A stretch of DNA of 64,000 bases. It comes from Allobosea sp. BK604. GTDB lineage: Bacteria; Pseudomonadota; Alphaproteobacteria; Rhizobiales; Beijerinckiaceae. The translations under genes were made by a program, and so were the position numbers. A model generated the notes under the pieces. The model was not told the origin of the DNA. It searched no databases and saw nothing but the letters and a program-made list of their open reading frames with translations. Positions 1-64,000 of the stretch are shown piece after piece; position 1 is the stretch's first letter; each line of letters starts with the position of its first letter. Location of the stretch: positions 496,001 through 560,000 of the forward strand of contig NZ_SLZF01000004.1 of the NCBI RefSeq assembly GCF_004341515.1, given 5' to 3'.

Positions 1-46
1 CTTCCGGCCGGCATCTGGCTGGCCCCAACCGCCTCTGGAGACGACC

Positions 47-1477
47 ATGGCGCACGAACTGCAATTCTATATTGACGGCGAATGGGTGCAGCCGAGCGGC
101 AGCCGGACGCTCGGGGTGATCGATCCCTCGAACGAGGAGCCCTTCGCGACGATCGCGCTCGGCGAGCAGGCCGATGTCGACCGGGCCGTCGCGGCTGCGC
201 GCGCCGCCTTTCCGGCCTTCGCTGCGACCTCGCGCGAGGAGCGGCTGGCGCTGATGCGGCGCCTGCTCGAAGCCTACAAGGCCCGCTATGACGACATCGC
301 CGCGACCTTGTCGCGCGAGATGGGTGCCCCGAAGGATCTGGCGCACCGTGCCCAGGCCGGCATGGGCACGGCCCATCTCGGCAAGATGATCGAGACCCTG
401 GAGAACTACGCTTTCGAGGAGCTGCGCGGCACGACCCTGATCGCCAAGGAGCCGATCGGCGTCGTCGGCATGATCACGCCGTGGAACTGGCCGATCAACC
501 AGATCATGTGCAAGGTCGCGCCCGCGCTCGCCGCCGGCTGCACCATGGTGCTGAAGCCGAGCGAGATCGCTCCGCTCAACGCCATCATCTTCGCCGAGGC
601 GATGCACGAGGCCGGGGTGCCCAAGGGCGTGTTCAACCTGGTCAATGGCGACGGCCCGACCGTCGGCGAGGCGATCGCGCGCCATCCGGGCGTCGACATG
701 GTCTCCTTCACCGGCTCGACCCGCGCCGGCATCCTCGTCGCCAAGGCGGCGGCCGATACGGTCAAGCGCGTGCACCAGGAGCTCGGCGGCAAATCGGCCA
801 ACATCATCCTCGACGATGCCGACCTCAGGAAGTCGGTGAAGCTCGGCGTCGAGAGCGTGATGCGCAACTCCGGCCAGTCCTGCAACGCGCCGACCCGGAT
901 GTTCGTGCCGTCCGCTCTGCATGACGAGGCGGTCGCGATCGCCAAGGCGGTAGCCGAGCCGCTCAAGGTCGGCGCGCCCGGCGCCGAGGGCACCTGGCTC
1001 GGCCCGGTCGTCAGCGAAACGCAATACAACAAGATCCAGCGCCTGATCGAGGCCGGCATCAGCGAGGGTGCCGATCTCGTCACCGGCGGCCCGGGGCGCC
1101 CCGAGGACCTCAACCGGGGCTATTACGTCCGCCCGACCGTCTTCGCCAATGTCACCGACGAGATGACGATCGCGCGCGAGGAAATCTTCGGGCCGGTACT
1201 CTCGATCCTGCCTTACAAGAGCGATGAGGAAGTGATCGCCCGGGCGAATGACACGCCCTACGGGCTGGCGTCCTATGTCCAGTCCGGCTCGATCGAGCGC
1301 GCCCGCAAGGTCGCGGCGAAGATGCGCAGCGGCAATGTCTATATCAACTATCCGGCCTGGGATGCGGGCGCTCCGTTCGGTGGCTACAAGCAATCCGGCA
1401 ATGGCCGCGAATACGCCGATTTCGGGCTCGACGAGTTCTTGGAGATCAAGGGAACGGTCGGCTACGCGGCCGCCTGA
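47..1477 (+). CDS. Aldehyde dehydrogenase family protein (NAD(P)-dependent)
   Basis: 476 residues, the usual length for the ALDH superfamily, which oxidises aldehydes to carboxylic acids with NAD(P)+. Visible signatures are the N-terminal cofactor-binding stretch with TPWNWP, the ELGGKSANI motif carrying the general-base Glu, the catalytic Cys in GQSCNAP, and the C-terminal EEIFGPVLSI and PFGGYKQSG motifs. The substrate cannot be read from the sequence; homologues of this type act on many aliphatic, aromatic or betaine aldehydes. The start at the first ATG follows a weak GGAG. An aldo/keto reductase lies 181 bp downstream on the same strand, but the gap is large enough for separate promoters. 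Family assignment is sure, substrate unknown. Confidence 0.93.
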   Translation: MAHELQFYIDGEWVQPSGSRTLGVIDPSNEEPFATIALGEQADVDRAVAAARAAFPAFAATSREERLALMRRLLEAYKARYDDIAATLSREMGAPKDLAHRAQAGMGTAHLGKMIETLENYAFEELRGTTLIAKEPIGVVGMITPWNWPINQIMCKVAPALAAGCTMVLKPSEIAPLNAIIFAEAMHEAGVPKGVFNLVNGDGPTVGEAIARHPGVDMVSFTGSTRAGILVAKAAADTVKRVHQELGGKSANIILDDADLRKSVKLGVESVMRNSGQSCNAPTRMFVPSALHDEAVAIAKAVAEPLKVGAPGAEGTWLGPVVSETQYNKIQRLIEAGISEGADLVTGGPGRPEDLNRGYYVRPTVFANVTDEMTIAREEIFGPVLSILPYKSDEEVIARANDTPYGLASYVQSGSIERARKVAAKMRSGNVYINYPAWDAGAPFGGYKQSGNGREYADFGLDEFLEIKGTVGYAAA

Positions 1478-1658
1478 GCTACGGACGACATGAGAAGGGA
1501 GCGCAGCGTGATTGTTTAGCTGCGCTTCATATGGCGTTGCCTGGTTGCGTGCTTATCGCGGCGCAATCAGCATCCCAGATAAGGGGCGCCATGTCGCTCG
1601 CGGAGCTTCCACTGCCCGCGAGCGCTCGCAGTTCCAGTTCCTTATCGAGGACATCTCC

Positions 1659-2534
1659 ATGTCTCAGCCAAATGCAGCCCAGTCCGGAACCTTCCGGATC
1701 GGCAATGATATTGAAGTCAACCGCCTCGGCTTCGGCGCCATGCGCATCACCGGGCGCGGCATCTGGGGCGAGCCCGCCGATCATGCCGAGGCGATCCGCA
1801 CCCTGAAACGTCTGCCGGAACTCGGCGTGAACTTCATCGACACCGCCGATTCCTATGGGCCGGATGTCTCGGAGAAGCTGATCCGCGAGGCGCTCCATCC
1901 CTATTCCGGCCTGCTGATCGCCACCAAGGGCGGCTTGACCCGCGGCGGCCCCGACCAATGGACCCCGAAGGGCGATCCCGATTATCTCATCGGCCAGGCC
2001 AAGAAGAGCCTGCAGAAGCTCGGCGTCGAGCGGATCGACCTCTGGCAGCTCCACCGCATCGATCCGAAGGTACCGCGCGACGAGCAGTTCGCTGCGGTGA
2101 AATCGTTGCTCGACGACGGCATCATCCGCCATGCGGGCCTGAGCGAGGTCTCCGTCGCCGATATCGAGGCCGCCCGGAAAGTCTTCCGGGTCGCGACCGT
2201 GCAGAACCGCTACAACCTCGTCGATCGCGGCAGCGAGGACGTGCTGGATTATTGCGAGCAGCACGGCATCGGCTTCATCCCGTGGTATCCGCTCGCCGCC
2301 GGCAATCTCGCCAAGTCCGGCTCGCTGCTCGACACGATCGCGCATCGCCAGGGCGTCGGGCCGAGCCAGGTCGCGCTGGCCTGGGTGCTGAAGCGCAGCC
2401 CGGTGATGTTGCCGATCCCGGGCACCTCGCAGGTGGCGCATCTCGAGGAGAATGTCGCCGCGGCGGCGCTCGCGCTCTCGGACGATGAGTTTGCTGGGCT
2501 CGATCGCGCCGGCAAGGCCGAAGCCGGCCGCTGA
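1659..2534 (+). CDS. Aldo/keto reductase
   Basis: 291 residues. Members of this superfamily reduce aldehydes and ketones to alcohols with NADPH in a (beta/alpha)8 barrel. The tetrad regions are visible: Asp and Tyr in [10 protein letters not shown], Lys in LIATKGG and His in LWQLHRID. The NADPH-binding end is [17 protein letters not shown] chose the ATG at 1659 rather than an in-frame start at 1512, because the upstream 49 codons give a non-family leader and a GAGG Shine-Dalgarno sits about 9 nt before 1659. It resembles the oxidoreductases often annotated as YajO/Tas-like. The stop is directly adjacent to the stop of the convergent HPP gene. Substrate unknown. Confidence 0.92.
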
Positions 2535-3065
2535 TCAGCCTCTGGCGCGATAGGCTTTGCCGGAGACCAGCCGGTGGAAGCCTGTCCCGATCAGCACGAT
2601 CGCGAGCGCGCCAAAAAGCACGGGCGTGATCAGGAAAGGCCAGGGCGCCCCTGCCATCAGCACGACGAGCGGATCGGCGCCCGCCGGCGGGTGTAGGGTT
2701 CCGGTCAGGGACATGCAGCTGATTGCAAGTCCGACGCCGAGCGCCAACCCGAACGGCGTCGGGCCGACCAGCGCCAGCACGCAAAGCCCGGCGATCGTCG
2801 AGATCAAATGACCTCCGATGACGTTGCGCGGTTGCGCCAGCGGGCTTTGCGGAAGGGCGAAGACGAGCACGCAGCTCGCGCCGAAAGGCGCGATCAGCAG
2901 GAGCGCCCCGCTCTGCAGGCCGCCGATGGCGAGGGCGAGGATGGTGAGGAATCCGCCCAGACCAGCCAGCAGCGCTTCGCGCAGGCGCAAGGCACCGTGC
3001 GGCAGGCCCAGACGGGAGCGCAGAGGTTGGACGATGGCGGTATCGGCCGCGTCAGGTGGTGGCAT
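2535..3065 (-). CDS. HPP family integral membrane protein
   Basis: 176 residues with about four to five hydrophobic segments. The name-giving HPP motif is present in TLHPPAGADPLVV, preceded by GASCVLVFALPQSPLAQPRNVIGGH, the second conserved block, here cited by its ends only: GASCVL and RNVIGGH. HPP proteins are membrane proteins; plant and cyanobacterial members have been linked to nitrite transport, but most bacterial ones are uncharacterised. The ATG at 3065 is preferred over one at 3191, because the upstream 42 codons are Arg/Pro-rich and overlap the 3' end region of the formate dehydrogenase gene. Its stop abuts that of the convergent aldo/keto reductase with no intergenic space, so any terminator must lie inside a coding region. 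Confidence 0.85.
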   Translation of the reverse strand: MPPPDAADTAIVQPLRSRLGLPHGALRLREALLAGLGGFLTILALAIGGLQSGALLLIAPFGASCVLVFALPQSPLAQPRNVIGGHLISTIAGLCVLALVGPTPFGLALGVGLAISCMSLTGTLHPPAGADPLVVLMAGAPWPFLITPVLFGALAIVLIGTGFHRLVSGKAYRARG

Positions 3066-3141
3066 GATGTCTCGCTCGGCAAAGGCGTAGGGCAGGGGGC
3101 GGCGGCTCCGATGACCGGCGCCGCCGCGGGGCAGCTCGTGC

Positions 3142-4347
3142 TCAGCCGGCCTTCCGGAACTTCGCCGCTTCCTCGGAGCCGCCGGTGGCATTGCCCTTCG
3201 AATAGGAATGGGCGCCGGTGCCGGCGAGTGCGCCGCCCTGGACGATCAGGTACTCGTCGCGGATCGGCCGGCCCTCGAACCAGCATTCCAGGATCTCGCG
3301 CACGCCAGCCGCATAGCGCGCCTGGGCCGAGAGCGAAGTGCCGGAAATATGCGGTGTCATGCCGTGATGCGGCATCGTCCGCCAGGGATGGTCCTTCGGC
3401 GCCGGTTGCGGGAACCAGACATCCCCCGCATATCCCGCGAGCTGGCCGTTTTCGAGGGCGCGCCCGATGGCGTCGCGGTCGCAGAGTTTGCCGCGCGCGG
3501 TGTTGACCAGATAGGCGCCGCGCTTGAACAGCTTGAGCGTCTCCTCGTTGATCATGTGCTCGGTCTCCGGATGGAGCGGGCAGTTGAGCGTGACCACGTC
3601 GCAGACGCCGTACATCTCCTCGCGTGTCGCGTGCCAGGTCAGGCCGAGCTCGTGCTCGACCTCGGCCGGCAGCCGATGGCGATCGGTATAGTGCAGGTGC
3701 ATGTCAAAGGGTTTCAGGCGACGCAGCACGGCCAGCCCGATCCGCCCCGCCGCGACCGTTCCGACATGCATGCCCTCGACATCATAGGAGCGCGTGACGC
3801 AATCGGCGATGTTCCAGCCGCCCTGCACAACCCATTGGTAGGACGGGATATAATTGCGCACGAGCCCGAGGATCATCATCACCACGTGCTCGGAGACGCT
3901 GATCGAGTTGCAGTAGGTGACCTCGGCGACGGTGACGCCGCGATCGATCGCCGCCTGCAGGTCGACATGATCCGAGCCGATGCCGGCCGTCAGCGCGAGC
4001 TTGAGCTTCGGCGCCTTGGCGATGCGCTCGGCCGTCAGATAGGCCGGCCAGAAGGGCTGTGAGATGACGATCTCGGCATCGTGCAGCTCGCGCTCGAGCT
4101 GCGAGTTCGCTCCGTCCTTGTCGGAGGTGACGACGAGCGTATGGCCCAGCGATTCCAGGTATTTGCGCAGTCCGAGCTCGCCCGAGACGCTGCCGAGCAG
4201 GGTGCCCGGCTGGAAGTCGATCGCCTTCGGTGTCGGTAGCGTCTGGCCGCCGGGATAGCGCTCGATCTTGGGCAGGTCGTCGCGCGCATAGGATTTCGGA
4301 TAGCCGTCGACCGGATCATCGTAGAGGACGCAGACAACCTTTGCCAT
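3142..4347 (-). CDS. NAD-dependent formate dehydrogenase
   Basis: 401 residues, the same length as the metal-free formate dehydrogenase of Pseudomonas sp. 101. It oxidises formate to CO2 and yields NADH in the cytoplasm. Family marks are the GTVAAGRIGLAVLRR nucleotide-binding loop, the NAD-selective Asp in HYTDRHRLP, VNTARGKLCDRD, and the catalytic His in MTPHISGTSL. The C-terminal GALAGTGAHSYSKGNATGG tail is diagnostic of the bacterial FDH group within the D-2-hydroxyacid dehydrogenase superfamily. The ATG at 4347 is supported by an AGGGAG Shine-Dalgarno and by matching the family N-terminus (MAKVVCVLYDD); an in-frame start at 4566 would add 73 foreign residues. A LysR regulator lies 85 bp upstream on the same strand. 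Confidence 0.96.
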   Translation of the reverse strand: MAKVVCVLYDDPVDGYPKSYARDDLPKIERYPGGQTLPTPKAIDFQPGTLLGSVSGELGLRKYLESLGHTLVVTSDKDGANSQLERELHDAEIVISQPFWPAYLTAERIAKAPKLKLALTAGIGSDHVDLQAAIDRGVTVAEVTYCNSISVSEHVVMMILGLVRNYIPSYQWVVQGGWNIADCVTRSYDVEGMHVGTVAAGRIGLAVLRRLKPFDMHLHYTDRHRLPAEVEHELGLTWHATREEMYGVCDVVTLNCPLHPETEHMINEETLKLFKRGAYLVNTARGKLCDRDAIGRALENGQLAGYAGDVWFPQPAPKDHPWRTMPHHGMTPHISGTSLSAQARYAAGVREILECWFEGRPIRDEYLIVQGGALAGTGAHSYSKGNATGGSEEAAKFRKAG

Positions 4348-4432
4348 TTCGGGGCTCCCTTGACTGTGAGGCAAAGAGGAAGCGCCCGCCCGTCCAATGA
4401 CGATCGGCAATATCGGGTGATCAGGGCCTGCT

Positions 4433-5518
4433 CTATTTGGCTGAGCCGATCCCTGAGGTGATACTGGCTGGTTCGCGTTTCCTCGTTCGACTGTTGCTCG
4501 GCTTGCTTTCAGCTTCGTGCCGCGTCGAACGATTTGAGGATTGCGCGGCGGGGTGATCAAATCCAATGAAAGTTTTGGAAGGCTTGATCGAAGGCGTCGA
4601 TGGAGACGCGCCTATCCCATCGCGCAGCTCGGCCGCGAAATCCATGCCGGCAAGGCTTGCCGCGAGTGCGTTCGCCATGGCCGAGCTCGGCTCGCGGTCG
4701 GACAGCACGAGGCCGATCGTCTGGCTCTGTTCGGGCTCGACCAATCGCACGGCCGCCAGATCGGCGGCAGCACCGAACAGATAGAGGAAACTATCCGGCA
4801 CGATGCTGGCCCAGCCGCCCTGGCGCAGATGCGAGCACAGCGCCAGGAACGAGTTGCTGACCACCGTCGGCGCAATCGCGACGCCGACGGAATCGGCGAG
4901 CCGATTGATGATGCGCCGGTTCTGCATGTCCTCGCTGAGCAGGCAGAGCCGCGACCCGGCCGCCTCGCGCCAGGTCAGGCGCTCGCGCGAGGCGAGCGGG
5001 TGGTTCCGCCCGGCAATGAAGATGAAGCGTTCGCGGTAGAGCGGCAGGCGCCGGACATGCTCGATCGGCTCGTTGTCGAGATAGGTCAGGCCGCCATCGA
5101 TCTCGAAAGCGTCGAGTCCTTGCGCGATGGCGCGCGAGGTCAGCGACAGGATCTCGATCTTCGCGTCGGGATGGCAGGCCAGGAAGCGGGCGCTGAGCAG
5201 CGCGATGGCCGGCATCGCCGCCGGGATGACGCCGAGCCGCAACGTGCCGGTCAGGCCGCTGCGCAGCCCCGTGAGGTCTTCGCGCAGGCTGCCGTAATCG
5301 GCGAGGATCTGGCGGCCCCAGACCAACAGCTTCTCGCCCTCTGGAGTGAGCCCGACGAATTTGTGGCTGCGGACGACGAGCTGCGCCTCGAGATCCTCCT
5401 CGAGCTTGCGGATGGCAGCCGACAGTGTCGGCTGCGCGATGTTGCAGGCGTCGGCCGCGCGGGCGAAGTGACGTTCCCGTGCGAGCGTGACGAAATAGGA
5501 GAGCTGGCGAATGAGCAT
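4433..5518 (-). CDS. LysR-type transcriptional regulator
   Basis: 361 residues. The N-terminal winged helix-turn-helix is clear (MLIRQLSYFVTLARERHF, then AADACNIAQPTLSAAIRKLE), followed by a periplasmic-binding-like effector domain to about residue 300. The last 55 residues are a Ser/Arg/Lys-rich tail with no family counterpart, so the gene is longer than the usual 300 residues. The start at 5518 is chosen because the family begins within a few residues of the HTH; an ATG at 5641 would add 41 unrelated residues. It lies upstream of the formate dehydrogenase in the same direction and divergent from the GlcG-like gene at 5838, so either may be a target. The effector is unknown. Confidence 0.9.
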   Translation of the reverse strand: MLIRQLSYFVTLARERHFARAADACNIAQPTLSAAIRKLEEDLEAQLVVRSHKFVGLTPEGEKLLVWGRQILADYGSLREDLTGLRSGLTGTLRLGVIPAAMPAIALLSARFLACHPDAKIEILSLTSRAIAQGLDAFEIDGGLTYLDNEPIEHVRRLPLYRERFIFIAGRNHPLASRERLTWREAAGSRLCLLSEDMQNRRIINRLADSVGVAIAPTVVSNSFLALCSHLRQGGWASIVPDSFLYLFGAAADLAAVRLVEPEQSQTIGLVLSDREPSSAMANALAASLAGMDFAAELRDGIGASPSTPSIKPSKTFIGFDHPAAQSSNRSTRHEAESKPSNSRTRKREPASITSGIGSAK

Positions 5519-5837
5519 CGGAAAGCCCGGGTAATCGTTATTCCCATTGGGATATATCGATTGCCAAAGATAGCCAAGCCTTCGCCTCACATTGAGTGCT
5601 TCCGGCAGCCGCGGAAGCCCATCGGAAACCCGCCATTCCAATTGGAAAAATTTGCCACGAGGCGCCGCTTGCCCGTTTCGCAGAAGTGCATCCGGTCGGC
5701 GGAAATCAAAGTTCCGAGTGAATATAACGACGCGCCTGATCTCATCTAACGCAATCTAACGAGTTTTCGCGGTTGCCGCACTGGTCTGGAAGCGCGGAGG
5801 CGGCGATGGTCCGGACGTCGGAGACACGGGGCGGATC
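5519..5837. promoter_or_regulatory. Divergent intergenic region with two LysR-like palindromes
   Basis: 319 bp without a gene, between the LysR start and the GlcG-like start. Two dyads are visible: TCCCATTGGGA at 5542-5552, 24-34 nt upstream of the LysR ATG, and the perfect 12-bp palindrome TTCCAATTGGAA at 5636-5647. They share the TCC/GGA architecture, as expected for two half-occupied sites of one regulator. The spacing and divergent layout fit classical LysR autoregulation with activation of the opposite gene. No experiment supports this; it is read from symmetry and position. Confidence 0.5.
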
Positions 5838-6251
5838 ATGCAACTCAGCTCGCAGCAGGCGCAGGTCATCATCGACGGCGCACAAGCAAAGGCCGGCGAG
5901 ATCGGCCTGCCCGTCGTCATCGCCGTGCTCGATGCCGGCGCGCATCTCAAGGCTTTCAGCCGGATGGACGGTGCCGTGCTGGCCTCGATCGACATTGCCA
6001 AGCGCAAGGCTGCGACGGCCGTGCTGTTCCAGGCCAATAGCGAGGCGGTCTGGGACTATTGCAAGCCGGGTGCTCCCGCTCCGGGGCTGGAGCTCACCAA
6101 TGGAGGGCTTGCGCCGTTCGGCGGCGGCATCCCGCTGAAGGGGCCGGACGGAGCCGTCATCGGTGCGCTCGGCGTCTCCGGCGGCTCGGTGCAGCAGGAC
6201 GTCGAGGTCGCGCAGGCGGCGCTCGCCGCCTTCGAGCGGCTATCGGGCTGA
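5838..6251 (+). CDS. GlcG/HbpS-like heme-binding family protein (DUF336)
   Basis: 137 residues covering one GlcG/HbpS domain, the fold of GlcG from glycolate clusters and of the heme-degrading HbpS of Streptomyces. The fold is seen in PVVIAVLDAGAHLKAFSRMDGA, cited by its core VVIAVLDAG, then a DIAKRKAATA helix and the Gly-rich FGGGIPLKG segment followed by IGALGVSGGSVQQDVEVA. There is no signal peptide, so it is predicted cytoplasmic. Such proteins sit beside oxidoreductases in many proteobacteria, but a biochemical role is rarely proven. It probably begins an operon with the short-chain dehydrogenase 48 bp downstream. Confidence 0.85.
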   Translation: MQLSSQQAQVIIDGAQAKAGEIGLPVVIAVLDAGAHLKAFSRMDGAVLASIDIAKRKAATAVLFQANSEAVWDYCKPGAPAPGLELTNGGLAPFGGGIPLKGPDGAVIGALGVSGGSVQQDVEVAQAALAAFERLSG

Positions 6252-6299
6252 CCTCGCGCGGCCACGCCAATCCAGATTCAATCAACAGAGGAAAGACCG

Positions 6300-7103
6300 A
6301 TGTCCAAGACCATCCTCATCACCGGCGCGGGCTCCGGCTTCGGCAAGGCCGCTGCGATCGGCATGGCGAAGAATGGCCACAGCATCATCGCCACCGTCCA
6401 GGTCTCCTCACAGGTGACGCCGCTGCGCGAGGAGGCTGCGTCGCTGGGCCTGAAGAATTTTCAGGTCGAGCGGCTCGACCTGACCGATCCCTATGACATC
6501 AAGCAGGCGCAGGGCTGGGATTTCGACGTGCTCTGGAACAATGCCGGCATGGGCGAGGCGGGGCCGGTCTGGGAAATCCCGATCGAGCTCGTGCGCAGGA
6601 ATTACGAGGTCAATGTCTTCCTGCCGCTCGTGCTGACCCAGGGCGTGGTGCAGCGCTGGGTGCGCGAAGGCAAGCAGGGCAAGGTCGTGTTCACCTCGTC
6701 GATGGGCGGCCTGTTCACCCCGGCGAACTGGGGTACCTATGTCTCGACCAAGCACGCGCTCGAGGCCTTTGCCGAGGCGATGCAACACGAGCTCGCCGGC
6801 TACGGCATCAAGGTCCAGACCATCAATCCCGGCGCCTATTACACCGGCTATAACGAGACCATGGCCGATAATCCGTTCCGCTGGCTCGACGACAGCAAGA
6901 ATTTCACCAAGCGCGCCGAGCTGCGCAAAGGCTTCGACGACTTCTTCGCCACGCCAGAGGGCAAGATGGATCCTCAGGAGATGATCGACCGGATGATCGA
7001 GATCGTCCCGGCCGATACGGGCAAGTTCCGCAATGTCTGCCCGAAGGCGATCGAGGACATGCTCAAGGCGCATCAGCTCGCCGCCTGGGAGAACCAGATC
7101 TGA
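6300..7103 (+). CDS. Short-chain dehydrogenase/reductase (SDR)
   Basis: 267 residues. It is a classical SDR with a Rossmann cofactor loop TGAGSGFG at residues 8-15, the NNAG motif (LWNNAGMGE), catalytic Ser in FTSSMGG, and the Tyr-x3-Lys pair in YVSTKHALEAFAEAMQ, cited here as YVSTK. SDRs reduce carbonyls or oxidise alcohols with NAD(P)H. An AGAGG Shine-Dalgarno precedes the ATG. It lies between the GlcG-like gene and a secreted NTF2-like gene, and a second SDR follows at 7826, so the four genes may form one divergent unit under the LysR regulator. The substrate cannot be assigned. Confidence 0.93.
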   Translation: MSKTILITGAGSGFGKAAAIGMAKNGHSIIATVQVSSQVTPLREEAASLGLKNFQVERLDLTDPYDIKQAQGWDFDVLWNNAGMGEAGPVWEIPIELVRRNYEVNVFLPLVLTQGVVQRWVREGKQGKVVFTSSMGGLFTPANWGTYVSTKHALEAFAEAMQHELAGYGIKVQTINPGAYYTGYNETMADNPFRWLDDSKNFTKRAELRKGFDDFFATPEGKMDPQEMIDRMIEIVPADTGKFRNVCPKAIEDMLKAHQLAAWENQI

Positions 7104-7201
7104 GAGCCGGACCGACTGCCCCGTCCGCCCCCTCGCATCTGCCGTCGGCGGCCGGCCCCAAGGCGACGGCCGTCCAAAGGCTTTCCCAAAAGGACCATGA
7201 G

Positions 7202-7702
7202 ATGAACAGCAGACAGTCGACCAACCGACGCCGCGGCGCTGGCCTGCTCGCGGTCGGTCTGGCAGCACTCCTTGGCGCCCCGGCCGCGCTGGCGCAGCCA
7301 GGTGACAACAAGGCGATCGTGCAGCGTGCCTTCGCGGCCTGGGCGGCCGGGACCGGTGGTCCCTATGACCTCCTCACTGATGACGCGAGCTGGACCATCA
7401 CCGGCAACTCGCTGGCCTCGAAGACTTATGGCAGCCGCGAAGCCTTCATGAGCGAGGTGATCAGGCCCTTCAACGCGCGCATGAGCACAGGACTGAAACC
7501 AACCATCCGCAATCTCTATGCCGAGGGCGACACCGTCGTCGTCTTCTTCGACGCCAGCGGTACCGCACGCGACGGCAAGCCCTATGCCAATACCTATGCC
7601 TGGTTCCTCGATATGCGCGGCGGCAAGATCGAGAGGGCTCACGCCTTCTTCGACAGCATCGTGTTCAATGATTTCTGGAGCCGCGTGAAACCGGCTCAGT
7701 AG
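7202..7702 (+). CDS. Secreted NTF2-like (SnoaL-type) protein
   Basis: 166 residues. Residues 1-31 form a signal peptide with a basic start, a hydrophobic core (LLAVGLAALLG) and an ALA-Q cleavage site, so the mature protein is predicted periplasmic. The rest has the cone-shaped NTF2-like pattern: AIVQRAFAAWAAG, LLTDDASWTITGNS, and a C-terminal beta segment GKIERAHAFFD. SnoaL-like members are ketosteroid isomerase-fold enzymes or ligand-binding proteins. An AAAAGGA sequence sits upstream of the ATG at 7202. The function is not known; the context of two SDRs suggests small-molecule redox or isomerisation. The gene ends 8 bp before a 100-bp dispersed repeat. Confidence 0.8.
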   Translation: MNSRQSTNRRRGAGLLAVGLAALLGAPAALAQPGDNKAIVQRAFAAWAAGTGGPYDLLTDDASWTITGNSLASKTYGSREAFMSEVIRPFNARMSTGLKPTIRNLYAEGDTVVVFFDASGTARDGKPYANTYAWFLDMRGGKIERAHAFFDSIVFNDFWSRVKPAQ

Positions 7703-7710
7703 TGCACTTA

Positions 7711-7810
7711 GAGCATATTCGAGCGAAGTGGACGCCGGTTCGCGTGAAGAAAATGCGTCAAAACAAATAGATAGCGGATTTTCGCGATTCGAAGAAACGC
7801 GGAAATGCTC
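7711..7810. repeat. 100-bp dispersed repeat, copy 1
   Basis: A 100-bp element bounded by GAGCAT and ATGCTC inverted ends. Its internal sequence matches copies at 18057-18156 and 44197-44296; copies 2 and 3 are in the opposite orientation. By eye, copies 1 and 3 differ at about ten positions. The core GACGCATTTTCTTCACGCG (seen on the minus strand) is the most conserved part. It lies wholly between two genes and supplies a spurious in-frame ATG at 7805. No transposase is present; it looks like a miniature non-autonomous or REP/RIME-like intergenic element typical of Hyphomicrobiales. Confidence 0.85.
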
Positions 7811-7825
7811 GAGACGGAGGCCACC

Positions 7826-8671
7826 ATGGCAACATGGTTCATCACCGGGGCTTCGCGCGGCTTCGGCGCGCGTATCGCCCGGCTCGCCTTGGCGAAGGGC
7901 GACAATGTCGCCGCCACCGCGCGCAACCCGCATGCGGTGAGCGAGCAACTCGGCGAGCATCCGAATCTGCTGCCGCTGGCGCTCGACGTCACCGACGAGG
8001 CGCAGTGCCGGGCCGCGGCCGCGGCCGCGGTCGAGCGTTTCGGCCGGATCGACGTGCTGCTGAACAATGCCGGCTACGGCCTGCTCGGCGCGGTCGAGGA
8101 AGCCAGCGCTGCCGAGGTCGAGGCGCTCTACCGGACGAATGTCTTCGGACTGCTGGCCGTGACCCGCGCCATCTTGCCCCAGATGCGGGCGCAGCGCTCC
8201 GGCCGCATCCTGAACATCTCATCGATCGGCGGTTATCGTGCGGGCGCAGGCTTCGGCGTCTACAGCTCGACCAAATTCGCCGTCGAGGGGCTGTCGGAAT
8301 CGCTGCATGCCGAACTCGCACCGCTCGGCATCCATGTCACCGTGGTCGAGCCCGGCTATTTCCGCACGGATTTCCTCGATTCCTCCTCGCTCGCGGTGAG
8401 CAAGGCCTCGATCGCCGACTATCACGAAACAGCGGGCAAGGTGCGCAATGTCGCCTCCGGACTCAATCACGAGCAGCCCGGCGATCCGGACAAGCTGGCA
8501 AAGGTCCTGGTCGATTTCGCCGATGCGCCCAATCCGCCGGTCCGCCTGCCGCTCGGGAGCGATACGGTCGCGGCGATCGCCGCCAAGCACGCCTCCGACG
8601 ACAAGATCCTGGCCGAATGGCGGGCCATCTCGGTCTCGACGGATTTCGTCCCGCCGACCGCCGCCGTCTGA
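7826..8671 (+). CDS. Short-chain dehydrogenase/reductase (SDR)
   Basis: 281 residues. Classical SDR: TGASRGFG cofactor loop near the N-terminus, LLNNAGYG, catalytic Ser in ISSIGGYR, and Tyr-x3-Lys in YSSTKFAVEG. The sequence type (SRGFGARIARLALAKG) resembles the oxidoreductases commonly annotated as ketoreductase or short-chain SDR of unknown substrate. The ATG at 7826 is chosen because GACGGAGG stands 6-13 nt upstream; an in-frame ATG at 7805 lies inside the 100-bp repeat and would add seven residues encoded by the repeat end. The repeat separates it from the NTF2-like gene, so it may be expressed independently of the upstream operon. Confidence 0.93.
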   Translation: MATWFITGASRGFGARIARLALAKGDNVAATARNPHAVSEQLGEHPNLLPLALDVTDEAQCRAAAAAAVERFGRIDVLLNNAGYGLLGAVEEASAAEVEALYRTNVFGLLAVTRAILPQMRAQRSGRILNISSIGGYRAGAGFGVYSSTKFAVEGLSESLHAELAPLGIHVTVVEPGYFRTDFLDSSSLAVSKASIADYHETAGKVRNVASGLNHEQPGDPDKLAKVLVDFADAPNPPVRLPLGSDTVAAIAAKHASDDKILAEWRAISVSTDFVPPTAAV

Positions 8672-8767
8672 TCGGACCGCGCCGCTCTCCAAACGTCGTC
8701 TGCTCGATTGTCAGCGCTATGCTCGCTCGAATATAACGGAAGCGAGAGCGCAGGATCGGTCGAGTCC

Positions 8768-9292
8768 ATGGTCCGAGAGAACGAGATCCGCAAGGCCGAG
8801 ATGGCTGTCGAGCCGCCGCCGGCCAGCGATGCCGGCCTGGTCTTCATCGGCCGGATCCGCACGCCCTGGACCTCGCGGCTGACCTGTCCGCGCCAGGGCA
8901 GGGCGGACGGGCCGATCTGCCGGATCGAGCTGTTCGAGCCCTGGGTGGCCGCGCTCGACGGCATCGAGCGCTTCGAGCGGCTTGAGGTGCTGTACTGGCT
9001 GCATCTGTCGCGGCGCGATCTCGTGCGCCAGAGCCCGGCCGATGATGGCCAGACCTATGGCACCTTCTCGCTGCGCTCGCCGGTCAGGCCCAATCCGATC
9101 GGCACGTCGATCGCCCATCTCGTCGGGCGTGAAGGCCCGGTGCTGCTGGTGCGCGGCCTCGATTGCCTCGACGACACGCCGCTGCTCGACCTGAAACCCG
9201 ACCGCAGCCTGTTCACGCCGATCGCGCCGCCGCAACCGGGCGACTTCGAGATCGGCGATAGTCAAAGCGCCGCAATGGCGGAGCGGACATGA
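8768..9292 (+). CDS. TrmO/TsaA-like SAM-dependent methyltransferase family protein
   Basis: 174 residues of the TsaA-like (UPF0066) family, whose characterised member TrmO methylates t6A37 of threonyl tRNA using S-adenosylmethionine. Family motifs are visible: FIGRIRTPW near the start, [22 protein letters not shown] (core GIERFERL), WLHLSRRD, and [12 protein letters not shown]. coli TrmO is about 235 residues; this protein lacks the C-terminal extension and may have another substrate. The ATG at 8768 is one of several possible starts (8708, 8801); no strong Shine-Dalgarno decides. It is the first gene of an apparent five-gene operon with a Fec-type importer and a ModA-like protein, 34 bp before the next gene. 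Confidence 0.8.
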
Positions 9293-9326
9293 TCGCGGGC
9301 CCTTTGGCCGAGCAGGAGCAGAAAAG

Positions 9327-10379
9327 ATGAGATTTCGCACGCTGATCGCTTCCCTGACCCTGGCCGCGCTGTCGCTGCTGGCCGTGCCGGCCTGGGCCGA
9401 CCGACTGGTGACCGACCAGCTCGGTCGCCAGGTCAAGATTCCCGACAAGGTCGCCCGCGCCGTCGTGCTGCAGCACCAGGCGCTCAACCTGATCGTCCAG
9501 CTCGATGCGGTCGACGAGGTCGTCGGCATCCTCGACGACTGGAAGCGCCAGCTCGGCGCCAATTATGTCCGGCTCGCACCCCAGCTCGAGAAGCTCCCGA
9601 CGCCGGGCGGGCTGACCAAGGTGAATATCGAGGCACTGCTGAAGCTGAAGCCGGATGTCGTCTTCGTCACCCACTACGCGCCGCCCGACATGATCAAGCA
9701 GATGGAGAACGCCGGCCTTGCGGTGATCGGCATCGCGATGATGACGGCGCCGCCGACCGAGGCCGCCAAGCTCAACCCCGTCGTTGCCGACGAGGAGGCC
9801 GCCTATGCGACCGGCTATCCCGAGGCGATCCGGCTGATCGGCGACATCCTCAACCGCAAGCAGCAGGCCGAGGAGCTGATCACCTATTCGCTGGAGAAGC
9901 GGAAGGTGGTTCAGGACCGGCTCGCCGACCTGACGGAAGCGCAGCGCGTGCCGGTCTACATGGCCAATCCCGATCTCACGACCTATGGCACCGGCAAGTA
10001 TACCGGGTTGCTGATGCGCCGCGCCGGCGCGGCCAATGTCGCAAGCACCATCGTCGGCTACAAGCAGGTCTCGATGGAGGACGTGCTGAAGTGGAATCCG
10101 GCGGTGATCTTCGTGCAGGAGCGCTATCCATCCGTCGTCGACGAGATCAAGCGCGCTCCCGCCTGGCAGCCGATCGACGCGGTCAAGAACGGCCGGGTCT
10201 ACCTGATGCCTGAATATGCCAAGGCCTGGGGGCATCCGATGCCGGAGGCTCTCGCCCTCGGCGAGCTTTGGATGGCCAAGACTCTCTATCCCGCGCGCTT
10301 CGCCGATATCGACCTGCAGAAGGAGGTCGACGCTTACTACCGGCGCTTCTACCGCACGGGCTACGATTCCTTCCACTGA
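9327..10379 (+). CDS. Periplasmic binding protein of a FecB/BtuF-type ABC importer
   Basis: 350 residues with a Sec signal peptide (hydrophobic core LTLAALSLLAVP, AWA-D cleavage). The mature part shows the TroA/FecB two-lobe pattern: VTDQLGRQVKIPDKVARAVVL, IEALLKLKPDVVFVTH, the linking helix, and KWNPAVIFVQ, then AVKNGRVYLMPEYAK. Such proteins bind iron-siderophores, cobalamin, heme or, in the MolBCA/WtpA-like minority, oxyanions such as molybdate. It is followed 13 bp later by its permease. The ligand cannot be read from sequence; the ModA-like gene in the same operon makes molybdate or tungstate a reasonable hypothesis. Confidence 0.88.
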   Translation: MRFRTLIASLTLAALSLLAVPAWADRLVTDQLGRQVKIPDKVARAVVLQHQALNLIVQLDAVDEVVGILDDWKRQLGANYVRLAPQLEKLPTPGGLTKVNIEALLKLKPDVVFVTHYAPPDMIKQMENAGLAVIGIAMMTAPPTEAAKLNPVVADEEAAYATGYPEAIRLIGDILNRKQQAEELITYSLEKRKVVQDRLADLTEAQRVPVYMANPDLTTYGTGKYTGLLMRRAGAANVASTIVGYKQVSMEDVLKWNPAVIFVQERYPSVVDEIKRAPAWQPIDAVKNGRVYLMPEYAKAWGHPMPEALALGELWMAKTLYPARFADIDLQKEVDAYYRRFYRTGYDSFH

Positions 10380-10392
10380 GCCGGCCTCGCGC

Positions 10393-11430
10393 GTGTCACG
10401 CTCCGCTGCGGCCGGGAGCCTCAGGCCCGGCCTCGTCATCGCCATTCTCGCGCTGCTGCTGCTTTTGGCAGCGCTCGTCTCGCTCGGCCTCGGGCGCTAC
10501 GAGATCCCGCCGTTGCGCGTCGTGCAGATCCTGTTCTCCGGCATCCTCCCCGCCGACGCCGGCCTGTCGGAGATCGAGCGTAATGTCGTTCTCAATGTCC
10601 GCTTGCCGCGTATCCTGACGGCGATCTTCGCGGGTGCGGGCCTGGCGCTTTGCGGTGCGGCGCTTCAGGGCGTCTTCCGCAATCCGCTGGTCGGCCCGCA
10701 CATTATCGGCGTCTCCTCGGGCGCAGCCTTCGGCGGCACGCTGGCGATCCTGCTCAGCGCCTCGCAGAGCCTGTTGCTCTTACTGGCCTTCGCCTTCGGC
10801 GTGCTTTCGCTGCTGATGGTCTACGCGCTGCACGCGCTGGTCGGGCGGCGCAACATGCTGGCGCTCGTGCTCGCCGGCGTCATCATAGGCGGCTTCTTTG
10901 GTGCGCTGGTCAGCCTGGCGCAGTATCTCGCCGATACCGAGGAGAAGCTGCCGCGCATCGTCTTCTGGCTGCTCGGCAGCTTCGCCACCGCCGATTACGA
11001 GAAGCTCCGGCTGATGCTCGGGCCGCTGCTGATCGGAGGCGTGCTGCTGATCCTGCTGCGCTGGCGCATCAACATCCTCTCGCTCGGCGATGATGACGCG
11101 CAGGCGCTCGGCATCTCGGTTGCCGGCACGCGCTGGCTGATCCTGGTGCTGATCGGGCTCGTCGTCTCGGCCCAGGTCGCGGTCAGCGGCGTCATCGGCT
11201 GGGTCGGGCTCGTGGTGCCGCATATCGCCCGCATGCTGGTGGGCCCCGATCATCGTCCGCTGCTGCCGGCTTCGCTCATAGCCGGCGCGCTCTACATGGT
11301 TCTGATCGACGATCTCGCCCGGACGATGACCGACAGCGAGATCCCGCTCGGCATCCTCACCGCCTTGCTCGGCGCGCCGATCTTCGTGCTGATCTTCTTC
11401 CGCAGCCAGCGGGGAGGACGCGATGGCTGA
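10393..11430 (+). CDS. FecCD-family ABC transporter permease
   Basis: 345 residues, of which about eight to ten hydrophobic stretches span the inner membrane. Family marks include LPRILTAIFAGAGLALCGAALQGVFRNPLVGPHIIG (key part NPLVGPHIIG), GLGRYEIPPLRV near the N-terminus, and GVIGWVGLVVPHIAR, the cytoplasmic coupling region. The GTG start at 10393 is inferred: the longer in-frame reading from 10216 overlaps the whole end of the binding protein and has no membrane character. It begins 13 bp after the binding-protein stop and its end overlaps the ATPase gene by 8 bp, so the three are co-translated. Confidence 0.92.
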   Translation: MSRSAAAGSLRPGLVIAILALLLLLAALVSLGLGRYEIPPLRVVQILFSGILPADAGLSEIERNVVLNVRLPRILTAIFAGAGLALCGAALQGVFRNPLVGPHIIGVSSGAAFGGTLAILLSASQSLLLLLAFAFGVLSLLMVYALHALVGRRNMLALVLAGVIIGGFFGALVSLAQYLADTEEKLPRIVFWLLGSFATADYEKLRLMLGPLLIGGVLLILLRWRINILSLGDDDAQALGISVAGTRWLILVLIGLVVSAQVAVSGVIGWVGLVVPHIARMLVGPDHRPLLPASLIAGALYMVLIDDLARTMTDSEIPLGILTALLGAPIFVLIFFRSQRGGRDG

Positions 11431-12226
11431 GGCGATGATCACGATCAACCGGGCCGGCCACAGCTATGACGGCAGGCGCTGGCAATATCGCGCGCTCGAC
11501 CTCACGGTGACGCGCGGCGAGGTCGTCGCGGTGCTCGGCCCCAATGGCCGCGGCAAGTCGACCTTGCTGCGCTCGATCGTCGGCCTGAACCGGCCGAGTG
11601 CGGGGTCGATCGCAACGAGCGGCCCCGTCGGTTTCGTGCCGCAGGATTTCAGCGCGCCCTTCTCCTACAGCGTGCTCGATATCGTGCTGATGGGCCGGGC
11701 GCGCCATATCCATGCGCTCGGCGTACCGGGAAAGCGCGATATCGCGATCGCGCGCAAGGCCTTGGCGACGTTGGGGATCGAGGATTTCGCCGAGCGTGGC
11801 TTCGACACGCTGTCGGGCGGCGAGCGGCAGCTTGCCCTGATCGCCCGGGCGCTCGCGAGCGAATGTCCGATCCTGCTGCTGGACGAGCCCGCCTCCGCGC
11901 TTGACCTGAAGAATCAGGACCTGGTCCTTGGCTTCATCCGGCAAATCGCGGGCATTGGGGGGTTGACGGTGGTTTTCACCACGCATCAGCCCAACCATGC
12001 GCTCGCTGTGGCCGACCGCGCACTGCTGATGGGCGAGGGCGACAGCTACCGGATCGGCACGCTCGCGGAGGTAATGACCGAGGCCAACCTGGCGGCGCTC
12101 TATCATCTGCCGGTCAGGATGATCTCCTATGCCGAGGATGATGTGGAATTGATCACCTTCGCGCCGACATTCCGCTCGCAATTCGAGCGGGCGCGCGCGG
12201 AGCGCCATGATGGGCAAGAGCCATGA
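11423..12226 (+). CDS. FecE-type ABC transporter ATP-binding protein
   Basis: 267 residues. Walker A is GPNGRGKST (note Arg in place of the usual Ala/Ser), the signature motif is LSGGERQLALIARAL, and Walker B is ILLLDEPASALD, followed by the switch His in FTTHQPNHAL. This is the ATPase of the FecB/FecCD importer; it energises transport at the inner membrane. It overlaps the permease by 8 bp and the ModA-like gene by 4 bp (ATGA), strong evidence for a single operon. The Arg in Walker A is unusual but the lysine-serine core is intact. Confidence 0.93.
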   Translation: MAEAMITINRAGHSYDGRRWQYRALDLTVTRGEVVAVLGPNGRGKSTLLRSIVGLNRPSAGSIATSGPVGFVPQDFSAPFSYSVLDIVLMGRARHIHALGVPGKRDIAIARKALATLGIEDFAERGFDTLSGGERQLALIARALASECPILLLDEPASALDLKNQDLVLGFIRQIAGIGGLTVVFTTHQPNHALAVADRALLMGEGDSYRIGTLAEVMTEANLAALYHLPVRMISYAEDDVELITFAPTFRSQFERARAERHDGQEP

Positions 12227-12999
12227 CGATTTCTGCCGTTGATGGCGCTGCCGCAGCAGGAGCCGTTCCCGTCGTGCTCTATGCCGCAGGAAGCCTGCGC
12301 CCGGCCTTCGAGCAACTGCTTCCTGCCTTTACGCAAAAGACCGGCCACGAGATTCGGACCACGTTCGGGCCGGCCGGCTTGCTGCGGGAGCGGATCGAGC
12401 GCGGCGAGCGCGCCGATATCTTCGCCTCCGCCAATATGGCGCATCCCGAGCGCCTCTTCGCACAGGGGCTGTTCGAGCAACCGGCCTGTTTCGCCCGCAA
12501 TCGCATCTGCGTGCTGGCGCGGCGCGAGCTCGGCCTGACCTCCGCGAATCTCCTCGAGATATTGCTCGATCCACAGATCAAGCTGGGCACCTCGACGCCA
12601 GAGGCCGACCCCTCCGGCGATTATGCGCTGGCGGTGTTTGCGCGTGCCGAAGCCGTTCGGCCCGGCGCCGAGGCGATCCTGACGGCGAAGGCACGCCACC
12701 TCGTCGGCGGCCGCCAGCCACTCGCTCTTCCGGAAGGCCGTGCGGCCGGAGAATGGCTCATCGCGACCGGTCAGGCCGACATCTTCCTGAGTTATTGGAC
12801 GAGTGCGCAACAATCGGCCGGCAATGCCGCAGTCGAGATCATCAAGCTTCCGGCCGAGCTGAGCATCGTGGCGGAGTATGGGCTATCGATGGCGGCGCAG
12901 GCGGTTCCGGCGACCTCTGTATTGGCGCGCCATATCATGTCCGATGAAGGACAGCGCATTCTTCAAGACCGGGGCTTCGACGCGGCCCGAACCCCTTAG
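12223..12999 (+). CDS. ModA-like oxyanion-binding protein without signal peptide
   Basis: 258 residues of the ModA/WtpA periplasmic-binding fold, which binds molybdate or tungstate. Ligand-site blocks are visible: YAAGSLRPAFEQLLPAF (core AAGSL), ADIFASANMAHPERL, TSTPEADPSGDYA, and ADIFLSYWTSA, which hold the Ser, Ala and Tyr contacts of ModA-type sites. There is no N-terminal signal peptide: the sequence starts MTISAVDGAAAAGAV and enters the fold by residue 17. The start cannot be extended because it overlaps the ATPase by ATGA. It is therefore predicted cytosolic, and may be a molybdate sensor, carrier or store rather than a transport component; this is inference. Confidence 0.82.
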   Translation: MTISAVDGAAAAGAVPVVLYAAGSLRPAFEQLLPAFTQKTGHEIRTTFGPAGLLRERIERGERADIFASANMAHPERLFAQGLFEQPACFARNRICVLARRELGLTSANLLEILLDPQIKLGTSTPEADPSGDYALAVFARAEAVRPGAEAILTAKARHLVGGRQPLALPEGRAAGEWLIATGQADIFLSYWTSAQQSAGNAAVEIIKLPAELSIVAEYGLSMAAQAVPATSVLARHIMSDEGQRILQDRGFDAARTP

Positions 13000-13443
13000 C
13001 GAGCCGCGTCGCGGCAGCGGCGCATGGAAGCGTCGGTCGCTTGCGCTTGTCTTGAGCGCACCGATAGCGGCCATACCACCAAGACCGGTGAGGCCGGCAT
13101 TCCTGAATGGGCCCGCGGCACGTCCGCCCCGACCCTGTTGAGCAAGTCAGCACGCAGGGCAGCCCGCGTTCGGCGCTGGCGCAAAGGCGCGCGCCTATTG
13201 ACGGCGACAGCATCAGCTCAGTCGACACGCCCTGCCGTATTGATGACGCATTCACCCATCACCAAAATATATCTACTAGACTTTTGAGAATAACCATCCG
13301 ATCAATTCACGTAACTAGGATCATCTATCAAAGTATTGGAGATTAATTAGAACGAATTTCGAAACAAATTCGCAGACGACTCGCCAAACTCTTGAATCAT
13401 CGCCGATTTCATCCTGCCCGTCTTAACGAACCTGCGAGTAGAC
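13000..13443. promoter_or_regulatory. Intergenic region with AT-rich island and 20-bp dyad
   Basis: 444 bp without a credible gene. The first half has ordinary high GC, but 13261-13380 is about one-third G+C by hand count (40 of 120), far below the surroundings. Within it, CGAATTT and AAATTCG at 13353-13359 and 13366-13372 form a perfect 7-bp dyad with a 6-bp spacer. It precedes the epimerase gene of the glycan cluster and probably carries its promoter. Such AT-rich leaders are typical targets of nucleoid-type repressors or of horizontally acquired cell-surface loci. Confidence 0.5.
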
Positions 13444-14418
13444 ATGCCAATCGCCATGACCGACGCTCCGAGGCTCGACGGTACCCGATGCCTCATCATG
13501 GGAGGCGGCGGCTTTCTCGGTGTCCACCTGGCCAATGCCTTGATTCGTCAGGGCGCCGTGGTGCGCGCCTTCGGGCGCAGCCTGACCGATCCCACCGAGC
13601 TCGATAGGCGGGTCCGCTGGAGCTGCGGACATTTCGAGGATGTCGAGGCGGTCGCCGAAGCGGCGCGCGGCCAGGAGATCGTGTTCCACCTTCTGAGCGG
13701 CTCCGTGCCGGGACAACCCGGCCAGAAACCGGCTTCCGATCTCGAGACGAACGTTGTCGGCACCTTGCGCTTGCTTGACATCTGCAACGCGGCCGCCGTC
13801 AGGCGCGTCGTCTTCGCCTCGTCGGGCGGCACCGTCTATGGCCCGGCTGAGCGGTTTCCGACCCCTGAAGCTGCGGCTACCGATCCGATCTCGGCCTATG
13901 GCGTCGGCAAGCTCGCGATCGAAAAGTACCTTGCCCTCTATCAGCATCTCTACGGGCTCGAATATCTCGCCCTGCGCATCGCCAACGTCTATGGGCCGCT
14001 GCAATCGACATTGAAGCGCCAGGGCGTCGTCGCGGCGATGCTCGACCATGCGCTCGCCGGCAAGCCGCTGGAGATCTGGGGCACGGGCGAAGTGGTGCGC
14101 GATTTCGTGCATGTCGACGATGTCGTCTCGGCCCTCCTGCTGGCGGCGACCTATGACGGCCCGCACCGCGTCATGAATGTCGGATCGGGGACCGGGCTCA
14201 GCATCAATCAGGTCGCGAGCGATATCGAGGCCGTCGCCGGCACGACCAGCCTGTCGCGGATCTATCGCGCCGGACGTGCCGCGGATGTGCCGGTCAATAT
14301 CCTCGATATCTCGCTGATCACCCGGGAGACGCCATGGCGGCCGAGGCGTCCCTGGCTCGATGGCCTGCGCAGCACCGCCCGCTGGATGGCGGCCCAGCGC
14401 CAGGGCCGGCTCGTTTGA
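13444..14418 (+). CDS. NAD-dependent epimerase/dehydratase (extended SDR, sugar nucleotide)
   Basis: 324 residues. The N-terminus has the extended-SDR Rossmann loop MGGGGFLG, then VFHLLSGS, the catalytic Ser region in FASSGGTVYG, and Tyr-x3-Lys in YGVGKLAIEKYL. The C-terminal half carries the family motifs LRIANVYGP and RDFVHVDDVV, typical of UDP-glucose 4-epimerase and dTDP-glucose 4,6-dehydratase-like enzymes. It should convert a nucleotide sugar for the two downstream genes. The start at 13444 is the first ATG; 13456 is a possible alternative. The exact sugar is not determinable. The gene stands downstream of an AT-rich island. Confidence 0.9.
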   Translation: MPIAMTDAPRLDGTRCLIMGGGGFLGVHLANALIRQGAVVRAFGRSLTDPTELDRRVRWSCGHFEDVEAVAEAARGQEIVFHLLSGSVPGQPGQKPASDLETNVVGTLRLLDICNAAAVRRVVFASSGGTVYGPAERFPTPEAAATDPISAYGVGKLAIEKYLALYQHLYGLEYLALRIANVYGPLQSTLKRQGVVAAMLDHALAGKPLEIWGTGEVVRDFVHVDDVVSALLLAATYDGPHRVMNVGSGTGLSINQVASDIEAVAGTTSLSRIYRAGRAADVPVNILDISLITRETPWRPRRPWLDGLRSTARWMAAQRQGRLV

Positions 14419-14455
14419 CGCGGCACGGAATCTCGAAGGTCGCGGGGAGCAGGAC

Positions 14456-16504
14456 GTGAACAGCAAGACAGAAGGGGATGTGCGGGCCGCCATCCTCATC
14501 CCCGCCTATGGCCAGCCGGGGCTGACCGCGGAGGCGCTTCATACGGCCATCGCCCAGCAGGCGGATTTCGCCTTCGCGGTCGTCGTCGTCAATGACGGCT
14601 GCCCTTCGCCCGAAACGCACGAGATCTGCCTCAACTTCGCAGCGACGTATCCGGGCAAGGTCTTCTATCTGAAAAAGGCGAATGGCGGCCTCAGCGCCGC
14701 CCGGAATTCCGGCCTGGAGTTCGCTCTTTCGGCGTTTCCGGCGCTGGAAGCGGTCTATTTCCTCGATTGCGACAACCATATCGGGCCGTTGCTGCTGCAG
14801 CGCATGGTCGATGCATTGCGCGCCTCCGACGAGACCGTCGGATGGGCCTATGCAGATGTCGACAAGTTCGGCTTCGCGAGCTTCGGCGACACGTCCGGGC
14901 GCTATTCCCCCCTGGAACACCTGTTCCGCAGCTTCTGCGAGGCCGGCAGCATGGTCTCGCGGCGCATGCTCGATGCCGGCGCCCGGTTCGACACGGCGAT
15001 GCGCAAGGGCGTCGAGGATTGGGATTTCTGGCTGCAAGGGCTCGGCAAGGGCTTTCGCGGCGTGCACGTCGCGGATGCCGGGTTTCGCTACCGGCGACGC
15101 GGCGAGAGCATGCTGGTCGAGGCCGAACGCGATATCGCTCCGATCCTCGCCTATATCCGTGGCAAGCACGCGCAGCTCTACAATGTGAAATCGGTGCTGC
15201 GCCTGGAGATCGAGGCGCGGGCGCGCTACGCCATCCATCATCCCGATACCGGCTTCGTCCGCTGCATGACCGCTACCGGGATGAGCGAGCTCATCACGCT
15301 CGACGATTATCTCGTCCGGCTGATGCGAGCCGCCGAGCGACCGGACTATGGGCACTGCCCCGGCCATCTGATCGTGATGGATCAAGCGCTCTTCGACACT
15401 CTGGCGGGCTGGCGCCTGCTCTCCGGCGTGCTCTGGAAGCTCGAATGCGCAGTGATGCAGGCTGCGATCGCCGCATGCTCGATCACGCTTCACCCTTCGC
15501 CTGACCGTACGGTGAGATGGCGCGCCGTCTCGTCCAGCCGGCTCACGGCACAGCAGATCCCATCGCCGCCGGAGACCGCGCAGGTCGTGGCAATCGAGGC
15601 AGGGGCTTTGCTGGCACAGCAATTTCCGGACGGCGCCTTCGCCACCGGCAATCATTGGCATGCGGTCAAGCCGTTCGGCGGTCGATTCTTCGATCTGGAG
15701 ATCGGCCGCGCGCATCCAGGTGAAACGCCGCCTGCAGTCGGAGAGGGTTTCGCATCGCTTCAACGCAGGCTGGAAGCGGTGGCGGTATCTCACGGTCGCG
15801 CGCTGTGGCGTGCCGCCGAGCATGACCGCTATCGGGCGCGTGCCGCCGTTCCGCGCGACCTCTATCCCGAGCTGTTCAACACGCCATCCGTCTTTCCGCC
15901 TGCCGCATCGCAGCGGAGCGTAGCGCTGGTCGTCGACGACGCCACGCCCGCCGCCATCGCTCTCGCGGCGCAGCTCGCCGAGGCACTGCGAGAGGAGGGG
16001 TATGGTCCGCACCTCGTCAGTTTCGGCGCGCTGCTCCCATACGGAGCGGCGCCTCCAGCAGACTTCGACGAGATCGTGGCGCTGCCGCTCGATTCACTGT
16101 GCGGAACCGAGGCCTCGAAGCGCCAGAGCTATCTCGGGACGAGCCTGCCGCTTCTGGACTGGCGCGACAGGCAAGCGGCGCTGGCGACGCTTGCCGCCTA
16201 TTCCCGCGTCGTCTCGGTTGGGAGTCACGTGCTGCACCTGATCGCCGGCGCTCTCCGGCAGTTGAAGGTCGAGACCTGGGCCGTTCTCGTTCGGCCAGAC
16301 GAGCAATCCGCCGTGGATTCGGTCACTGCATGCTCCGCCTTCGAACAGGCCTATGACGCGATCGTTCCGGATACGGAGGAGTTGCTGCATCTCTGCCGGG
16401 CGCTCGGCATTCCGGCAAGGAAGCTGCGCCTGTGGCCCGATGCCGCTCGGGCACTCGTCGCTGCGTCACCCAGCCGGGACGAGGCGGCACCAAGAATCCA
16501 ATGA
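14456..16504 (+). CDS. Family 2 glycosyltransferase fused to a C-terminal GT-B-like half domain
   Basis: 682 residues from a GTG at 14456, preceded by a GGGGAGCAGGA ribosome site; an ATG at 14360 overlaps the previous gene. Residues 12-250 are a GT2 domain: ILIPAYGQPGLT, VVVVNDGCPSP, the FLDCDN metal/nucleotide motif (DxD type), NGGLSAARNSGLEFA, and the VEDWDFWL acceptor-base motif. The middle is low in family signal. Residues about 480-670 resemble the N-terminal half of a GT-B (GT4-like) fold, ending YDAIVPDTEELLHLCRALG, but no C-terminal nucleotide-binding domain follows. It is predicted to build a cell-surface or secreted glycan with the flanking genes; the second domain may be degenerate. 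Confidence 0.78.
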   Translation: MNSKTEGDVRAAILIPAYGQPGLTAEALHTAIAQQADFAFAVVVVNDGCPSPETHEICLNFAATYPGKVFYLKKANGGLSAARNSGLEFALSAFPALEAVYFLDCDNHIGPLLLQRMVDALRASDETVGWAYADVDKFGFASFGDTSGRYSPLEHLFRSFCEAGSMVSRRMLDAGARFDTAMRKGVEDWDFWLQGLGKGFRGVHVADAGFRYRRRGESMLVEAERDIAPILAYIRGKHAQLYNVKSVLRLEIEARARYAIHHPDTGFVRCMTATGMSELITLDDYLVRLMRAAERPDYGHCPGHLIVMDQALFDTLAGWRLLSGVLWKLECAVMQAAIAACSITLHPSPDRTVRWRAVSSSRLTAQQIPSPPETAQVVAIEAGALLAQQFPDGAFATGNHWHAVKPFGGRFFDLEIGRAHPGETPPAVGEGFASLQRRLEAVAVSHGRALWRAAEHDRYRARAAVPRDLYPELFNTPSVFPPAASQRSVALVVDDATPAAIALAAQLAEALREEGYGPHLVSFGALLPYGAAPPADFDEIVALPLDSLCGTEASKRQSYLGTSLPLLDWRDRQAALATLAAYSRVVSVGSHVLHLIAGALRQLKVETWAVLVRPDEQSAVDSVTACSAFEQAYDAIVPDTEELLHLCRALGIPARKLRLWPDAARALVAASPSRDEAAPRIQ

Positions 16505-16538
16505 GAGCAAGAATCCAACGGGAGAAGGTCTCCATCTG

Positions 16539-18053
16539 ATGCTGCACGCTTCCCCCGATCTGCTGCCCTCGCTCTATGATGGCAGCCCGAAAGTCCTGGT
16601 CGCGACGCCTCGAGATCGACCGAGGGGCTTCGTCCCGCCGGCCGATGCCATGCGTTGGCTCGTCGCGGAGACCCTGGATGGCACCGAGTTCGTGCTGTCG
16701 CCCGCGGACGGCGGCAGCGTCGGGCTCGATCGCCGCAGGATCGACCTGCCTCCCACCAATGTCTGGGCCGTCTGGAGCCCGGAGCCGACAATTCCCGTGG
16801 CCGGCCTGGCGGATTGGTGGTCGCGCTCCGGAGGAAAGGGCGCCGAACCGATCTTCGTCAACGGCGACGCCGCAATGCTGCGCAGCGCGCTGATCGAGCG
16901 CTCGCTGGCCGAAGTCGCTCGCCTGACACGGCTGAACCAGTCGCTGATCGAGGATCTCGCAGCCCTGCGTGAAAGCTGGGCGCACGCCATCCGCATCCCG
17001 CCCGAACTCGAGGAGCTGCTGGCCAACCTTCGCGCTGCCCCGCCACGCCTCGTCTTCGAGACGCCGGCAGCCAATGGCGGAGCGGCTGTTCCGAGGGTCG
17101 AGGATGGCGGTCCGTCAGCGTATCTTCGTCAGCGCCTGCCCATGGGTGCGCGCGGCTTTCTCGGCATCGATCTGCACCTCGCCGCGCCGGGCCTTGGCGA
17201 TGGCTTCCTCGAAGCGACGCTGGTCGTTCTGGAGACGGAAGCGGAATTGGCACGGTGGCGCATGCCTTATCGCGAACTGGAGGCTGGCTGGGTGCCCCTG
17301 CGATTGCCATCCGCATCGGCCCTGACCTGGCGTGGGCTCGAGCTGCGCATCCAGGCCGCCGGCGGGACGACAGCGCCGCGCCTCTCCTGTGCCCCGGTCG
17401 GTCTGCTCCGAGACTATGCCTGCGTGGCGTCGGCGGGGGAGGTTCCGCGCGAGGCGATGCTGGAATTCAGGCTCTGGGGCGGCATCCCCGATCTGAAGAC
17501 GCAAACAGGGGGCGCTGCTCTGCCGGCCAATCCGGCGATCGCGATCCCCGACCAGGTGATCGCAACCATGCGGTCGACCCGGGATCTGACCTGGGCCTAC
17601 CCATATTTCGGCTATCTCGACCGGGGCAGGGTGCTGCTGCGCCCGTTGAAGGCGTCGCCGGCATCGGCAGCCTGCGTCAGCCTGCCGGCCAAGCCGGGCC
17701 TCGCAGCACTGTCCTGCGAAGCCATGATCGACGATGGGCTCTGCAAGACGCGGCTGCTGGTCCGCCTCGTCGCAACCCGCCCGGGCCATGCTGTGGAGGA
17801 TGCGGAGCACGGCATCGGTGTTCTCGCCGCGAGCGAATGGATCGAGCTCGCTGAGCCGCTCAAGCCCTTTGGCCTGACGGCCCGCCTGCCAGAGTCGGAA
17901 TCGGGACCTGTCGACCTGCATGTCTTCTCGCGCTTGCCGGAGGGCGGAAAGCTGGACCACGGCCGGGTCATCTTCAGCCGCTTCGCAGCCGAGCTCGACG
18001 AACGGGCAGCCTCGAGGCGCCCCCCGATCATGCCCGTGGCGAAGCCGGATTGA
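16539..18053 (+). CDS. Unrecognised protein of glycan cluster (504 residues)
   Basis: 504 residues. The ATG at 16539 follows GGGAGAAGG; the in-frame 16353 start lies within the glycosyltransferase gene. There is no signal peptide or membrane segment. I do not recognise it securely; it may belong to the DUF6212-type family found beside glycosyltransferases, but this is from memory and unverified. The N-terminal 150 residues have an alpha/beta feel (PKVLVATPRDRP, WAVWSPEPTIP), then a helix-rich segment about 115-155, then a beta-rich C-terminal half with repeated short hydrophobic strands. It is 35 bp after the glycosyltransferase, so co-transcribed. A role as a glycan-binding or assembly partner is possible but unsupported. 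Confidence 0.7.
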   Translation: MLHASPDLLPSLYDGSPKVLVATPRDRPRGFVPPADAMRWLVAETLDGTEFVLSPADGGSVGLDRRRIDLPPTNVWAVWSPEPTIPVAGLADWWSRSGGKGAEPIFVNGDAAMLRSALIERSLAEVARLTRLNQSLIEDLAALRESWAHAIRIPPELEELLANLRAAPPRLVFETPAANGGAAVPRVEDGGPSAYLRQRLPMGARGFLGIDLHLAAPGLGDGFLEATLVVLETEAELARWRMPYRELEAGWVPLRLPSASALTWRGLELRIQAAGGTTAPRLSCAPVGLLRDYACVASAGEVPREAMLEFRLWGGIPDLKTQTGGAALPANPAIAIPDQVIATMRSTRDLTWAYPYFGYLDRGRVLLRPLKASPASAACVSLPAKPGLAALSCEAMIDDGLCKTRLLVRLVATRPGHAVEDAEHGIGVLAASEWIELAEPLKPFGLTARLPESESGPVDLHVFSRLPEGGKLDHGRVIFSRFAAELDERAASRRPPIMPVAKPD

Positions 18054-18056
18054 CGT

Positions 18057-18156
18057 AGAGTGTTTTCGCGGTTCTCCCAAGCGCGAGAACACTCTATCCC
18101 TTTGTTTCAACGCATTTTCTTTGCGCGAACCGGTATCCACGTCACTCGAAGATGCT
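18057..18156. repeat. 100-bp dispersed repeat, copy 2 (divergent)
   Basis: Begins 4 bp after the end of the 504-residue protein gene, in the same orientation as copy 3 (44197-44296) and opposite to copy 1. The segment TTTCAACGCATTTTCTTTGC and the right part GCGAACCGGTATCCAC match the other copies with small changes, while the left end has an extra inverted pair AGAGTGTT/AACACTCT (18057-18064 and 18088-18095) replacing the usual start. It is the most divergent of the three copies. Confidence 0.75.
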
Positions 18157-18264
18157 GTAAGTTCGGTCCTGCCGCGACGTGCTCGCGGCAGGGCGTGCTG
18201 GCATAAACGTGATGAGCCTGGCCAAGCTTGACTTGGCCATCTTTGCATTACACTCGTTAAAAGC

Positions 18265-18294
18265 GGCGCGACTCCCATATGGGGAGCGCGCCGG
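18265..18294 (+). promoter_or_regulatory. Leader hairpin upstream of the cytochrome gene
   Basis: A strong dyad: CGGCGCG (18265-18271) pairs with CGCGCCG (18288-18294), and CTCCC (18273-18277) pairs with GGGAG (18283-18287), with one bulged A and an ATATG loop. It ends 36 bp before the cytochrome ATG and is not followed by a T run, so it is either a terminator-like end for the upstream glycan operon or a leader structure for the molybdenum hydroxylase operon. Position alone cannot decide. Confidence 0.5.
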
Positions 18295-18330
18295 GCTACG
18301 ACTAACGCTGGATCGGAGGATCCTGAGGCG

Positions 18331-19716
18331 ATGATGGCATTGCGGGCCATTTGCATTGTTGCCGTCATTGGCTTCGCCGGCTTCCTGGCTTTCGCCTGGC
18401 GCTCCGAAATCCCGCCCGAGCAGCCGAATGCACGCCCCGCCTTTGACCCCGCTCTCGTCGCCAAGGGCGCGCAACTGGCCGCGGTCGGCAATTGCATCGC
18501 CTGTCATACGGTGCCGGGCAAGGCGGCCTTCGCCGGCGGGCTCGCCTTGCCGACGCCCTTCGGTACGATCTACTCGACCAACATCACACCCGATGCGGAA
18601 ACGGGCCTGGGCCTGTGGAGCGAAGCCGCCTTCCAGCGCGCGATGCGCCAGGGCGTCGATCGCGAGGGGCGGCATCTCTATCCGGCCTTCCCCTATGACC
18701 ACTACACGCGGGTCACGACGGAAGACAGCCGCGCGCTCTACGCCTTCATCATGAGCCGCGATCCGGTCAAGGCGACGGCGCCGGCCAACGAGCTGCCGTT
18801 TCCGTTCAATGTCAGGCTGATCCTGGCCGGCTGGAAGCTCCTGTTCCTGCGCGAGGGCGAATTGCCACGCGACGCGTCCAAGAGCGAGGCCTGGAACCGC
18901 GGCGCCTATCTCACCGAAGGTCTCGGCCATTGCGGCGCCTGCCACACGCCGCGCAACAGCCTCGGCGCCATGGATGCGAAGCGGCCCTTCGCCGGCGGTG
19001 AAGCAGAGGGCTGGCAGGCCTATGCGATCAACGCGGAATCGCCTGCTCCAGTGCCATGGAGCAAGGACAGCCTGGCCCAGTATCTGCGCCATGGCTGGCA
19101 TCCGAACCATGGCGTCGCCCGCGGCCCGATGGCGGAGGTGACCGGCAATCTCGGGCTGCTGCCCGATGCCGATATCGATGCGATCGCGACCTATGTCGCC
19201 GACATCATGGGCACGCCGTCGCCGCAGCGACAGCAGGAGGCGCAGAAGCGGATCGAGGACGCGTCCCGCCGGCAGCCTCATGTCGCTTCGGCAGCGCTGA
19301 CGCAGGGCGCGGCGGGGGCCGGCACGGCGCGATCGGGGGCAGCGATCTATGCCTCCGCCTGCGCCACCTGCCATGATAGCGGACGGCCACAGCCGTTCGG
19401 CGGATTGTCGTTCCGGCTCAGCAGCGCTGTGAATGCGCCCAATCCCCAGAATATCGTCAATGTCACGCTGTTCGGGCTGCCCCCGGCCGATGGCGAGGCG
19501 GCGCCGGTGATGCCCAGCTTCGCCGGGGTGCTGAGCGACCGGGACATGGTTGCGCTGCTCAACCATTTGCGGGCGCAGTTCACGGACAAGCCGGCCTGGA
19601 CCGGTCTTGAGGACCTGGTGCGCCGGACGCGGACGGGCGAGCACAAGGTGGCCGTCCGCCCGGCCGATGGAATCGAGCGAGCTCCGGCGAATGTCGGTGC
19701 GGAGGAGAGGCGATGA
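18331..19716 (+). CDS. Triheme cytochrome c (electron acceptor of the molybdenum hydroxylase)
   Basis: 461 residues. Three c-type heme motifs are present: CIACH, CGACH and CATCH, near residues 56, 200 and 344. Residues 1-22 are a hydrophobic segment that may be a membrane anchor or signal. This is the layout of the cytochrome subunits of membrane-linked alcohol dehydrogenases and of the cytochromes paired with isoquinoline oxidoreductase-type hydroxylases, which pass electrons to quinone or cytochrome oxidase. The ATG follows GGAGGA by 10 nt. It overlaps the next gene (2Fe-2S subunit) by 4 bp, so the cytochrome is encoded first in a three-gene operon. Confidence 0.9.
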   Translation: MMALRAICIVAVIGFAGFLAFAWRSEIPPEQPNARPAFDPALVAKGAQLAAVGNCIACHTVPGKAAFAGGLALPTPFGTIYSTNITPDAETGLGLWSEAAFQRAMRQGVDREGRHLYPAFPYDHYTRVTTEDSRALYAFIMSRDPVKATAPANELPFPFNVRLILAGWKLLFLREGELPRDASKSEAWNRGAYLTEGLGHCGACHTPRNSLGAMDAKRPFAGGEAEGWQAYAINAESPAPVPWSKDSLAQYLRHGWHPNHGVARGPMAEVTGNLGLLPDADIDAIATYVADIMGTPSPQRQQEAQKRIEDASRRQPHVASAALTQGAAGAGTARSGAAIYASACATCHDSGRPQPFGGLSFRLSSAVNAPNPQNIVNVTLFGLPPADGEAAPVMPSFAGVLSDRDMVALLNHLRAQFTDKPAWTGLEDLVRRTRTGEHKVAVRPADGIERAPANVGAEERR

Positions 19717-20210
19717 CGATCGAGCTCACCATCAACGGCAAGAGTCACAAGGTCGAAGCGGATGCCGCGACGCCCTTGCTCTATGTGCTGCGCAACGACC
19801 TCGCCCTGAACGGCGCCAAGTTCGGCTGCGGCCTCGGCCAGTGCGGCGCCTGCACCGTGCTTGTCGACGGCAAGGCGACGCTGTCCTGCATCACACCCAT
19901 TTCGCTTGCGGAAGGGCGGCAGGTCACGACAGTCGAGGGGCTTGGCACGGCGGAGGCGCCCGGGCCGGTCCAGGCCGCCTTCATCGAATTGCAAGCGGCC
20001 CAATGCGGCTACTGCATCCCCGGCATGATGATGAGCGCGCAGGGACTGCTGCAAAGCAATCCCGCGCCGACCGAGACCGAGATCCGCAATGCGCTGCAGA
20101 CCAATCTCTGCCGCTGCGGCACGCATATGCGCATCCTGGCGGCGATCCGCCGGGCGAGCGAGCTGATGCAGGCTTCGCTCGGCCCGGTCGCGAACAAGAG
20201 GGCAGGCTGA
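19713..20210 (+). CDS. (2Fe-2S)-binding subunit of a xanthine dehydrogenase-family oxidoreductase
   Basis: 165 residues, the usual length for IorA/CoxS-type small subunits. The plant-ferredoxin-like N-terminal cluster motif is GCGLGQCGACTVLVDG with the last Cys at LSC; the C-terminal cluster motif is CGYCIPGM with the partner pair at LCRCG. It shuttles electrons from the molybdenum centre to the heme protein. It overlaps the cytochrome gene by 4 bp and the large subunit by one base (TGATG), so translation is coupled. No maturation (XdhC/CoxF-like) gene is present nearby. Confidence 0.95.
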   Translation: MTIELTINGKSHKVEADAATPLLYVLRNDLALNGAKFGCGLGQCGACTVLVDGKATLSCITPISLAEGRQVTTVEGLGTAEAPGPVQAAFIELQAAQCGYCIPGMMMSAQGLLQSNPAPTETEIRNALQTNLCRCGTHMRILAAIRRASELMQASLGPVANKRAG

Positions 20211-22438
20211 TGAACGCTCCCTTGACCGGCGCTCTCACGCGCCGCGGCCTGCTGGCCGGAGCCGGCGGCTTGCTGGTCTCCTTCTCGCTGCTGCCTCACG
20301 CCTTCGCGCAATCGGCCGCGCCGGCGCAACCCCACCTGCCGGGCAGCCTGGAGACGAGCCGCTCGCTCGATGCCTGGATAAGGATCGACCCCAACGGCCA
20401 CATCACCATCTTCACCGGCAAGGCCGAGCTCGGTCAGGGGGTGCGCACGGCGCTCCTGCAGGTGGCGGCGGAGGAGCTCGACGTTCCGCCCGGCGAGCTC
20501 GAGATCATCACCGCCGATACCGCTCGCACGCCCAATGAAGGCTATACGGCGGGCAGCCAGTCGGCCCAGTATAGCGGCACGGCCTTGCGCCATGCGGCCG
20601 CGCAGGTCCGGCAGCTTCTGATCGGAGAGGCGGCCCGGCGTCTCGAACTCGACCCGGGCGTCCTGAAGACGGAAGGCAAGGCCGTACGGGCGCCCGATGG
20701 CCGCTCGCTCGGCTATGGCGAGCTGGTCTCGGACCAGTTCCTGCGCGTCGAGGCGAAGCCCGTCTCCATCCTGAAGAAGCCGGACAGCTACCGCTATATC
20801 GGGCACTCCCTCCCGCGGGTGGATATTCCGGGAAAGGTCACGGGCGGCGAGGTCTATGTGCATGACATGCGCCTTGAAGGCATGCTGCATGCACGCGTCG
20901 TGCGCCCCGCGATCCCCCGCGCTCGCCTGCTCAGTGTGGACTCATCGTCGGTGGAAGCCATGCCCGGCGTCGTCGCCGTTATCCGCGACGGTGATTTCCT
21001 CGCCGTCGTCGCGCAGGGTGAGTTCCAGGCCGTGACCGCAATGCATGCGCTCGCCGGCCTGGCGCGCTGGGAGCGGCGCTATGCGTTGCCGGATCAGGCG
21101 GCGCTTCCCGCCTATCTGCAGAAGAATGAAAGCACTGTCGGAACCGTCTCCGCGAGCGGCGATCCGGACAAGGCGGCGGGCAAGGTCTTCGAGGCGACCT
21201 ATACGCGCCCCTATCAGTTGCATGGCTCGATCGGGCCGTCCTGCGGCGTCGCAGTGCTGAAGGACGGGCAGCTGACGGTCTGGTCGCATACGCAGGGCGT
21301 CTATCCGGATCGCGCCGCCATCGCCGAGATGCTCGGCATGCCGCCGAACAAGGTCCGCGTCATCCATCGTGAAGGCGCCGGCTGCTATGGCCATAACGGC
21401 GCCGACGATGCTGCCGCCGATGCCGCGCTGATCGCGTCGAAACTGCCTGGGCGCCCGATCCGGCTCCTGTGGATGCGCGACCAGGAGCATGCAGGCGAGC
21501 CGTTCGGAGCGCCGATGCTGATGAAGATCCGCGCCACGCTCGGCGATGACGGGCGCATCGCCGGCTGGAATTACGATCTCTGGAGCAACGACCACAACAC
21601 GCGGCCGGGCGGGGCGCGCTCACTGCTGGCGGCGCAGGCGAAGGAGAACCCGTTCCCGCCGCCGGTGCCGAAGCTGGCGATCACACCCAACGGCAATGGC
21701 GACCGCAACGCCAACCCGCTCTACGACCTGCCGAACAAACGCGTGCTCTGGCACTATGTCGAGGACATGCCGCTGCGCATCTCGGCGCTCAGAGGGCTCG
21801 GCGCCTATGCGAATGTCGTCGCGATCGAGAGCTCGATCGACGAGCTCGCGCTCATGGCCAATGCCGATCCCGTCGAGTTCCGGCTGCGGCATCTCAGCGA
21901 TCCGCGGGCGCGCGATGTCGTGGAGCTTGCCGCCAAGCGCTTCGGTTGGTCGAATGAGAAGCTTCCGCCGCATCGCGGCCGCGGCTTCGCCTTCGCCAAA
22001 TACAAGAACCTCGCCGCCTATCTCGCCATCGCGGCCGAGGTCGAGATCGAACGCGAGACAGGGCGCGTGCGCCTCGTGCGTGCGGTGTCCGCGATCGATA
22101 CCGGCGAGGCGATCAACCCGGACGGCATCATCAACCAGACCGAGGGCGGCATCCTGCAGGCGACGAGCTGGACGCTCTACGAGGCCGTGACCTTCGACGA
22201 GAACGAAGTGACGAGCACGGACTGGTCGAGCTACCCGATCCTGCGGTTCTCGAGCGTGCCGGACAAGGTCGAGGTGCATGTGATCAACCGGCCCGGCCTG
22301 CCATTCCTCGGCACGGCAGAGGCGGCGCAGGGGCCGACCGGAGCCGCGCTCGCCAACGCCGTCAGGCATGCGACCGGCAGGCGGATCTACGACTTGCCGC
22401 TGAGCCGCCAACGGGTGAAGCAGGCGATCGGCATCTGA
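20210..22438 (+). CDS. Molybdenum hydroxylase large subunit (isoquinoline 1-oxidoreductase beta-like)
   Basis: 742 residues. The N-terminus carries a twin-arginine signal (TRRGLLAGAG, hydrophobic stretch, AFA-Q), so the folded enzyme is probably exported. The rest is the molybdopterin-binding large subunit: GQGVRTALLQVAAEELDV (core LGQGVRTA) near residue 78, the GCYGHNGADDAAADA block, GEAINPDG and the C-terminal FLGTAEAAQGPTGAA, whose Glu is the conserved catalytic base of the xanthine oxidase family. Relatives hydroxylate isoquinoline, nicotinate or aldehydes. The start is fixed by overlap with the 2Fe-2S gene; an in-frame upstream stretch to 19550 is excluded. Substrate unknown. Confidence 0.92.
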   Translation: MNAPLTGALTRRGLLAGAGGLLVSFSLLPHAFAQSAAPAQPHLPGSLETSRSLDAWIRIDPNGHITIFTGKAELGQGVRTALLQVAAEELDVPPGELEIITADTARTPNEGYTAGSQSAQYSGTALRHAAAQVRQLLIGEAARRLELDPGVLKTEGKAVRAPDGRSLGYGELVSDQFLRVEAKPVSILKKPDSYRYIGHSLPRVDIPGKVTGGEVYVHDMRLEGMLHARVVRPAIPRARLLSVDSSSVEAMPGVVAVIRDGDFLAVVAQGEFQAVTAMHALAGLARWERRYALPDQAALPAYLQKNESTVGTVSASGDPDKAAGKVFEATYTRPYQLHGSIGPSCGVAVLKDGQLTVWSHTQGVYPDRAAIAEMLGMPPNKVRVIHREGAGCYGHNGADDAAADAALIASKLPGRPIRLLWMRDQEHAGEPFGAPMLMKIRATLGDDGRIAGWNYDLWSNDHNTRPGGARSLLAAQAKENPFPPPVPKLAITPNGNGDRNANPLYDLPNKRVLWHYVEDMPLRISALRGLGAYANVVAIESSIDELALMANADPVEFRLRHLSDPRARDVVELAAKRFGWSNEKLPPHRGRGFAFAKYKNLAAYLAIAAEVEIERETGRVRLVRAVSAIDTGEAINPDGIINQTEGGILQATSWTLYEAVTFDENEVTSTDWSSYPILRFSSVPDKVEVHVINRPGLPFLGTAEAAQGPTGAALANAVRHATGRRIYDLPLSRQRVKQAIGI

Positions 22439-22475
22439 GCCAGCGTCGGAGCGACCGGTTGCGTGCAACGCAACG

Positions 22476-22506
22476 GCACCGGCATCCGTAACTCGGATGC
22501 CGGTGC
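22476..22506. terminator. Bidirectional terminator hairpin between convergent genes
   Basis: Perfect 13-bp stem: GCACCGGCATCCG (22476-22488) and CGGATGCCGGTGC (22494-22506) with a TAACT loop. It lies in the 101-bp gap between the hydroxylase stop and the convergent phthalate decarboxylase-like stop. There is no T run, but the stem is long and GC-rich and its position fits a shared terminator. Confidence 0.75.
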
Positions 22507-22539
22507 GATCATCTGCGCCGGCGGGCCGGACGTGGGCGT

Positions 22540-23541
22540 TCAGCGCTTCTCCTGCGACTGAAGGAAGTCCGCGAAATACTCGTCCACGCTGATCGACCGG
22601 CCAATGATCCCGGCGTCGAGCGCCTGGTTGATGAAGGCCTGGACGGCCTTCCTGTTGGCCTCCGTGAGCCCGTGTCCATAGGGGTTGGAGCCGAGAAGAT
22701 CCGCCGTCTTGTCCAGCTCGGCCTCCATCCAGGGGAATGCGTCGGGGAAGCCGCGCTGGGAAGCGTCGAAACTGCCATTGGCGGCGGCGAAAGCGTCGGT
22801 CAGGCTGCGTGCGATCCAGGGCGCGCGCTCCCAGAGCGAGCGTCTGAGGACGACGATATGCATCATCGGGAAAATGCCGGTGCTGCGATAATAATCGGTC
22901 TCGGCCGCGCGGAAATCGGGGAACAGCCGCACGATCGGCCCTTTGTCCGCATCAAGCAGTTTTGGGCGCGGCGGGCTCCACATCGCATCGATTTCGCCGG
23001 CGACGAGCATTTCCGCGAGGAAGCGGCCGGCGGGGGCAGGGCGAACATGGTTCGGAAGCTCCGCCACTTGCGCCGCCTGCTGCGTCTCGCCCGGGATCTC
23101 GATATCGCCGACATGCCATTCGACGGATTCGAGCGGGACGCCCATGGCGACCTGCGCGTGCCGGTACCAGATGCCGCCGCTGGCGAACCAATTGTACAGG
23201 CCAAGCCGCTTCCCGATCAGGTCCTTCGGCGATCGGACCGGCCCATCCTTGCGGACATAGATGTCCCGCATGGTGAAGCCGCGCAGGATGAAAACGGGCA
23301 GGGCGACGAAGCTACGGTCGCCCGTCTCGACCCGGCGCAGATGAGCACCCATCGAGCTTTCGCCACCGTCGAACTCAGTCGCGATCGTGGCGCGGCGCAG
23401 CAGATCGGCGCGGAGCGGCCAGGAGCCGCCACGCCCGATCGTCAGGGAAAGGTCGATGCCGGCGGGCTTCACCGCCCCGCTCGCGAGCGGCATGACGCGC
23501 GCGTAATCGGCGCAGGCGAGGCGAACAGAAATCTCGGTCAT
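22540..23541 (-). CDS. 4,5-dihydroxyphthalate decarboxylase-like / periplasmic-binding-fold protein
   Basis: 333 residues with a periplasmic-binding-like fold but no signal peptide, so predicted cytoplasmic. The start resembles Pht5-type decarboxylases (VRLACADYARVMPLASG), the middle contains RDIYVRKDGPVRSPKDLIGKR, cited by LIGKRLGLYNW, and later IPGETQQAAQVAELP. Characterised relatives remove a carboxyl from 4,5-dihydroxyphthalate; others are uncharacterised aromatic-compound proteins. It starts immediately after the LacI stop (TGA followed by ATG), so it is co-translated with the regulator, divergent from the peptide-binding gene. The substrate is unconfirmed, and no dioxygenase is nearby. 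Confidence 0.72.
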   Translation of the reverse strand: MTEISVRLACADYARVMPLASGAVKPAGIDLSLTIGRGGSWPLRADLLRRATIATEFDGGESSMGAHLRRVETGDRSFVALPVFILRGFTMRDIYVRKDGPVRSPKDLIGKRLGLYNWFASGGIWYRHAQVAMGVPLESVEWHVGDIEIPGETQQAAQVAELPNHVRPAPAGRFLAEMLVAGEIDAMWSPPRPKLLDADKGPIVRLFPDFRAAETDYYRSTGIFPMMHIVVLRRSLWERAPWIARSLTDAFAAANGSFDASQRGFPDAFPWMEAELDKTADLLGSNPYGHGLTEANRKAVQAFINQALDAGIIGRSISVDEYFADFLQSQEKR

Positions 23542-24645
23542 TCAAACAGGCTCCGGTTCTGCTGGGGCATGGGCGGTCTGCAAGCCGTTCGAGAGGATGA
23601 TCTCGAAAGGAAGGATGCTGTCGAAGGGACCGGATGCCTTGCTCTCGTCGTAGAAGGCGTTGAGCGCGTCCACGACCGCGGGTCCGAACAGCTCGTAGGG
23701 CGAGCGGACCGTGCTGAGCCAGGGGGCAAGGAACTCGTTCATCGGATTGCCGTCGAAGCCGAAGATCGTCGAGTCGCGCGGCAGGCTCAGGCCGATCTCG
23801 AAGCAATGTCGGGCCACGCCATAGGCGATCTCGTCGGTCGTGCAGAAGATCGCCCGCGGCGGCGCGTCCGCCGAGATGTGCGTCTTCGCGAGCTGATAGG
23901 CCGAATCCCGCCGGCGCGTGGAGACGTCGATCTCGGGGAGGGGACAATCTGCCCCCGCCAGCTCCTGGAACCTGCGCTGGAAGGAGGTGACGCGGTCGCG
24001 GCTTGCCGATGATTTGAGGGGGGCGTGGAAGATCCAGGCGCCTTGGTGATGCTGCGAGAACAGGTATTCCGCGACCTCGCTGGCGGCGCGCACGTTGTCG
24101 ATACCGACATGCCGCGCCGGGACATCATAGGGGCAGCGCCGGTTGACGAAGACGAGCGGCTCGTTCGACTTCAGGCTCTGCTCGAGCTCCGGGCTCTGGA
24201 CGGCGCCGAGCATGACGACGCCGAAGACCTGCAGGGCCCTCATCTCCCGGAGCATGGCATCCTGCTGATCCGGGTCTTCGCCGGTATTGGCGAGGACCAT
24301 GACGAGCCCCTGGTCGCGCAACGCCCGCTCGATCGATCCGGAAATCAGCGCGTGGTAGGCGTTGCCGAGATCGGGCGCCAGGACGCCGACAATATGGCTG
24401 CGCTGCTGGCGCAAGGCCCTGCCGGCACGAGACGGCAGATAGGACAGGGTCTCGACGGCCTTGAGCACGCGCTCGCGCGTCGCTGGCGAAGCCTTGTTGG
24501 GGACGTTGTTGATCACCCGTGAGACGGTCGCCGTGGACACACCGGCAAGACGCGCGACCTCCTCGATGGAGGCGGCCGATGCCTGAGGCGCTTTTGGATC
24601 CCTGGTCGCGATGCTGATCTTGGGCTTGGCCGGCTTCGATGGCAT
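23542..24645 (-). CDS. LacI-family transcriptional regulator
   Basis: 367 residues. An extended N-terminal Lys/Pro/Ala segment precedes the helix-turn-helix (EEVARLAGVSTATVSRVINN) at about residues 28-47, followed by a periplasmic-binding-like effector domain (IVGVLAPDLGNAYHALISG to STIFGFDGNP). LacI proteins repress until a small ligand binds. Its promoter-facing intergenic region holds a perfect 18-bp palindrome placed immediately after the -10 of the divergent binding-protein gene. It ends directly before the phthalate decarboxylase-like ATG. The likely effector is a product of that pathway or a peptide, but neither is shown. Confidence 0.93.
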   Translation of the reverse strand: MPSKPAKPKISIATRDPKAPQASAASIEEVARLAGVSTATVSRVINNVPNKASPATRERVLKAVETLSYLPSRAGRALRQQRSHIVGVLAPDLGNAYHALISGSIERALRDQGLVMVLANTGEDPDQQDAMLREMRALQVFGVVMLGAVQSPELEQSLKSNEPLVFVNRRCPYDVPARHVGIDNVRAASEVAEYLFSQHHQGAWIFHAPLKSSASRDRVTSFQRRFQELAGADCPLPEIDVSTRRRDSAYQLAKTHISADAPPRAIFCTTDEIAYGVARHCFEIGLSLPRDSTIFGFDGNPMNEFLAPWLSTVRSPYELFGPAVVDALNAFYDESKASGPFDSILPFEIILSNGLQTAHAPAEPEPV

Positions 24646-24685
24646 TCGCTTCGGTCTCGCAGCGATGACGGGCGCGCGCTCATAG

Positions 24686-24715
24686 TTGACACGGCCGGCC
24701 CAGTATGACTACGAT
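24686..24715 (+). promoter_or_regulatory. Candidate sigma-70 promoter for the peptide-binding gene
   Basis: TTGACA at 24686-24691 is a perfect -35 consensus. An 18-bp spacer leads to TACGAT at 24710-24715, a fair -10. The start point would fall at about 24722, inside the LacI operator palindrome, so repressor binding would block initiation. Derived from consensus matching by eye only. Confidence 0.6.
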
Positions 24716-24717
24716 TA

Positions 24718-24735
24718 AGGGTAATCGATTACCCT
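24718..24735. promoter_or_regulatory. Perfect 18-bp LacI-type operator
   Basis: AGGGTAATCGATTACCCT is its own reverse complement and has the central CG typical of LacI/GalR sites. It lies in the divergent region between the LacI regulator (23542-24645) and the OppA-like gene (24858), just downstream of a TTGACA/TACGAT promoter. Binding here would repress the rightward gene and perhaps autoregulate the regulator. Confidence 0.82.
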
Positions 24736-24857
24736 GTCAAGTCCCTTCGACTCCCGGATTTCGATGTCAGGCCGAAACCGGGAGTGGCTTGATCTCAAGG
24801 GCGGTCGAGGCGGCCCGGCCGCCAGCCGAACTCTATAAGGAGCGGAGGGGATAGATC

Positions 24858-26444
24858 ATGGATCGTAGAACTTTCTTGGGTGCCTCGCTCGGACTTGCGG
24901 CGGGAAGCTTGGCAAGCCCCCATGTCGCAAGGGCTGCCGCAGATCGCGTCATCAAATTCATTCCGCAGCGCGACCTCAACTCGAAGGACCCGATGTGGAT
25001 ACCTGCGGCGAACGTACGCACGCATGGCTATATGATCTTCGATACGCTTTACGGGATCGACGAGAATTTCCGGCCCCAGCCGCAAATGGCGGAGGGCGCG
25101 GCGATCGAGGATGACGGCAAGCTCTGGAAGATCAGGCTGCGGCCGGGCCTGAAATTCCATGACGGGACGCCCGTGCTGGCGCGCGATGCCGCCGCCAGCA
25201 TTCGGCGCTTCTGCGTGCGCGATCCGCTGGGGCAGGCCCTGGCGGCGGTGACCGATGAACTGTCCGCGCCGGATGACCGCACCATCCAGTTTCGGCTGAA
25301 GCGCCCGTTCGCGCTGCTGCCCGACGCGCTGTCGAGCACGCCCCTGTTCATGCCGGCCATCATGCCGGAGCGGCTGGCGAATACCGACCCGATGAAGCAG
25401 GTGACGGACATGGTCGGCAGCGGGCCGTTCCGCTACGTCGCCAACGAGGAAATGCAAGGCGAACGCTACGCCTACGAGAAGTTCGCCGGCTATGTTCCGC
25501 GGGATTCAGGCACGCCGGGTTGGACCGCAGGCCCGAAGGTCGTCAACATCGACCGGGTCGAATGGAAGGTCATCCCCGATCCGGCCACGATCGCGGCGGC
25601 GCTGCAGACCGGTGAGGCCGACTGGATCGAATATGCGCCGCTCGACCTTCTGGATGTGCTGAGGAGCGCCCGCAACGTCAAGGTCGCAGTGACGGATCCG
25701 ACCGGCATGAAGGCCGATATGCGGATGAACCAGGCGATACCGCCCTTCGACAATCCGGAGATACGCCGCGCGCTGCTCGGCGCCGTCAAGCAGGAGGATT
25801 ATTGCATCGCGATGGCGGGGACGGACCCGTCCGGCTGGAAGGCGCGCGTCGGATTCTTCGTGCCCGGCAGCCCGATGGCGAGCGATGCCGGATTGGATGT
25901 CTTCGACACGCCGCGGGACTTCGCCGCCGTCGCCGCGAAGATCAAGGCGGCCGGATACAAGAACGAGAAGGTCGTGATCATGTCTCCCGGCGATATCCCG
26001 GCGGGCAAGGCTGCATCCATCGTCAACGCCGACATGCTCCAGAAGGTCGGCATGAACGTCGACTATGCCGAGCTTGACTGGGCCAGCATCGCGCAGCGCC
26101 GGATGAAGAAGGAGCCCGTCGAGCAGGGCGGCTGGAATATCTGGATCGCGCCGGGGCCCGGCCTGAGCCAGTTCAATCCGGTTGCGGCGACGCTGTTGCG
26201 CACGGGACCGCAGGCCTATTTCGGCTGGCCGAAGAGCGACCGGCTCGAGGAGTTGCGCAACGAATGGCTCACGGCGCCCGATCTGGCGGCGCAGAAGCGC
26301 GTAGCGGTGGAGATCCAGAAGCAGGCATTCATCGATCTGCCGATGATCCCGCTGGGTATGTACTACCAGCCGACGGCTTACCGGACGAGCCTCGAAGGGG
26401 TGCTCTCAGGGTTCGCGACGTTCTGGAATGTCAGGAAGGCCTGA
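24858..26444 (+). CDS. Peptide/nickel-type ABC substrate-binding protein (family 5)
   Basis: 528 residues with a twin-arginine-like signal (MDRRTFLGASLGLAAG, ARA-A). Family 5 hallmarks are the early segment MIFDTLYGID, the AEGAAIEDDGKLWKIRLRPGLKFHDGTPV region (core LRPGLKFHDG), and the long C-terminal lobe ending FATFWNVRKA. These proteins bind di- or oligopeptides, or sometimes aromatic or opine ligands, for a DppBCDF-type transporter, but no permease or ATPase is encoded in the window. It is the first gene rightward of the LacI operator, and a dipeptidase follows after a strong hairpin, so peptide-derived nutrients are plausible. Confidence 0.88.
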   Translation: MDRRTFLGASLGLAAGSLASPHVARAAADRVIKFIPQRDLNSKDPMWIPAANVRTHGYMIFDTLYGIDENFRPQPQMAEGAAIEDDGKLWKIRLRPGLKFHDGTPVLARDAAASIRRFCVRDPLGQALAAVTDELSAPDDRTIQFRLKRPFALLPDALSSTPLFMPAIMPERLANTDPMKQVTDMVGSGPFRYVANEEMQGERYAYEKFAGYVPRDSGTPGWTAGPKVVNIDRVEWKVIPDPATIAAALQTGEADWIEYAPLDLLDVLRSARNVKVAVTDPTGMKADMRMNQAIPPFDNPEIRRALLGAVKQEDYCIAMAGTDPSGWKARVGFFVPGSPMASDAGLDVFDTPRDFAAVAAKIKAAGYKNEKVVIMSPGDIPAGKAASIVNADMLQKVGMNVDYAELDWASIAQRRMKKEPVEQGGWNIWIAPGPGLSQFNPVAATLLRTGPQAYFGWPKSDRLEELRNEWLTAPDLAAQKRVAVEIQKQAFIDLPMIPLGMYYQPTAYRTSLEGVLSGFATFWNVRKA

Positions 26445-26472
26445 GTAGCCGCTCGAAAGCGCGCGTCCCGAA

Positions 26473-26512
26473 CTCGGGCGTTCCCCTGGATGATCGTAGG
26501 GGGATGCCCGAG
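26473..26512. terminator. Intercistronic hairpin
   Basis: 15-bp stem: 26473-26487 pairs with 26498-26512 over a 10-nt loop, with two G-U type pairs. It lies between the peptide-binding gene and the dipeptidase gene. It can attenuate the dipeptidase relative to the binding protein. It also shows that an in-frame ATG at 26490, which lies in the loop, is not the dipeptidase start. Confidence 0.6.
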
Positions 26513-26588
26513 GCGAATGTCACATGCCGTCGAATTCGGCCCCCCCGGATCGTGGGGGTTGCCTGATGATGAGAAGAGAGCCGAGCGA

Positions 26589-27995
26589 ATGCTTGATCAA
26601 CCGCAATCGAATATCGAGAAAGTCCTTTCGCATCTCGCGGAGAACGAGGGTGCAGCCCTCGAACGCCTGTTTAGTTTCCTTCGCATTCCCAGCATCAGCA
26701 CGGTCAGCGACTATGCGGGTGACTGCCAGAAGGCGGCGGAGTGGCTTGCGGCCCAGTTCGAGGGGCTCGGCTTCAGCGCGAGCGTTCGGCAAACGCCGGG
26801 GCGCCCGATCCTGATCGCCCATTCCGACGAGGCGGGGCCGGACGCGCCGCATATCCTCTATTACGGCCATTACGATGTGCAGCCGGCCGATCCGGAGGAG
26901 CTCTGGACCAGCCCGGCCTTCGAACCGGTTCTGATAGACGGCCCGGCCGGCAAGCGGATCGTCGCCCGCGGCGCGGCAGACGACAAAGGCCAGGTGATGA
27001 TCTGGGTGGAGGCATTCCGCTCCTGGCGCGCGGTCCACGGCAAGCTGCCGGTGCGGGTGACGGTTCTCGTCGAGGGCGAGGAGGAGACCGGAAGTCCTAG
27101 CCTCAAGCCCTTTCTCCAGGCGCATGCCGACGAGTTGAAGGCCGATGTCGCTGTCATCAGCGACGGCAACATGTGGGATATCGCGTCGCCCTCGATCACC
27201 ACGCGCCTGCGCGGCACGGTCTACACCCAGATCAAATTGCGCACGGCCAATTGCGATCTGCATTCGGGCCTGTTCGGCGGTGTCGCGCGCAATGCCTTGA
27301 ACGCCCTGACGCAGTTGCTCGGGGGGCTGCATGACGAGCAGGGCAGGGTGCAGATTCCCGGCTTCTACGACGACGTGCCCGAGCTTCCGGAGGCGCTCGC
27401 CCGACAATGGGATGCGCTCGCCTTCGACGAGGCCGCATTGCTGAAGTCCTTCGGCCTCGCGACGCCCGCCGGCGAGACCGACCGGCCGGCACTGCAGAGG
27501 CTCTGGTCGAGACCAACAGCGGATATCCACGGCATCTGGGGTGGCTATACCGGAGAAGGTCGCAAGACGGTCATCCCCGCCGAGGCGCATGCCAAGATCT
27601 CGTTTCGCGTGGTGCCCGGCCAGGACCCGCAGCGCGTCGCTCAGTGCTTCCGCCGCTTCCTCGACGACAGGCGGCCGCCCGATGCCGAGATCACGCTGGA
27701 CGTGCTCGGCGCCGAGCCGGGAATCGAGATTCCGGCCGACACCCGCTGGATGCGCGCGGTGAGGCGGGCTCTCGGCGATGAATATGGCAAGCCGGCGATT
27801 CTGGGCGGTTGCGGCGGCGCCCTTCCGATGGTCGGGGCCTTGAAGAGCATCCTTGGAGTGGATGCGCTCCTGTTCAGCTTCGGCCTCGACGACGATCAGG
27901 TCCACAGCCCGAACGAGAAGTTCGAGCTCCGCTGCTACCGCCAGGGCGCTCGCGCACATGCGCGGCTGCTCGCAGAGCTCGGCCGGGCGACCTGA
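26589..27995 (+). CDS. M20 family dipeptidase
   Basis: 468 residues from the ATG at 26589. Zinc-ligand motifs of the M20 (carnosinase/PepV-type) family are present: YYGHYDVQPADP with the first His and Asp, GAADDKGQ, and the general-base Glu in EGEEETGS. The dimerisation lid (RGTVYTQIKLRTANCDLHSG, core LHSGLFGG) is intact and the last ligand is in DQVHSPNE. It cleaves small peptides in the cytoplasm, consistent with the upstream peptide-binding protein. A start at 26490 is rejected as it lies inside a hairpin. The gene is in the LacI-linked cluster, though expression could be separate. Confidence 0.9.
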   Translation: MLDQPQSNIEKVLSHLAENEGAALERLFSFLRIPSISTVSDYAGDCQKAAEWLAAQFEGLGFSASVRQTPGRPILIAHSDEAGPDAPHILYYGHYDVQPADPEELWTSPAFEPVLIDGPAGKRIVARGAADDKGQVMIWVEAFRSWRAVHGKLPVRVTVLVEGEEETGSPSLKPFLQAHADELKADVAVISDGNMWDIASPSITTRLRGTVYTQIKLRTANCDLHSGLFGGVARNALNALTQLLGGLHDEQGRVQIPGFYDDVPELPEALARQWDALAFDEAALLKSFGLATPAGETDRPALQRLWSRPTADIHGIWGGYTGEGRKTVIPAEAHAKISFRVVPGQDPQRVAQCFRRFLDDRRPPDAEITLDVLGAEPGIEIPADTRWMRAVRRALGDEYGKPAILGGCGGALPMVGALKSILGVDALLFSFGLDDDQVHSPNEKFELRCYRQGARAHARLLAELGRAT

Positions 27996-28210
27996 TCCGA
28001 GGTTCGCGGATCAAATCCGCCGCAGGACAGCGCGCGAGGCCAGACAAGGGGGGACGATCGGCGGAATTTTACGGGGAAGCCGGCAAGTCCGCATGGAATC
28101 CTTATGTCCAGCGTACTTCATATCGGGCAGGCAGGCGTTCCCTCCGTGGGTGCTGCCTCGAAGCACTTCGGATGGCCGCTGGTTCGGTCTGAGCTCGAAG
28201 CGCGTAACCG

Positions 28211-29107
28211 ATGATGGAGCGTATGCATCCCGGCATACGGATGACCGCGATGTCGACATCGAGAACGGATTTTGGCGACGGCGCTGCGCCAGTGGCGCTC
28301 GCCGAGCAGCGGCAGGGCCTGCAACTGTCGGACCTGCCCAGAGTCGTTGGCTATCTGGCGGCCGTGGCCATGGCGGCGCTCGCGACAGTGGTCGCGGTCG
28401 GGTTCGACACCGCAGTCGCGGTTCCGAACCTGTCGCTCGTCTATGTGATCCCGGTGGTGGTCTCCGCGGTCCTGTTCGGCCTCGGTCCCTCGTTGAGCGC
28501 GGCGGTGCTCGGCGCGCTCTCCTTTAATTTCTTCTTCACCGAGCCGCTCTATTCGCTGCGCGTCGACGATCCCGCGAACATCTGGGCGATCGGCCTGCTT
28601 TTCCTGGTCGGCTGCATCTCGAGCGCCGTCGCCTCCACAGCGCAGCGCAAGGCGAATGACGCGGCGCGCCACCGGCAGCAAGCGCAGATCCTGCAGGGCT
28701 ATAGTCACGCCGTCATTGCGGCGAAGAGCAACAAGGCGATCCTGTCGCTGACCGCAGCCACCCTCGATAAGCTGTTCGGCGTTCCGGCCGTGGTGATCAT
28801 CTCGGCCGATGCCAAGGCCGAACTGGCCGAGCTTCGCGGCGGGCTTACGCCGAGTGCGGTGGAGTTCGAGGCGGCGACCGCATCTTTGGCCAGCCGAAAG
28901 CGCGTTCCCGCGGCAGTCTATCCGTTCGACGAATCCCGCTTCGACTTCTGGCCCGCCCCTACGGCCGACGGACCGTCGGCGGTGATCGGCCTCGCCTTCG
29001 ATCCGGAGGAACGCCCGGCCGAGCCCGGCCTCCTGGCCGAACTCGTGGCCAATCTCCTGTCGCTGGCCCTCGCTCGCCAGACAATGACCGGCCGCCCCGT
29101 CGCGTGA
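28211..29107 (+). CDS. DUF4118/GAF protein, KdpD-like sensor fragment without kinase domain
   Basis: 298 residues. The first 130 residues hold a DUF4118 membrane module of four segments (VVGYLAAVAMAALATVVAVG, LVYVIPVVVSAVLFGLGPS, cited as VVGYLAAVAMAALATV and LVYVIPVVVSAVLFGLG), ending with the signature FFFTEPLYSLRV. About residues 155-290 resemble a GAF-like domain (LDKLFGVPAVVIISADAKAE). KdpD continues with a histidine kinase module, which is absent here: the stop falls right after the GAF region. The gene may be a truncated sensor or a natural non-kinase signalling protein. Several starts are possible (28211, 28241, 28250). No kdpFABC genes are seen. Confidence 0.78.
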   Translation: MMERMHPGIRMTAMSTSRTDFGDGAAPVALAEQRQGLQLSDLPRVVGYLAAVAMAALATVVAVGFDTAVAVPNLSLVYVIPVVVSAVLFGLGPSLSAAVLGALSFNFFFTEPLYSLRVDDPANIWAIGLLFLVGCISSAVASTAQRKANDAARHRQQAQILQGYSHAVIAAKSNKAILSLTAATLDKLFGVPAVVIISADAKAELAELRGGLTPSAVEFEAATASLASRKRVPAAVYPFDESRFDFWPAPTADGPSAVIGLAFDPEERPAEPGLLAELVANLLSLALARQTMTGRPVA

Positions 29108-29127
29108 GCGCAAGTCCGGGCCTTTCG

Positions 29128-29163
29128 GACATCAGCGCGCGATCATGACCGCGCGCTGATGTC
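29128..29163. terminator. Bidirectional terminator hairpin (14-bp perfect stem)
   Basis: GACATCAGCGCGCG (29128-29141) and CGCGCGCTGATGTC (29150-29163) pair perfectly over an 8-nt loop. It fills the 63-bp gap between the DUF4118 gene stop and the convergent fumarylacetoacetate hydrolase-family stop, so it can serve both. No T run is visible on either strand. Confidence 0.75.
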
Positions 29164-29170
29164 GCCGGGG

Positions 29171-29875
29171 TCACGCGACCTTGGCGTGCAATGTGCCGAC
29201 GCCCTCGACATAGCCTTCCATGACGTCGCCGCGCACGATCGCGCCGACGCCGGAGGGCGTTCCGGACATGATCAGGTCACCCGGCTGCAGCTCGAACAGG
29301 CCGGAGAGATAGGAGATCATCTCCGGCACCTTCCAGATCATGTGGTTGAGGTCGCCCTGCTGGCGGATCTCGCCATTGACCTTGAGCCAGATCGCCCCGT
29401 TCTCGGGATGGCCGATCGTGCTTGCCGGAACGATCTCGCCCATTGGCGCCGAATGCTCGAAGGCCTTGCCGATCTCCCACGGCCTTGCTGCCTTCTTGCA
29501 CTCGTCTTGCAGGTCGCGCCGGGTCATGTCGAGGCCGACGGCATAGCCGTAGACGTGATCGAGCGCGCTATCGACGGGGATGTCCTTGCCGCCCTTGGCG
29601 AGGGCGACGATCATCTCGATCTCGTGGTGAACATTGCTGCTGCGCGGCGGATAGGGGAAGTCGGCCCCGTCGAGGACGACGTTGTCGGGGTTCTTCTGGA
29701 AGAAGAAGGGCGCCTCGCGATTGGGATCGCCGCCCATCTCGATCGTATGGGCGGCGTAGTTGCGGCCGACGCAATAGATGCGGTGGACCGGGAAGCGGCT
29801 CTGCGTTCCGCGCACCGGCAGCGTGACCGGGGCAGGGGCCTGGACGACATGGTTCTGAGGCGTGGCGATATTCAT
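29171..29875 (-). CDS. Fumarylacetoacetate hydrolase family protein (fumarylpyruvate hydrolase-like)
   Basis: 234 residues of the FAH fold. The opening RIYCVGRNYAAH and PFFFQKNPDNVV, the metal-binding HHEIEMIVALAKGGKD (Glu pair), and the C-terminal GDLIMSGTPSGVG are family marks. Fumarylpyruvate hydrolases of gentisate pathways share this opening; they split fumarylpyruvate to fumarate and pyruvate, needing a divalent metal. The ATG at 29875 is chosen; a longer in-frame reading overlaps the permease and has no family match. It is the last gene of the NMT1-type ABC operon (permease ends 33 bp before it), linking uptake to ring-cleavage product hydrolysis. Confidence 0.88.
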   Translation of the reverse strand: MNIATPQNHVVQAPAPVTLPVRGTQSRFPVHRIYCVGRNYAAHTIEMGGDPNREAPFFFQKNPDNVVLDGADFPYPPRSSNVHHEIEMIVALAKGGKDIPVDSALDHVYGYAVGLDMTRRDLQDECKKAARPWEIGKAFEHSAPMGEIVPASTIGHPENGAIWLKVNGEIRQQGDLNHMIWKVPEMISYLSGLFELQPGDLIMSGTPSGVGAIVRGDVMEGYVEGVGTLHAKVA

Positions 29876-29907
29876 CTTGCGGGGTCCTTCGTTGGCAAGA
29901 GGATGGG

Positions 29908-30660
29908 TCAGCGCGAGGCGGCGTAATAGGCGAACCGACGTTCGAGCCCGGCCAGCAATTCGTTGAGGGTGAAGGCGAAGGTGAAGAGCACGAGCAGCAG
30001 CGCCCAGAAATGCTCCATCAGGAAGTGCGACTGGTAGATCTCGAAGAGCGTGCCGAAGCCGACCACCGAGACTAGCAATTGCCCGATGATCACGCCCTTC
30101 ACCGCCCGGATCATGCCCAGCCGGATGCCGGCCAGGATCTCGGGCAGCGCCGCCCAGAGATAGATCCGGCTGAAGGCCTGCCAGGTATTGGCGCCGAAGC
30201 TGCGGGCCATCTCGACCAGCGAGGGCGAAATGGCGCGGATGCCGGCACGGGTGTTGAGCACGATGATCCACATCGAGAACAGCACGACGGTGAGCACGAT
30301 CGTCGTCTCGCCGAGCCCGAAGAGCACCATGATGACCGGGACCAGCGCGCTGAGCGGCGCCGAGAGGAACAGGTTGACCCAGGGCAGGAGCAGCCGGTCG
30401 GCGATGACCGAGCGGCCCATCAGGATCCCGAGCGGGACGCCGATGACGATCGCGATGGCATTGCCCAGCAGAAAGGCCTTGGCGGTGATCAGCAGCGCGT
30501 CGAGGAACGAGGCGGTCGGGACGATCTCGACGACGCGCCAGACGATGCGCGACAGCGGCGGCAGGATGAAGCCCGCGTCGGTATGCCCGACGATCTCCCA
30601 GATCACGGCCCAGACGATCAGCGACGTCATCAGGGGAAGGCGAATGCCGGAAATGACCAT
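29908..30660 (-). CDS. ABC transporter permease, SsuC/TauC type (second permease)
   Basis: 250 residues with about six membrane segments; the EAA loop is in MARSFGANTWQAFSRIYLWAALPEI (key part ARSFGANTWQAF). It belongs to the nitrate/sulfonate/taurine type importer group. It pairs with the 31491-32309 permease as an inner-membrane heterodimer. The order on the minus strand is binding protein, permease, ATPase, this permease, FAH. The gap to the ATPase is 9 bp. The ligand class is inferred from the family: sulfonates, aliphatic amines, pyrimidine or aromatic acids. Confidence 0.9.
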   Translation of the reverse strand: MVISGIRLPLMTSLIVWAVIWEIVGHTDAGFILPPLSRIVWRVVEIVPTASFLDALLITAKAFLLGNAIAIVIGVPLGILMGRSVIADRLLLPWVNLFLSAPLSALVPVIMVLFGLGETTIVLTVVLFSMWIIVLNTRAGIRAISPSLVEMARSFGANTWQAFSRIYLWAALPEILAGIRLGMIRAVKGVIIGQLLVSVVGFGTLFEIYQSHFLMEHFWALLLVLFTFAFTLNELLAGLERRFAYYAASR

Positions 30661-30669
30661 GGCCGCCCC

Positions 30670-31494
30670 CTAGTCCAGATAATGCTTGAGCTGCTGCCAG
30701 ATCTCCTCGACCACATCGAGATAGGCGCTGTCGCGCCTGATCTTGTCCGGGTCGCCGTCGCGGATGATCTTCGGTTCGATCACCGCCGAGACGCGGCTCG
30801 GGCGGCGCGAGAGCAGCGCGATCCGATCGGAGACATAGACCGCCTCCTCGATGCTGTGCGTCACGAAGATGAACGACTTGCCTTCATTGGCGACGAGCTC
30901 GAGCAGTTCCTCCTGGAACTTGCGGCGCGTCTGCTCGTCGACCGCCGAGAACGGCTCGTCCATCAGCACGACCTTGGCATCGACCGCGAGCGCCCGGGCC
31001 AAGCCGACGCGCTGGCGCATGCCGCCCGAGAGCTCGTGCGGGTACTTTTTCTCGAAGCCCTTGAGGCCGACGCGCGCAATCTGGCGTTCGGCGATGGCCT
31101 CACGCTCGCCATGGGCCACGCCGCGCAATTCGAGCCCGAAGGCGACATTGCGGATGACGCTCGCCCAGGGCATCAGCGCGAAATCCTGGAAGACGAAGGC
31201 GCGTTCGGGGCCAGGCCCCTTCACTTCGCGACCGTCGACGAAGACCTGGCCGCCGCTGGCCGGGATCAGGCCCGCGATGATCTTCAGGAGCGTGGTCTTG
31301 CCACAACCGGATGGTCCGAGCAGGGTCGTCAGCCGGCCTTCCGGAAAGTCCAGCGAGATGCCGCTGAGCGCCTCGATGCCGCCGGCATAGGTCTTCGAGA
31401 CGCTCTTGACCTCGACGATCGGCCGGGCGGGGAGGGGAGGCAGCGCAAGCTCGCTCACGGGCTGCGCCGTCGTGCTTTCAAGGTTCGGGTTCAT
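30670..31494 (-). CDS. ABC transporter ATP-binding protein, SsuB/TauB type
   Basis: 274 residues: Walker A is GPSGCGKTT, signature LSGGMRQRVGLARALA, Walker B VVLMDEPFSAVD, and the switch His in VTHSIEEAVYVSDR. The N-terminal stretch before VSKTYAGGIEALSG is variable. It powers the two-permease importer of 29908-33402. The ATG at 31494 overlaps the stop of the upstream permease by 4 bp (ATGA), so the ORF does not extend to 31980. The C-terminal tail after the ATPase core is typical of the SsuB group. Confidence 0.93.
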   Translation of the reverse strand: MNPNLESTTAQPVSELALPPLPARPIVEVKSVSKTYAGGIEALSGISLDFPEGRLTTLLGPSGCGKTTLLKIIAGLIPASGGQVFVDGREVKGPGPERAFVFQDFALMPWASVIRNVAFGLELRGVAHGEREAIAERQIARVGLKGFEKKYPHELSGGMRQRVGLARALAVDAKVVLMDEPFSAVDEQTRRKFQEELLELVANEGKSFIFVTHSIEEAVYVSDRIALLSRRPSRVSAVIEPKIIRDGDPDKIRRDSAYLDVVEEIWQQLKHYLD

Positions 31495-32309
31495 GCGCGC
31501 GCCTCCGGTCGGAACAGGGTGACCTCGATCCGTTCGAGCATCTCGATGAACAGGACCGAGAACACGATGATGGCGAGAATGGCCGCGTACATCTTCGGAT
31601 AGTCGGCGACCGACTGGTTGTAGGAGATCACGTCGCCGATGCCGGTCGGCGTGATCAGCAGCTCGGCGAGGATGACGCCGATGAAGGCCGCCGCGCAGCC
31701 CAGCCGAAGACCGGCGAAGATCATCGGGCTCGCCGCGGGCAGGATGATGAGGCGGATGCTCTGGCTGCGGCTGGCGAGAAAGGACCGGCCCATTTCCAGA
31801 AGCGATTTCGGCGTGTTGCGCACCGCGCCCAGCGTGTTCAGCACGATGACCGGCATGGCCATGATGCAGACGGTCATGATCTTGGCCGTGAGCCCGATTC
31901 CATAGGCGAAGGTCAGGATCGGGATGAGGGCGGCCAGCGGCGCCGCCTGCGCGATGATGAAGACCGGCGCGATCAGCCATTCCGAGGGCTCGTGCAGCCC
32001 CATCAGAACGCCGAGCGCGATGCCGAGCAGGACCGAAACGGCAAGGCCGATGACGAGTGGATGGAGCGTGATCAGGAAGGCCTTGAAGAGGGTGCCGTCG
32101 GCGATGATCGCGCCGAGACCACCCATGGTTTCCAGGAAGGTCGGGAAGGCCGGGCTCAGCGGAATTCGCCCGGCATATTCCCAGAGCGCGAGCACGGCCG
32201 CGAAGGACAGCAGACGCAGGACGAGCGGGTGGATCAGGACATCGCGCCAGTAGCTGGCCTGAGCGTCACGACGCGTCGGAAAGGCGGTGGCAAGGTCGGA
32301 TATCTGCAA
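31491..32309 (-). CDS. ABC transporter permease, SsuC/TauC type (first permease)
   Basis: 272 residues with about six hydrophobic segments (LVLRLLSFAAVLALWEYAG, cited as LRLLSFAAVLALWEYAG) and the EAA-like loop LLEMGRSFLASRSQSIRLIILPAA (key part EMGRSFLASRSQ). It is the partner of the 29908-30660 permease, and both face the ATPase. The start at 32309 follows the substrate-binding gene by 94 bp, where a 7-bp-stem hairpin lies. Two different permeases per operon is usual for this group in alphaproteobacteria but not universal. Confidence 0.9.
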   Translation of the reverse strand: MQISDLATAFPTRRDAQASYWRDVLIHPLVLRLLSFAAVLALWEYAGRIPLSPAFPTFLETMGGLGAIIADGTLFKAFLITLHPLVIGLAVSVLLGIALGVLMGLHEPSEWLIAPVFIIAQAAPLAALIPILTFAYGIGLTAKIMTVCIMAMPVIVLNTLGAVRNTPKSLLEMGRSFLASRSQSIRLIILPAASPMIFAGLRLGCAAAFIGVILAELLITPTGIGDVISYNQSVADYPKMYAAILAIIVFSVLFIEMLERIEVTLFRPEARA

Positions 32310-32347
32310 GGGAGGTCACTCCGCTTGTGAGAGCCGTAGCAGGGGCC

Positions 32348-32367
32348 GCCGGGCATGATCGCCCGGC
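32348..32367. promoter_or_regulatory. Intercistronic hairpin between binding protein and permease genes
   Basis: GCCGGGC (32348-32354) and GCCCGGC (32361-32367) pair over ATGATC. Such stems commonly follow the first, abundant binding-protein cistron and stabilise the upstream mRNA. It has no T tract, so a full terminator role is unlikely. Confidence 0.5.
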
Positions 32368-32403
32368 ATGCCGGTTGGCGCGACAGGCAGGCGCGAGCCT
32401 GGC

Positions 32404-33402
32404 CTAGCTGCCCAAGGCCTTGCGCGCCCGCTCGAGCGGCGCGAGATACCAGAAGTCCTCGACCTTCAGCTCAGCCACCGGCCCCTGCATCTGCCCGGCC
32501 TCGGTGTAGAACTCGAAATCGGCCTTCGCGATCTCGGCATTGCCGCCGGTCGGCGCATAGACGCCCTCCTTCGTCGCCATCGTGTAGAATTTGGTGATGC
32601 CCTCCAGCACCTCCTTCGGCTGGTCGGCCATCAGCTTGCGCTTGGCACGCTCCTGCTCGACCACTGCCGGGTTGGCCGCCATTTCCTGCCAAAGCCGCAG
32701 GAATTCGGTGACGATGACATCGACCTGCTTCTCGTTCTTCTTGATCCACTCGATCTGCCCGAACAGGGTCTCGTCGGAGGCAGGCTCGCTGACGCCGGGC
32801 AGGACGTGGAAGCGGTCACCTGCCTTCTCCAGCAGCAGGTTCTTGTTGGCGAGATCGACCACGGTCGCTTTGATCTGGCCCTTCATCATGCCGATGATCC
32901 GGTTCTCCGAGCCCGGCACATAGCTGCGCTCGCCGAACTGAATACCTTCGCGCTTGGCGATGATGTTGCCGATCGCCTCCGTCCCGGTCGCGCGGGCGTG
33001 GAAGGTGATCGGCTGGCCGTTCATGTCCTTCCAGGATTTGTAGGATTTGTCGGCGACCGGGAAGAAGACGAGGCGCGTGCCCTGGAAGAGGACGCGCAGC
33101 GGCGCCTTGCTCTTCTGGACGACGGCATAGGGCGTGCCGATGCCCAGATCGGCCTGGCCGTTGATCACGGCCTGGATGGCGAGATCCTCCTTCGAGAAAT
33201 GCGTGACCTGGTAGTCGACGCCTTTCTCCTTGGCGCGTTCGAGCGCGATGACCATGGCGAGCGTCTCGGTCGAGAGCACGTCTCCGAGCGCGATCCGGAC
33301 CTTGTTCTGCGCCTGCGCTTCCAGGCTCCCGAACATCAGCGCGGCCGCGACGGCAGCGGCACCGACCATGGCGGACAGTCTTCCTCCCAAGGGCTTCATC
33401 AT
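32404..33402 (-). CDS. NMT1/TauA-type ABC substrate-binding protein
   Basis: 332 residues. The ATG at 33402 is preceded by GGGAGGA, and its signal peptide is MMKPLGGRLSAMVGAAAVAAAL, cited as the hydrophobic stretch GAAAVAAALMFG with LEAQA cleavage. The mature protein shows the NMT1 pattern: KVRIALGDVLSTETLAMVIALE (core ALGDVLSTET), NGQADLGIGTPYAVVQ, and the FWYLAPLERARKALG C-terminus. An in-frame ATG at 33456 would add 18 residues before the Shine-Dalgarno and is rejected. Ligand is unknown: family members bind nitrate, taurine, sulfonates, thiamine precursors or aromatic acids. It is the first gene of the operon, divergent from the GntR regulator. Confidence 0.88.
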   Translation of the reverse strand: MMKPLGGRLSAMVGAAAVAAALMFGSLEAQAQNKVRIALGDVLSTETLAMVIALERAKEKGVDYQVTHFSKEDLAIQAVINGQADLGIGTPYAVVQKSKAPLRVLFQGTRLVFFPVADKSYKSWKDMNGQPITFHARATGTEAIGNIIAKREGIQFGERSYVPGSENRIIGMMKGQIKATVVDLANKNLLLEKAGDRFHVLPGVSEPASDETLFGQIEWIKKNEKQVDVIVTEFLRLWQEMAANPAVVEQERAKRKLMADQPKEVLEGITKFYTMATKEGVYAPTGGNAEIAKADFEFYTEAGQMQGPVAELKVEDFWYLAPLERARKALGS

Positions 33403-33553
33403 CTGATTCCTCCCATGATTATTGCTTGGTCTTTTGAGCGATCTGGTCGCAACCAATTTTTATTTGGGCAATGTCATGTGGCAAATTGATCCTGTCAAGG
33501 TAGCAGTTTCCGCAGAACAGCTAGCTTGTGCGGTCTTCGAGATGCCATTGTTT

Positions 33554-33574
33554 CAACCAATTTCATAATGGTTG
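33554..33574. promoter_or_regulatory. Candidate GntR/FCD operator
   Basis: CAACCA (33554-33559) and TGGTTG (33569-33574) form a 6-bp dyad over 9 bp. CAACCAATTT also recurs at 33450-33459 as a direct repeat of 33554-33563. These lie in the 226-bp divergent region between the binding-protein gene and the GntR gene. GGT/ACC-type half sites are typical of the FadR subfamily. The two copies suggest a repressor pair. Confidence 0.55.
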
Positions 33575-33628
33575 CAATCGCCGGCGATCCGTGGAATCAA
33601 GTCGGAACCACCTATTGCCGGTCACGTC

Positions 33629-34327
33629 ATGATGGATCAGAAAGTCACCCCTCCGGCCGATGCCGCCTATTCAGGGGTCCTGACGCAGCTTTATGGCTTC
33701 CTCGCCTCGGCGCGGCTTCCCGATGACGGGCGGCTGCCGCCCGAGCGGGAACTGGCCGAGATGCTCGGCGTCAAGCGAACCGAATTGCGCAAGGGCCTGG
33801 CCGTGCTCGAGCGGGAGGGGCAGCTCTGGCGCCATGTCGGCAAGGGCACCTTCGTCGGATCGCGGCCGCCGCAACTGGTCGATATCTCGGATCTGGCGCA
33901 GCGCAGCAACCCGATCCAGGTGATGAAGGCGCGCATCGCGCTTGAGCCGGAACTCGCCCGCCTCGCCACGATCAATGCGACGGCCGCCGAAATCGCCACG
34001 CTTGCCGAGCTGAACGAGGCCTGTCGCAGTTCGACGACCTGGCGCGAATACGAAGCCTATGACGCGCGCTTCCACCACGAGATCGCCGAGGCCGCGCATA
34101 ACCCGATCCTGCTCGCGCTGTTCGACACGTTGAACGCCGTGCGCCGTGCCGTCACCTGGGGGCGGCCGCGGCCGAGCCATGGCAGCCCGCCCTCGGACCA
34201 CCATAGTTTCGACGACCACGCCCGGATCGTCGACGCCATCGCCCATCGCGAGCCGGCCGGCGCGGCCGAGGCGGTGCGCCGGCATCTCCAGAATGTCGAG
34301 GATCGGCTGATCGGGCGCGCGCCCTGA
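33629..34327 (+). CDS. GntR-family regulator, FCD (FadR) subgroup
   Basis: 232 residues. The N-terminal winged helix (GRLPPERELAEMLGVKRTELRKGLAVLE, key part PPERELAEMLG) is followed by the FCD domain, with metal-binding residues in FHHEIAEAAHNPI and a late His in AVRRHLQNVE. Start at 33629 (ATGATG) has no clear Shine-Dalgarno; a TTG at 33572 is the alternative start. It is divergent from the NMT1-type ABC operon and probably represses it, releasing on an organic-acid effector. FCD regulators commonly sense sugar acids or aromatic-derived carboxylates. Confidence 0.88.
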   Translation: MMDQKVTPPADAAYSGVLTQLYGFLASARLPDDGRLPPERELAEMLGVKRTELRKGLAVLEREGQLWRHVGKGTFVGSRPPQLVDISDLAQRSNPIQVMKARIALEPELARLATINATAAEIATLAELNEACRSSTTWREYEAYDARFHHEIAEAAHNPILLALFDTLNAVRRAVTWGRPRPSHGSPPSDHHSFDDHARIVDAIAHREPAGAAEAVRRHLQNVEDRLIGRAP

Positions 34328-34416
34328 GGAGGAGAGGGGCCTTCGACGTCAACGGCGACGTTGGCCCGGAATCCAATGGGAAGCCGGCGCGGCAAGGCAA
34401 CCGGCCCCCTTGAAGT

Positions 34417-34447
34417 CCGGCGCAGCCGCGGCGTGCTGCTGCGCCGG
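34417..34447. terminator. Bidirectional terminator hairpin
   Basis: CCGGCGCAGC (34417-34426) and GCTGCGCCGG (34438-34447) form a perfect 10-bp stem over 11 nt. It sits between the GntR stop and the convergent ribose-type binding-protein stop. Flanking AAG(T) and CTT can extend the stem by a bulged pair. Confidence 0.7.
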
Positions 34448-34455
34448 CTTGAGGG

Positions 34456-35421
34456 TCAGTCGTAGAGAACCGCGGCGATGCGCGGATCGGTGAGGTTCGA
34501 CTTGTCGTAATAGTAGAAGCCGGTGTCGATCTTTGGCGCGACCTTCTCGCCCTTGATCGCAGCGACCGCGGCCTTGACGGTCTCGTAGCCGATGCCGACC
34601 GGATTCTGGGTGATGGCGCCCGCCATGATGCCGTCGCGGATCGCCTGTTTCTGCGCAGCGCCCGAATCGAAGCCGATGATCACGAGGCGGCGGTTCATCT
34701 CGCGCGCGCCATTGGCGACGCCGATCGCCGAGCCTTCGTTCGCGCCGAACATGCCCTTCAGGTCGGGATTGGCCTGGAGGATCGCCTTGGTGATCTCGGT
34801 CGACTTCAGATGGTCGCCGGCGCCGTATTCGATTGCGACGATCTCGATCTTCGGATGGGCCTGCTTGATCCGGTTGACGAAACCGTCGCGGCGGTCGACG
34901 CCGGTGCGGCTGGTCTGGTCATGGACGAGGACAGCGACCTTGCCGGCGCCACCGATCAGCTCGGCCATCTTGTCGGCGGCGAGGGCGGCGGCGGCGATGT
35001 TGTCGGTCGCCGCGGTCGTCACCGGGATATCGCTCTCGACGCCGGAATCGAACGCGATCACCGGGATGCGGGCGCTCTTGGCCTGCTGCAGCAGCGGGAT
35101 CGCCGCCTGGCTGTCGAGCGCGGCAAAGCCGATGGCCGTCGGCTTCTTGGCGAGGGCGGCAGCCAGCATGTCGATCTGGCGGTCGACCATCGTCTCGTTG
35201 TCGGGCCCCTCGAACGAGATGGTGACCTTGTATTCGGCCGCCGCCTTCTCGGCGCCTGCCTTCACCGCCTGCCAGAACTGATGCTGGAAGCCCTTCGAGA
35301 TCAACGGGATGTAGATCTTCTCCTGGGCCATGGCGATTGGTGACGCTGCGAGCAATGCAGTTGCGGGGATTCCACCGAGGACCAGGCGTCTGGTGGGCAT
35401 GCTTTCCTTGCCTCTGGTCAT
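34456..35421 (-). CDS. Ribose-type (CUT2) sugar ABC substrate-binding protein
   Basis: 321 residues with a signal peptide that contains TRRLVLGGIPATALLA, possibly twin-arginine, ending AMAQ. The mature protein is a type 1 binding fold: ISFEGPDNETMVDRQIDMLA (core PDNETMVDRQ), IPVIAFDSGVES, and VIIGFDSGAAQKQAI. The family binds pentoses, galactose-like sugars or polyols, or autoinducer-type ligands. AGGAGG stands right before the ATG at 35421, so this start is preferred to the internal ATG at 35400. It is the last gene of the leftward ribose-type operon, 66 bp after the permease. Confidence 0.9.
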   Translation of the reverse strand: MTRGKESMPTRRLVLGGIPATALLAASPIAMAQEKIYIPLISKGFQHQFWQAVKAGAEKAAAEYKVTISFEGPDNETMVDRQIDMLAAALAKKPTAIGFAALDSQAAIPLLQQAKSARIPVIAFDSGVESDIPVTTAATDNIAAAALAADKMAELIGGAGKVAVLVHDQTSRTGVDRRDGFVNRIKQAHPKIEIVAIEYGAGDHLKSTEITKAILQANPDLKGMFGANEGSAIGVANGAREMNRRLVIIGFDSGAAQKQAIRDGIMAGAITQNPVGIGYETVKAAVAAIKGEKVAPKIDTGFYYYDKSNLTDPRIAAVLYD

Positions 35422-35487
35422 TGTCTCCTCCTGTTCGATCGGTCTTGGTCTTCGGCAGACGAGCGATGCGGCCCGCCAGCCCTTTGG

Positions 35488-36483
35488 TCAGCCACGCCTG
35501 CGGCGCAACTGGTCGGCATAGACGGCCACGATGATGATCGCGCCGGTCACCACGGTCTGCCATTCCGGCGCGACCGAGAGGATGCGCAGCCCGTTGGTCA
35601 GCACCGACATGATGAGCGCGCCGATCAGCGTGCCGAGCACGGTGCCGCGCCCGCCCGATAGCGAGGTGCCGCCAATGACCACCGCAGCGATGGCGTCGAG
35701 CTCATAGCCCTGTCCAAGCGCGGGCTGGGCGGAGTTGAGGCGCGCGGCGATCAGGATGCCGGCAATGCCGCAAATCGCACCCGCGAGCGCGTAGACGGCG
35801 ATCTTCCAGGCATCGGTGTTGACGCCGGAGAGCCGGATCGCTTCCTCATTCGAGCCGATCGCATAGGTGTAGCGGCCGAGCACGGTGCGCGCGAGGATCC
35901 AGGCGGCGAAGCCGGCGACGGCGAAGAGCAGCAGCACGCCGTTCGGGATCGGCAGCTGGGGGATGACCATTCCCACCAGCGAGCCCTGGGCGATCTGGGT
36001 GAAGCCCGGCGTGCTGTTGAAATAGATCGGCCGGGTGCCGGAGATGATCAGCGCCAGGCCCTTCAGCATCAGCATCATGCCCAGCGTGGCGATGAAGGGC
36101 GGGATCTTCATGCGGGCGATGATCGTGCCCGAAACCAGCCCGCAGGCCGCGCCGGCGAGGATGGCGGCGAGGATGCCGACAGGCAGCGGCATGCCCCACC
36201 AGGTCAGCACCACGCCGCAGATCACGGCGCAGAAGGTCATCAGCGTTCCAACCGAAAGATCGATGCCGCCGGTGATGATCACCAGCGTCGCCGCCACCGC
36301 CAGCACGGCGTTGACCGAGGTCGCCTGCAGGATGGCCATGATATTCGAGGTCTGGAGGAAGTTGGGCGAGGCCAGGCTGAAGCCGACCACCAGGATCAGC
36401 AGGCTCGCAAAGGCGAGGAGCTTCTGCCCGGCGCCCGAAACCTTGGCGCCGGCCGCGAGCGTGCGCGTCGGAAAGGCGGTCAT
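35488..36483 (-). CDS. Ribose-type (RbsC-like) ABC permease
   Basis: 331 residues, about eight to ten membrane segments. Family marks are [34 protein letters not shown] (core [10 protein letters not shown]) and the late [15 protein letters not shown] loop. The ATG at 36483 overlaps the ATPase stop by 4 bp (ATGA), so the longer in-frame reading to 36771 is rejected. It forms the homodimeric channel of the CUT2 importer. Downstream is the binding protein. Confidence 0.93.
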
Positions 36484-38000
36484 GCCGGCTGCTCCTCTGT
36501 CAGGGCCTCGCGCTGGGTCGCGAGCCGCATGATCTCTTCCTGGGTCGTGTGAGGACCACCGGGCAGGATACCGGTCAGGCGCCCCTCGCACATGACGGCG
36601 ATGCGGTGGCTGAGGCGCAGCACCTCCGGCAACTCGGAGCTGATCACGATGATCGCCCGGCCCTGGGCGGCGAGCTCGGCGAGCAGCCGGTAGATTTCCG
36701 CCTTGGCGCCCACGTCGATGCCACGGGTCGGCTCGTCGAAGATCAGGATGTCGCAGTCGCGCAGCAGCCATTTGGCGATGACCACCTTCTGCTGGTTGCC
36801 GCCGGAGAGCAGCCGTACTTCCTGCTGCTCCGAGGGGGTACGGATCCCCAGCCTGCCGATATAGCGGCGCGCGGTTTCGCCCATGGCCGCCTCGTTCAGC
36901 CGGCCGAGCCGGTCGGTGAAGCGCTGGAGGCTCGCGATCGCGACATTGTCGCGCACATCCATGCCGAGCGCGAGGCCGAAATGCTTGCGGTCCTCGGACA
37001 GGTAGCCGATGCCGGCGCGAACCGCGTCCCTGGGACTGCGAATAGCGCGCGGCTCGCCATGGACCCTGATCTCGCCGGCCTCATGCCGGTCGGCGCCGAA
37101 GATGGCGCGGGCCACCTCGGTGCGGCCGGCGCCCATCAGCCCGGCGAAGCCGAGGATCTCGCCCCGGCGCAAGGTGAAGCTGACATTTCGGATTGCCCGG
37201 CCACGGCTGAGCCCTTTCACCTCGAGCACCACCGGCTGGGTAGAGAGGTCGGGCACCGGCAGCGCCTCGTCAGTCAGCGCACGGCCGACCATCATGGTGA
37301 TGATGGTTGCGATCGGCGTATCCGCCGCCTCGACCGTGCCGACGAACTCGCCGTCTCGCATCACCGTGACCCGGTCGGCGATCTGGCGGATCTCGTCCAT
37401 CTTGTGGCTGATATAGACGATGCCGACGCCCTCGGTGCGGAGCTGGCGGATGATCCGGAAGAGCTCCGCGATCTCGGCATCGTTCAGCGCCGCCGTCGGC
37501 TCGTCCATGATCAGGATGCGGCTCTTCACCGACAGGGCCTTGGCGATCTCGACCATCTGCTGGCGGGCGATGGTGAGCCCCTCGACGAGTGCCCGCGGCT
37601 CCATGGCGATGTTCATCGCGTGGAAGATCGCGGCTGCCCGGGCGTTCAGCGCCGCCTCGTCGAGCCGGCCGAAGGACTGTCGCGGCTCGCGGCCGATGAA
37701 GATGTTCTGGGCGACCGTGAGGTCGTTCATCAGCGCCAGCTCCTGGTGGATCATGGCGATGCCGAGGTTCTGCGCCGCCCGCGGCGAGGCGATGGCGACC
37801 TCCTGGCCGTCGATGGCGATGCTGCCGCTATCGGGCTGGTAGATGCCGGCGAGAATCTTCATCAGCGTGGATTTGCCGGCGCCGTTCTCACCCATCAGGG
37901 CATGGACCTCGCCGGCCCGAAGCTCGAATTGCGCCTGCTTCAGCGCATGAACGCCGGGAAACCGCTTCTCGATGCCGGCCATCTGCAGGAGGCCGGTCAT
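36480..38000 (-). CDS. Ribose-type (RbsA-like) ABC ATP-binding protein, two nucleotide-binding domains
   Basis: 506 residues containing two ATPase halves, as usual for CUT2. The first has Walker [10 protein letters not shown], then signature [15 protein letters not shown] and Walker [14 protein letters not shown]. The second has a degenerate Walker A (GLMGAGRTE) and [15 protein letters not shown] with [13 protein letters not shown]. The degenerate second Walker A is a normal feature of this family. It is the first gene of the leftward operon and divergent from the IclR regulator 226 bp away. No sugar-specific catabolic gene is linked, so the substrate is open. Confidence 0.95.
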
Positions 38001-38226
38001 GACGCGGCTATCCGTCCGGCGAAAGGCGCTCGCTCAGGCCCGCCTGCCGGCCGGCCTCGACGGGAATCCTGGTCCCCGGGGCACATCGGCATTTCCATCC
38101 CGTTTGCCGCCATTTGTGCGGCTATGTTTATATATGGATATGCTATTTATGCCTGAACATAATGGCAAGCGACTTCACCGAAGCGGCGACCATCGAACAA
38201 GCCGCGCCGACAGAGGGGAGGGCGAA

Positions 38227-39009
38227 GTGGACACGCAGGAGGCTGTGGACGCCGCGGCGGAAGGAAGCGAGCGCTATCGCGCGCCCGCGCTCGACAAGGG
38301 GCTGGATATTCTCGAATTGCTTTCCGAGCAGTCGGCCGGCCTCACCCGTGGCGAGATCGTCAAGGCAATGGGCCGCGGCCCCTCCGAAATCTACCGGATG
38401 CTGGAGCGGCTGGTGGCGCGCGACTATGTGGTGCGCTCGTCCGGCGGCGATCGCTACGCGCTGTCGATGAAGCTTTTCGTGCTCGCCAATCGCCATCCGC
38501 CGATCCGCCGGCTGGTGGCCCAGGCCCAGCCGCAAATGGACGCCTTCGCTCGCCAGACCGGGCAGTCGTGCCATCTCGTCGTGCCTGACCGTGGGGCTGC
38601 GATCGTCGTGGCGCAGGCCAGCCCGATGGACACCTGGGAGTTCCGCGTGCGTGTGGGCGCCCGGCTCGGCTTGCTCGATACCGGCTCCGGCCTGACGCTG
38701 CTCGCGTTCCAGAACCCCGCGCGGCGGACCGAGACCCTTGCCGTCTGGGGCGGCAGCGAGGCGCTCGCGCAACTGCATCGGATCGAGACCGAGTTCGCGG
38801 CGACGAGAGCGCGCGGCTACCGCCAGGGTCCGAGCCGGCAGCTCCTCGGGATCACCGATCTATCTGCGCCGATCCTGTCGCCTGAAGGCGACGCCGTCGC
38901 CGTCGTGACCTGCGCATGGATTGGCCGCCCGGGATCCGAACCAGAGGCGGCCATGGAGACCACGGTCGCGCAGTTGCGGAGATTGGCTGCCGAGCTGTCG
39001 CTGAGCTGA
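38227..39009 (+). CDS. IclR-family transcriptional regulator
   Basis: 260 residues from a GTG at 38227, preceded by GAGGGGAGG; this is the usual IclR length, whereas an in-frame ATG at 37972 lies inside the divergent ATPase gene. The winged helix includes DKGLDILELLSEQSAGLTRGEIVKAMG, cited as LDILELLSEQSAG, and GPSEIYRMLERLV; the effector domain runs from about residue 85 with LRRLAAELS near the end. It faces the ribose-type ABC operon and most likely controls it. The AT-rich stretch about 38117-38165 upstream may hold its promoter and operator, but I could not define a site. Confidence 0.88.
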   Translation: MDTQEAVDAAAEGSERYRAPALDKGLDILELLSEQSAGLTRGEIVKAMGRGPSEIYRMLERLVARDYVVRSSGGDRYALSMKLFVLANRHPPIRRLVAQAQPQMDAFARQTGQSCHLVVPDRGAAIVVAQASPMDTWEFRVRVGARLGLLDTGSGLTLLAFQNPARRTETLAVWGGSEALAQLHRIETEFAATRARGYRQGPSRQLLGITDLSAPILSPEGDAVAVVTCAWIGRPGSEPEAAMETTVAQLRRLAAELSLS

Positions 39010-39409
39010 GGTCGCGAAGCGCATGGCATGTCCGAGGAATATCCGACTGCCGGATGCAGACCGAACCTGCGGGCGACCACGGCACTTGGAGCGGAAGTCG
39101 GCGTGTAGCGGTCAAGCGGATGGCATCGATGCGTAGCCTCGGGAAATGCAGCATCGAAACAGTAGCTTGCGCTATCGTGCTCAACGGGAATGGAAGGCGG
39201 TTGCTCCGCAGAAGCGAAGGCTCCGGAACCACATATTTGTTCCATAATATGTCTTATGCGAATCGGATTGGCGCGGCTGAGCATGCTCGCCCGTCTGCCG
39301 TTCGGCGCTCCCTGCTGCCTGCTCACCTGGCTCTGTAGCGCTGCCATGAGCTGACGCTCCCGCTGATCCTTGGCGCTCCCTCGGCTCCCGGTTCAACGCC
39401 GGGATCAGG
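39010..39409. other. Intergenic region between convergent genes, no gene seen
   Basis: 400 bp between the IclR stop and the stop of the convergent amino-acid ABC ATPase. It has no credible coding frame. It contains a GGAAC...GTTCC dyad and a CATATT/AATATG dyad around 39226-39251 (6-bp arms, 8-bp spacer), and a weak terminator-like stem TCCCGG/CCGGGA at 39386-39404. No RNA gene or insertion sequence is recognised. Confidence 0.5.
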
Positions 39410-40177
39410 TCACTTGGCCAGGAATTGGCGGAAGCGTTCCGAACTGCTGTTTCCAAAGACGTCGGCCGGCGAGCCTTCCTCCTCCACCACGCCCTGATGC
39501 AGGAAGACGACCTTCGACGACACGTCGCGGGCAAAGCCCATCTCATGGGTGACGACGAGCATCGTGCGGCCTTCCTCGGCGAGCGCGCGCATTACCCGCA
39601 GCACCTCGCCGACCAGTTCCGGATCGAGCGCCGAGGTCGGCTCGTCGAACAGCATCACCTTGGGATGCTGCGCCAGTGCACGCGCGATCGCCGCACGCTG
39701 CTGCTGGCCGCCGGACAGATGGGCCGGATAATGGTTGCGCTTGTCGGCGATGCCGACCTTGGCCAGCAGGTCCTCGGCCTCGGCGATGCATTCGGCGCGC
39801 GGACGCTTCTGCACATGCACCGGAGCCTCGATGACATTCTCGAGCACGGTCATGTGGGACCAGAGATTGAAGCTCTGGAAGACCATGCCGATATGGGCGC
39901 GCATCCGATCGACCTGCCTTCGGTCCGCAGGACGCGTCCTGCCACCCGAGGTTTCCAGGCGGATCGTTTCGCCAGCGACCGTGATCTCGCCGGAATCCGG
40001 CACTTCGAGCATGTTGATGCAGCGCAGCAGCGTCGACTTGCCGGAGCCGGACGAGCCGAGGATGGAGACGACCTCGCCTTCACCCGCCTTGAGATCGATA
40101 CCCTTCAGCACCTCGAGTAGGCCGAAGCGCTTATGCAATTTCGCAATCCTGACAGCGGGTTGGATCTCGACGTTCAT
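39410..40177 (-). CDS. Polar amino-acid ABC ATP-binding protein (HisP/OccP-like)
   Basis: 255 residues. Walker A is GSSGSGKST, signature [16 protein letters not shown], Walker [13 protein letters not shown], switch His in [12 protein letters not shown]. The sequence type ([20 protein letters not shown]) is the histidine/opine/arginine group. It is the last gene of the leftward operon M20-M28-binding protein-permease-permease-ATPase, overlapping the adjacent permease by 4 bp. It energises uptake of a basic amino acid or related compound. Confidence 0.94.
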
Positions 40178-40896
40178 GCCACGCCTCCCTGCTTGACGAG
40201 GGCCGCATGCGGCGCCGGCCGCAGATGCGGCGTCAGCCGGTACTCGAGAAGCTGGATCAGACGGGTCACGACGAAATTGATCAGCAGGTAGATGGCCGCA
40301 GCCACGACGAACACCTCGAAAGCGCGATAGGTCTCGGAAATCAGCTTGGCCGCCAGCCCGGTGATTTCGAGCAAAGTGATGATCGAGGCGAGCGCCGTCG
40401 CCTTGATCATCAGGATGATCTCGCTGCCATAGGCCGGCAGCGCCTGGCGCAGCGCCAGAGGCAGGACGATCCGGCGCAGCAGCTGCAGGCGCGTCATGCC
40501 GCAGGCGAGCCCGGCTTCGACCTGCCCGGCCGACACGGATTGGAGCCCTCCCCGGATGATCTCGCTGCTATAGGCCGCCGTGTTCAGGGTGAGCGCGATG
40601 ACGGCGCACCAATACGGCTCGCGCAGGATCGGCCAGAGGATGCTCTGGCGAATGCCGACGAACTGGCCGAGCCCGTAATAGATCAGGAAGATCTGGACGA
40701 GCAGCGGGGTCGAGCGGAAGAAGAAGACATAGGTCTTCACGAAGGCGCTGAGCGGCCCGATCTTCGAGACCCGCATCAAGGCGAGCCCCAAGGCGAGCAC
40801 TGCGCCCAGCCCGACTGCCGAGGCGGCAAGCTTCAGCGTCAGCGGGATGCCCGGGAGCAAGGTCAGCAGGGTCTCGTAGAGGAAGGCGAAATCCAT
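40174..40896 (-). CDS. Polar amino-acid ABC permease (HisM/OccM-like)
   Basis: 240 residues, five membrane segments expected. The conserved loop is [28 protein letters not shown] (core [15 protein letters not shown]); other marks are [21 protein letters not shown], cited as [11 protein letters not shown], and [14 protein letters not shown]. The ATG at 40896 overlaps the preceding permease stop (TGATG). With 40896-41615 it makes the heterodimeric channel. The layout matches octopine and histidine importer operons. Confidence 0.93.
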
Positions 40897-41615
40897 CACA
40901 CCCTCCTCATGCCGCGCGTGAAATGCTGCTCGCTGCGCCCGAGCAGCCAGCCCGAGACGCTGGAGATCAGCAGATAGAGGATCGCCGCGGCGAAGAAGAA
41001 GGTGAAGGGCTGGCGGGTCGAGCCCGAGCCGATCTGGGCCTGGCGCATGATCTCGACCAGGCCGGTCACGGAGATCAGGGCGGATTCCTTCAGCACGAGC
41101 TGCCAGACATTGCCGAGGCCGGGCAACGCATAGCGCAGCACCAGCGGCGCCACGATGCGGCGGAACATCAGCGGGCGCGACATGCCGGTGGCGAGCGCGG
41201 CCTCGATCTCGCCGCGCGCGACATTGCGATAGGCACCGCGGAAGACCTCGGTGTGATAGGCGCCCGAGACCACGCCTATCGCCAGCGCGCCGGCCAGGAA
41301 GCCCGGCAGGCTGATGAAGCCGGTGGCACCGAAGAACCGCCCGATCGGCGTCAGCACCGCGCTCGAGCCGAAATAGAACAGGTAGATCACCAGCAGGTCG
41401 GGAATGCCGCGCAGGACCGTGGTGTAGGCATCGGCGGCGGCGCGCAGCGCGACGCCGCCCGAGAGCTTGGCCCAGGCGCCGCAGACGCCGATGACCGCGC
41501 CGAAGGCAAAGCCCGCCAACGCGACCGCGATCGTCATCGCGGCCGCCGTCAGCATGGCAGGACCCCAGCCGCCCGGCCCGAAGCCGAGCGTCGTCAGAAA
41601 GGCGAAATCGGTCAT
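40896..41615 (-). CDS. Polar amino-acid ABC permease (HisQ/OccQ-like)
   Basis: 239 residues with an N-terminal hydrophobic stretch (AAAMTIAVALAGFAFG), LRGIPDLLVIYLFYFG, the SGAYHTEVFRGAYRNV segment and the coupling loop EIEAALATGMSRPLMFRRIVAP (core ALATGMSRPLMF). It is the second channel subunit of the amino-acid importer. A 27-bp gap separates it from the binding-protein gene upstream, and it overlaps the other permease by one base. Confidence 0.93.
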   Translation of the reverse strand: MTDFAFLTTLGFGPGGWGPAMLTAAAMTIAVALAGFAFGAVIGVCGAWAKLSGGVALRAAADAYTTVLRGIPDLLVIYLFYFGSSAVLTPIGRFFGATGFISLPGFLAGALAIGVVSGAYHTEVFRGAYRNVARGEIEAALATGMSRPLMFRRIVAPLVLRYALPGLGNVWQLVLKESALISVTGLVEIMRQAQIGSGSTRQPFTFFFAAAILYLLISSVSGWLLGRSEQHFTRGMRRV

Positions 41616-41642
41616 GCGGAGCCCTGCCCGGCTCTGACGCGA

Positions 41643-42485
41643 TTATTGCGGCGTCAGGTCGAGCTTGCTCCACTTGGTCGAAATGGTGCGGATCGTGCCG
41701 TCTCCGGCGGCTTCCTTGATCGCCTTGTCGAAGATGGCGCGCAGGTCGTCATCGCCCTTGCGCACGCCCATCGCGACATCGGTCGCCAGCGGCGGGCCCT
41801 TGATCAATGGGCCGGCGAGCGCGATGTCCTCGTTGCCCGGCTTGTCATGCAGCGTCGCCGCATAGACGGCGCTATCGAAGCCGATATCGATGCGGCCGGC
41901 GATCAGGTCGAGATCGCGCTCCTGCGAGGTCTTGTAGGTGCGCACGCTGACATCGTCGCCGAAATATTGGCGGATGAGCTGCTCATGGCTCGTCGACTGC
42001 ACGACGCCGACCGTCTTGCCCTTCAGGATCTTGCGGATCTCGGCCATGACCGGGTCGGCCTTCGCCTTGTCGGTGAGGTCGAGACGCTGTTGCGCCAGCG
42101 GCAGCGCGGCGAGGCCGCCGCTCTTGCTCACGGTGAAGGTCGCCGCGCCCGTGGCGTAGGGCACGGTGAAATCGACGATCTTCTTGCGCGCTTCATTGAT
42201 GCCGAGCGACATCACCATGTCGAACTTGCCGGCATTGAGGCTTGGCACGATGCTCGACCACTCGTTCGCGATGAGCTCGCATTCGACCTTGGCGCGCTTG
42301 CAGAGATCGGCGAGCAGGTCGACATCGAGGCCAACCAGCTTGCCGTCGGCGGTCGTCGCGTTCCAGGGCGGGAAAGCGCCCTCGATGCCGATGCGGACCT
42401 TGGTCCAGTCCTTGGCCGGAGCAGGCAGCGCGGCGAGGCTCGCCAGCGCAACGGCGAGCGCGAGGGCGGATGGCTTGAGTGTCAT
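41643..42485 (-). CDS. Polar amino-acid ABC substrate-binding protein
   Basis: 280 residues with a short signal peptide (LALAVALASLAALPAPA-K). The fold shows RIGIEGAFPPWN, GLDVDLLADLCKRAKVECEL, cited as GLDVDLLADLCK, and the family hinge VVQSTSHEQLIRQYF. The type resembles octopine/nopaline, histidine or arginine binders; without the residue contacts being aligned to a structure the ligand stays open. AGGGG precedes the ATG. The start overlaps the M28 stop by 4 bp (ATGA), so the importer is translationally linked to a peptidase, suggesting the peptidase releases or uses the imported compound. Confidence 0.9.
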   Translation of the reverse strand: MTLKPSALALAVALASLAALPAPAKDWTKVRIGIEGAFPPWNATTADGKLVGLDVDLLADLCKRAKVECELIANEWSSIVPSLNAGKFDMVMSLGINEARKKIVDFTVPYATGAATFTVSKSGGLAALPLAQQRLDLTDKAKADPVMAEIRKILKGKTVGVVQSTSHEQLIRQYFGDDVSVRTYKTSQERDLDLIAGRIDIGFDSAVYAATLHDKPGNEDIALAGPLIKGPPLATDVAMGVRKGDDDLRAIFDKAIKEAAGDGTIRTISTKWSKLDLTPQ

Positions 42486-44182
42486 AGTCCCCTGTCCTTC
42501 TTGGTTTGGTTCAGGCAGTCGGCAGCGCCCTGGAGGGCGTGGAGGACGCGGTTGCGCGCCCTGCGGGCCTCCACCACGTAGAAGTTCTTGTCGGCTTCCT
42601 CGGCGTCGGCGAGCTCGCGCAGGCATTGCAGCGCGGGCCAGGAGGGCAAGGTCCTGGCGGGATCGGGCCGAAAGCGATCGCCGCTGGTATAGTTGATCGG
42701 CACGAGCAGGCGGGACGCGGCGATCAGCGCCTCGTCGATACGGCGAGCCTGTGCCTCCCCCTCGCCTGCGGGCAATGCAGCAGCGGCCTTCAGGGCGGCA
42801 GTCGCCTGCTTGAGCGAGGCAATATCGAAGCGGCCGGCCAAGGCGGTCTCGATTGTGCCGAGCTCGGCCAGCAGGTTCTCGGCATAGGCGGCATAGTCGA
42901 AGGGCAGCGTCGCGTCAGTGAGCAGATGCCAGAGCGTGCGCAGTACGATCCGCGTGTCGCGCACGAGCCCGTCCGGATCGATCTTGTCGGCGAGATCGTG
43001 CGGCGTATGCCACCACCAGCCGAGCGCCATATGCGCCTCGCCTGGCCGCTTGGGCTGATGGCTGAGGCTGCCATACATCGACGGGACACCGATGCCCCAG
43101 AAGGACTGGTCGGCGACGCGGCCATGGCGGTGCCCGGCATGGAGCTGTCCGGTCTCTGCGGCGATCGCGCGGGCGGCCAGGCCCTGCAACTCGTCGACCG
43201 TGCTGTTGTTGCCGAGCACATCGGCGCCGATGCCGCCGGTGGAGTCGACATTGACATGCGCGGCGCAGCGCCAGTCGAGCTCGGCGAAATGCTCATCCGC
43301 ATACCAGGCCGAGCCGGAATAGCGTCCATGCGAATGGCCTGACCAGAAGCAGACGCGCAGGCCGCGCCGCCATGACGAGCGGTTCTCGGCGAGGACGCGC
43401 GCGGCCTCCAGCATCGTCGCATTGGCCGAGCCATTGTCCATGACGCCGTAATGCCAGCTGTCGTGATGGCCGGAAAACAGGATGAACGGCGTCGCCTCAA
43501 CGCCCTCGGGCGCATCGAGATCGCAGACGAGCAGCGGTGTCTGGCGCCAGCCGGTCTCGACCTCGGTCGTCAGCGCCGCGGTCAGCCCCTCGCCCGCGAG
43601 GCAGCGGGCGCGCAGCTTTGCACCGTCATGGCGCGAGACCGTCGCCGCCGCAACGGTCGGCAGCAGGCCGAGCGTCAGCTGCGAGGGACTGCCCCAGACC
43701 GTGGAAATGCACATCTCGTGGAGGTGCTCAGTCGGCGAGATGTGGATTTCGGCGAGTGCGCCGGCTTTGGAGGCGCGATCGGCCACGTCCTCGACCGCGA
43801 CGCCTTCGACCAGCACGATCTTGCCGGCGACATCGGCCTTGTCGAAATCGGCCTGCTCGCCCTCCCCGACATAGACCAGCGGCGCCCTGATGCCGGCCGG
43901 GCCGGTCGGCACCGACATGGAATGGGTGATGCTCGCGATCTCGACGCCGTCGACCACGAGGCGGGATGAGCCCGGCAGGCTGATATAGGCGTCGTGCTGC
44001 AGGAGCTGCGTGCGATAGCCGTAGCCGCGCATGGTCGCTTCGAGATAGCGGAAGCTCTCCAACTCCTCCGGCGTGCCCGAGAGTTTGATGCGCTTGGCGA
44101 ACTCGGCGATGTGAGCCATCAGCCTTGTGCGGTCGACGCCGCCGGCCGGCGCTTCAGTCGGTTTGGTGACGGCGACGTCCAT
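42482..44182 (-). CDS. M28-family peptidase-like protein with altered Glu pair
   Basis: 566 residues from the ATG at 44182. Residues about 98-180 are a PA-like insert. Zinc ligands of an M28 aminopeptidase appear as His240 (SGHHDSW), Asp249 (MDNGSAN), Asp313 (NVDSTG) and His392 (WWWHTPHD), but the usual Glu-Glu is replaced by His283-Ser-His285 (WSGHSHGRYSG). Family length and order otherwise match. There is no signal peptide, so it is cytoplasmic. An ATG at 44263 lies in the 100-bp repeat and would add 27 repeat-encoded residues, so it is rejected. Activity should be tested; the context suggests amide or peptide breakdown. Confidence 0.8.
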   Translation of the reverse strand: MDVAVTKPTEAPAGGVDRTRLMAHIAEFAKRIKLSGTPEELESFRYLEATMRGYGYRTQLLQHDAYISLPGSSRLVVDGVEIASITHSMSVPTGPAGIRAPLVYVGEGEQADFDKADVAGKIVLVEGVAVEDVADRASKAGALAEIHISPTEHLHEMCISTVWGSPSQLTLGLLPTVAAATVSRHDGAKLRARCLAGEGLTAALTTEVETGWRQTPLLVCDLDAPEGVEATPFILFSGHHDSWHYGVMDNGSANATMLEAARVLAENRSSWRRGLRVCFWSGHSHGRYSGSAWYADEHFAELDWRCAAHVNVDSTGGIGADVLGNNSTVDELQGLAARAIAAETGQLHAGHRHGRVADQSFWGIGVPSMYGSLSHQPKRPGEAHMALGWWWHTPHDLADKIDPDGLVRDTRIVLRTLWHLLTDATLPFDYAAYAENLLAELGTIETALAGRFDIASLKQATAALKAAAALPAGEGEAQARRIDEALIAASRLLVPINYTSGDRFRPDPARTLPSWPALQCLRELADAEEADKNFYVVEARRARNRVLHALQGAADCLNQTKKDRGL

Positions 44183-44196
44183 GGCGATCTCGCTTC

Positions 44197-44296
44197 GAGC
44201 ATTTCCGCGTTTCTCCGAATCGCGAAAATTCTCTATCTCTTTGTGTTGACGCATTTTCTTCACGCGAACCGGTGTCCACTTCGCTCGAAAATGCTC
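44197..44296. repeat. 100-bp dispersed repeat, copy 3
   Basis: Exactly 100 bp, bounded by GAGCAT and ATGCTC ends, lying between the M20 stop and the M28 start. It matches the reverse complement of copy 1 at roughly ninety positions and copy 2 more loosely. It is transcribed within the M20-M28-ABC operon, so its folded RNA could act between the two peptidase cistrons. Confidence 0.85.
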
Positions 44297-45717
44297 TAGT
44301 GGGCGGCCATATCGAGCGGCGGCTCGATATCGGCGGTGATCGGGTTTTGGAACGGGTTGTCGGCGCGAAACGCGGCGAACGCATCCTTGGCCGCCTGCAT
44401 CAGCGCCGGCTGCGAGAGCGCATCGACCGCAACGCCGGCCATGGCCTTGGCCGCGAGCGCCAGGCCCTTATGCGCCGCCGGCGCCCTGCCCTGCGCGACG
44501 AGTTGCCAGGAATGGCCGGGAGTGCCCACCGCATAGCTGGCGACGCGGCACTGCACGGTCGGCACGACCCAGCTCACCGTCCCGACATCGGTCGAGCCGA
44601 CGAAGAGATCGGCATTGAAATCGAGCGGGTAGATGTCCTCGCTGAGCGACTCGCCCTCGCGCACCGGCAGGCCGAAGCGGCCATAGGAGGCGCGGATATC
44701 CTCCTTCGAGAAGGTCTTCTGGAACTCCGCCGCGAAGGCGCGGTCGGCGGCGTCGAAGCCGGGGCCGCCAAGGCTCGTGAGATTGGCGTGCATCGCCTCT
44801 TCGAGCGGGCGATTGCCGACGAGGTTGGCATCGCCAGATAGCTGCTGGATCGCGACCGTGGTCTCGCTCATCAGCGCAGCACCTTGCGCGACGTTCTTGA
44901 CGCGGCGAACCAGGTCCCACATCTCGTCGAGCGTGCGCGCGCGGATGAGATGGCGCACCGTCGCCTTCGCCTGCACGACATTCGGCGCGATGCCGCCGCT
45001 ATCGATCATGGCGTAGTGAATGCGCGCCGAGGACGGCATGTGCTCGCGCATGTAGTTGACGCCGATATTCATCAGCTCGACCGCGTCGAGCGCGCTGCGG
45101 CCGAGATGCGGCGAGGCAGCGGCATGGGCGGCCCGCCCGTGAAAGGTGAACTCGACCTCGACGCAGGCGAGTGAGATCGGCTTGTTGACGCCGGTGAAGG
45201 CGGCTGGATGCCAGCAGATCGCGATATCGACATCGTCGAACAGCCCGGACCGCACCATGAAGCCCTTGGCCGAACCACCCTCTTCCGCCGGACAGCCGTA
45301 ATAGCGCACGCGCCCGGCGATGCCGTTATGGGCAAGCCAATCCTTCACCGCCGCCGCGGCCAGCAGCGATGCGGAACCAAGCATGTTATGGCCGCAGCCA
45401 TGGCCGTTGCCGCCTGCCTGAAGCGGCTTCTGAACCGATGTGCCGGCCTCCTGGCTCAGGCCCGGCAAGGCATCGTATTCGCCGAGGATTGCGATGACTG
45501 GACCGCCCTCGCCCGCTTCGCCAACCATTGCGGTCGGCAGGCCGGCGACGCAGGTCTCGACACGGAACCCTTCCGCCTCCAGCATCGCCGCATGCTCGGC
45601 GGCCGAGCGCGTCTCCTGGTAGTTCAATTCGGGCGTGCCCCAGATCCGATCCGAGAGGGCGAAGAACGCGGCGCTCTTCTCATCGACCCGGCGCCAGACC
45701 TCTTTGCTGTTTTCCAT
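44296..45717 (-). CDS. M20-family amidohydrolase (aminobenzoyl-glutamate hydrolase-like)
   Basis: 473 residues, typical of AbgB/PepA-type M20 amidohydrolases that release amino acids from amide conjugates such as p-aminobenzoyl-glutamate. Metal motifs: GEYDALPGLSQE (first Asp), GGNGHGCGHNMLG (His), CPAEEGGSAKG (Glu pair) and the C-terminal Gly-His-Ser near VGTPGHSW. It is the first gene of the amino-acid operon, so hydrolysis may feed the importer or, conversely, the importer may bring the substrate. The stop TAG coincides with the end of the 100-bp repeat. Predicted cytoplasmic; a two-subunit AbgA partner is not seen. Confidence 0.9.
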   Translation of the reverse strand: MENSKEVWRRVDEKSAAFFALSDRIWGTPELNYQETRSAAEHAAMLEAEGFRVETCVAGLPTAMVGEAGEGGPVIAILGEYDALPGLSQEAGTSVQKPLQAGGNGHGCGHNMLGSASLLAAAAVKDWLAHNGIAGRVRYYGCPAEEGGSAKGFMVRSGLFDDVDIAICWHPAAFTGVNKPISLACVEVEFTFHGRAAHAAASPHLGRSALDAVELMNIGVNYMREHMPSSARIHYAMIDSGGIAPNVVQAKATVRHLIRARTLDEMWDLVRRVKNVAQGAALMSETTVAIQQLSGDANLVGNRPLEEAMHANLTSLGGPGFDAADRAFAAEFQKTFSKEDIRASYGRFGLPVREGESLSEDIYPLDFNADLFVGSTDVGTVSWVVPTVQCRVASYAVGTPGHSWQLVAQGRAPAAHKGLALAAKAMAGVAVDALSQPALMQAAKDAFAAFRADNPFQNPITADIEPPLDMAAH

Positions 45718-45936
45718 TCAGATGGTCACTTCAAATACGCGGCAATTTTGGCGCCAATTTTTTCTCACGATTGGCGGGCGCGGGCAAGCCACTCTCGCAT
45801 GGAATTTCTGTCGGGTGGGATGCGCACTGCGAGCCGCCGACCGTCGGGGCGCTCATGGCGCGCCGAACGAGACGGACAGCTTCGGCTCAGGCAGCGCCGG
45901 GACGCTACCCGAGCCGAAGCCCGAAGAACCGCCTCG
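45718..45936. promoter_or_regulatory. Promoter region of the peptidase/amino-acid operon with dyad
   Basis: 219 bp upstream of the M20 gene. It contains the perfect 10-bp palindrome TTGGCGCCAA at 45748-45757, flanked by A/T runs that extend the symmetry imperfectly. No linked regulator gene is obvious nearby, so the binding protein is unknown. The other end lies beside the HlyD gene stop, also leftward. Confidence 0.5.
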
Positions 45937-47169
45937 TCAATGACCGCTGAAGACGAGTGTCTGGATCGGCAGCACGAGCGCCTGGATACGCAGGAGCAAG
46001 GCGTGGACGAGGCCCACCGCGTCCACGGCGTGAAGCATGATCTTCCGGGTCGTGCTGATGTTTCCGGATGTGATCAGATCGTGGTTGCTGGAATAGGCAT
46101 TGGCGATGCAGGTGCTGCCGGGCGTCACCCCGTCGAGCCCGCCGGCATAGAGCGGCTCGAGGAAAGCCAGCAGGGTGCCCGGTCGCTGGACCTGCTGCGC
46201 ATCCAGCAACTGCTCGCCGGCACGGATCTGCCCTGCGGCGATGAAGTCCTGCACGCTGGTCACCACCATCGGGATCACCACCCAGGGTTTCGACATACAA
46301 GTCGCCTCGGCCACCATGCCGACCTTCATGACCTGCGCCTCGATCTGCGAGAAGCCGGCCTGAATCGAGACACGTCCGGCCTCCTGCGGGATCAGCACGC
46401 CGCCAGGCCGCATGATCGGAGTGACGATGTCGCCGACGCGCAAGGTGAACTGCTCGACGCGCCCGCTCACGCCGGCCCTGACGGTCGTCTTGTCGAGATC
46501 CGTCTGGGCCTGTGCGAGGGCCGCTTGTGCGCTGGCTCTCTCGGCGGGCAGCGAGGTCGAGATGCGTGCCTGCGTCGTCGCCTTGACCGCAACGGCCGCA
46601 GCGACGCCGGCCTCACGCCCGGTCACCAGGACCTCGAGACGCTCGATCTCGCGCCGGGCGACGACGTCGTCATTGCGGCGCCTGAGCTCCCGCTTGGTCT
46701 CAAGCTCATCGACCGCCTGTTGCAGCGCGCTTCTGGCCTCCTGGATCTTGCTCTCGTCGGATACGATTTCCGTCTGCGCGACGACTATCGCGGCCTCCAC
46801 CTCCGCGATCTTGCGCCGGGCCGTTTCGACCGCGGCTTCCTGCGCGCTGCTGTCGAGCTTGAAGATCGGCGCGCCCTTCTCCACCGGGCCGCTGATGCCG
46901 ACAAAGACTTGCGCAACGCGCCCGGTGGTCTCGGAGATGACCGGGATGGTCCGGAAGAACAGCGTCGCGTTGGTCGTCGACGGGTGGTTGTAGAAGATCA
47001 CCGTGATCAGGCCGACCGTGAGCATCAGGCACGCCGTGATGCCCCAGCGCAGCTCAAACCACACCGAATAGAAGGTGATTTCCTTGCCGAGCCGCTTTCC
47101 CTGCCGGTATCTCCGGTAGAGATAGTCGGGAACGATGGTGAGAAGCGAGCAGACGAGAAGCTCAAGCAT
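45937..47169 (-). CDS. HlyD-family membrane fusion protein
   Basis: 410 residues. Two hydrophobic segments near residues 4-14 and 46-62 anchor the N-terminus; then a biotinyl-lipoyl-like half (PVISETTGRVAQVFVGISGPVEKGAP, core VISETTGRVAQVF), a long alpha-hairpin coiled coil about residues 130-260 (AEVEAAIVVAQTEI, ELETKRELRRRND), and a second lipoyl half with beta-barrel. Such proteins bridge inner-membrane transporters to the outer membrane. No transporter or outer-membrane partner gene lies beside it, only a small membrane protein overlapping by 8 bp. Efflux or export role is inferred. Confidence 0.85.
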   Translation of the reverse strand: MLELLVCSLLTIVPDYLYRRYRQGKRLGKEITFYSVWFELRWGITACLMLTVGLITVIFYNHPSTTNATLFFRTIPVISETTGRVAQVFVGISGPVEKGAPIFKLDSSAQEAAVETARRKIAEVEAAIVVAQTEIVSDESKIQEARSALQQAVDELETKRELRRRNDDVVARREIERLEVLVTGREAGVAAAVAVKATTQARISTSLPAERASAQAALAQAQTDLDKTTVRAGVSGRVEQFTLRVGDIVTPIMRPGGVLIPQEAGRVSIQAGFSQIEAQVMKVGMVAEATCMSKPWVVIPMVVTSVQDFIAAGQIRAGEQLLDAQQVQRPGTLLAFLEPLYAGGLDGVTPGSTCIANAYSSNHDLITSGNISTTRKIMLHAVDAVGLVHALLLRIQALVLPIQTLVFSGH

Positions 47170-47626
47170 GGGTCACCTCCCCGAGGCGCTCAGCCTGCCG
47201 CTCGCTCTCGCCGGGGCCTGCCGGAGGCTGATGGGCTTCCGGCTCGGCTCGCACTGCCGCGTTCGATGCGCCGCCGCCCCGCCCCATCCCGGCCATCCGT
47301 TCGAGGGCATGCGCCATCCTGCCGAACAGGCCGGAGAAGTCCGGGATATCGATCAGGGCGAGCAGCAGCGCCGCCACCCAGAACAGGTGCACATGAGTGA
47401 ACAGCGCCAGCAATCCCAGCACCGCGCAGATCTCGAACTGGAGCTTCTGCGACTTATGTGCCAGTCGCTCAGGCAGGGTGTGCAGCCGCAGGAAGATCAG
47501 CCCGACGCCGAGTACTGCGCCAATCAGCACGAAGGCCATCACCACCATCAGGTAATCGGTCTCACCCGGCGCCGTGATGAAAGCCGGTAGGTGGTGCGGC
47601 GCGGCGGGATGCGTAGCGGTAGCCAT
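47162..47626 (-). CDS. Small membrane protein, unrecognised
   Basis: 154 residues with three hydrophobic stretches (YLMVVMAFVLIGAVLGVGLIF, cited as VVMAFVLIGAVLGVGLIF, then FEICAVLGLLALFTHVHLFWVAALLLAL, cited as ICAVLGLLALF and LFWVAALLLAL) and a polar Gly/Ala/Glu-rich tail. It overlaps the HlyD gene by 8 bp and begins 25 bp after the polyphosphate kinase stop. Similar small proteins stand beside HlyD genes in other bacteria, but I cannot name the family. It may be a stabilising or channel partner for the fusion protein. Confidence 0.75.
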   Translation of the reverse strand: MATATHPAAPHHLPAFITAPGETDYLMVVMAFVLIGAVLGVGLIFLRLHTLPERLAHKSQKLQFEICAVLGLLALFTHVHLFWVAALLLALIDIPDFSGLFGRMAHALERMAGMGRGGGASNAAVRAEPEAHQPPAGPGESERQAERLGEVTHA

Positions 47627-47651
47627 GTTCTATCTCCGATCCAGCTTTCGG

Positions 47652-48455
47652 TCAGCTGCGCTGCACCGAAGTCTGGGTGATCCAGTTTCGCGCGAAATTC
47701 GACTCTTCGTAGCCATTCGACTTCTGCCGTTTCGGCAGCTTGATCTTTTCCTTGGGCAGCCCCTCGTAGGGGATCGAAGAGAGGATGTGAGAGATAACGT
47801 CGAGGCGCGCGCCCCTCTTGTCGTCGGAATGAACGGCATACCAGGGAGCCCAGGCCGTATCGGTCGCGCGGAACATGTCGTCGCGTGCACGCGAGTAGTC
47901 GTACCAGCGCGAATAGGACTTCAGGTCCATCGGAGAGAGTTTCCAGACCTTCCGCGGGTCGGTGATCCGTTCCTCCATCCGGCGGGTCTGTTCCTTCTGG
48001 CCGACTTCGAGCCAGTATTTCAGCAGGATGACCCCTGAATCGACGATCGCCTTTTCGACTGCCGGCGCGATCTGCAGAAACGCCTTGGCCTGTTCTTCCG
48101 TGCAGAAGCCCATGACCCGCTCGACGCCGGCACGATTGTACCAGCTGCGATCGAAGATGACGATTTCGCCGGCAGCCGGGAGATGCGGCAGGTAGCGCTG
48201 GATGTACATCTGGGATTTCTCCCGCTCGGTTGGCGGCGGGAGCGCAAGGACGCGAAAGACCCGCGGGCTGACACGTTCGGTGATCGCCTTGATGACGCCG
48301 CCCTTCCCGGCGCCGTCACGCCCTTCGAAAACAATGCAGATCTTCGCGCCCGCACGCTTGGCCCATTCCTGGAGCTTCACCAGCTCCGCATGCAGATCAC
48401 GAAGCTTCCGCTCGTAATCCTTCCTGCTCAAGGGTTTGTCGACCTTTGCGTCCAT
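47652..48455 (-). CDS. ppk2: Polyphosphate kinase 2 family protein
   Basis: 267 residues. The P-loop kinase fold is clear: Walker A GRDGAGKGG, Walker B FDRSWYNRAG, and the lid region RKVWKLSPMD. PPK2 transfers phosphate between polyphosphate and nucleoside mono- or diphosphates; class cannot be fixed by eye. The ATG at 48455 follows GGGGAGACC; 48470 or 48572 are alternatives. The gene stands in a leftward cluster with three stress-like hypothetical genes, a small membrane protein and HlyD. Confidence 0.93.
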   Translation of the reverse strand: MDAKVDKPLSRKDYERKLRDLHAELVKLQEWAKRAGAKICIVFEGRDGAGKGGVIKAITERVSPRVFRVLALPPPTEREKSQMYIQRYLPHLPAAGEIVIFDRSWYNRAGVERVMGFCTEEQAKAFLQIAPAVEKAIVDSGVILLKYWLEVGQKEQTRRMEERITDPRKVWKLSPMDLKSYSRWYDYSRARDDMFRATDTAWAPWYAVHSDDKRGARLDVISHILSSIPYEGLPKEKIKLPKRQKSNGYEESNFARNWITQTSVQRS

Positions 48456-48571
48456 GACCGGTCTCCCCATATCTCCCGCATCATGGGACCGGATATCCGG
48501 CCCGATGATCCAACTCCTTGTTTTAGCGTCGGCATTTCCCGGGAACGCAATCTGCTTTTCGGGTAGACGCA

Positions 48572-49060
48572 CTAGGACCAGCTGAGAAAGAACGCCACAT
48601 CCCCTGGAAGGCCGCCCGGCCAGTCGATGATCATGGCGCGGAGCTTGTACTTTGCCGGCTGCAAGTGCTCCTTCCAGAACTCGAAGGCCTGGCGGGGACG
48701 TCCGGTCAGGGTCGTCGGCCAGTCCGGCTCGGCATTGTTGATCGCCCTGCCCTTGTCCGTGCAGAGCGCACTCGGGAAGCGCATGACCAGGACTTCCCTC
48801 TCGCCGCGTTCCGCCGCGGCGCGCGTCTTGGTCGCCAGGCTCTGCTTGATCTCGGCGATCTTCTCGGGCGTGACGGCAATCTCCTCCTGCAGCGAGGAGA
48901 CGAGCTTCTTCCTCGCCGCCTCGGCCTTGTCCATGGCGTCAAGCATCTTGGACGCCTTCGCCATCTCCAGATCCGTCATGTAGGAGCGGAGATCGTCTGC
49001 CGACATGAAGCTCTCGTCGGCGAGAGTTGCCGCTTTGTCGGTATGGCTCGCGGTCGACAT
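48572..49060 (-). CDS. Uncharacterised soluble protein, helical N-terminal half
   Basis: 162 residues from an ATG at 49060 preceded by AAGGAGAGG; a GTG at 49078 is less likely. Residues 25-85 are a charged, probably coiled-coil helix (MAKASKMLDAMDKAEAARKK). The C-terminal half shows EVLVMRFPSALCTDKGRAINNAE, cited as VMRFPSALCTDKGRAINN, and a final Trp-rich WPGGLPGDVAFFLSW. No membrane segment or signal is visible. I do not recognise the family. It is 116 bp upstream of the PPK2 gene in the same direction. Confidence 0.75.
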   Translation of the reverse strand: MSTASHTDKAATLADESFMSADDLRSYMTDLEMAKASKMLDAMDKAEAARKKLVSSLQEEIAVTPEKIAEIKQSLATKTRAAAERGEREVLVMRFPSALCTDKGRAINNAEPDWPTTLTGRPRQAFEFWKEHLQPAKYKLRAMIIDWPGGLPGDVAFFLSWS

Positions 49061-49149
49061 CGCTCGCCTCTCCTTCACTGTTCATGGCCAGCTGGAGCGG
49101 ATCGGCCCTGCCCGGTTGCCCGGACAGGGCGCCTCGCCCCGGAACGCGC

Positions 49150-49731
49150 CTAATTGAGGATGATGTGGAACGCCTCGGCGAAGGTGAGGTCGACCATGTC
49201 GCCCCTCCTCATTGTCTGCAGCTCCGCCCTGATGGCCGGGTCAGCCACGTTGAGCGTGCGCGGACCAAGCGGGCCGACATAGCTCACGACATTGGTGGCC
49301 GGATCGAACCGCTCGAACCTTGCCGTCAGCGTCAGCGCGCGCACGACATACTTGTCCGGCAGGTTCTGGAACTGTGGTCCGCTCACCGCTTCGGTATAGG
49401 TGATGCCCGGCTTGGCGCCGCGCCTGCTGCGCCTGACCTCCAGGACCGCGCCCTCGATCCGCCTGATCTCGACCGTGTCGCCGACACGGACATTCGAGAG
49501 ATCGCCGAAGAGCGGCGGGACGTCGACAAGCCATCTGCGACCGCGCTGCTCGACGATCACAGATCGGCTGGGCCGGTCGACCGACACCACCCGGACGCTG
49601 AGGCTCTCGATCTCCACCGGCCCGACGCCGGCGACGATCACGGTCGTGGTGTTGACAACCGGCGTGGTGGCGCAGCCCGCGACGGCCGCGGCAATTGAAA
49701 GCGCAACAATCCAGCTAATGTGCTTCGACAT
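49150..49731 (-). CDS. Predicted lipoprotein, unrecognised
   Basis: 193 residues. A signal sequence (KHISWIVALSIAAAVAGC) ends with a lipobox AVAGC, so the cysteine at about residue 20 is predicted to carry lipid. The rest is beta-rich (VIVEQRGRRWLVDVPP, GDTVEIRRIEG) and ends DMVDLTFAEAFHIIL. The ATG at 49731 follows GGAGAGG. It is in the leftward cluster between the 88- and 162-residue genes. Function is unknown; the strands suggest a periplasmic or outer-membrane protein. Confidence 0.75.
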   Translation of the reverse strand: MSKHISWIVALSIAAAVAGCATTPVVNTTTVIVAGVGPVEIESLSVRVVSVDRPSRSVIVEQRGRRWLVDVPPLFGDLSNVRVGDTVEIRRIEGAVLEVRRSRRGAKPGITYTEAVSGPQFQNLPDKYVVRALTLTARFERFDPATNVVSYVGPLGPRTLNVADPAIRAELQTMRRGDMVDLTFAEAFHIILN

Positions 49732-49794
49732 GGGAAACCTCTCCACTTGGACAGCAATTCGGTTTCGGCTTGAGTATCGAGGTTCGGAGCGGTG

Positions 49795-50061
49795 CTACCG
49801 CTCGTGAACCGCTTGCCGAAGCTCGGCTTCAAGTCCGTCGATGATTTGCCTGTACTCGGCGCAACGCGCCTCCTTCCCCGGGAGTGTTGAATTCTCCCAC
49901 CGCTTGAGAGCGAGTTCGGCCTCGGCGAGATCTCCACACAATGTGCGGAAGCTTTCGCTGAGAAGAACCAATTCTTCGATCGACTTCTTATGTGTCGGCA
50001 GAAGCCGAATAGCGGCCAGAACGCCCGGATCCATTGGAACGAGCCCCCCGCGAAAGGCCAT
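49795..50061 (-). CDS. Small hypothetical protein
   Basis: 88 residues from an ATG at 50061; an in-frame ATG at 50118 adds a basic leader with no support. The body is helical with a Leu heptad-like pattern (LLSESFRTLCGDLAEAELALKRWENS, cited as LAEAELALKRWENS). No motif known to me is present. It may be the first gene of the leftward cluster 50061-45937, or a separate unit. The gap to the divergent TPR gene (50172) is 110 bp. Confidence 0.55.
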   Translation of the reverse strand: MAFRGGLVPMDPGVLAAIRLLPTHKKSIEELVLLSESFRTLCGDLAEAELALKRWENSTLPGKEARCAEYRQIIDGLEAELRQAVHER

Positions 50062-50171
50062 AATTATGTAGCGGGGCGCCGGGGATGGGAGTAAATAACG
50101 GGAGGTTACAGAGATCATCCGGCCTAAGTAGAGAAGCTTTTACGTGGATTTACGGCCGGGGGGCCAATTCC

Positions 50172-51995
50172 ATGGAACGGCCTGCGCCTAGGAATTGTGT
50201 CGATGACGATGGATCCGGGGCCCGACCGGCGCCGGGGCCCGGCGAAACTGATGTCCGAGCGCAGCTCGACCGCATTCTCGCGAGCGCCGAATTCAACGTG
50301 CCCGAGCGGGTGCGGCAGTTTCTCTCCTATGTGGTCGAGCAGACGCTTGCCGGCCATGCCGACCGCATCAAGGCCTATTCCGTGGCGGTCGAAGTCTTCG
50401 GCAGGGACTGCAATTTCGATATCCAGAACGATCCCGTCGTTCGCATCGAGGCCGGCCGGCTCAGGCGCGCCCTGGAGCGGTACTACCTCCTGGCGGGCAG
50501 CCCCGACCCGGTCCTGATCGAGATCCCAAAGGGTGGCTACGTACCGCATTTCTGCTGGCGGGCGGACGACCTCAAGCAGCCAAAATTGCCGCCAGGGCCG
50601 GCGCCGGTGCTGAAGCCGCAGCCCAGCTCCTCGATTGTCGACTGGCTGAAGCAGCCGTGGCTCGTTGGCTCGGCCGTCGCACTGGCGATCGGCTCGGCCT
50701 TTGCCTTCATCTGGATGGCGGATCTGTCGAGCCCGGCCGCCTCCGCGAAGGGCCCGGCACTTCAGGAAGGGCCGTCCCTCATCGTCAAGCCGTTCGTCAA
50801 CCTCTCGAAGAATCCCGATGCAGATATGTACGCCGCTGGTCTCTCAGAGGAGATTCTCGCGCAGCTCGCCCGTTTCAAGGAGCTGACGGTCTTCGGCCGG
50901 GAGACCTCGGTCGCCCTCGCGCCAGGTGCATCCGCCCCTGATATTCGGCGCCGCTTCGGCAGCCGCTACGTCCTAGAGGGCAGCGTCCGCCTTTCCGACG
51001 ACAAGCTCAGAATCACCAGCCGCGTTCTCGATGGCGAAACGGCCGCGATCATCTGGTCGGAGGCCTATGATGCCGACCTGCGGGCCAGCAGCATCGTCGA
51101 TATCGAGATGAGCATCGCGTCCAAGGTCGCGACCGCGGTGGCCCAGCCCTATGGCATCCTCTTCAGGGTGCCTCCGGCGGCAGCGTCGGGGACACGGCCG
51201 CTGCCGAGCCTCGAGGCCTATCAGTGCTCCTTTCGCTTCTACCGATATCGCACCGTGCTGAGTCCGACCGAGCATGCGCCGACGCGCGAGTGCCTGGAGC
51301 AGATTACGACGCGCTACCCCGATCATGCCACCAGTTGGGCGATGCTGTCCTATCTCTATCTCGACGAGGATCGCTTCCAGCTGAATCGGCGCCCCGGCTC
51401 GCCGACGCCGATCGAGCGGGCGCGTGACGCTGCTCAGCACGCCATCCGACTCGATCCGCAGAATGTCCGGGCACTGCAGGCCCTGATGACGGTCCTCTTC
51501 TTCAGCAACGAGCCGACAGAGGCGCTACGCGTTGGAGCCCAGGCGCTTGCGCTCAATCCGAACGATACCGAGCTGCTCGGCGAGTTCGGCAGCCGCGTCG
51601 CGCAGGCCGGGGACTGGAAGCGCGGGGCCGCACTGCTCGAGGAGGCAATGGCACGCAATCCCGGATATTCCGACTATTATGTCGGGATCCTCGCTTTGGC
51701 GGCCTATATGCAGGGCGAGGATACGCGGGCGCTCGAACTGATCCGGCGCGCCAATCTGCAGCGCTTCGCGATCTATCACTTCGTCGCCGCGCTCATCTTT
51801 GCGCGTACCGGGCACGAAACCGAGGCTGCCGAGAGCCGCGCGCTCTTCCTCAAATTGAGGCCAGGTTTCTTCGCCGACTTCGAGGGCGAGCTCGACAAGC
51901 GCAACTTCAACGCGAGAGACCGGGCCATCCTGACCCGGGGTGCCGTCCAGGCCGGATTTCCGGTGAAACCGCGCCTTGCAAGTGGCACGGAATAG
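50172..51995 (+). CDS. TolB/FlgO-like and TPR membrane protein with N-terminal DNA-binding-like domain
   Basis: 607 residues from the ATG at 50172. Residues 20-120 form the conserved N-terminal module of a class of alphaproteobacterial proteins (RVRQFLSYVVEQTLAG, DRIKAYSVAVEVFGRD, VRIEAGRLRRALERYY), probably a winged-helix. A single membrane segment is at about 155-175. After it comes a TolB-N/FlgO-like region (PSLIVKPFVNLSKN, GLSEEILAQLARFKELTVFG, cited as LSEEILAQLARFKEL), then several tetratricopeptide repeats to the C-terminus (AIRLDPQNVRALQALM). It resembles a membrane-tethered regulator or scaffold. A start at 50085 is less likely. Confidence 0.75.
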   Translation: MERPAPRNCVDDDGSGARPAPGPGETDVRAQLDRILASAEFNVPERVRQFLSYVVEQTLAGHADRIKAYSVAVEVFGRDCNFDIQNDPVVRIEAGRLRRALERYYLLAGSPDPVLIEIPKGGYVPHFCWRADDLKQPKLPPGPAPVLKPQPSSSIVDWLKQPWLVGSAVALAIGSAFAFIWMADLSSPAASAKGPALQEGPSLIVKPFVNLSKNPDADMYAAGLSEEILAQLARFKELTVFGRETSVALAPGASAPDIRRRFGSRYVLEGSVRLSDDKLRITSRVLDGETAAIIWSEAYDADLRASSIVDIEMSIASKVATAVAQPYGILFRVPPAAASGTRPLPSLEAYQCSFRFYRYRTVLSPTEHAPTRECLEQITTRYPDHATSWAMLSYLYLDEDRFQLNRRPGSPTPIERARDAAQHAIRLDPQNVRALQALMTVLFFSNEPTEALRVGAQALALNPNDTELLGEFGSRVAQAGDWKRGAALLEEAMARNPGYSDYYVGILALAAYMQGEDTRALELIRRANLQRFAIYHFVAALIFARTGHETEAAESRALFLKLRPGFFADFEGELDKRNFNARDRAILTRGAVQAGFPVKPRLASGTE

Positions 51996-52090
51996 TCATC
52001 ACGCGAGCGATTTGAGTGTTCCGACACGGCAACCGCCCGCTCACGTAGCCTACTGTAACCTACTACCTGCCACCCGAAATGCGGCTTTGA

Positions 52091-52104
52091 CTGATTTCAA
52101 TCAG
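52091..52104. promoter_or_regulatory. FNR/FixK-like box
   Basis: CTGATTTCAATCAG is a near-match to the CRP/FNR family consensus TTGA-N6-TCAA: the core TGA-N6-TCA is intact and the outermost base on each side deviates (C for T, G for A). The 16-bp dyad runs 52090-52105. It lies 172 bp upstream of the small secreted protein gene and 722 bp upstream of the FixJ-like regulator. Confidence 0.4.
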
Positions 52105-52275
52105 TGAGCGCATCGATCGGGGGAAGCGCAGCTGGTCGTCGTATCGCGGCGGCGCTCAATGGCGGATGTCGCGTGTGTATCGCACTGCCCCGATGGAATG
52201 GTTGGCTCGATAGAGGCTTTCGCTGATGCGAACGCATCGCGAGCGGGCATGGCCCGCGTCGGCGCGGAGGATTCA

Positions 52276-52761
52276 ATGATCGGGATGGCTCACCGGATAA
52301 GCCTAGGCCTGCTCGCAATAGCTGTTGCTACGCCCTTTCAAGGCGCCTTGGCGCAGACGAGCAGCCTGCAGGGCGCCTGGCTCGAGGAGGGGCTCTCCTG
52401 CGGCAGCGTCTACACCACCGCGCGCAGTGCAATGGCTTTCAAGCGGCCGGCGAGCGCCTTCATTCCGGCTTTCATCATTTCCGGCAAACGCCTGTCGACG
52501 CCGCTTGCCACCTGTCGGATCGTCAATGTCACGACGAGCGGCGACCGCCAGATCATGAGCCTCCACTGCACGACGTCGATTGCGAGCGATTCCGCACGGG
52601 CTGTTCTCGCACCGACATCCGATGGTGGCCTGCTCCGCTATCTCGCCGCCGAAGGAGGCATCGCTACCAAGTATCAGCGCTGCGACCGCGACAATCTGAA
52701 AGCGCGCGACGGTGGAGGAACGAGCGGCCGGAGCGCGACGCCCGGGCGAAGCCCGTCATGA
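52276..52761 (+). CDS. Secreted hypothetical protein
   Basis: 161 residues from an ATG at 52276 preceded by CGGAGG. A signal peptide (MAHRISLGLLAIAVATP to ALA-Q) predicts export. Three cysteines lie in the mature part (LSCGSVYTTARSA, LATCRIVNVTT, SLHCTTS) and could form disulfides. The C-terminal tail is Arg/Ser/Gly-rich. I do not recognise a family. The gene stands between the TPR protein and a FixJ-like regulator. Confidence 0.7.
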   Translation: MIGMAHRISLGLLAIAVATPFQGALAQTSSLQGAWLEEGLSCGSVYTTARSAMAFKRPASAFIPAFIISGKRLSTPLATCRIVNVTTSGDRQIMSLHCTTSIASDSARAVLAPTSDGGLLRYLAAEGGIATKYQRCDRDNLKARDGGGTSGRSATPGRSPS

Positions 52762-52812
52762 CGGGCCGCGTTCCACGTCACCGCAGCGAGCATGGAAATC
52801 GGGGGATTTGCC

Positions 52813-53436
52813 ATGTCGGCACTTGTGCATCTCGTCGATGATGATGTGACGTTTCAGGCAAGTATAGGCAGGGTGCTGCAGGCATCGGGATATCGGCTGC
52901 AGGCCTATCACAGCGCGGAGGAAATCCTGAACCATCTCCCTGACAGCGCCAGCGAGAGCTGCATCGTCATCGATGTTCAGGTTCCCGGCGCGGGAGGGCC
53001 AGATCTCTACGACCGGTTGCTCGAGGCCGGCTCGAGCCTGCCGGTGATTTTCCTGGCTGGTTATAGCGATATCCGCACCACCGTCCGCGCCATCAAGGCG
53101 GGCGCCGAGGATTTTCTGGCGAAGCCCGTCGAGTGCGACGAGTTCATCGGGGCGATCGACCGCGCGATCGCGCGGCATCGCCTCGCCAACGAGCAGGAAT
53201 CCTGGGCCCGCCAGCGTACGCTGCGGCTGAGGCACCTGACCCCGCGGGAACGAGAGGTGTTCGACCTCGTGGTGCGCGGCAAGATGAACAAGCAGATCGC
53301 CCACGAGCTCGGGACCACCGAACGGACGATCAAGGCCCATCGCCACAAGGTGATGGAAAAGATGGAGGTTCGCTCCGTCGCCGAGCTGGTCTCCTGTGCC
53401 GAGCGGCTCGGCCTGCTGCGGCCGGCGAACCGATAG
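52813..53436 (+). CDS. FixJ-like LuxR-family response regulator with altered receiver
   Basis: 207 residues, the FixJ length. The ATG at 52813 follows GGGGGA. Receiver residues align with FixJ numbering: acidic cluster at 9-11 (VDDD), phosphoacceptor Asp54, Lys104, but position 82 is Ala instead of Thr (FLAGYSD). The C-terminal LuxR-type helix-turn-helix is normal (LTPREREVFDLVVRGKMNKQIA, cited as REREVFDLVVRGKMNKQIA). No histidine kinase gene is nearby, so it is an orphan. Loss of the Thr switch residue suggests a phosphorylation-independent or modified output. Confidence 0.9.
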   Translation: MSALVHLVDDDVTFQASIGRVLQASGYRLQAYHSAEEILNHLPDSASESCIVIDVQVPGAGGPDLYDRLLEAGSSLPVIFLAGYSDIRTTVRAIKAGAEDFLAKPVECDEFIGAIDRAIARHRLANEQESWARQRTLRLRHLTPREREVFDLVVRGKMNKQIAHELGTTERTIKAHRHKVMEKMEVRSVAELVSCAERLGLLRPANR

Positions 53437-53497
53437 CGAGCCGCCGGCTCGACCTATCCGCGAGGAGCATTGTTCACGTCCGAAATGGACTTCCACT

Positions 53498-54160
53498 GTG
53501 ACGCTTCCGCATCGCACACCCGAGGGGCTGAAGACGCCGAAAGCCGCCGCGGTGGCCGGCATCCTGTTCTCGGTTCTGCTGATATCGGCGATCGTGCTGG
53601 TGCTGCAGACCTTGCGGCTGAACCCGCGCGATCCCGGCGATTGGCTCGGCGCGCAGTCCTGGAAGGTCGCGCTCGCGCTCAACCTGATCCCCTTCGCCGG
53701 CATCGCTTTTCTCTGGTTCATGGGCGTGCTGCGCGACAGGATGGGCGAGCAGGAGCACAAGCTATTCGCCACGGTCTTTCTCGGCAGCGGGCTTCTCTTC
53801 GTCGGGCTGCTGTTCACCTCGGCATCCGCAATCGGCGCAATCCTGATCACACATGCCGCCCTGCCGCGTGAGCTCGCCGGATCCGTGACCTTCACCCTGG
53901 CACGCTCCTTCGCCTATCACCTCACCAGCATCTATGCGCTGAAAATGGCCGGCGTCTTCCTGCTGACGGCCTCGACCATCGTCCTGCGCACCGGGATCAC
54001 CGGCCGCTGGACGGCGATCGTCGGCTATGCCGCGGCGACGTTCATCCTGATCGGCAGCCATTTCATGGACTGGACCTTCATGATCTTCCCGATCTGGGTG
54101 CTGATGGTCAGCATCGACATTCTGGTCCGCGAATATCGGCGCCCCGAAAAGCCAGCATAG
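53498..54160 (+). CDS. Polytopic membrane protein, unrecognised
   Basis: 220 residues from a GTG at 53498; a longer in-frame reading from 53396 overlaps the FixJ-like gene. About five hydrophobic segments are visible (AAVAGILFSVLLISAIVLVLQ, cited as AGILFSVLLISAIVLVL, then VALALNLIPFAGIAFLW, LFATVFLGSGLLFVGLLF, GVFLLTASTIVL and ILIGSHFMDWTFMIFPIW). No transporter family is recognised by motif. The start is 61 bp after the FixJ-like stop. It ends 15 bp from the convergent SulP gene. Confidence 0.7.
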   Translation: MTLPHRTPEGLKTPKAAAVAGILFSVLLISAIVLVLQTLRLNPRDPGDWLGAQSWKVALALNLIPFAGIAFLWFMGVLRDRMGEQEHKLFATVFLGSGLLFVGLLFTSASAIGAILITHAALPRELAGSVTFTLARSFAYHLTSIYALKMAGVFLLTASTIVLRTGITGRWTAIVGYAAATFILIGSHFMDWTFMIFPIWVLMVSIDILVREYRRPEKPA

Positions 54161-54175
54161 TGGAGGTTGCAGAGC

Positions 54176-55846
54176 TCAAGCTTGCGCCCGCTCCAGCACC
54201 CGCACCGCATCCTCGAGGTCTTCGAAAACCACGGCCGCTTCCGATGGCTCGAAGGCGCCGGCCCGTCGCAGGATTTCCTTCGGCTCGTTATGCAGCTCGG
54301 CGAAGCCGAGCGACAGGCCGCGCTCGGCCAGGCGCGTGCGCAATTGCCTGAGCATCACGGCCGCGGTCGAGTCGATCTGGGCGATCGCGCTCGCATCGAG
54401 GACGAGCCATTTCGTCCCCGGCGGCTGTTGTTCGGCGATGGTCTCGATGCGCGAGCGGACATAGTCCGCGTTGAAGAACAGCACGCTTCCCTGGATCAGG
54501 CACAGGGCCAGTCCCGGCAAAGGTTGCGCATCCGGCGCCCGGTGGAGCTTGTAGAAGCCCGGTCGGCCGGGGATGCGCCCGAGCATCGCGTCGCGCGGAT
54601 GCATCTCGTTCAAGATGACGTAGAGCAAGGTGCCGGCAATGGCGATGATGACGCCGCTGAGCACGCCGAGGCTGATCGCCCCCCACATGCTGATCAGGGC
54701 GAAGATGAACTCGGTGCGGTTGACCCGCCAGGTCTCACGCAGCCCCTCGACATCGATCAGGCTGAGCGCGGCAAAGGCCAGGATCGCGCCGAGCGCCGGA
54801 TTCGGCAGCAGCCGCATTGCGTCGTTGAGAAAGATCAGCAGCACCGTCAGCGCGAGGGCGGCCACCAGCCCGGATGCCTGCGAACGGCCTCCGGCGGAGA
54901 TGTTAATCGCCGTCCGCGAGTCCGAAACCGTGACGGGAAAGCCGCTGAACAGGCCCGACGCGATATTGCCGGCCCCGAGCCCGATCAGCTCACGGTTCGC
55001 ATCGACCTCGAACTTGTCCCTGGCGCCGAAGCTGCGCGCCCCGACCAGCCCCGAACTCACCCCGACCAGCCAGATCGCCCCGGCGCCGAGCAGGATCTGC
55101 GTGAACGGCAGACGCGAGATATCAGGGAACGATATGGCCGGAAGCGTGCTCGGCAGGCTGCCGATGACCTTGATGCCCCTGCCCTCGAAATCGAACAGGG
55201 CTGACAGGATGCCGGCCACGATCACGACGACCAGCGGGCCCGGGATCGGCGAGCGCAGGCGCGCGAGCAGCCAGAGCAGCGCGAGCATGGCCAACCCGAA
55301 CATCAGCGAGGGCCAATGGATCATGCCGGCCTTTCGGATGATCTCCAGTATCGGCAGCAGCAGCCCGTCGGATTCGATCCGTACGCCGGTAAATCGCCCG
55401 ATCTGACCGATGAGGATCGAGATCGAGATGCCGCTGATGAAGCCGATCAGGATCGGGCGGGAGAGGAAGGCCGCGACGATGCCGAGGCTCAGCTTGCCCG
55501 CCAGGATGCAAAACACGCCGACCAGCAGCGCGAGCCCCGCCGCCGCGACGACGCGTTCTTCCGGACTGCTCAGCGGAAGGGTCGCAAGTGTCGCGGCCAG
55601 CACCGTCATGGTCGCCGCGTCCGGACCGATCATCAGCTTGCGCGAGGGCCCGAAGAGCGCATAGCCGAGCAGCGGCAGGATGCTGGAATAGAGCCCGACC
55701 TCGGGCGGAAGTCCTGCGATCGCGGGGTAGGCGATCGCGCTGGGGATGGCGACGGCCGCAACGGCGAGCCCAGCCGTCAAGTCGTAGCGCAGCCACTCGC
55801 GCCGGTAGCCCGACATGCCGGTCAGGATCGGAAATCGATCGCTCAT
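54176..55846 (-). CDS. SulP-family anion transporter with STAS domain
   Basis: 556 residues: about twelve membrane segments (ITLL, then LVALALTVLLIFLNDAMRLL, cited as AALALTVLLIFLNDA) and a C-terminal STAS domain about residues 430-545 (GSVLFFNADYVRSRIE, LVLDASAIAQIDSTAAVMLR, cited as LVLDASAIAQIDSTAAV). SulP proteins carry sulfate, bicarbonate or dicarboxylates across the inner membrane; the substrate is not obvious. Motifs GLYSSILPLLGYALFG and GLVGARSFGARDKFEVDANREL (core FEVDANRELIGLG) are typical. A convergent membrane protein gene ends 15 bp away. Confidence 0.93.
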   Translation of the reverse strand: MSDRFPILTGMSGYRREWLRYDLTAGLAVAAVAIPSAIAYPAIAGLPPEVGLYSSILPLLGYALFGPSRKLMIGPDAATMTVLAATLATLPLSSPEERVVAAAGLALLVGVFCILAGKLSLGIVAAFLSRPILIGFISGISISILIGQIGRFTGVRIESDGLLLPILEIIRKAGMIHWPSLMFGLAMLALLWLLARLRSPIPGPLVVVIVAGILSALFDFEGRGIKVIGSLPSTLPAISFPDISRLPFTQILLGAGAIWLVGVSSGLVGARSFGARDKFEVDANRELIGLGAGNIASGLFSGFPVTVSDSRTAINISAGGRSQASGLVAALALTVLLIFLNDAMRLLPNPALGAILAFAALSLIDVEGLRETWRVNRTEFIFALISMWGAISLGVLSGVIIAIAGTLLYVILNEMHPRDAMLGRIPGRPGFYKLHRAPDAQPLPGLALCLIQGSVLFFNADYVRSRIETIAEQQPPGTKWLVLDASAIAQIDSTAAVMLRQLRTRLAERGLSLGFAELHNEPKEILRRAGAFEPSEAAVVFEDLEDAVRVLERAQA

Positions 55847-55942
55847 CCAGGTCCCGGCTTGACCATGCCGGCCTCCCTCGCTGGATTGCCGACGGGCTCG
55901 GAACGTCGCCGGATCCGTTCAATGCCCGGGAGAGGCCGCCCG

Positions 55943-56878
55943 CTACTGGTCCTTGGCAACGGAAACCTTCTCCCAGGTGCTGTCGGGGTTGAAGGTGCGC
56001 ATGCGCGACGCCGTGCGGTTCGTGCCGAAGCCGAGATCCTTCTGATAGACCGTTCCGGCATGGTTGATTATGAAGCTCATCACGCCGGAGCGTCCATATT
56101 CGGCCGGATAGGCCAGAAGCGCGAAGCCGCCGATCATCCGCCCGCCGACGACATAGTCGGCCGCACCGCCGACAGCGCCGGAGCCCTGTTTTTTCAAGAT
56201 CTTGTAGTAATAGCCGTGGAACGGGCGGCGCGTCTCGCTGGCCTTGTAACCATCCGCCGCGGCTTCGGCGGCGAGCTCTCCCAGCGGGCTCTGTTCCTCG
56301 CCGGGCGCCGTCGGCCAGTATAAGCCGTCCTTGGCGCCAGGCCGGCTGATGATCCTTTGCGCATAGGTGCCCGCACCCTGCCCGTGATCCTTCGCGGCGT
56401 ATTCGTATTGCGCGTCGAAGAAGGCGAGGCTGGCCTGGATCGCATCGAGCTCGTTGCGGCCGATCCGCCTGAACAGGATCTCCTTGCGGCCGGCCTCGGC
56501 GTCGAATTTCCACTGGCCGTTGGAGCGAATGATCGGAATCGGGAACGGGAACTCATCCTGTCCGACCAGGAGAGTGGCGGTATTTCCCGTTTCCTTGATC
56601 GCGTTCTTGGCGTCATAGGCCGTGATGAAGCGCTGGCGGTCGCCAGCGTCGGCGACCGGATCCCCCGAGGAGATGATCTGCCGTCCCTCGACTCCGAGGA
56701 TCGCATAGAGCTGGCTCTGGTTGCTGGCGCGCGCGGCTGCCACCAGCGCCGCAGCGGCCTCAGCGGGCGACTTGAACAGTTCCTGCGCGCTCGCGAGCGT
56801 CACATTGGCCAGGAGGGCGACCATGCAGGCCCAGAGCAAGCGGCGAAAGTAACGAGCATTTGGCATCGCGGCTGTCAT
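55943..56878 (-). CDS. DUF2950 family secreted protein
   Basis: 311 residues from an ATG at 56878 with a signal peptide (LLWACMVALLANVTLASA-Q). The body matches DUF2950: FKSPAEAAAALVAAARASN, SGDPVADAGDRQRFITAYD, cited as SGDPVADAGDRQRFI, and the RPFHGYYYKILKKQG block. The role is unknown. It lies 47 bp downstream of the DUF3300 gene in the same direction, a pairing seen often in proteobacterial genomes. The likely location is periplasmic. Confidence 0.88.
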   Translation of the reverse strand: MTAAMPNARYFRRLLWACMVALLANVTLASAQELFKSPAEAAAALVAAARASNQSQLYAILGVEGRQIISSGDPVADAGDRQRFITAYDAKNAIKETGNTATLLVGQDEFPFPIPIIRSNGQWKFDAEAGRKEILFRRIGRNELDAIQASLAFFDAQYEYAAKDHGQGAGTYAQRIISRPGAKDGLYWPTAPGEEQSPLGELAAEAAADGYKASETRRPFHGYYYKILKKQGSGAVGGAADYVVGGRMIGGFALLAYPAEYGRSGVMSFIINHAGTVYQKDLGFGTNRTASRMRTFNPDSTWEKVSVAKDQ

Positions 56879-56924
56879 TGGGCTGCGTCCCCAACAGGTT
56901 CGAGAGAGCGTGATCCGGTCGACC

Positions 56925-58643
56925 TCAGTGCCAGTGGCCTCCCCCGGGTATCCGGGCACCGGAAGCCTGCCATTTGGCGAAGGTCTGGAACGGAACGCCA
57001 AGCTGGTGGTAATCGACGCGCAAATAGCCATCGGTGCCACGGCTCACGGCCTGCGGAATGACGACCTGCACCTCCTGGGCGATCACGCCGACATAGGTCG
57101 TCGGGGAACCGTTATATTCGAAGCGGTAGAATCCGATGCCGTTCGAGAGGCGTCCGAGCAGTTCGACATGGTTCTTGAGCTGGATGTCTGAGCGCCGCCC
57201 GCCACCGCCGCGGCCGCCTCCTCCACCCATTCGTCCACCGCCACCGCCGCCCATGCGGGCACCGCCGCCACCGAAGCCACCGCCGCGCATGGCCGGTCCG
57301 CCACCGCCGAAGCCACCGCCACGCATCGCCGGGCCACCGCCCCCGGCGCGTGAATGAGCGAAGCTGGCCTGCCCGCGCTGGGACTGGAAGCCCGCGGCAC
57401 GGCCGGCCTGGGTGTTGAAGGCGCCCTGACGTGCTCCGCTGCTGGGACGGGTCGCAGCCCGCGGCGCTCCGCCGGCCCGCCCTCCCTGCCGGGCACCACC
57501 GGAACGCGCGCGATCACCGGCACGCTCCTGGCGGCCGCCCGCATTGGCACGTTGACCCTGCCCGCGATCCTGCCGTCCAGCCGCGCCTGCACGATCGGCC
57601 GGCCTCTGTTCGGGGCGGGCCGCGGAGCGGATATCGCCGCCGCCAGGGCGGTCGCCACCCGGCCGCAGCACCTGGTCGCCGCCGCGCCCGCGGAAATCCA
57701 TCCTGTCGGCGCTGCCAGCGCGGATATTGTTGATGTTGGTGTTGCCGAACCGTTGTTGGACGGCATTGTTGCGGTACTGGACGCCTTGGCGGTGCTGCGG
57801 GTTATGCTCCCAATGCGACACGCGATTGCGGTCGATGTTGATGTTGTTGTTGTTCCAGTTGACGTTGCCGCCCCAGTAGCCCCCGGTGTTCCAGCGCCCG
57901 AGCGCATAGCCGGCGCCGAAGGCGAGCCCGGTGGCGACCACGCCGGCGGCGATATAGCCCGTTCCCGGAAAATAATAGGGCGGATCGGCGGGATAGGGCC
58001 ATGATCCGTAGACGACCGCGGGGTCGTAATACGGCACATAGACGGTGTCCGGCGAGGTCGGCTCGATCGCGATCACCTGCCGCCCGCTCTCCTGCCTGAC
58101 TGAGACCGTCTGCTGGGAGCCCGAGGTCAGCTTCTTGCCGTCATAGGCCCGCGTCCTCATGCGCTGGATTCCGTCCATCACATCCGGCTGCTGGGCAAGG
58201 ACCGCGTCGCCTAGCTTCTGCGTCCAATCCAGGTTCTTGCTCATCATCTCGAGCACGGAGGGCGTGGCGACGAGCGATTTGACGCTGGTGTCCCAGGGTT
58301 GCTTCTCGGCAGCAGCCTTCAACTGGTCGCCCTTGAGCTTCTTGTTCGCCGTCACCCAGCGATCGGCCTGGACCACTTCGAGCGGATAGGTCGAGGCCAT
58401 CAGGACCTGCGCCAGCAGGGTATCGGGATAGAGGGCGATCGGCGCGACCAGCGCGTCCAGTTGCGCCGTGCTCAAGAGCTGCTCGCTCGGCGTGGTCGGT
58501 GCAGCCGGCTGGGCCGCGGGTGGCTGGGCAGCAGGCGGCGGCTGGGCAGCAGGCGGCTGGGGTTGAGGCGGAGGCGTCTGCGCAAGAGGTTGGGAAGCCA
58601 AGCCACTCGTTACGACACAGGCCAGCACGATCCGGAGATACAT
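56925..58643 (-). CDS. DUF3300 protein with Gly-rich repeats and C-terminal S74-like chaperone domain
   Basis: 572 residues. A signal peptide (RIVLACVVTSGLASQPLAQ) is followed by a Pro/Gln/Ala-rich linker, then the DUF3300 domain (residues 50-250: STAQLDALVAPIALYPDTLL, cited as LVAPIALYPDTLLAQVLMA). Asn- and Arg/Gly-rich linkers follow, with 12-residue repeats MRGGGFGGGGPA. The last 90 residues resemble an S74-type intramolecular chaperone (IQLKNHVELLGRL, YVGVIAQEVQVVIPQAV, GYLRVDYHQLGVPF). It is first of a pair with DUF2950. Outer-membrane or cell-surface localisation is plausible. Confidence 0.85.
   Translation of the reverse strand: MYLRIVLACVVTSGLASQPLAQTPPPQPQPPAAQPPPAAQPPAAQPAAPTTPSEQLLSTAQLDALVAPIALYPDTLLAQVLMASTYPLEVVQADRWVTANKKLKGDQLKAAAEKQPWDTSVKSLVATPSVLEMMSKNLDWTQKLGDAVLAQQPDVMDGIQRMRTRAYDGKKLTSGSQQTVSVRQESGRQVIAIEPTSPDTVYVPYYDPAVVYGSWPYPADPPYYFPGTGYIAAGVVATGLAFGAGYALGRWNTGGYWGGNVNWNNNNINIDRNRVSHWEHNPQHRQGVQYRNNAVQQRFGNTNINNIRAGSADRMDFRGRGGDQVLRPGGDRPGGGDIRSAARPEQRPADRAGAAGRQDRGQGQRANAGGRQERAGDRARSGGARQGGRAGGAPRAATRPSSGARQGAFNTQAGRAAGFQSQRGQASFAHSRAGGGGPAMRGGGFGGGGPAMRGGGFGGGGARMGGGGGGRMGGGGGRGGGGRRSDIQLKNHVELLGRLSNGIGFYRFEYNGSPTTYVGVIAQEVQVVIPQAVSRGTDGYLRVDYHQLGVPFQTFAKWQASGARIPGGGHWH
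57180..57352 (-). repeat. Tandem glycine-codon repeats in the DUF3300 gene
   Basis: Low-complexity DNA encoding repeated MRGGGFGGGGPA-type units and runs of glycine. Expansion or contraction by slippage is likely, and the region may differ between strains. The repeat is read from amino-acid periodicity, not from an exact DNA tandem. Confidence 0.7.
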
Positions 58644-58729
58644 AGGCGTCTCCCAAGAGATGCCGCATGAACCCCAGATGGTCTCTGAGGCCTCGGGTTG
58701 ATACTAACGAATCCGTCGCAACAAAAACC

Positions 58730-58743
58730 TGTCCCTAAGGACA
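58730..58743. promoter_or_regulatory. Short hairpin between DUF3300 and quinone reductase genes
   Basis: TGTCC and GGACA pair over CTAA at 58730-58743. The 176-bp gap holds the promoter of the DUF3300 gene and the 3' end of the quinone reductase. The small stem could end the latter. Support is weak. Confidence 0.35.
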
Positions 58744-58819
58744 ATACACAGCCGGCTCCCTTTGTGTCGGGCCCAAGCCCGGCAGCGCACTTCAGGTCGA
58801 GATATCCTCCTCGCAGCGC

Positions 58820-59437
58820 TCACGCTGCGGTCGCCTCGCAATGCGTGGCGGCGTCGAAGAGATTGCGGCCGATGGCGCGCGCCGCCTCGAGGTGCAACCC
58901 CGGATCCTGGCTGTCCGAGTCGAGCAGAAGCTCCGAGGTCACGACACAGGCGCCGCAATAATCGAAGATGCCATGGTCGATCTGCGTCTTCATCGCCTCG
59001 AAATAGCCGTGGCGCGCATAGGTTCGCGCATCGGCGCCGCCTATGCCGACGAGATGGACCTTGAGGTGGCGAAGCTTCTTCACCACCTTGCCGTCCGGGC
59101 CGGCTTCGTAGGCCCAGCCATTGGCGAAGACGCGGTCGATCCAGCCCTTGAGAAGCCCCGGCATCGACCACCAATAGACCGGGTAGACCAGCACGAGCGC
59201 ATCGGCGCGATCGATCCTCGCCTGCTCGGCCACAATCTCGGCCGGTGGCGGCGCCTCGCGGCGATGGACGGCGATATCGGCCAGGCCGAAGCTGGGATCG
59301 AAGCCTTCCGCTGCGAGGTCGCCGATCTCCGTGGAATTGCCGGCACCGGACAGCGCTACGCCCTCGGCAATCCGCGCCGCGATGCCGTGGCTGAGCGACT
59401 TCGGATCGGGATGTGCGATGACGAGAAGGGCATGCAT
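58820..59437 (-). CDS. NAD(P)H dehydrogenase (quinone), flavodoxin-like
   Basis: 205 residues of the NQO1/MdaB flavodoxin-like fold that binds FMN or FAD and reduces quinones by two electrons, avoiding semiquinones. Marks: MHALLVIAHPDPKSLSH phosphate-binding start, VYPVYWWSMPGLLKGWIDRVF (core PVYWWSMPGLLKGWIDR), and GGADARTYARHGYF. It is divergent from a TetR regulator over a 37-bp dyad. TetR-controlled quinone reductases often respond to electrophiles or quinones. Confidence 0.93.
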   Translation of the reverse strand: MHALLVIAHPDPKSLSHGIAARIAEGVALSGAGNSTEIGDLAAEGFDPSFGLADIAVHRREAPPPAEIVAEQARIDRADALVLVYPVYWWSMPGLLKGWIDRVFANGWAYEAGPDGKVVKKLRHLKVHLVGIGGADARTYARHGYFEAMKTQIDHGIFDYCGACVVTSELLLDSDSQDPGLHLEAARAIGRNLFDAATHCEATAA

Positions 59438-59477
59438 ATCGAAAACTCTCCTGCTCGATTGCGGATGAGCGGCTCAA

Positions 59478-59514
59478 GTTATATACTTTAGGTAAGTTAC
59501 TTTTGGTATATAAC
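59478..59514. promoter_or_regulatory. 37-bp TetR-type operator dyad
   Basis: Perfect 9-bp arms GTTATATAC (59478-59486) and GTATATAAC (59506-59514), with inner symmetry GTAA/TTAC around a central G. It fills most of the 78-bp gap between the quinone reductase (59437, leftward) and the TetR gene (59516, rightward) and ends one base before the TetR ATG. Its position explains divergent autorepression. Confidence 0.85.
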
Positions 59515-59515
59515 C

Positions 59516-60145
59516 ATGTCAACCACCGAAACGAAAGAACAGGCTCCTCAGCCGCGTCGCCGCCTGTCGCGCGACGAACGGCATCGCCAGCTCATCGACG
59601 TCGCCTGGCGGCTGATCCGGGAGGAAGGAACGGAAGCGTTGACGCTCGGGCGGCTCGCCGAGCATTCCGGCGTGACGAAGCCGGTCGTCTACGACCATTT
59701 CGAAACGCGGACCGGGTTGCTTGCTGCGCTCTTTCGCGAATTCGATGCGCGCCAGATCGCGCTGATGGACCTGGCGCTTCAGACGAGCGAACCGACCCTC
59801 GCGAGCCGGGCTGGCGTCATCGCGTCTTCCTATGTCGATTGCGTCCTTCTCCAGGGCCGCGAGATACCGGGCTTGCTTGCTGCCCTGGCCAGCTCCCCGG
59901 AGCTCGAAAAGATCAAGCGTGACTGCGAGTCGGCCTTCATGGAGAAGTGCCGGGCCGCCCTCGCCCCCTTCGCCGCAGGCGGCGCCATCGCGCCGGCCGG
60001 GCTTTGGGCGATGCTCGGCGCCGCCGAGGCCCTCTCCTATGCTGCCGCGAATGGCGGGATCACGGCCGAGCAGGCCCGGCAGGAACTTGTCGGGACCATC
60101 ACTGCAATGGTCGCAAGGAAGCCGCGGCCAAGCGGCGGTTCCTGA
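59516..60145 (+). CDS. TetR-family regulator
   Basis: 209 residues. The N-terminal three-helix DNA-binding domain is GTEALTLGRLAEHSGVTKPVVYDHF, cited as LGRLAEHSGVTKPVVYDHF, followed by a ligand domain with no diagnostic motif. There is no Shine-Dalgarno, because the operator abuts the ATG; the transcript may be leaderless or translation weak. It is divergent from the flavodoxin-like quinone reductase and probably represses both. The ligand is unknown but may be a quinone-like electrophile. Confidence 0.9.
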   Translation: MSTTETKEQAPQPRRRLSRDERHRQLIDVAWRLIREEGTEALTLGRLAEHSGVTKPVVYDHFETRTGLLAALFREFDARQIALMDLALQTSEPTLASRAGVIASSYVDCVLLQGREIPGLLAALASSPELEKIKRDCESAFMEKCRAALAPFAAGGAIAPAGLWAMLGAAEALSYAAANGGITAEQARQELVGTITAMVARKPRPSGGS

Positions 60146-60358
60146 CCGGAAGAGGTCTGCTGCCTGCTGCTCCTGCGTGCTGCCGAGGTCGCCACCGGTG
60201 TCTATCTCAGCCTGCACGGTTGAGCCGATCCGTTCCGCCGATCGGGATTTGATCCGCGCTTACCCACATTTACTCAAGGCGCGCCCTCAATCCGATTGAG
60301 CCGTGATGTCCCCTCTGCTGTCCTGCTCCCAACAAAAAATCACATGGGAGGATCGACA

Positions 60359-61675
60359 ATGAAGGGGCTTTCGCGCCGCCAGTTCACGCTGGGCGCTCTC
60401 GCCGCCGGTACGAGCTATGCCGGCCTCGTGGAATATTGCGCCGCGCAGGCCGCCGCTGCGCCGGCAACGCGCAACCTGCCCAGGACCCATGCCGGCAAGA
60501 CGGTGAAGGTGGTCTGGGGCAATACGCCGGCCTATGTCGCCTCGGCCGAGGTCGCCAAGGAATTCACCGCCGCCAGTGGCATCAATGTCGAATTCTCGGC
60601 CCTGCCCACGGCCGAGCGCTATCAGAAGATGGTGCTGGACACGACGACCAACACGAATTCCTTCGACATCTACCTGGTCGCCTATCAGTGGAAGGAGCAG
60701 GTCGCTCCCTTCGTGATCGACCACACCAATCTCGACAAGGAAGTCGCGGGCATCCCGGCGATGAACTGGGACGACTATGCGCCGCGGGCGCTAGCCGCCT
60801 ATTCCAAGGTCGGCGACAAGCTGGCGACGATCCCGATCAACGGCGACACCTCCTTCACCGTCTGGAACAAGGAGGCCTTCCAGAAGGCCGGGCTCGACCC
60901 CGAGCAGGCGCCGACCACCTGGAAACAACTCGTCGAGAACGGCACCAAACTCAAGCAGGGTGACCAGTTCGGCTACAATATGCCGGCCGGCAAGACGATC
61001 CAGACCGGCTGCGTCTGGATCACCTTGTTTCATAGCTTCGGCGGGCAATATTTTGATTCGGCAGGAAAACCGCTGCTCGACAGCAAGGCCAGCGTCGAGG
61101 CCTTCCGTTACATGAAGGAGCAGCTCGGGCCGATCAGTCCTCCCGGCAACCTGACCTGGGATTTCCCGGAGATGATCGCCAGCGTCTCGTCCGCCCAGGC
61201 GGCACAGGGCTATATGTGGGCCGGCGGCGTCGGTGCGCTCTACGACCCGTCCAAGTCGAAAATCGCCAAGGCGGTCGGCTATGCGCCGACGCCGGAAACC
61301 GTGCTGCTCGGCGGCTGGGGCCTCTCGGTCGGCTCGAAATCGCGCAGTCTCGACGCGGCCAAGCTGTTCATCGGCTGGTTCACCTCGCCCGATATCGTCA
61401 AGCAGACTGCGCTGCTCAGCCTGTCGCCGGTGCGCCGCTCCGCCCTGCTCGATCCCGAGACCAACAAGAAGTTCCCCTTCTTCCCCTCCGTGCTGAAGGG
61501 CATGGAAGGCAATGTCGCGACCTATGCGCCGATCAAGGATGCCGAGCAGGTCAATATCCAGATCTATGACGAGGCCAATGCCGTCTGCTCGGGCACCAAG
61601 ACGCCGGAGCAAGGCGCGGCCGCCCTGCAGGAGCGCGTGACGACGCTGTTGAAGCGCCGTGGCTATATCCAGTGA
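60359..61675 (+). CDS. CUT1-type sugar ABC substrate-binding protein
   Basis: 438 residues from an ATG at 60359 preceded by GGGAGGA. It has a twin-arginine signal (SRRQFTLGALAAG). The body is a type 1 extracellular solute-binding fold: KVVWGNTPAYVASAEVAKEF (core VWGNTPAY), FDIYLVAYQWKEQVAPF, GYMWAGGVGALYDPSKSK, and the C-terminal SPVRRSALLD. It is followed by two permeases (10 bp, then overlap). The sugar is unknown. No ATPase gene is in the cluster. It does not belong to the TetR unit, from which it is separated by 213 bp. Confidence 0.92.
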   Translation: MKGLSRRQFTLGALAAGTSYAGLVEYCAAQAAAAPATRNLPRTHAGKTVKVVWGNTPAYVASAEVAKEFTAASGINVEFSALPTAERYQKMVLDTTTNTNSFDIYLVAYQWKEQVAPFVIDHTNLDKEVAGIPAMNWDDYAPRALAAYSKVGDKLATIPINGDTSFTVWNKEAFQKAGLDPEQAPTTWKQLVENGTKLKQGDQFGYNMPAGKTIQTGCVWITLFHSFGGQYFDSAGKPLLDSKASVEAFRYMKEQLGPISPPGNLTWDFPEMIASVSSAQAAQGYMWAGGVGALYDPSKSKIAKAVGYAPTPETVLLGGWGLSVGSKSRSLDAAKLFIGWFTSPDIVKQTALLSLSPVRRSALLDPETNKKFPFFPSVLKGMEGNVATYAPIKDAEQVNIQIYDEANAVCSGTKTPEQGAAALQERVTTLLKRRGYIQ

Positions 61676-61685
61676 GCGGCAGGCC

Positions 61686-62636
61686 GTGACGAGCTCGCCG
61701 ATGCTTGCGGCCGGGGGGCGCTCCCTCCCGGCCGGTGCCCGCAAGACCGAAACTTTCCGCCGCGCCAAGGTGCCGCTCGAGCCCTATTGGTTCATGGCGC
61801 CAGCGGTGATCATGCTCGCGACGGTCTATCTCGGGCCGATGATCTACGCGGTCATGACCAGCACCACCCATTGGGTCCTGACCGAGCCCGGCAGCGAGAC
61901 GATCAGCGCCGGGCTGGAGAACTTCAAGGACGTGCTCGGCGCCCCGTCCTTCTGGCAGGCGGTGAAGATCACCCTGCTGTATACGCTGACCTCGGTCACT
62001 CTGAGCCTGACGCTCGGCACCTTGCTGGCGCTGCTGCTCGACAACGAGCTGCACTACGCCTCGTTCTTCCGCTCGATCATGCTGATTCCGATGGTGATCA
62101 CGCCGGCCGTGATCGCGATCTTCTGGAAGCTGCTCTACGAGCAGGAACAGGGCGTGCTGAACTCGCTGCTGGTCGCGCTCGGCTTCGGCAAGGTCGCCTG
62201 GCTCGGTCTGGAGCACGCCTTCTTCGCCATGGTGATCATGGATTCCTGGCAGAACACACCGTTCTTCATGCTGGTGATCCTGGCCGGGCTGCAATCGGTC
62301 GACAGCAACCTGATGGATGCCGCCCGCGTCGACGGCGCCAACGCCTTCCAGCGCTTCCGCCATGTCGTCTTGCCCCATCTCGTGCCGTACATGCTGATCG
62401 CCGCAGCCTTCCGGGGCATCGCGACGATGAATGATTTCGACAAGATCTGGCTCCTGACCCAGGGCGGGCCCGGCGAAGCGACGACAACGATCACGGTCTA
62501 CACCTACAAGATCGCCTTCTCCTCCTTCGACATGGGCCGCACCACGGCGATCGCGCTGATCTTCGTCGTCATCGTGCTGATTGCGAGCTCGCCCCTGCTC
62601 CGGCACCTGTTCCGCACGGCGCGGAGGCCGGCATGA
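61686..62636 (+). CDS. CUT1 sugar ABC permease (MalF-like)
   Basis: 316 residues from a GTG at 61686 (or ATG 61701). Six membrane segments are visible; the family loop is VDSNLMDAARVDGANAFQRFRHVVLP (core DAARVDGANAFQRFRHV). Other marks are the YWFMAPAVIMLATVYLGPMIY entry segment, cited as FMAPAVIMLATVYLGP, and ATTTITVYTYKIAFSSFDMG near the end. It pairs with 62633-63457. It follows the binding protein by 10 bp. Confidence 0.9.
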   Translation: MTSSPMLAAGGRSLPAGARKTETFRRAKVPLEPYWFMAPAVIMLATVYLGPMIYAVMTSTTHWVLTEPGSETISAGLENFKDVLGAPSFWQAVKITLLYTLTSVTLSLTLGTLLALLLDNELHYASFFRSIMLIPMVITPAVIAIFWKLLYEQEQGVLNSLLVALGFGKVAWLGLEHAFFAMVIMDSWQNTPFFMLVILAGLQSVDSNLMDAARVDGANAFQRFRHVVLPHLVPYMLIAAAFRGIATMNDFDKIWLLTQGGPGEATTTITVYTYKIAFSSFDMGRTTAIALIFVVIVLIASSPLLRHLFRTARRPA

Positions 62637-63457
62637 CACTGACGCTCTCGCACAGCACGAAGCGGATGCTGCTGAGCCTGCTCTGCCTCGGCCTCGGCAT
62701 CGTCTATCTCTTCCCCTATGCCTGGATGGTGCTGACCGGCTTCCGTTCGGCAGTCGATACGCTGTCGCTGCGCTTCATCTTCGAGCCGACGCTCGAAGGC
62801 TTTCGCAGCGTCATCGGCGACAGCATCTTCCGCGCCTATATGCTGAACAGCATCATCGTCTCGACGCTGACCACCGCCGTGGTCCTGACGGTCGCCGCGC
62901 CGGCCGCCTTCGCCCTGGCGCATCTGCCGATCCGCGGCACCGGCTTCCTGCTCTTCGTGCTGGTGGTGCGCATGGTGCCGGGCATCGCCATCCTGATCCC
63001 GATCTATCTCGTCGCCTCGCGGCTCGGCGTGCTCGACACCCATGGCGTGCTGATCGTCCTCTATTCGACCTTCAACCTGCCCTTCGCGATCTGGCTGCTG
63101 CGTGGCTTCTTCTGCGACGTGCCGGGCGAGATCCGCGAGGCGGCGATCATCGACGGCTGCTCGGAGCGGCAGGTCTTCCTCAAGATCATGCTGCCGCTGA
63201 CCTCGAGCGGCATCGTCGCGACCGGCGTCTTCGTCTTCATCGCCGCCTGGAACGAGTTCCTGTTCGCGCTGGCGCTGACCAACAACTTCGCCTCGACGGC
63301 CCCGCTGGCCATGGTCGCTTTCCGCAGCGAATACGGGGTGCAATGGCCCTCGATCGGCGCCGCCGCCTTCATCATCTCGACGCCGGTCGTGCTCTTCGCG
63401 GTGGTGATGCAGCGCTTCCTGGTGCGCGGCCTAACCATGGGCTCGGTCAAAGGCTAG
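62633..63457 (+). CDS. CUT1 sugar ABC permease (MalG-like)
   Basis: 274 residues overlapping the first permease by 4 bp (ATGA). Membrane segments and the loop EIREAAIIDGCSERQVFLKIMLPL (core REAAIIDGCSERQVFLKI) define the MalG type; SIIVSTLTTAVVLTVAAPAAFALA, cited as TTAVVLTVAAPAAFALA, is another segment. The stop lies on the first base of a 12-bp perfect hairpin that likely ends the operon. Confidence 0.93.
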   Translation: MTLTLSHSTKRMLLSLLCLGLGIVYLFPYAWMVLTGFRSAVDTLSLRFIFEPTLEGFRSVIGDSIFRAYMLNSIIVSTLTTAVVLTVAAPAAFALAHLPIRGTGFLLFVLVVRMVPGIAILIPIYLVASRLGVLDTHGVLIVLYSTFNLPFAIWLLRGFFCDVPGEIREAAIIDGCSERQVFLKIMLPLTSSGIVATGVFVFIAAWNEFLFALALTNNFASTAPLAMVAFRSEYGVQWPSIGAAAFIISTPVVLFAVVMQRFLVRGLTMGSVKG

Positions 63458-63485
63458 GGTCTGTCCTCAACAGGAGGACAGACCC
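63457..63485 (+). terminator. Operon-terminal hairpin after the CUT1 permease
   Basis: GGGTCTGTCCTC (63457-63468) and GAGGACAGACCC (63474-63485) pair perfectly over AACAG. It starts on the last base of the permease stop codon. There is no T tract, but no promoter-proximal gene follows for 110 bp, so it fits a terminator. Confidence 0.7.
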
Positions 63486-63596
63486 AGGGCCGCCGCCTCC
63501 CCCGAGGCTCATGGCGTGCATGCGCTGTGGTGCTGGCCATCCGGTGCGGACTCTGCATCTAGGGATGGTCAGCAACCGCATGGCCGCGGATGAGAG

Positions 63597-64000
63597 ATGC
63601 CGGATGCCAAACCGCAGCGCCTGAGCCCGCTGCAACTCTTCCTGATCTTCACCCGGATCGCGCTGACCAGCTTCGGCGGCGGCCTCAGCGGCTGGTTCAT
63701 GCGCGAGTTCGTCCAGACCCGCAAATTGATGAGCGAGGAGGAATTCCTCAACGGGCTCGCCATCGCCCAGGCCCTGCCGGGCGTCAACGTCACCAATATG
63801 GCGATCTGGATCGGCTATCGCATGGCCGGCCGCAACGGCGCGATCGCGAGCTTCCTCGGCATCGTCGTGCCTCCGGCCTTCACGGTCGTGTTGATCGGCA
63901 GCATCTTCGCCTCGTTCTCGCAGTACCCGCTCAGCCATGTCGCGCTTGACGGCGCGGCCTCGGCCGCCATCGGATTGTCCCTGGCTATGGGGCTGACGGC
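63597..64000 (+). CDS. Chromate transporter ChrA family, partial (runs off window)
   Basis: Start ATG at 63597; the reading frame is open to the right edge, giving 134 codons. The segment matches the N-terminal half of ChrA: IFTRIALTSFGGGLSGWFMREFVQT (core FTRIALTSFGGG), EEFLNGLAIAQALPGVNVTNMA (core LAIAQALPGVN), and repeated hydrophobic stretches. CHR proteins export chromate or related anions. The expected full length is about 190 residues for a short CHR half or 400 for the fused type. The rest is outside the window. The Shine-Dalgarno (GAGAG) is weak. Confidence 0.82.
   Translation, partial: MPDAKPQRLSPLQLFLIFTRIALTSFGGGLSGWFMREFVQTRKLMSEEEFLNGLAIAQALPGVNVTNMAIWIGYRMAGRNGAIASFLGIVVPPAFTVVLIGSIFASFSQYPLSHVALDGAASAAIGLSLAMGLT

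Follow-up and report, generated by a model that had tools for sequence, protein, structure and literature searches.

A signal-less ModA-like protein encoded with a MolBCA-type molybdate/tungstate importer in Bosea, a putative cytoplasmic oxyanion receiver

Results

The window analyzed here, a 64-kb stretch of a Bosea genome, carries a run of five genes on the forward strand at positions 8768-12999, encoding a TrmO-like protein, MolA, MolB, MolC, and a ModA-like protein. The TrmO-like gene (8768..9292) specifies a short, RPA0152-type β-barrel protein of 174 aa, predicted to be an AdoMet-dependent methyltransferase; an alternative TTG start is possible at 8708. After a gap of 34 bp follows molA (9327..10379), encoding the periplasmic binding protein of a Fec-type importer and, 13 bp further on, molB (10393..11430), encoding a FecCD-type permease of 345 aa (PF01032, E 4.7e-87). 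A longer ATG frame of molB would overlap molA, and the GTG start at 10393 was taken. The gene for the 267-aa ATP-binding subunit MolC (11423..12226; PF00005, E 3.2e-25) overlaps molB by 8 bp and is itself overlapped by 4 bp by the last gene, encoding the 258-aa ModA-like protein (12223..12999). The run, with its two overlaps and short gaps, lies exactly where the first-pass annotation had placed it.

Promoters and terminators were searched for, and no signal exceeded that of shuffled sequences. Rfam gave no match at gathering scores in the whole window, and thus no Moco riboswitch was found there. Downstream of the run lie the genes of a molybdenum hydroxylase, previously noted at about 5 kb: a cytochrome c gene with three CxxCH motifs (position 18331, 5.3 kb from the run), a [2Fe-2S] subunit gene (19713, 6.7 kb from the run) and the gene for the Mo-binding subunit (20207-22438).

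MolA (PF01497) matches the solved Haemophilus influenzae molybdate protein MolA/HI1472 (3psa) over residues 25-346 with an E value of 5.9e-127. Since the two are such close kin, the importer can be assigned to the known MolBCA type, to which it had already been likened. The N-terminus of MolA is a signal peptide, probably cleaved after AWA as judged by eye. An extra regulatory domain was looked for in MolC and none was found. With a MolA-type binding protein, and a FecCD permease and ABC ATPase encoded together, the locus qualifies as encoding a MolBCA-type molybdate/tungstate importer, for which transport itself is predicted.

In an order sample, molA was present in 30 of 394 genomes; this sample was used in place of a broad gammaproteobacterial one, where the only genome with molA among 369 was the centre genome. 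The set of MolABC and the ModA-like protein is widely conserved. Among 30 genomes identified by way of molA, 5 showed no ModA-like gene in the stretch read, indicating that the system does not require it. Conversely, MolB and MolC were not detected beside 9 of the 25 MolA/ModA-like pairs found in this way, and some enterobacteria retain the pair without them, so that MolBC cannot be a universal requirement for the role of the ModA-like protein. A TrmO-like gene was seen close to molA only in the window and in Phyllobacterium onerii (L047); in another Bosea (L133) it lies about 5 kb away, and in Bosea caraganae (L038) none was found beside a nearly identical molA product (93% identity to the window MolA; 95% over the matched part). 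Of the suggested gene order, therefore, the part comprising MolABC and the ModA-like protein stands, whereas a conserved order of all five genes is rejected, the TrmO-like gene being near molA in few loci.

The TrmO-like protein scores 95.4 bits against TIGR00104 (cut-off 93.25), matches PF01980 (E 3.5e-26), and retains all four AdoMet residues named for TrmO (PMC4132733), Q43, R103, D132 and K143. It ends at 174 aa, however, with no DPR, while the C-terminal DPRxxY motif is required for tRNA methylation by E. coli TrmO. Lacking this domain, the protein probably has a target other than tRNA-Thr. The association of a TrmO-like gene with metal genes, regarded as unusual in the first-pass annotation, turns out to recur: in the class sample, 4 of 8 members of the near clade lie beside Mo/W genes versus 1 of 22 distant TrmO. 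The four unlinked members are L166 and three from one genus (L170, L175, L178); further unlinked members occur elsewhere (L118, L130, L135 and, on a Ti plasmid, L143), and beyond the class sample there is also a distant TrmO with a link to XdhC (L127). Among the literature matches listed, no link between TrmO and Mo was found except an FmdE-UPF0066 fusion, reported in PMC2954224. The protein may be viewed as a predicted AdoMet-dependent methyltransferase with an accessory role, from a clade whose genes often adjoin Mo/W genes.

The product of the last gene belongs to the ModA family by its match to TIGR01256 (63.9 bits, cut-off 62.5) and to PF13531 (E 3.4e-44), its Pfam hits being of the SBP type only; the best PRK03537 model stays below its own cut-off (281.9 versus 288). 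It lacks the signal peptide of a ModA and, as claimed earlier, cannot be extended upstream. A stop codon closes the frame four codons upstream of the ATG, no start in frame yields a signal-like hydrophobic stretch, and the first strand already begins at residue 17.

This state is shared by every MolA-linked relative read, which makes chance an insufficient explanation. None of the MolA-linked copies from α-, β-, and γ-proteobacteria has a signal-like N-terminus (46 rows, 45 distinct; one script, all loci read), a linked Bosea row with a broken frame (L036) having been left out. With the same scripts, a signal-like N-terminus was found in 79 of 88 rows (86 distinct) of copies unlinked to MolA. 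The missing signal does not stem from the overlap with molC, as a divergent copy from Paracoccus (L141) and a convergent one from Klebsiella (L139) are signal-less too. A mis-called start was rejected on the same two copies and on the closed upstream frames. Judged from these N-termini, the missing signal peptide marks the whole MolA-linked clade, a property that is new here; among the literature matches listed, none points to a cytoplasmic ModA-like protein. HI1469 of H. influenzae is represented among the loci compared by the nearest named relative, from Pasteurella (L138).

Binding proteins of ABC importers are regarded as outside components. ModA itself is periplasmic, and the maintenance of MolA and the ModA-like gene as a pair where MolB and MolC were not found would fit one shared compartment. 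The ModA-like protein might thus act outside the cytoplasm together with MolA, being exported without an N-terminal signal of its own. A twin-arginine pair is present in 6 of 51 MolA N-termini (L024, L050, L055, L103, L107, L149), where Tat carriage of a folded partner is conceivable, but the other 45, including that of the window MolA, have none, so that Tat cannot be the general route. None of the other known export routes fits, and the signal-less state extends to all 45 distinct MolA-linked copies; we consider export improbable.

The signal-less clade also differs at the oxyanion site. In the window protein, Ala51 takes the place of a Ser or Thr present at the second oxyanion-binding position of five solved proteins (five alignments inspected); matched by position and not by inspected alignment, this residue corresponds to Thr60 of Pseudomonas aeruginosa ModA and S66 of Acinetobacter baumannii ModA in the published extracts. 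Ala occupies the position in 44 of the 45 distinct MolA-linked copies and Val in the remaining one, versus Ser in 86 of 88 rows of copies unlinked to MolA. High-affinity molybdate binding of the ModA kind can therefore not be assumed, and the changed position could mean another ligand or none. The first-pass annotation had not foreseen this replacement.

An AlphaFold model of the ModA-like protein is confident and complete (mean pLDDT 89.7), and its comparison with solved ModA/WtpA proteins yields Z scores of 19-26. The protein is thus predicted to have an intact two-lobed oxyanion-binding fold. The loss of the hydroxyl in all distinct linked copies, parallel to that of the signal, would suit a cytoplasmic protein that no longer binds oxyanions and has a new ligand or none, perhaps serving MolC or cofactor synthesis as a scaffold or regulator. 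This reading is unlikely, though not negligible, in view of the predicted fold and of the AGSL stretch, the Asp-Pro stretch, and Tyr191, all of which are retained in the members aligned; moreover, four of the five ligand bonds named in the extracts on A. baumannii ModA come from main-chain NH groups.

For six pairs of signal-less genes, one of them from loci without MolBC, dN/dS was computed at approximately 0.1-0.2. A relic in decay, or a frame called wrongly, could be suspected from the broken Bosea copy and from the ModA-like protein diverging faster than MolA between the window and B. caraganae. Against this speak the open frames of 45 distinct copies and the complete predicted fold, and the low dN/dS values led us to reject a relic, leaving this explanation very little probability. 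In the tree, the signal-bearing and signal-less kinds are split by one branch (support 100/98). Outgroup ModA joins the signal-less side on a very long branch, which makes its placement unsafe; taken literally, it would imply that the lack of a signal is ancestral. To infer which way the signal changed, we therefore rely on what is general for ModA rather than on the tree.

Discussion

Taken together, the earlier interpretation of the locus as an oxyanion uptake unit is partly supported. It is reasonable to read the ModA-like protein as an intracellular sensor or carrier, as its signal-less state appears to be a property of the whole clade. We propose, at about an even chance of being right, that this protein, which accompanies the MolBCA-type importer, descends from a ModA-type binding protein but works in the cytoplasm, as a putative oxyanion receiver, buffer, or sensor. 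There, inside the membrane, it would bind the imported oxyanion or a close chemical form, presumably more weakly than ModA does, and might connect molybdate in the cytoplasm with the importer or with cofactor synthesis.

A published account of H. influenzae describes the regulation of MolBC-A as poorly understood and postulates an 'unknown factor' that would couple molybdate in the cytoplasm to the transcription of mol. More speculatively, and with the balance tilting against it, MolBCA importers might commonly have a two-protein relay, with a catcher outside and a ModA-derived receiver inside, the latter retuned by loss of the ligand hydroxyl to release or sense the oxyanion and possibly being that factor. 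If the proposal is true, a ModA-like protein has undergone a clade-wide, selected shift into the cytoplasm beside an exported MolA, with the same binding-site change throughout. It would also provide a testable candidate for molybdate sensing or handling just after uptake, a step described as poorly understood for MolBC-A. An automatic name such as 'molybdate ABC transporter substrate-binding protein' may imply the wrong compartment for signal-less copies.

The window resembles MolBC-A of H. influenzae (HI1470-HI1472) in a MolA closely related over about 322 residues and in its FecCD permease and ATPase, whereas only the window, of the two, has a TrmO-like gene in front. A 'modA' gene, HI1469, adjoining molABC has already been published; the extracts at hand term it only modA or molybdenum substrate-binding protein and do not give its cell location. 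The window ModA-like protein shares fold and family with ModA and the PRK03537 group, but differs in lacking a signal peptide, in the Ala at the Ser/Thr ligand position, and in its linkage to a Fec-type importer instead of ModBC. A second cluster of the same genome (L023), TupBCA/ModA-like/FecBCD, likewise has a single run in which a member of the ModA-like family stands with a TrmO-like gene and a Fec-type importer; in contrast to the window, its ModA-like copy has a signal peptide and Ser, and the tungstate-type importer TupBCA is present. TrmO, a tRNA m6t6A37 methyltransferase, and RPA0152 (3okx, E 2.4e-65) have the β-barrel AdoMet methyltransferase domain in common with the TrmO-like protein, which differs from TrmO in having no DPRxxY domain. 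Molybdate is handled in the cytoplasm by the Mop/ModE molbindins; Mop is also mentioned in the published account of MolBC-A. These belong to a different family from the ModA-like protein, all Pfam hits of which are to binding proteins of the SBP type.

Organization of the gene run

The TrmO-like, MolA, MolB, MolC and ModA-like genes lie in this order on the same strand at 8768-12999 of the window (G000:C4:496001-560000, in a host genome of 7.6 Mb), with MolB starting at a GTG codon at 10393. As the first-pass annotation stated, two gene pairs overlap (by 8 and 4 bp) and the others are separated by short gaps, which measure 34 and 13 bp; judged by this spacing, the five genes likely form one operon. 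A promoter and terminator scan yielded nothing exceeding shuffles. Genes at 13444-18053, encoding an NAD-dependent epimerase, a glycosyltransferase and a DUF6212 protein, probably constitute a separate sugar-related group. A molybdenum hydroxylase is encoded at 18331-22438 by genes for cytochrome c, [2Fe-2S] and Mo-binding subunits; this enzyme may use the metal that is taken up.

MolA-linked ModA-like proteins lack a signal peptide

The ModA-like protein had been described as signal-less and not extendable upstream. This holds: a stop four codons upstream of the ATG closes the frame, and the highest 10-residue mean hydropathy over all possible starts is 1.31, the cut-off for a signal-like N-terminus being 1.6 (own script, not SignalP). 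Every copy was scored in the genus loci (L023-L037), in the 80 top-ranking of 431 relatives from a single scan of named bacterial contigs, in stretches of seven plasmids (L134, L136, L138-L142) and in a phylum sample searched with MolA (molA in 12 of 398 genomes, including the own genome). Leaving out one row with a broken frame (L036), all 31 copies linked to molA lack any possible signal peptide and carry Ala (30) or Val (1) at the ligand position, which in solved oxyanion-binding proteins is occupied by Ser or Thr. As a control, 88 rows not linked to molA were scored, with a signal-like N-terminus in 79 and Ser at the ligand position in 86. The two non-linked Ala rows, L044 (adjoining a MolC only) and L068 (no mol gene detected), lack a signal as well, and the tree places them within the MolA-linked group. 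The other seven signal-less non-linked rows (six distinct; L025 and L076 are identical in sequence) are second tandem copies in Boseaceae. In these tandems (L025, L026, L028, L032, L033, L076 and L089), copy 1 has a signal peptide, while copy 2 is signal-less and retains the ligand Ser, an additional case of signal loss outside the MolA-linked group.

For a second, independent sample, 394 genomes belonging to the order of an enterobacterial genome were searched with MolA; molA was present in 30, 11 of which had been met earlier; at the 19 new loci, the ModA-like gene adjoins molA in 15. Pooling all loci under one script resulted in 46 MolA-linked rows (L205 repeats L091, leaving 45 distinct), none of them signal-like (highest score 1.5). 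The distinct rows have Ala in 44 cases and Val in 1, several Rhizobium and enterobacterial rows being close kin, so that independent cases number fewer than 45. Across the two molA-based samples together, the ModA-like gene adjoins molA in 25 of 30 genomes; it was not detected beside molA in L153, L212, L216, L217 and L223.

Squeezing against molC was considered as the cause of the missing signal and rejected, as the Klebsiella copy (L139) is convergent and the Paracoccus copy (L141) divergent, yet neither has a signal. In a tree of the first-set rows, a single branch (support 100/98) parts the signal-less Ala/Val rows from the rest. The outgroup ModA, on a very long branch, is placed on the signal-less side and the tree gives no direction of change; our interpretation, a single loss of the signal peptide, rests on the export of ModA and not on the tree itself.

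Fold, ligand site and selection

The AlphaFold model of the window ModA-like protein (mean pLDDT 89.7, built from 7 sequences) has its first strand from residue 17, with residues 1-9 at low confidence. Its best solved matches (ranks 1-17) are molybdate/tungstate-binding proteins, with Z 23.9-25.9 over 219-233 residues. Ala51 opens the helix that follows the second strand, and its place is taken by Ser in four and Thr in one of five aligned solved proteins. It corresponds by position to Thr60, whose hydroxyl binds the oxyanion (PMC9171197, in excerpt), and to S66, for which the excerpt of PMC11734730 names the main-chain NH as contact; losing Ser/Thr therefore need not abolish binding.

Six pairs of signal-less ModA-like genes gave dN/dS of about 0.1-0.2, some frames including a few codons upstream of the start; one of these pairs, from loci without MolBC, gave 0.19. 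Between the window (12223-12996) and Bosea caraganae (L038, 8980-9753), ModA-like dN and dS are much higher than those of molA and molC, a pattern that would fit a separate history for this gene within the operon.

MolA/ModA-like pairs without MolBC

In 9 of the 25 genomes and on a Pantoea plasmid (L140), neither MolB nor MolC was detected next to molA and the ModA-like gene or in the space separating them; the loci with such adjacent pairs are L140, L146, L150, L151, L152, L154, L206, L218, L221 and L222. When five MolBC-less genomes were searched whole, the best FecCD match was at most 43% identical; the same search in six other genomes found one match of 54-63% in each. By eye, the MolA N-terminus is signal-like in six MolBC-less loci (L140, L146, L150-L152 and L154). 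With no permease of their own found, these loci appear to keep the MolA/ModA-like pair without one, and their MolA may use another Fec-type permease. Such pairs count against a ModA-like role tied strictly to MolBC.

Conservation of the gene order and the TrmO-like protein

The co-occurrence of the five families in order, which the first-pass annotation had proposed to survey, is not conserved. The TrmO-like gene lies beside MolA in the window and, at about 0.4 kb, in Phyllobacterium onerii (L047); it is about 5 kb away in a Bosea (L133) and, beyond another Fec-type importer, 17 kb away in Rhizobium sp. B21/90 (L134). None was found beside MolA in B. caraganae (L038), though its MolA is nearly identical. 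Among the 80 loci of the named-contig scan (best 80 of 431 relatives), six contain a TrmO-like gene. The unit of five genes is a local association; the conserved core consists of MolA and the ModA-like protein, usually with MolBC.

The window TrmO-like protein is assigned to the group of RPA0152 (3okx). All four AdoMet residues named in PMC4132733 are present, but the protein differs from E. coli TrmO in lacking the C-terminal DPRxxY domain that the latter requires. According to the same paper, this domain is absent from every archaeal homologue, for which its authors suggested another RNA or protein target. Only two PF01980 genes occur in the own genome, that of the window and one on contig C3 (locus L023), where TupB-TupC-TupA, a signal-bearing ModA-like protein, the TrmO-like protein and a second Fec-type importer form one run at about 4464-10897 in locus coordinates. 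TupBCA, Fec genes of this type or both often accompany this ModA-like family: among the 80 loci of the named-contig scan, TupB was found in 33, TupA in 39 and FecB2 in 20. At G000:C11:214045-216957, a canonical ModA-type match lies close to a long frame bearing TOBE and to a small TOBE gene of the Mop type, probably a third oxyanion importer of the own genome.

In six Bosea relatives (L119, L120, L122-L125), a TrmO-like gene 80-84% identical to that of the window adjoins mop and modABC. Small Mop-like molbindin genes adjoin near-clade TrmO-like genes (at least 54% identical to the window protein) in L119, L120, L122-L126, L158 and L164. A class sample contained PF01980 in 30 of 289 genomes, and all 30 non-own places above the cut-off were read. 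Of 8 near-clade genes, 4 (in 4 of 5 genera) have a Mo/W marker no more than 6 kb away, compared with 1 of 22 distant TrmO genes and 0 of 20 stretches taken arbitrarily from these genomes and related ones. The near-distant difference (Fisher p 0.011) comes from a small sample, and the identity cut and marker list were chosen once the data had been inspected initially. Near-clade members without a Mo/W link are L118, L130, L135, L143, L166, L170, L175 and L178; L143 (5004-5495) is located in the virulence region of a Ti plasmid, with no Mo gene within the stretch read. Outside the class sample, a distant TrmO adjoins XdhC (L127). A fusion of this same domain (UPF0066) with FmdE is reported in PMC2954224; some members of the FmdE family are encoded together with molybdenum formylmethanofuran dehydrogenase. 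In some lineages the link between TrmO-like and Mo/W genes is therefore real.

Comparison with known importers

The window importer is of a known kind. Residues 25-346 of its MolA match H. influenzae MolA (HI1472; 3psa/3psh) with E 5.9e-127, the second-best solved relative reaching 2.9e-28; MolB has a FecCD domain, and in MolC ATPase-type domains were the only domain types found. For this family in H. influenzae, molybdate uptake is established, with low affinity and serving at high molybdate (PMC4031551, in excerpt). The available part of an H. influenzae listing places HI1469, 'modA', next to molABC (HI1470-HI1472; PMC3928620), so that the fourth partner is already known as a neighbour. A cytoplasmic ModA-type protein is apparently new to the open-access literature searched, which excluded a key 2011 paper. 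The importer itself is familiar, and its conserved twist would be a ModA-type protein, predicted to be cytoplasmic, whose ligand site has changed.
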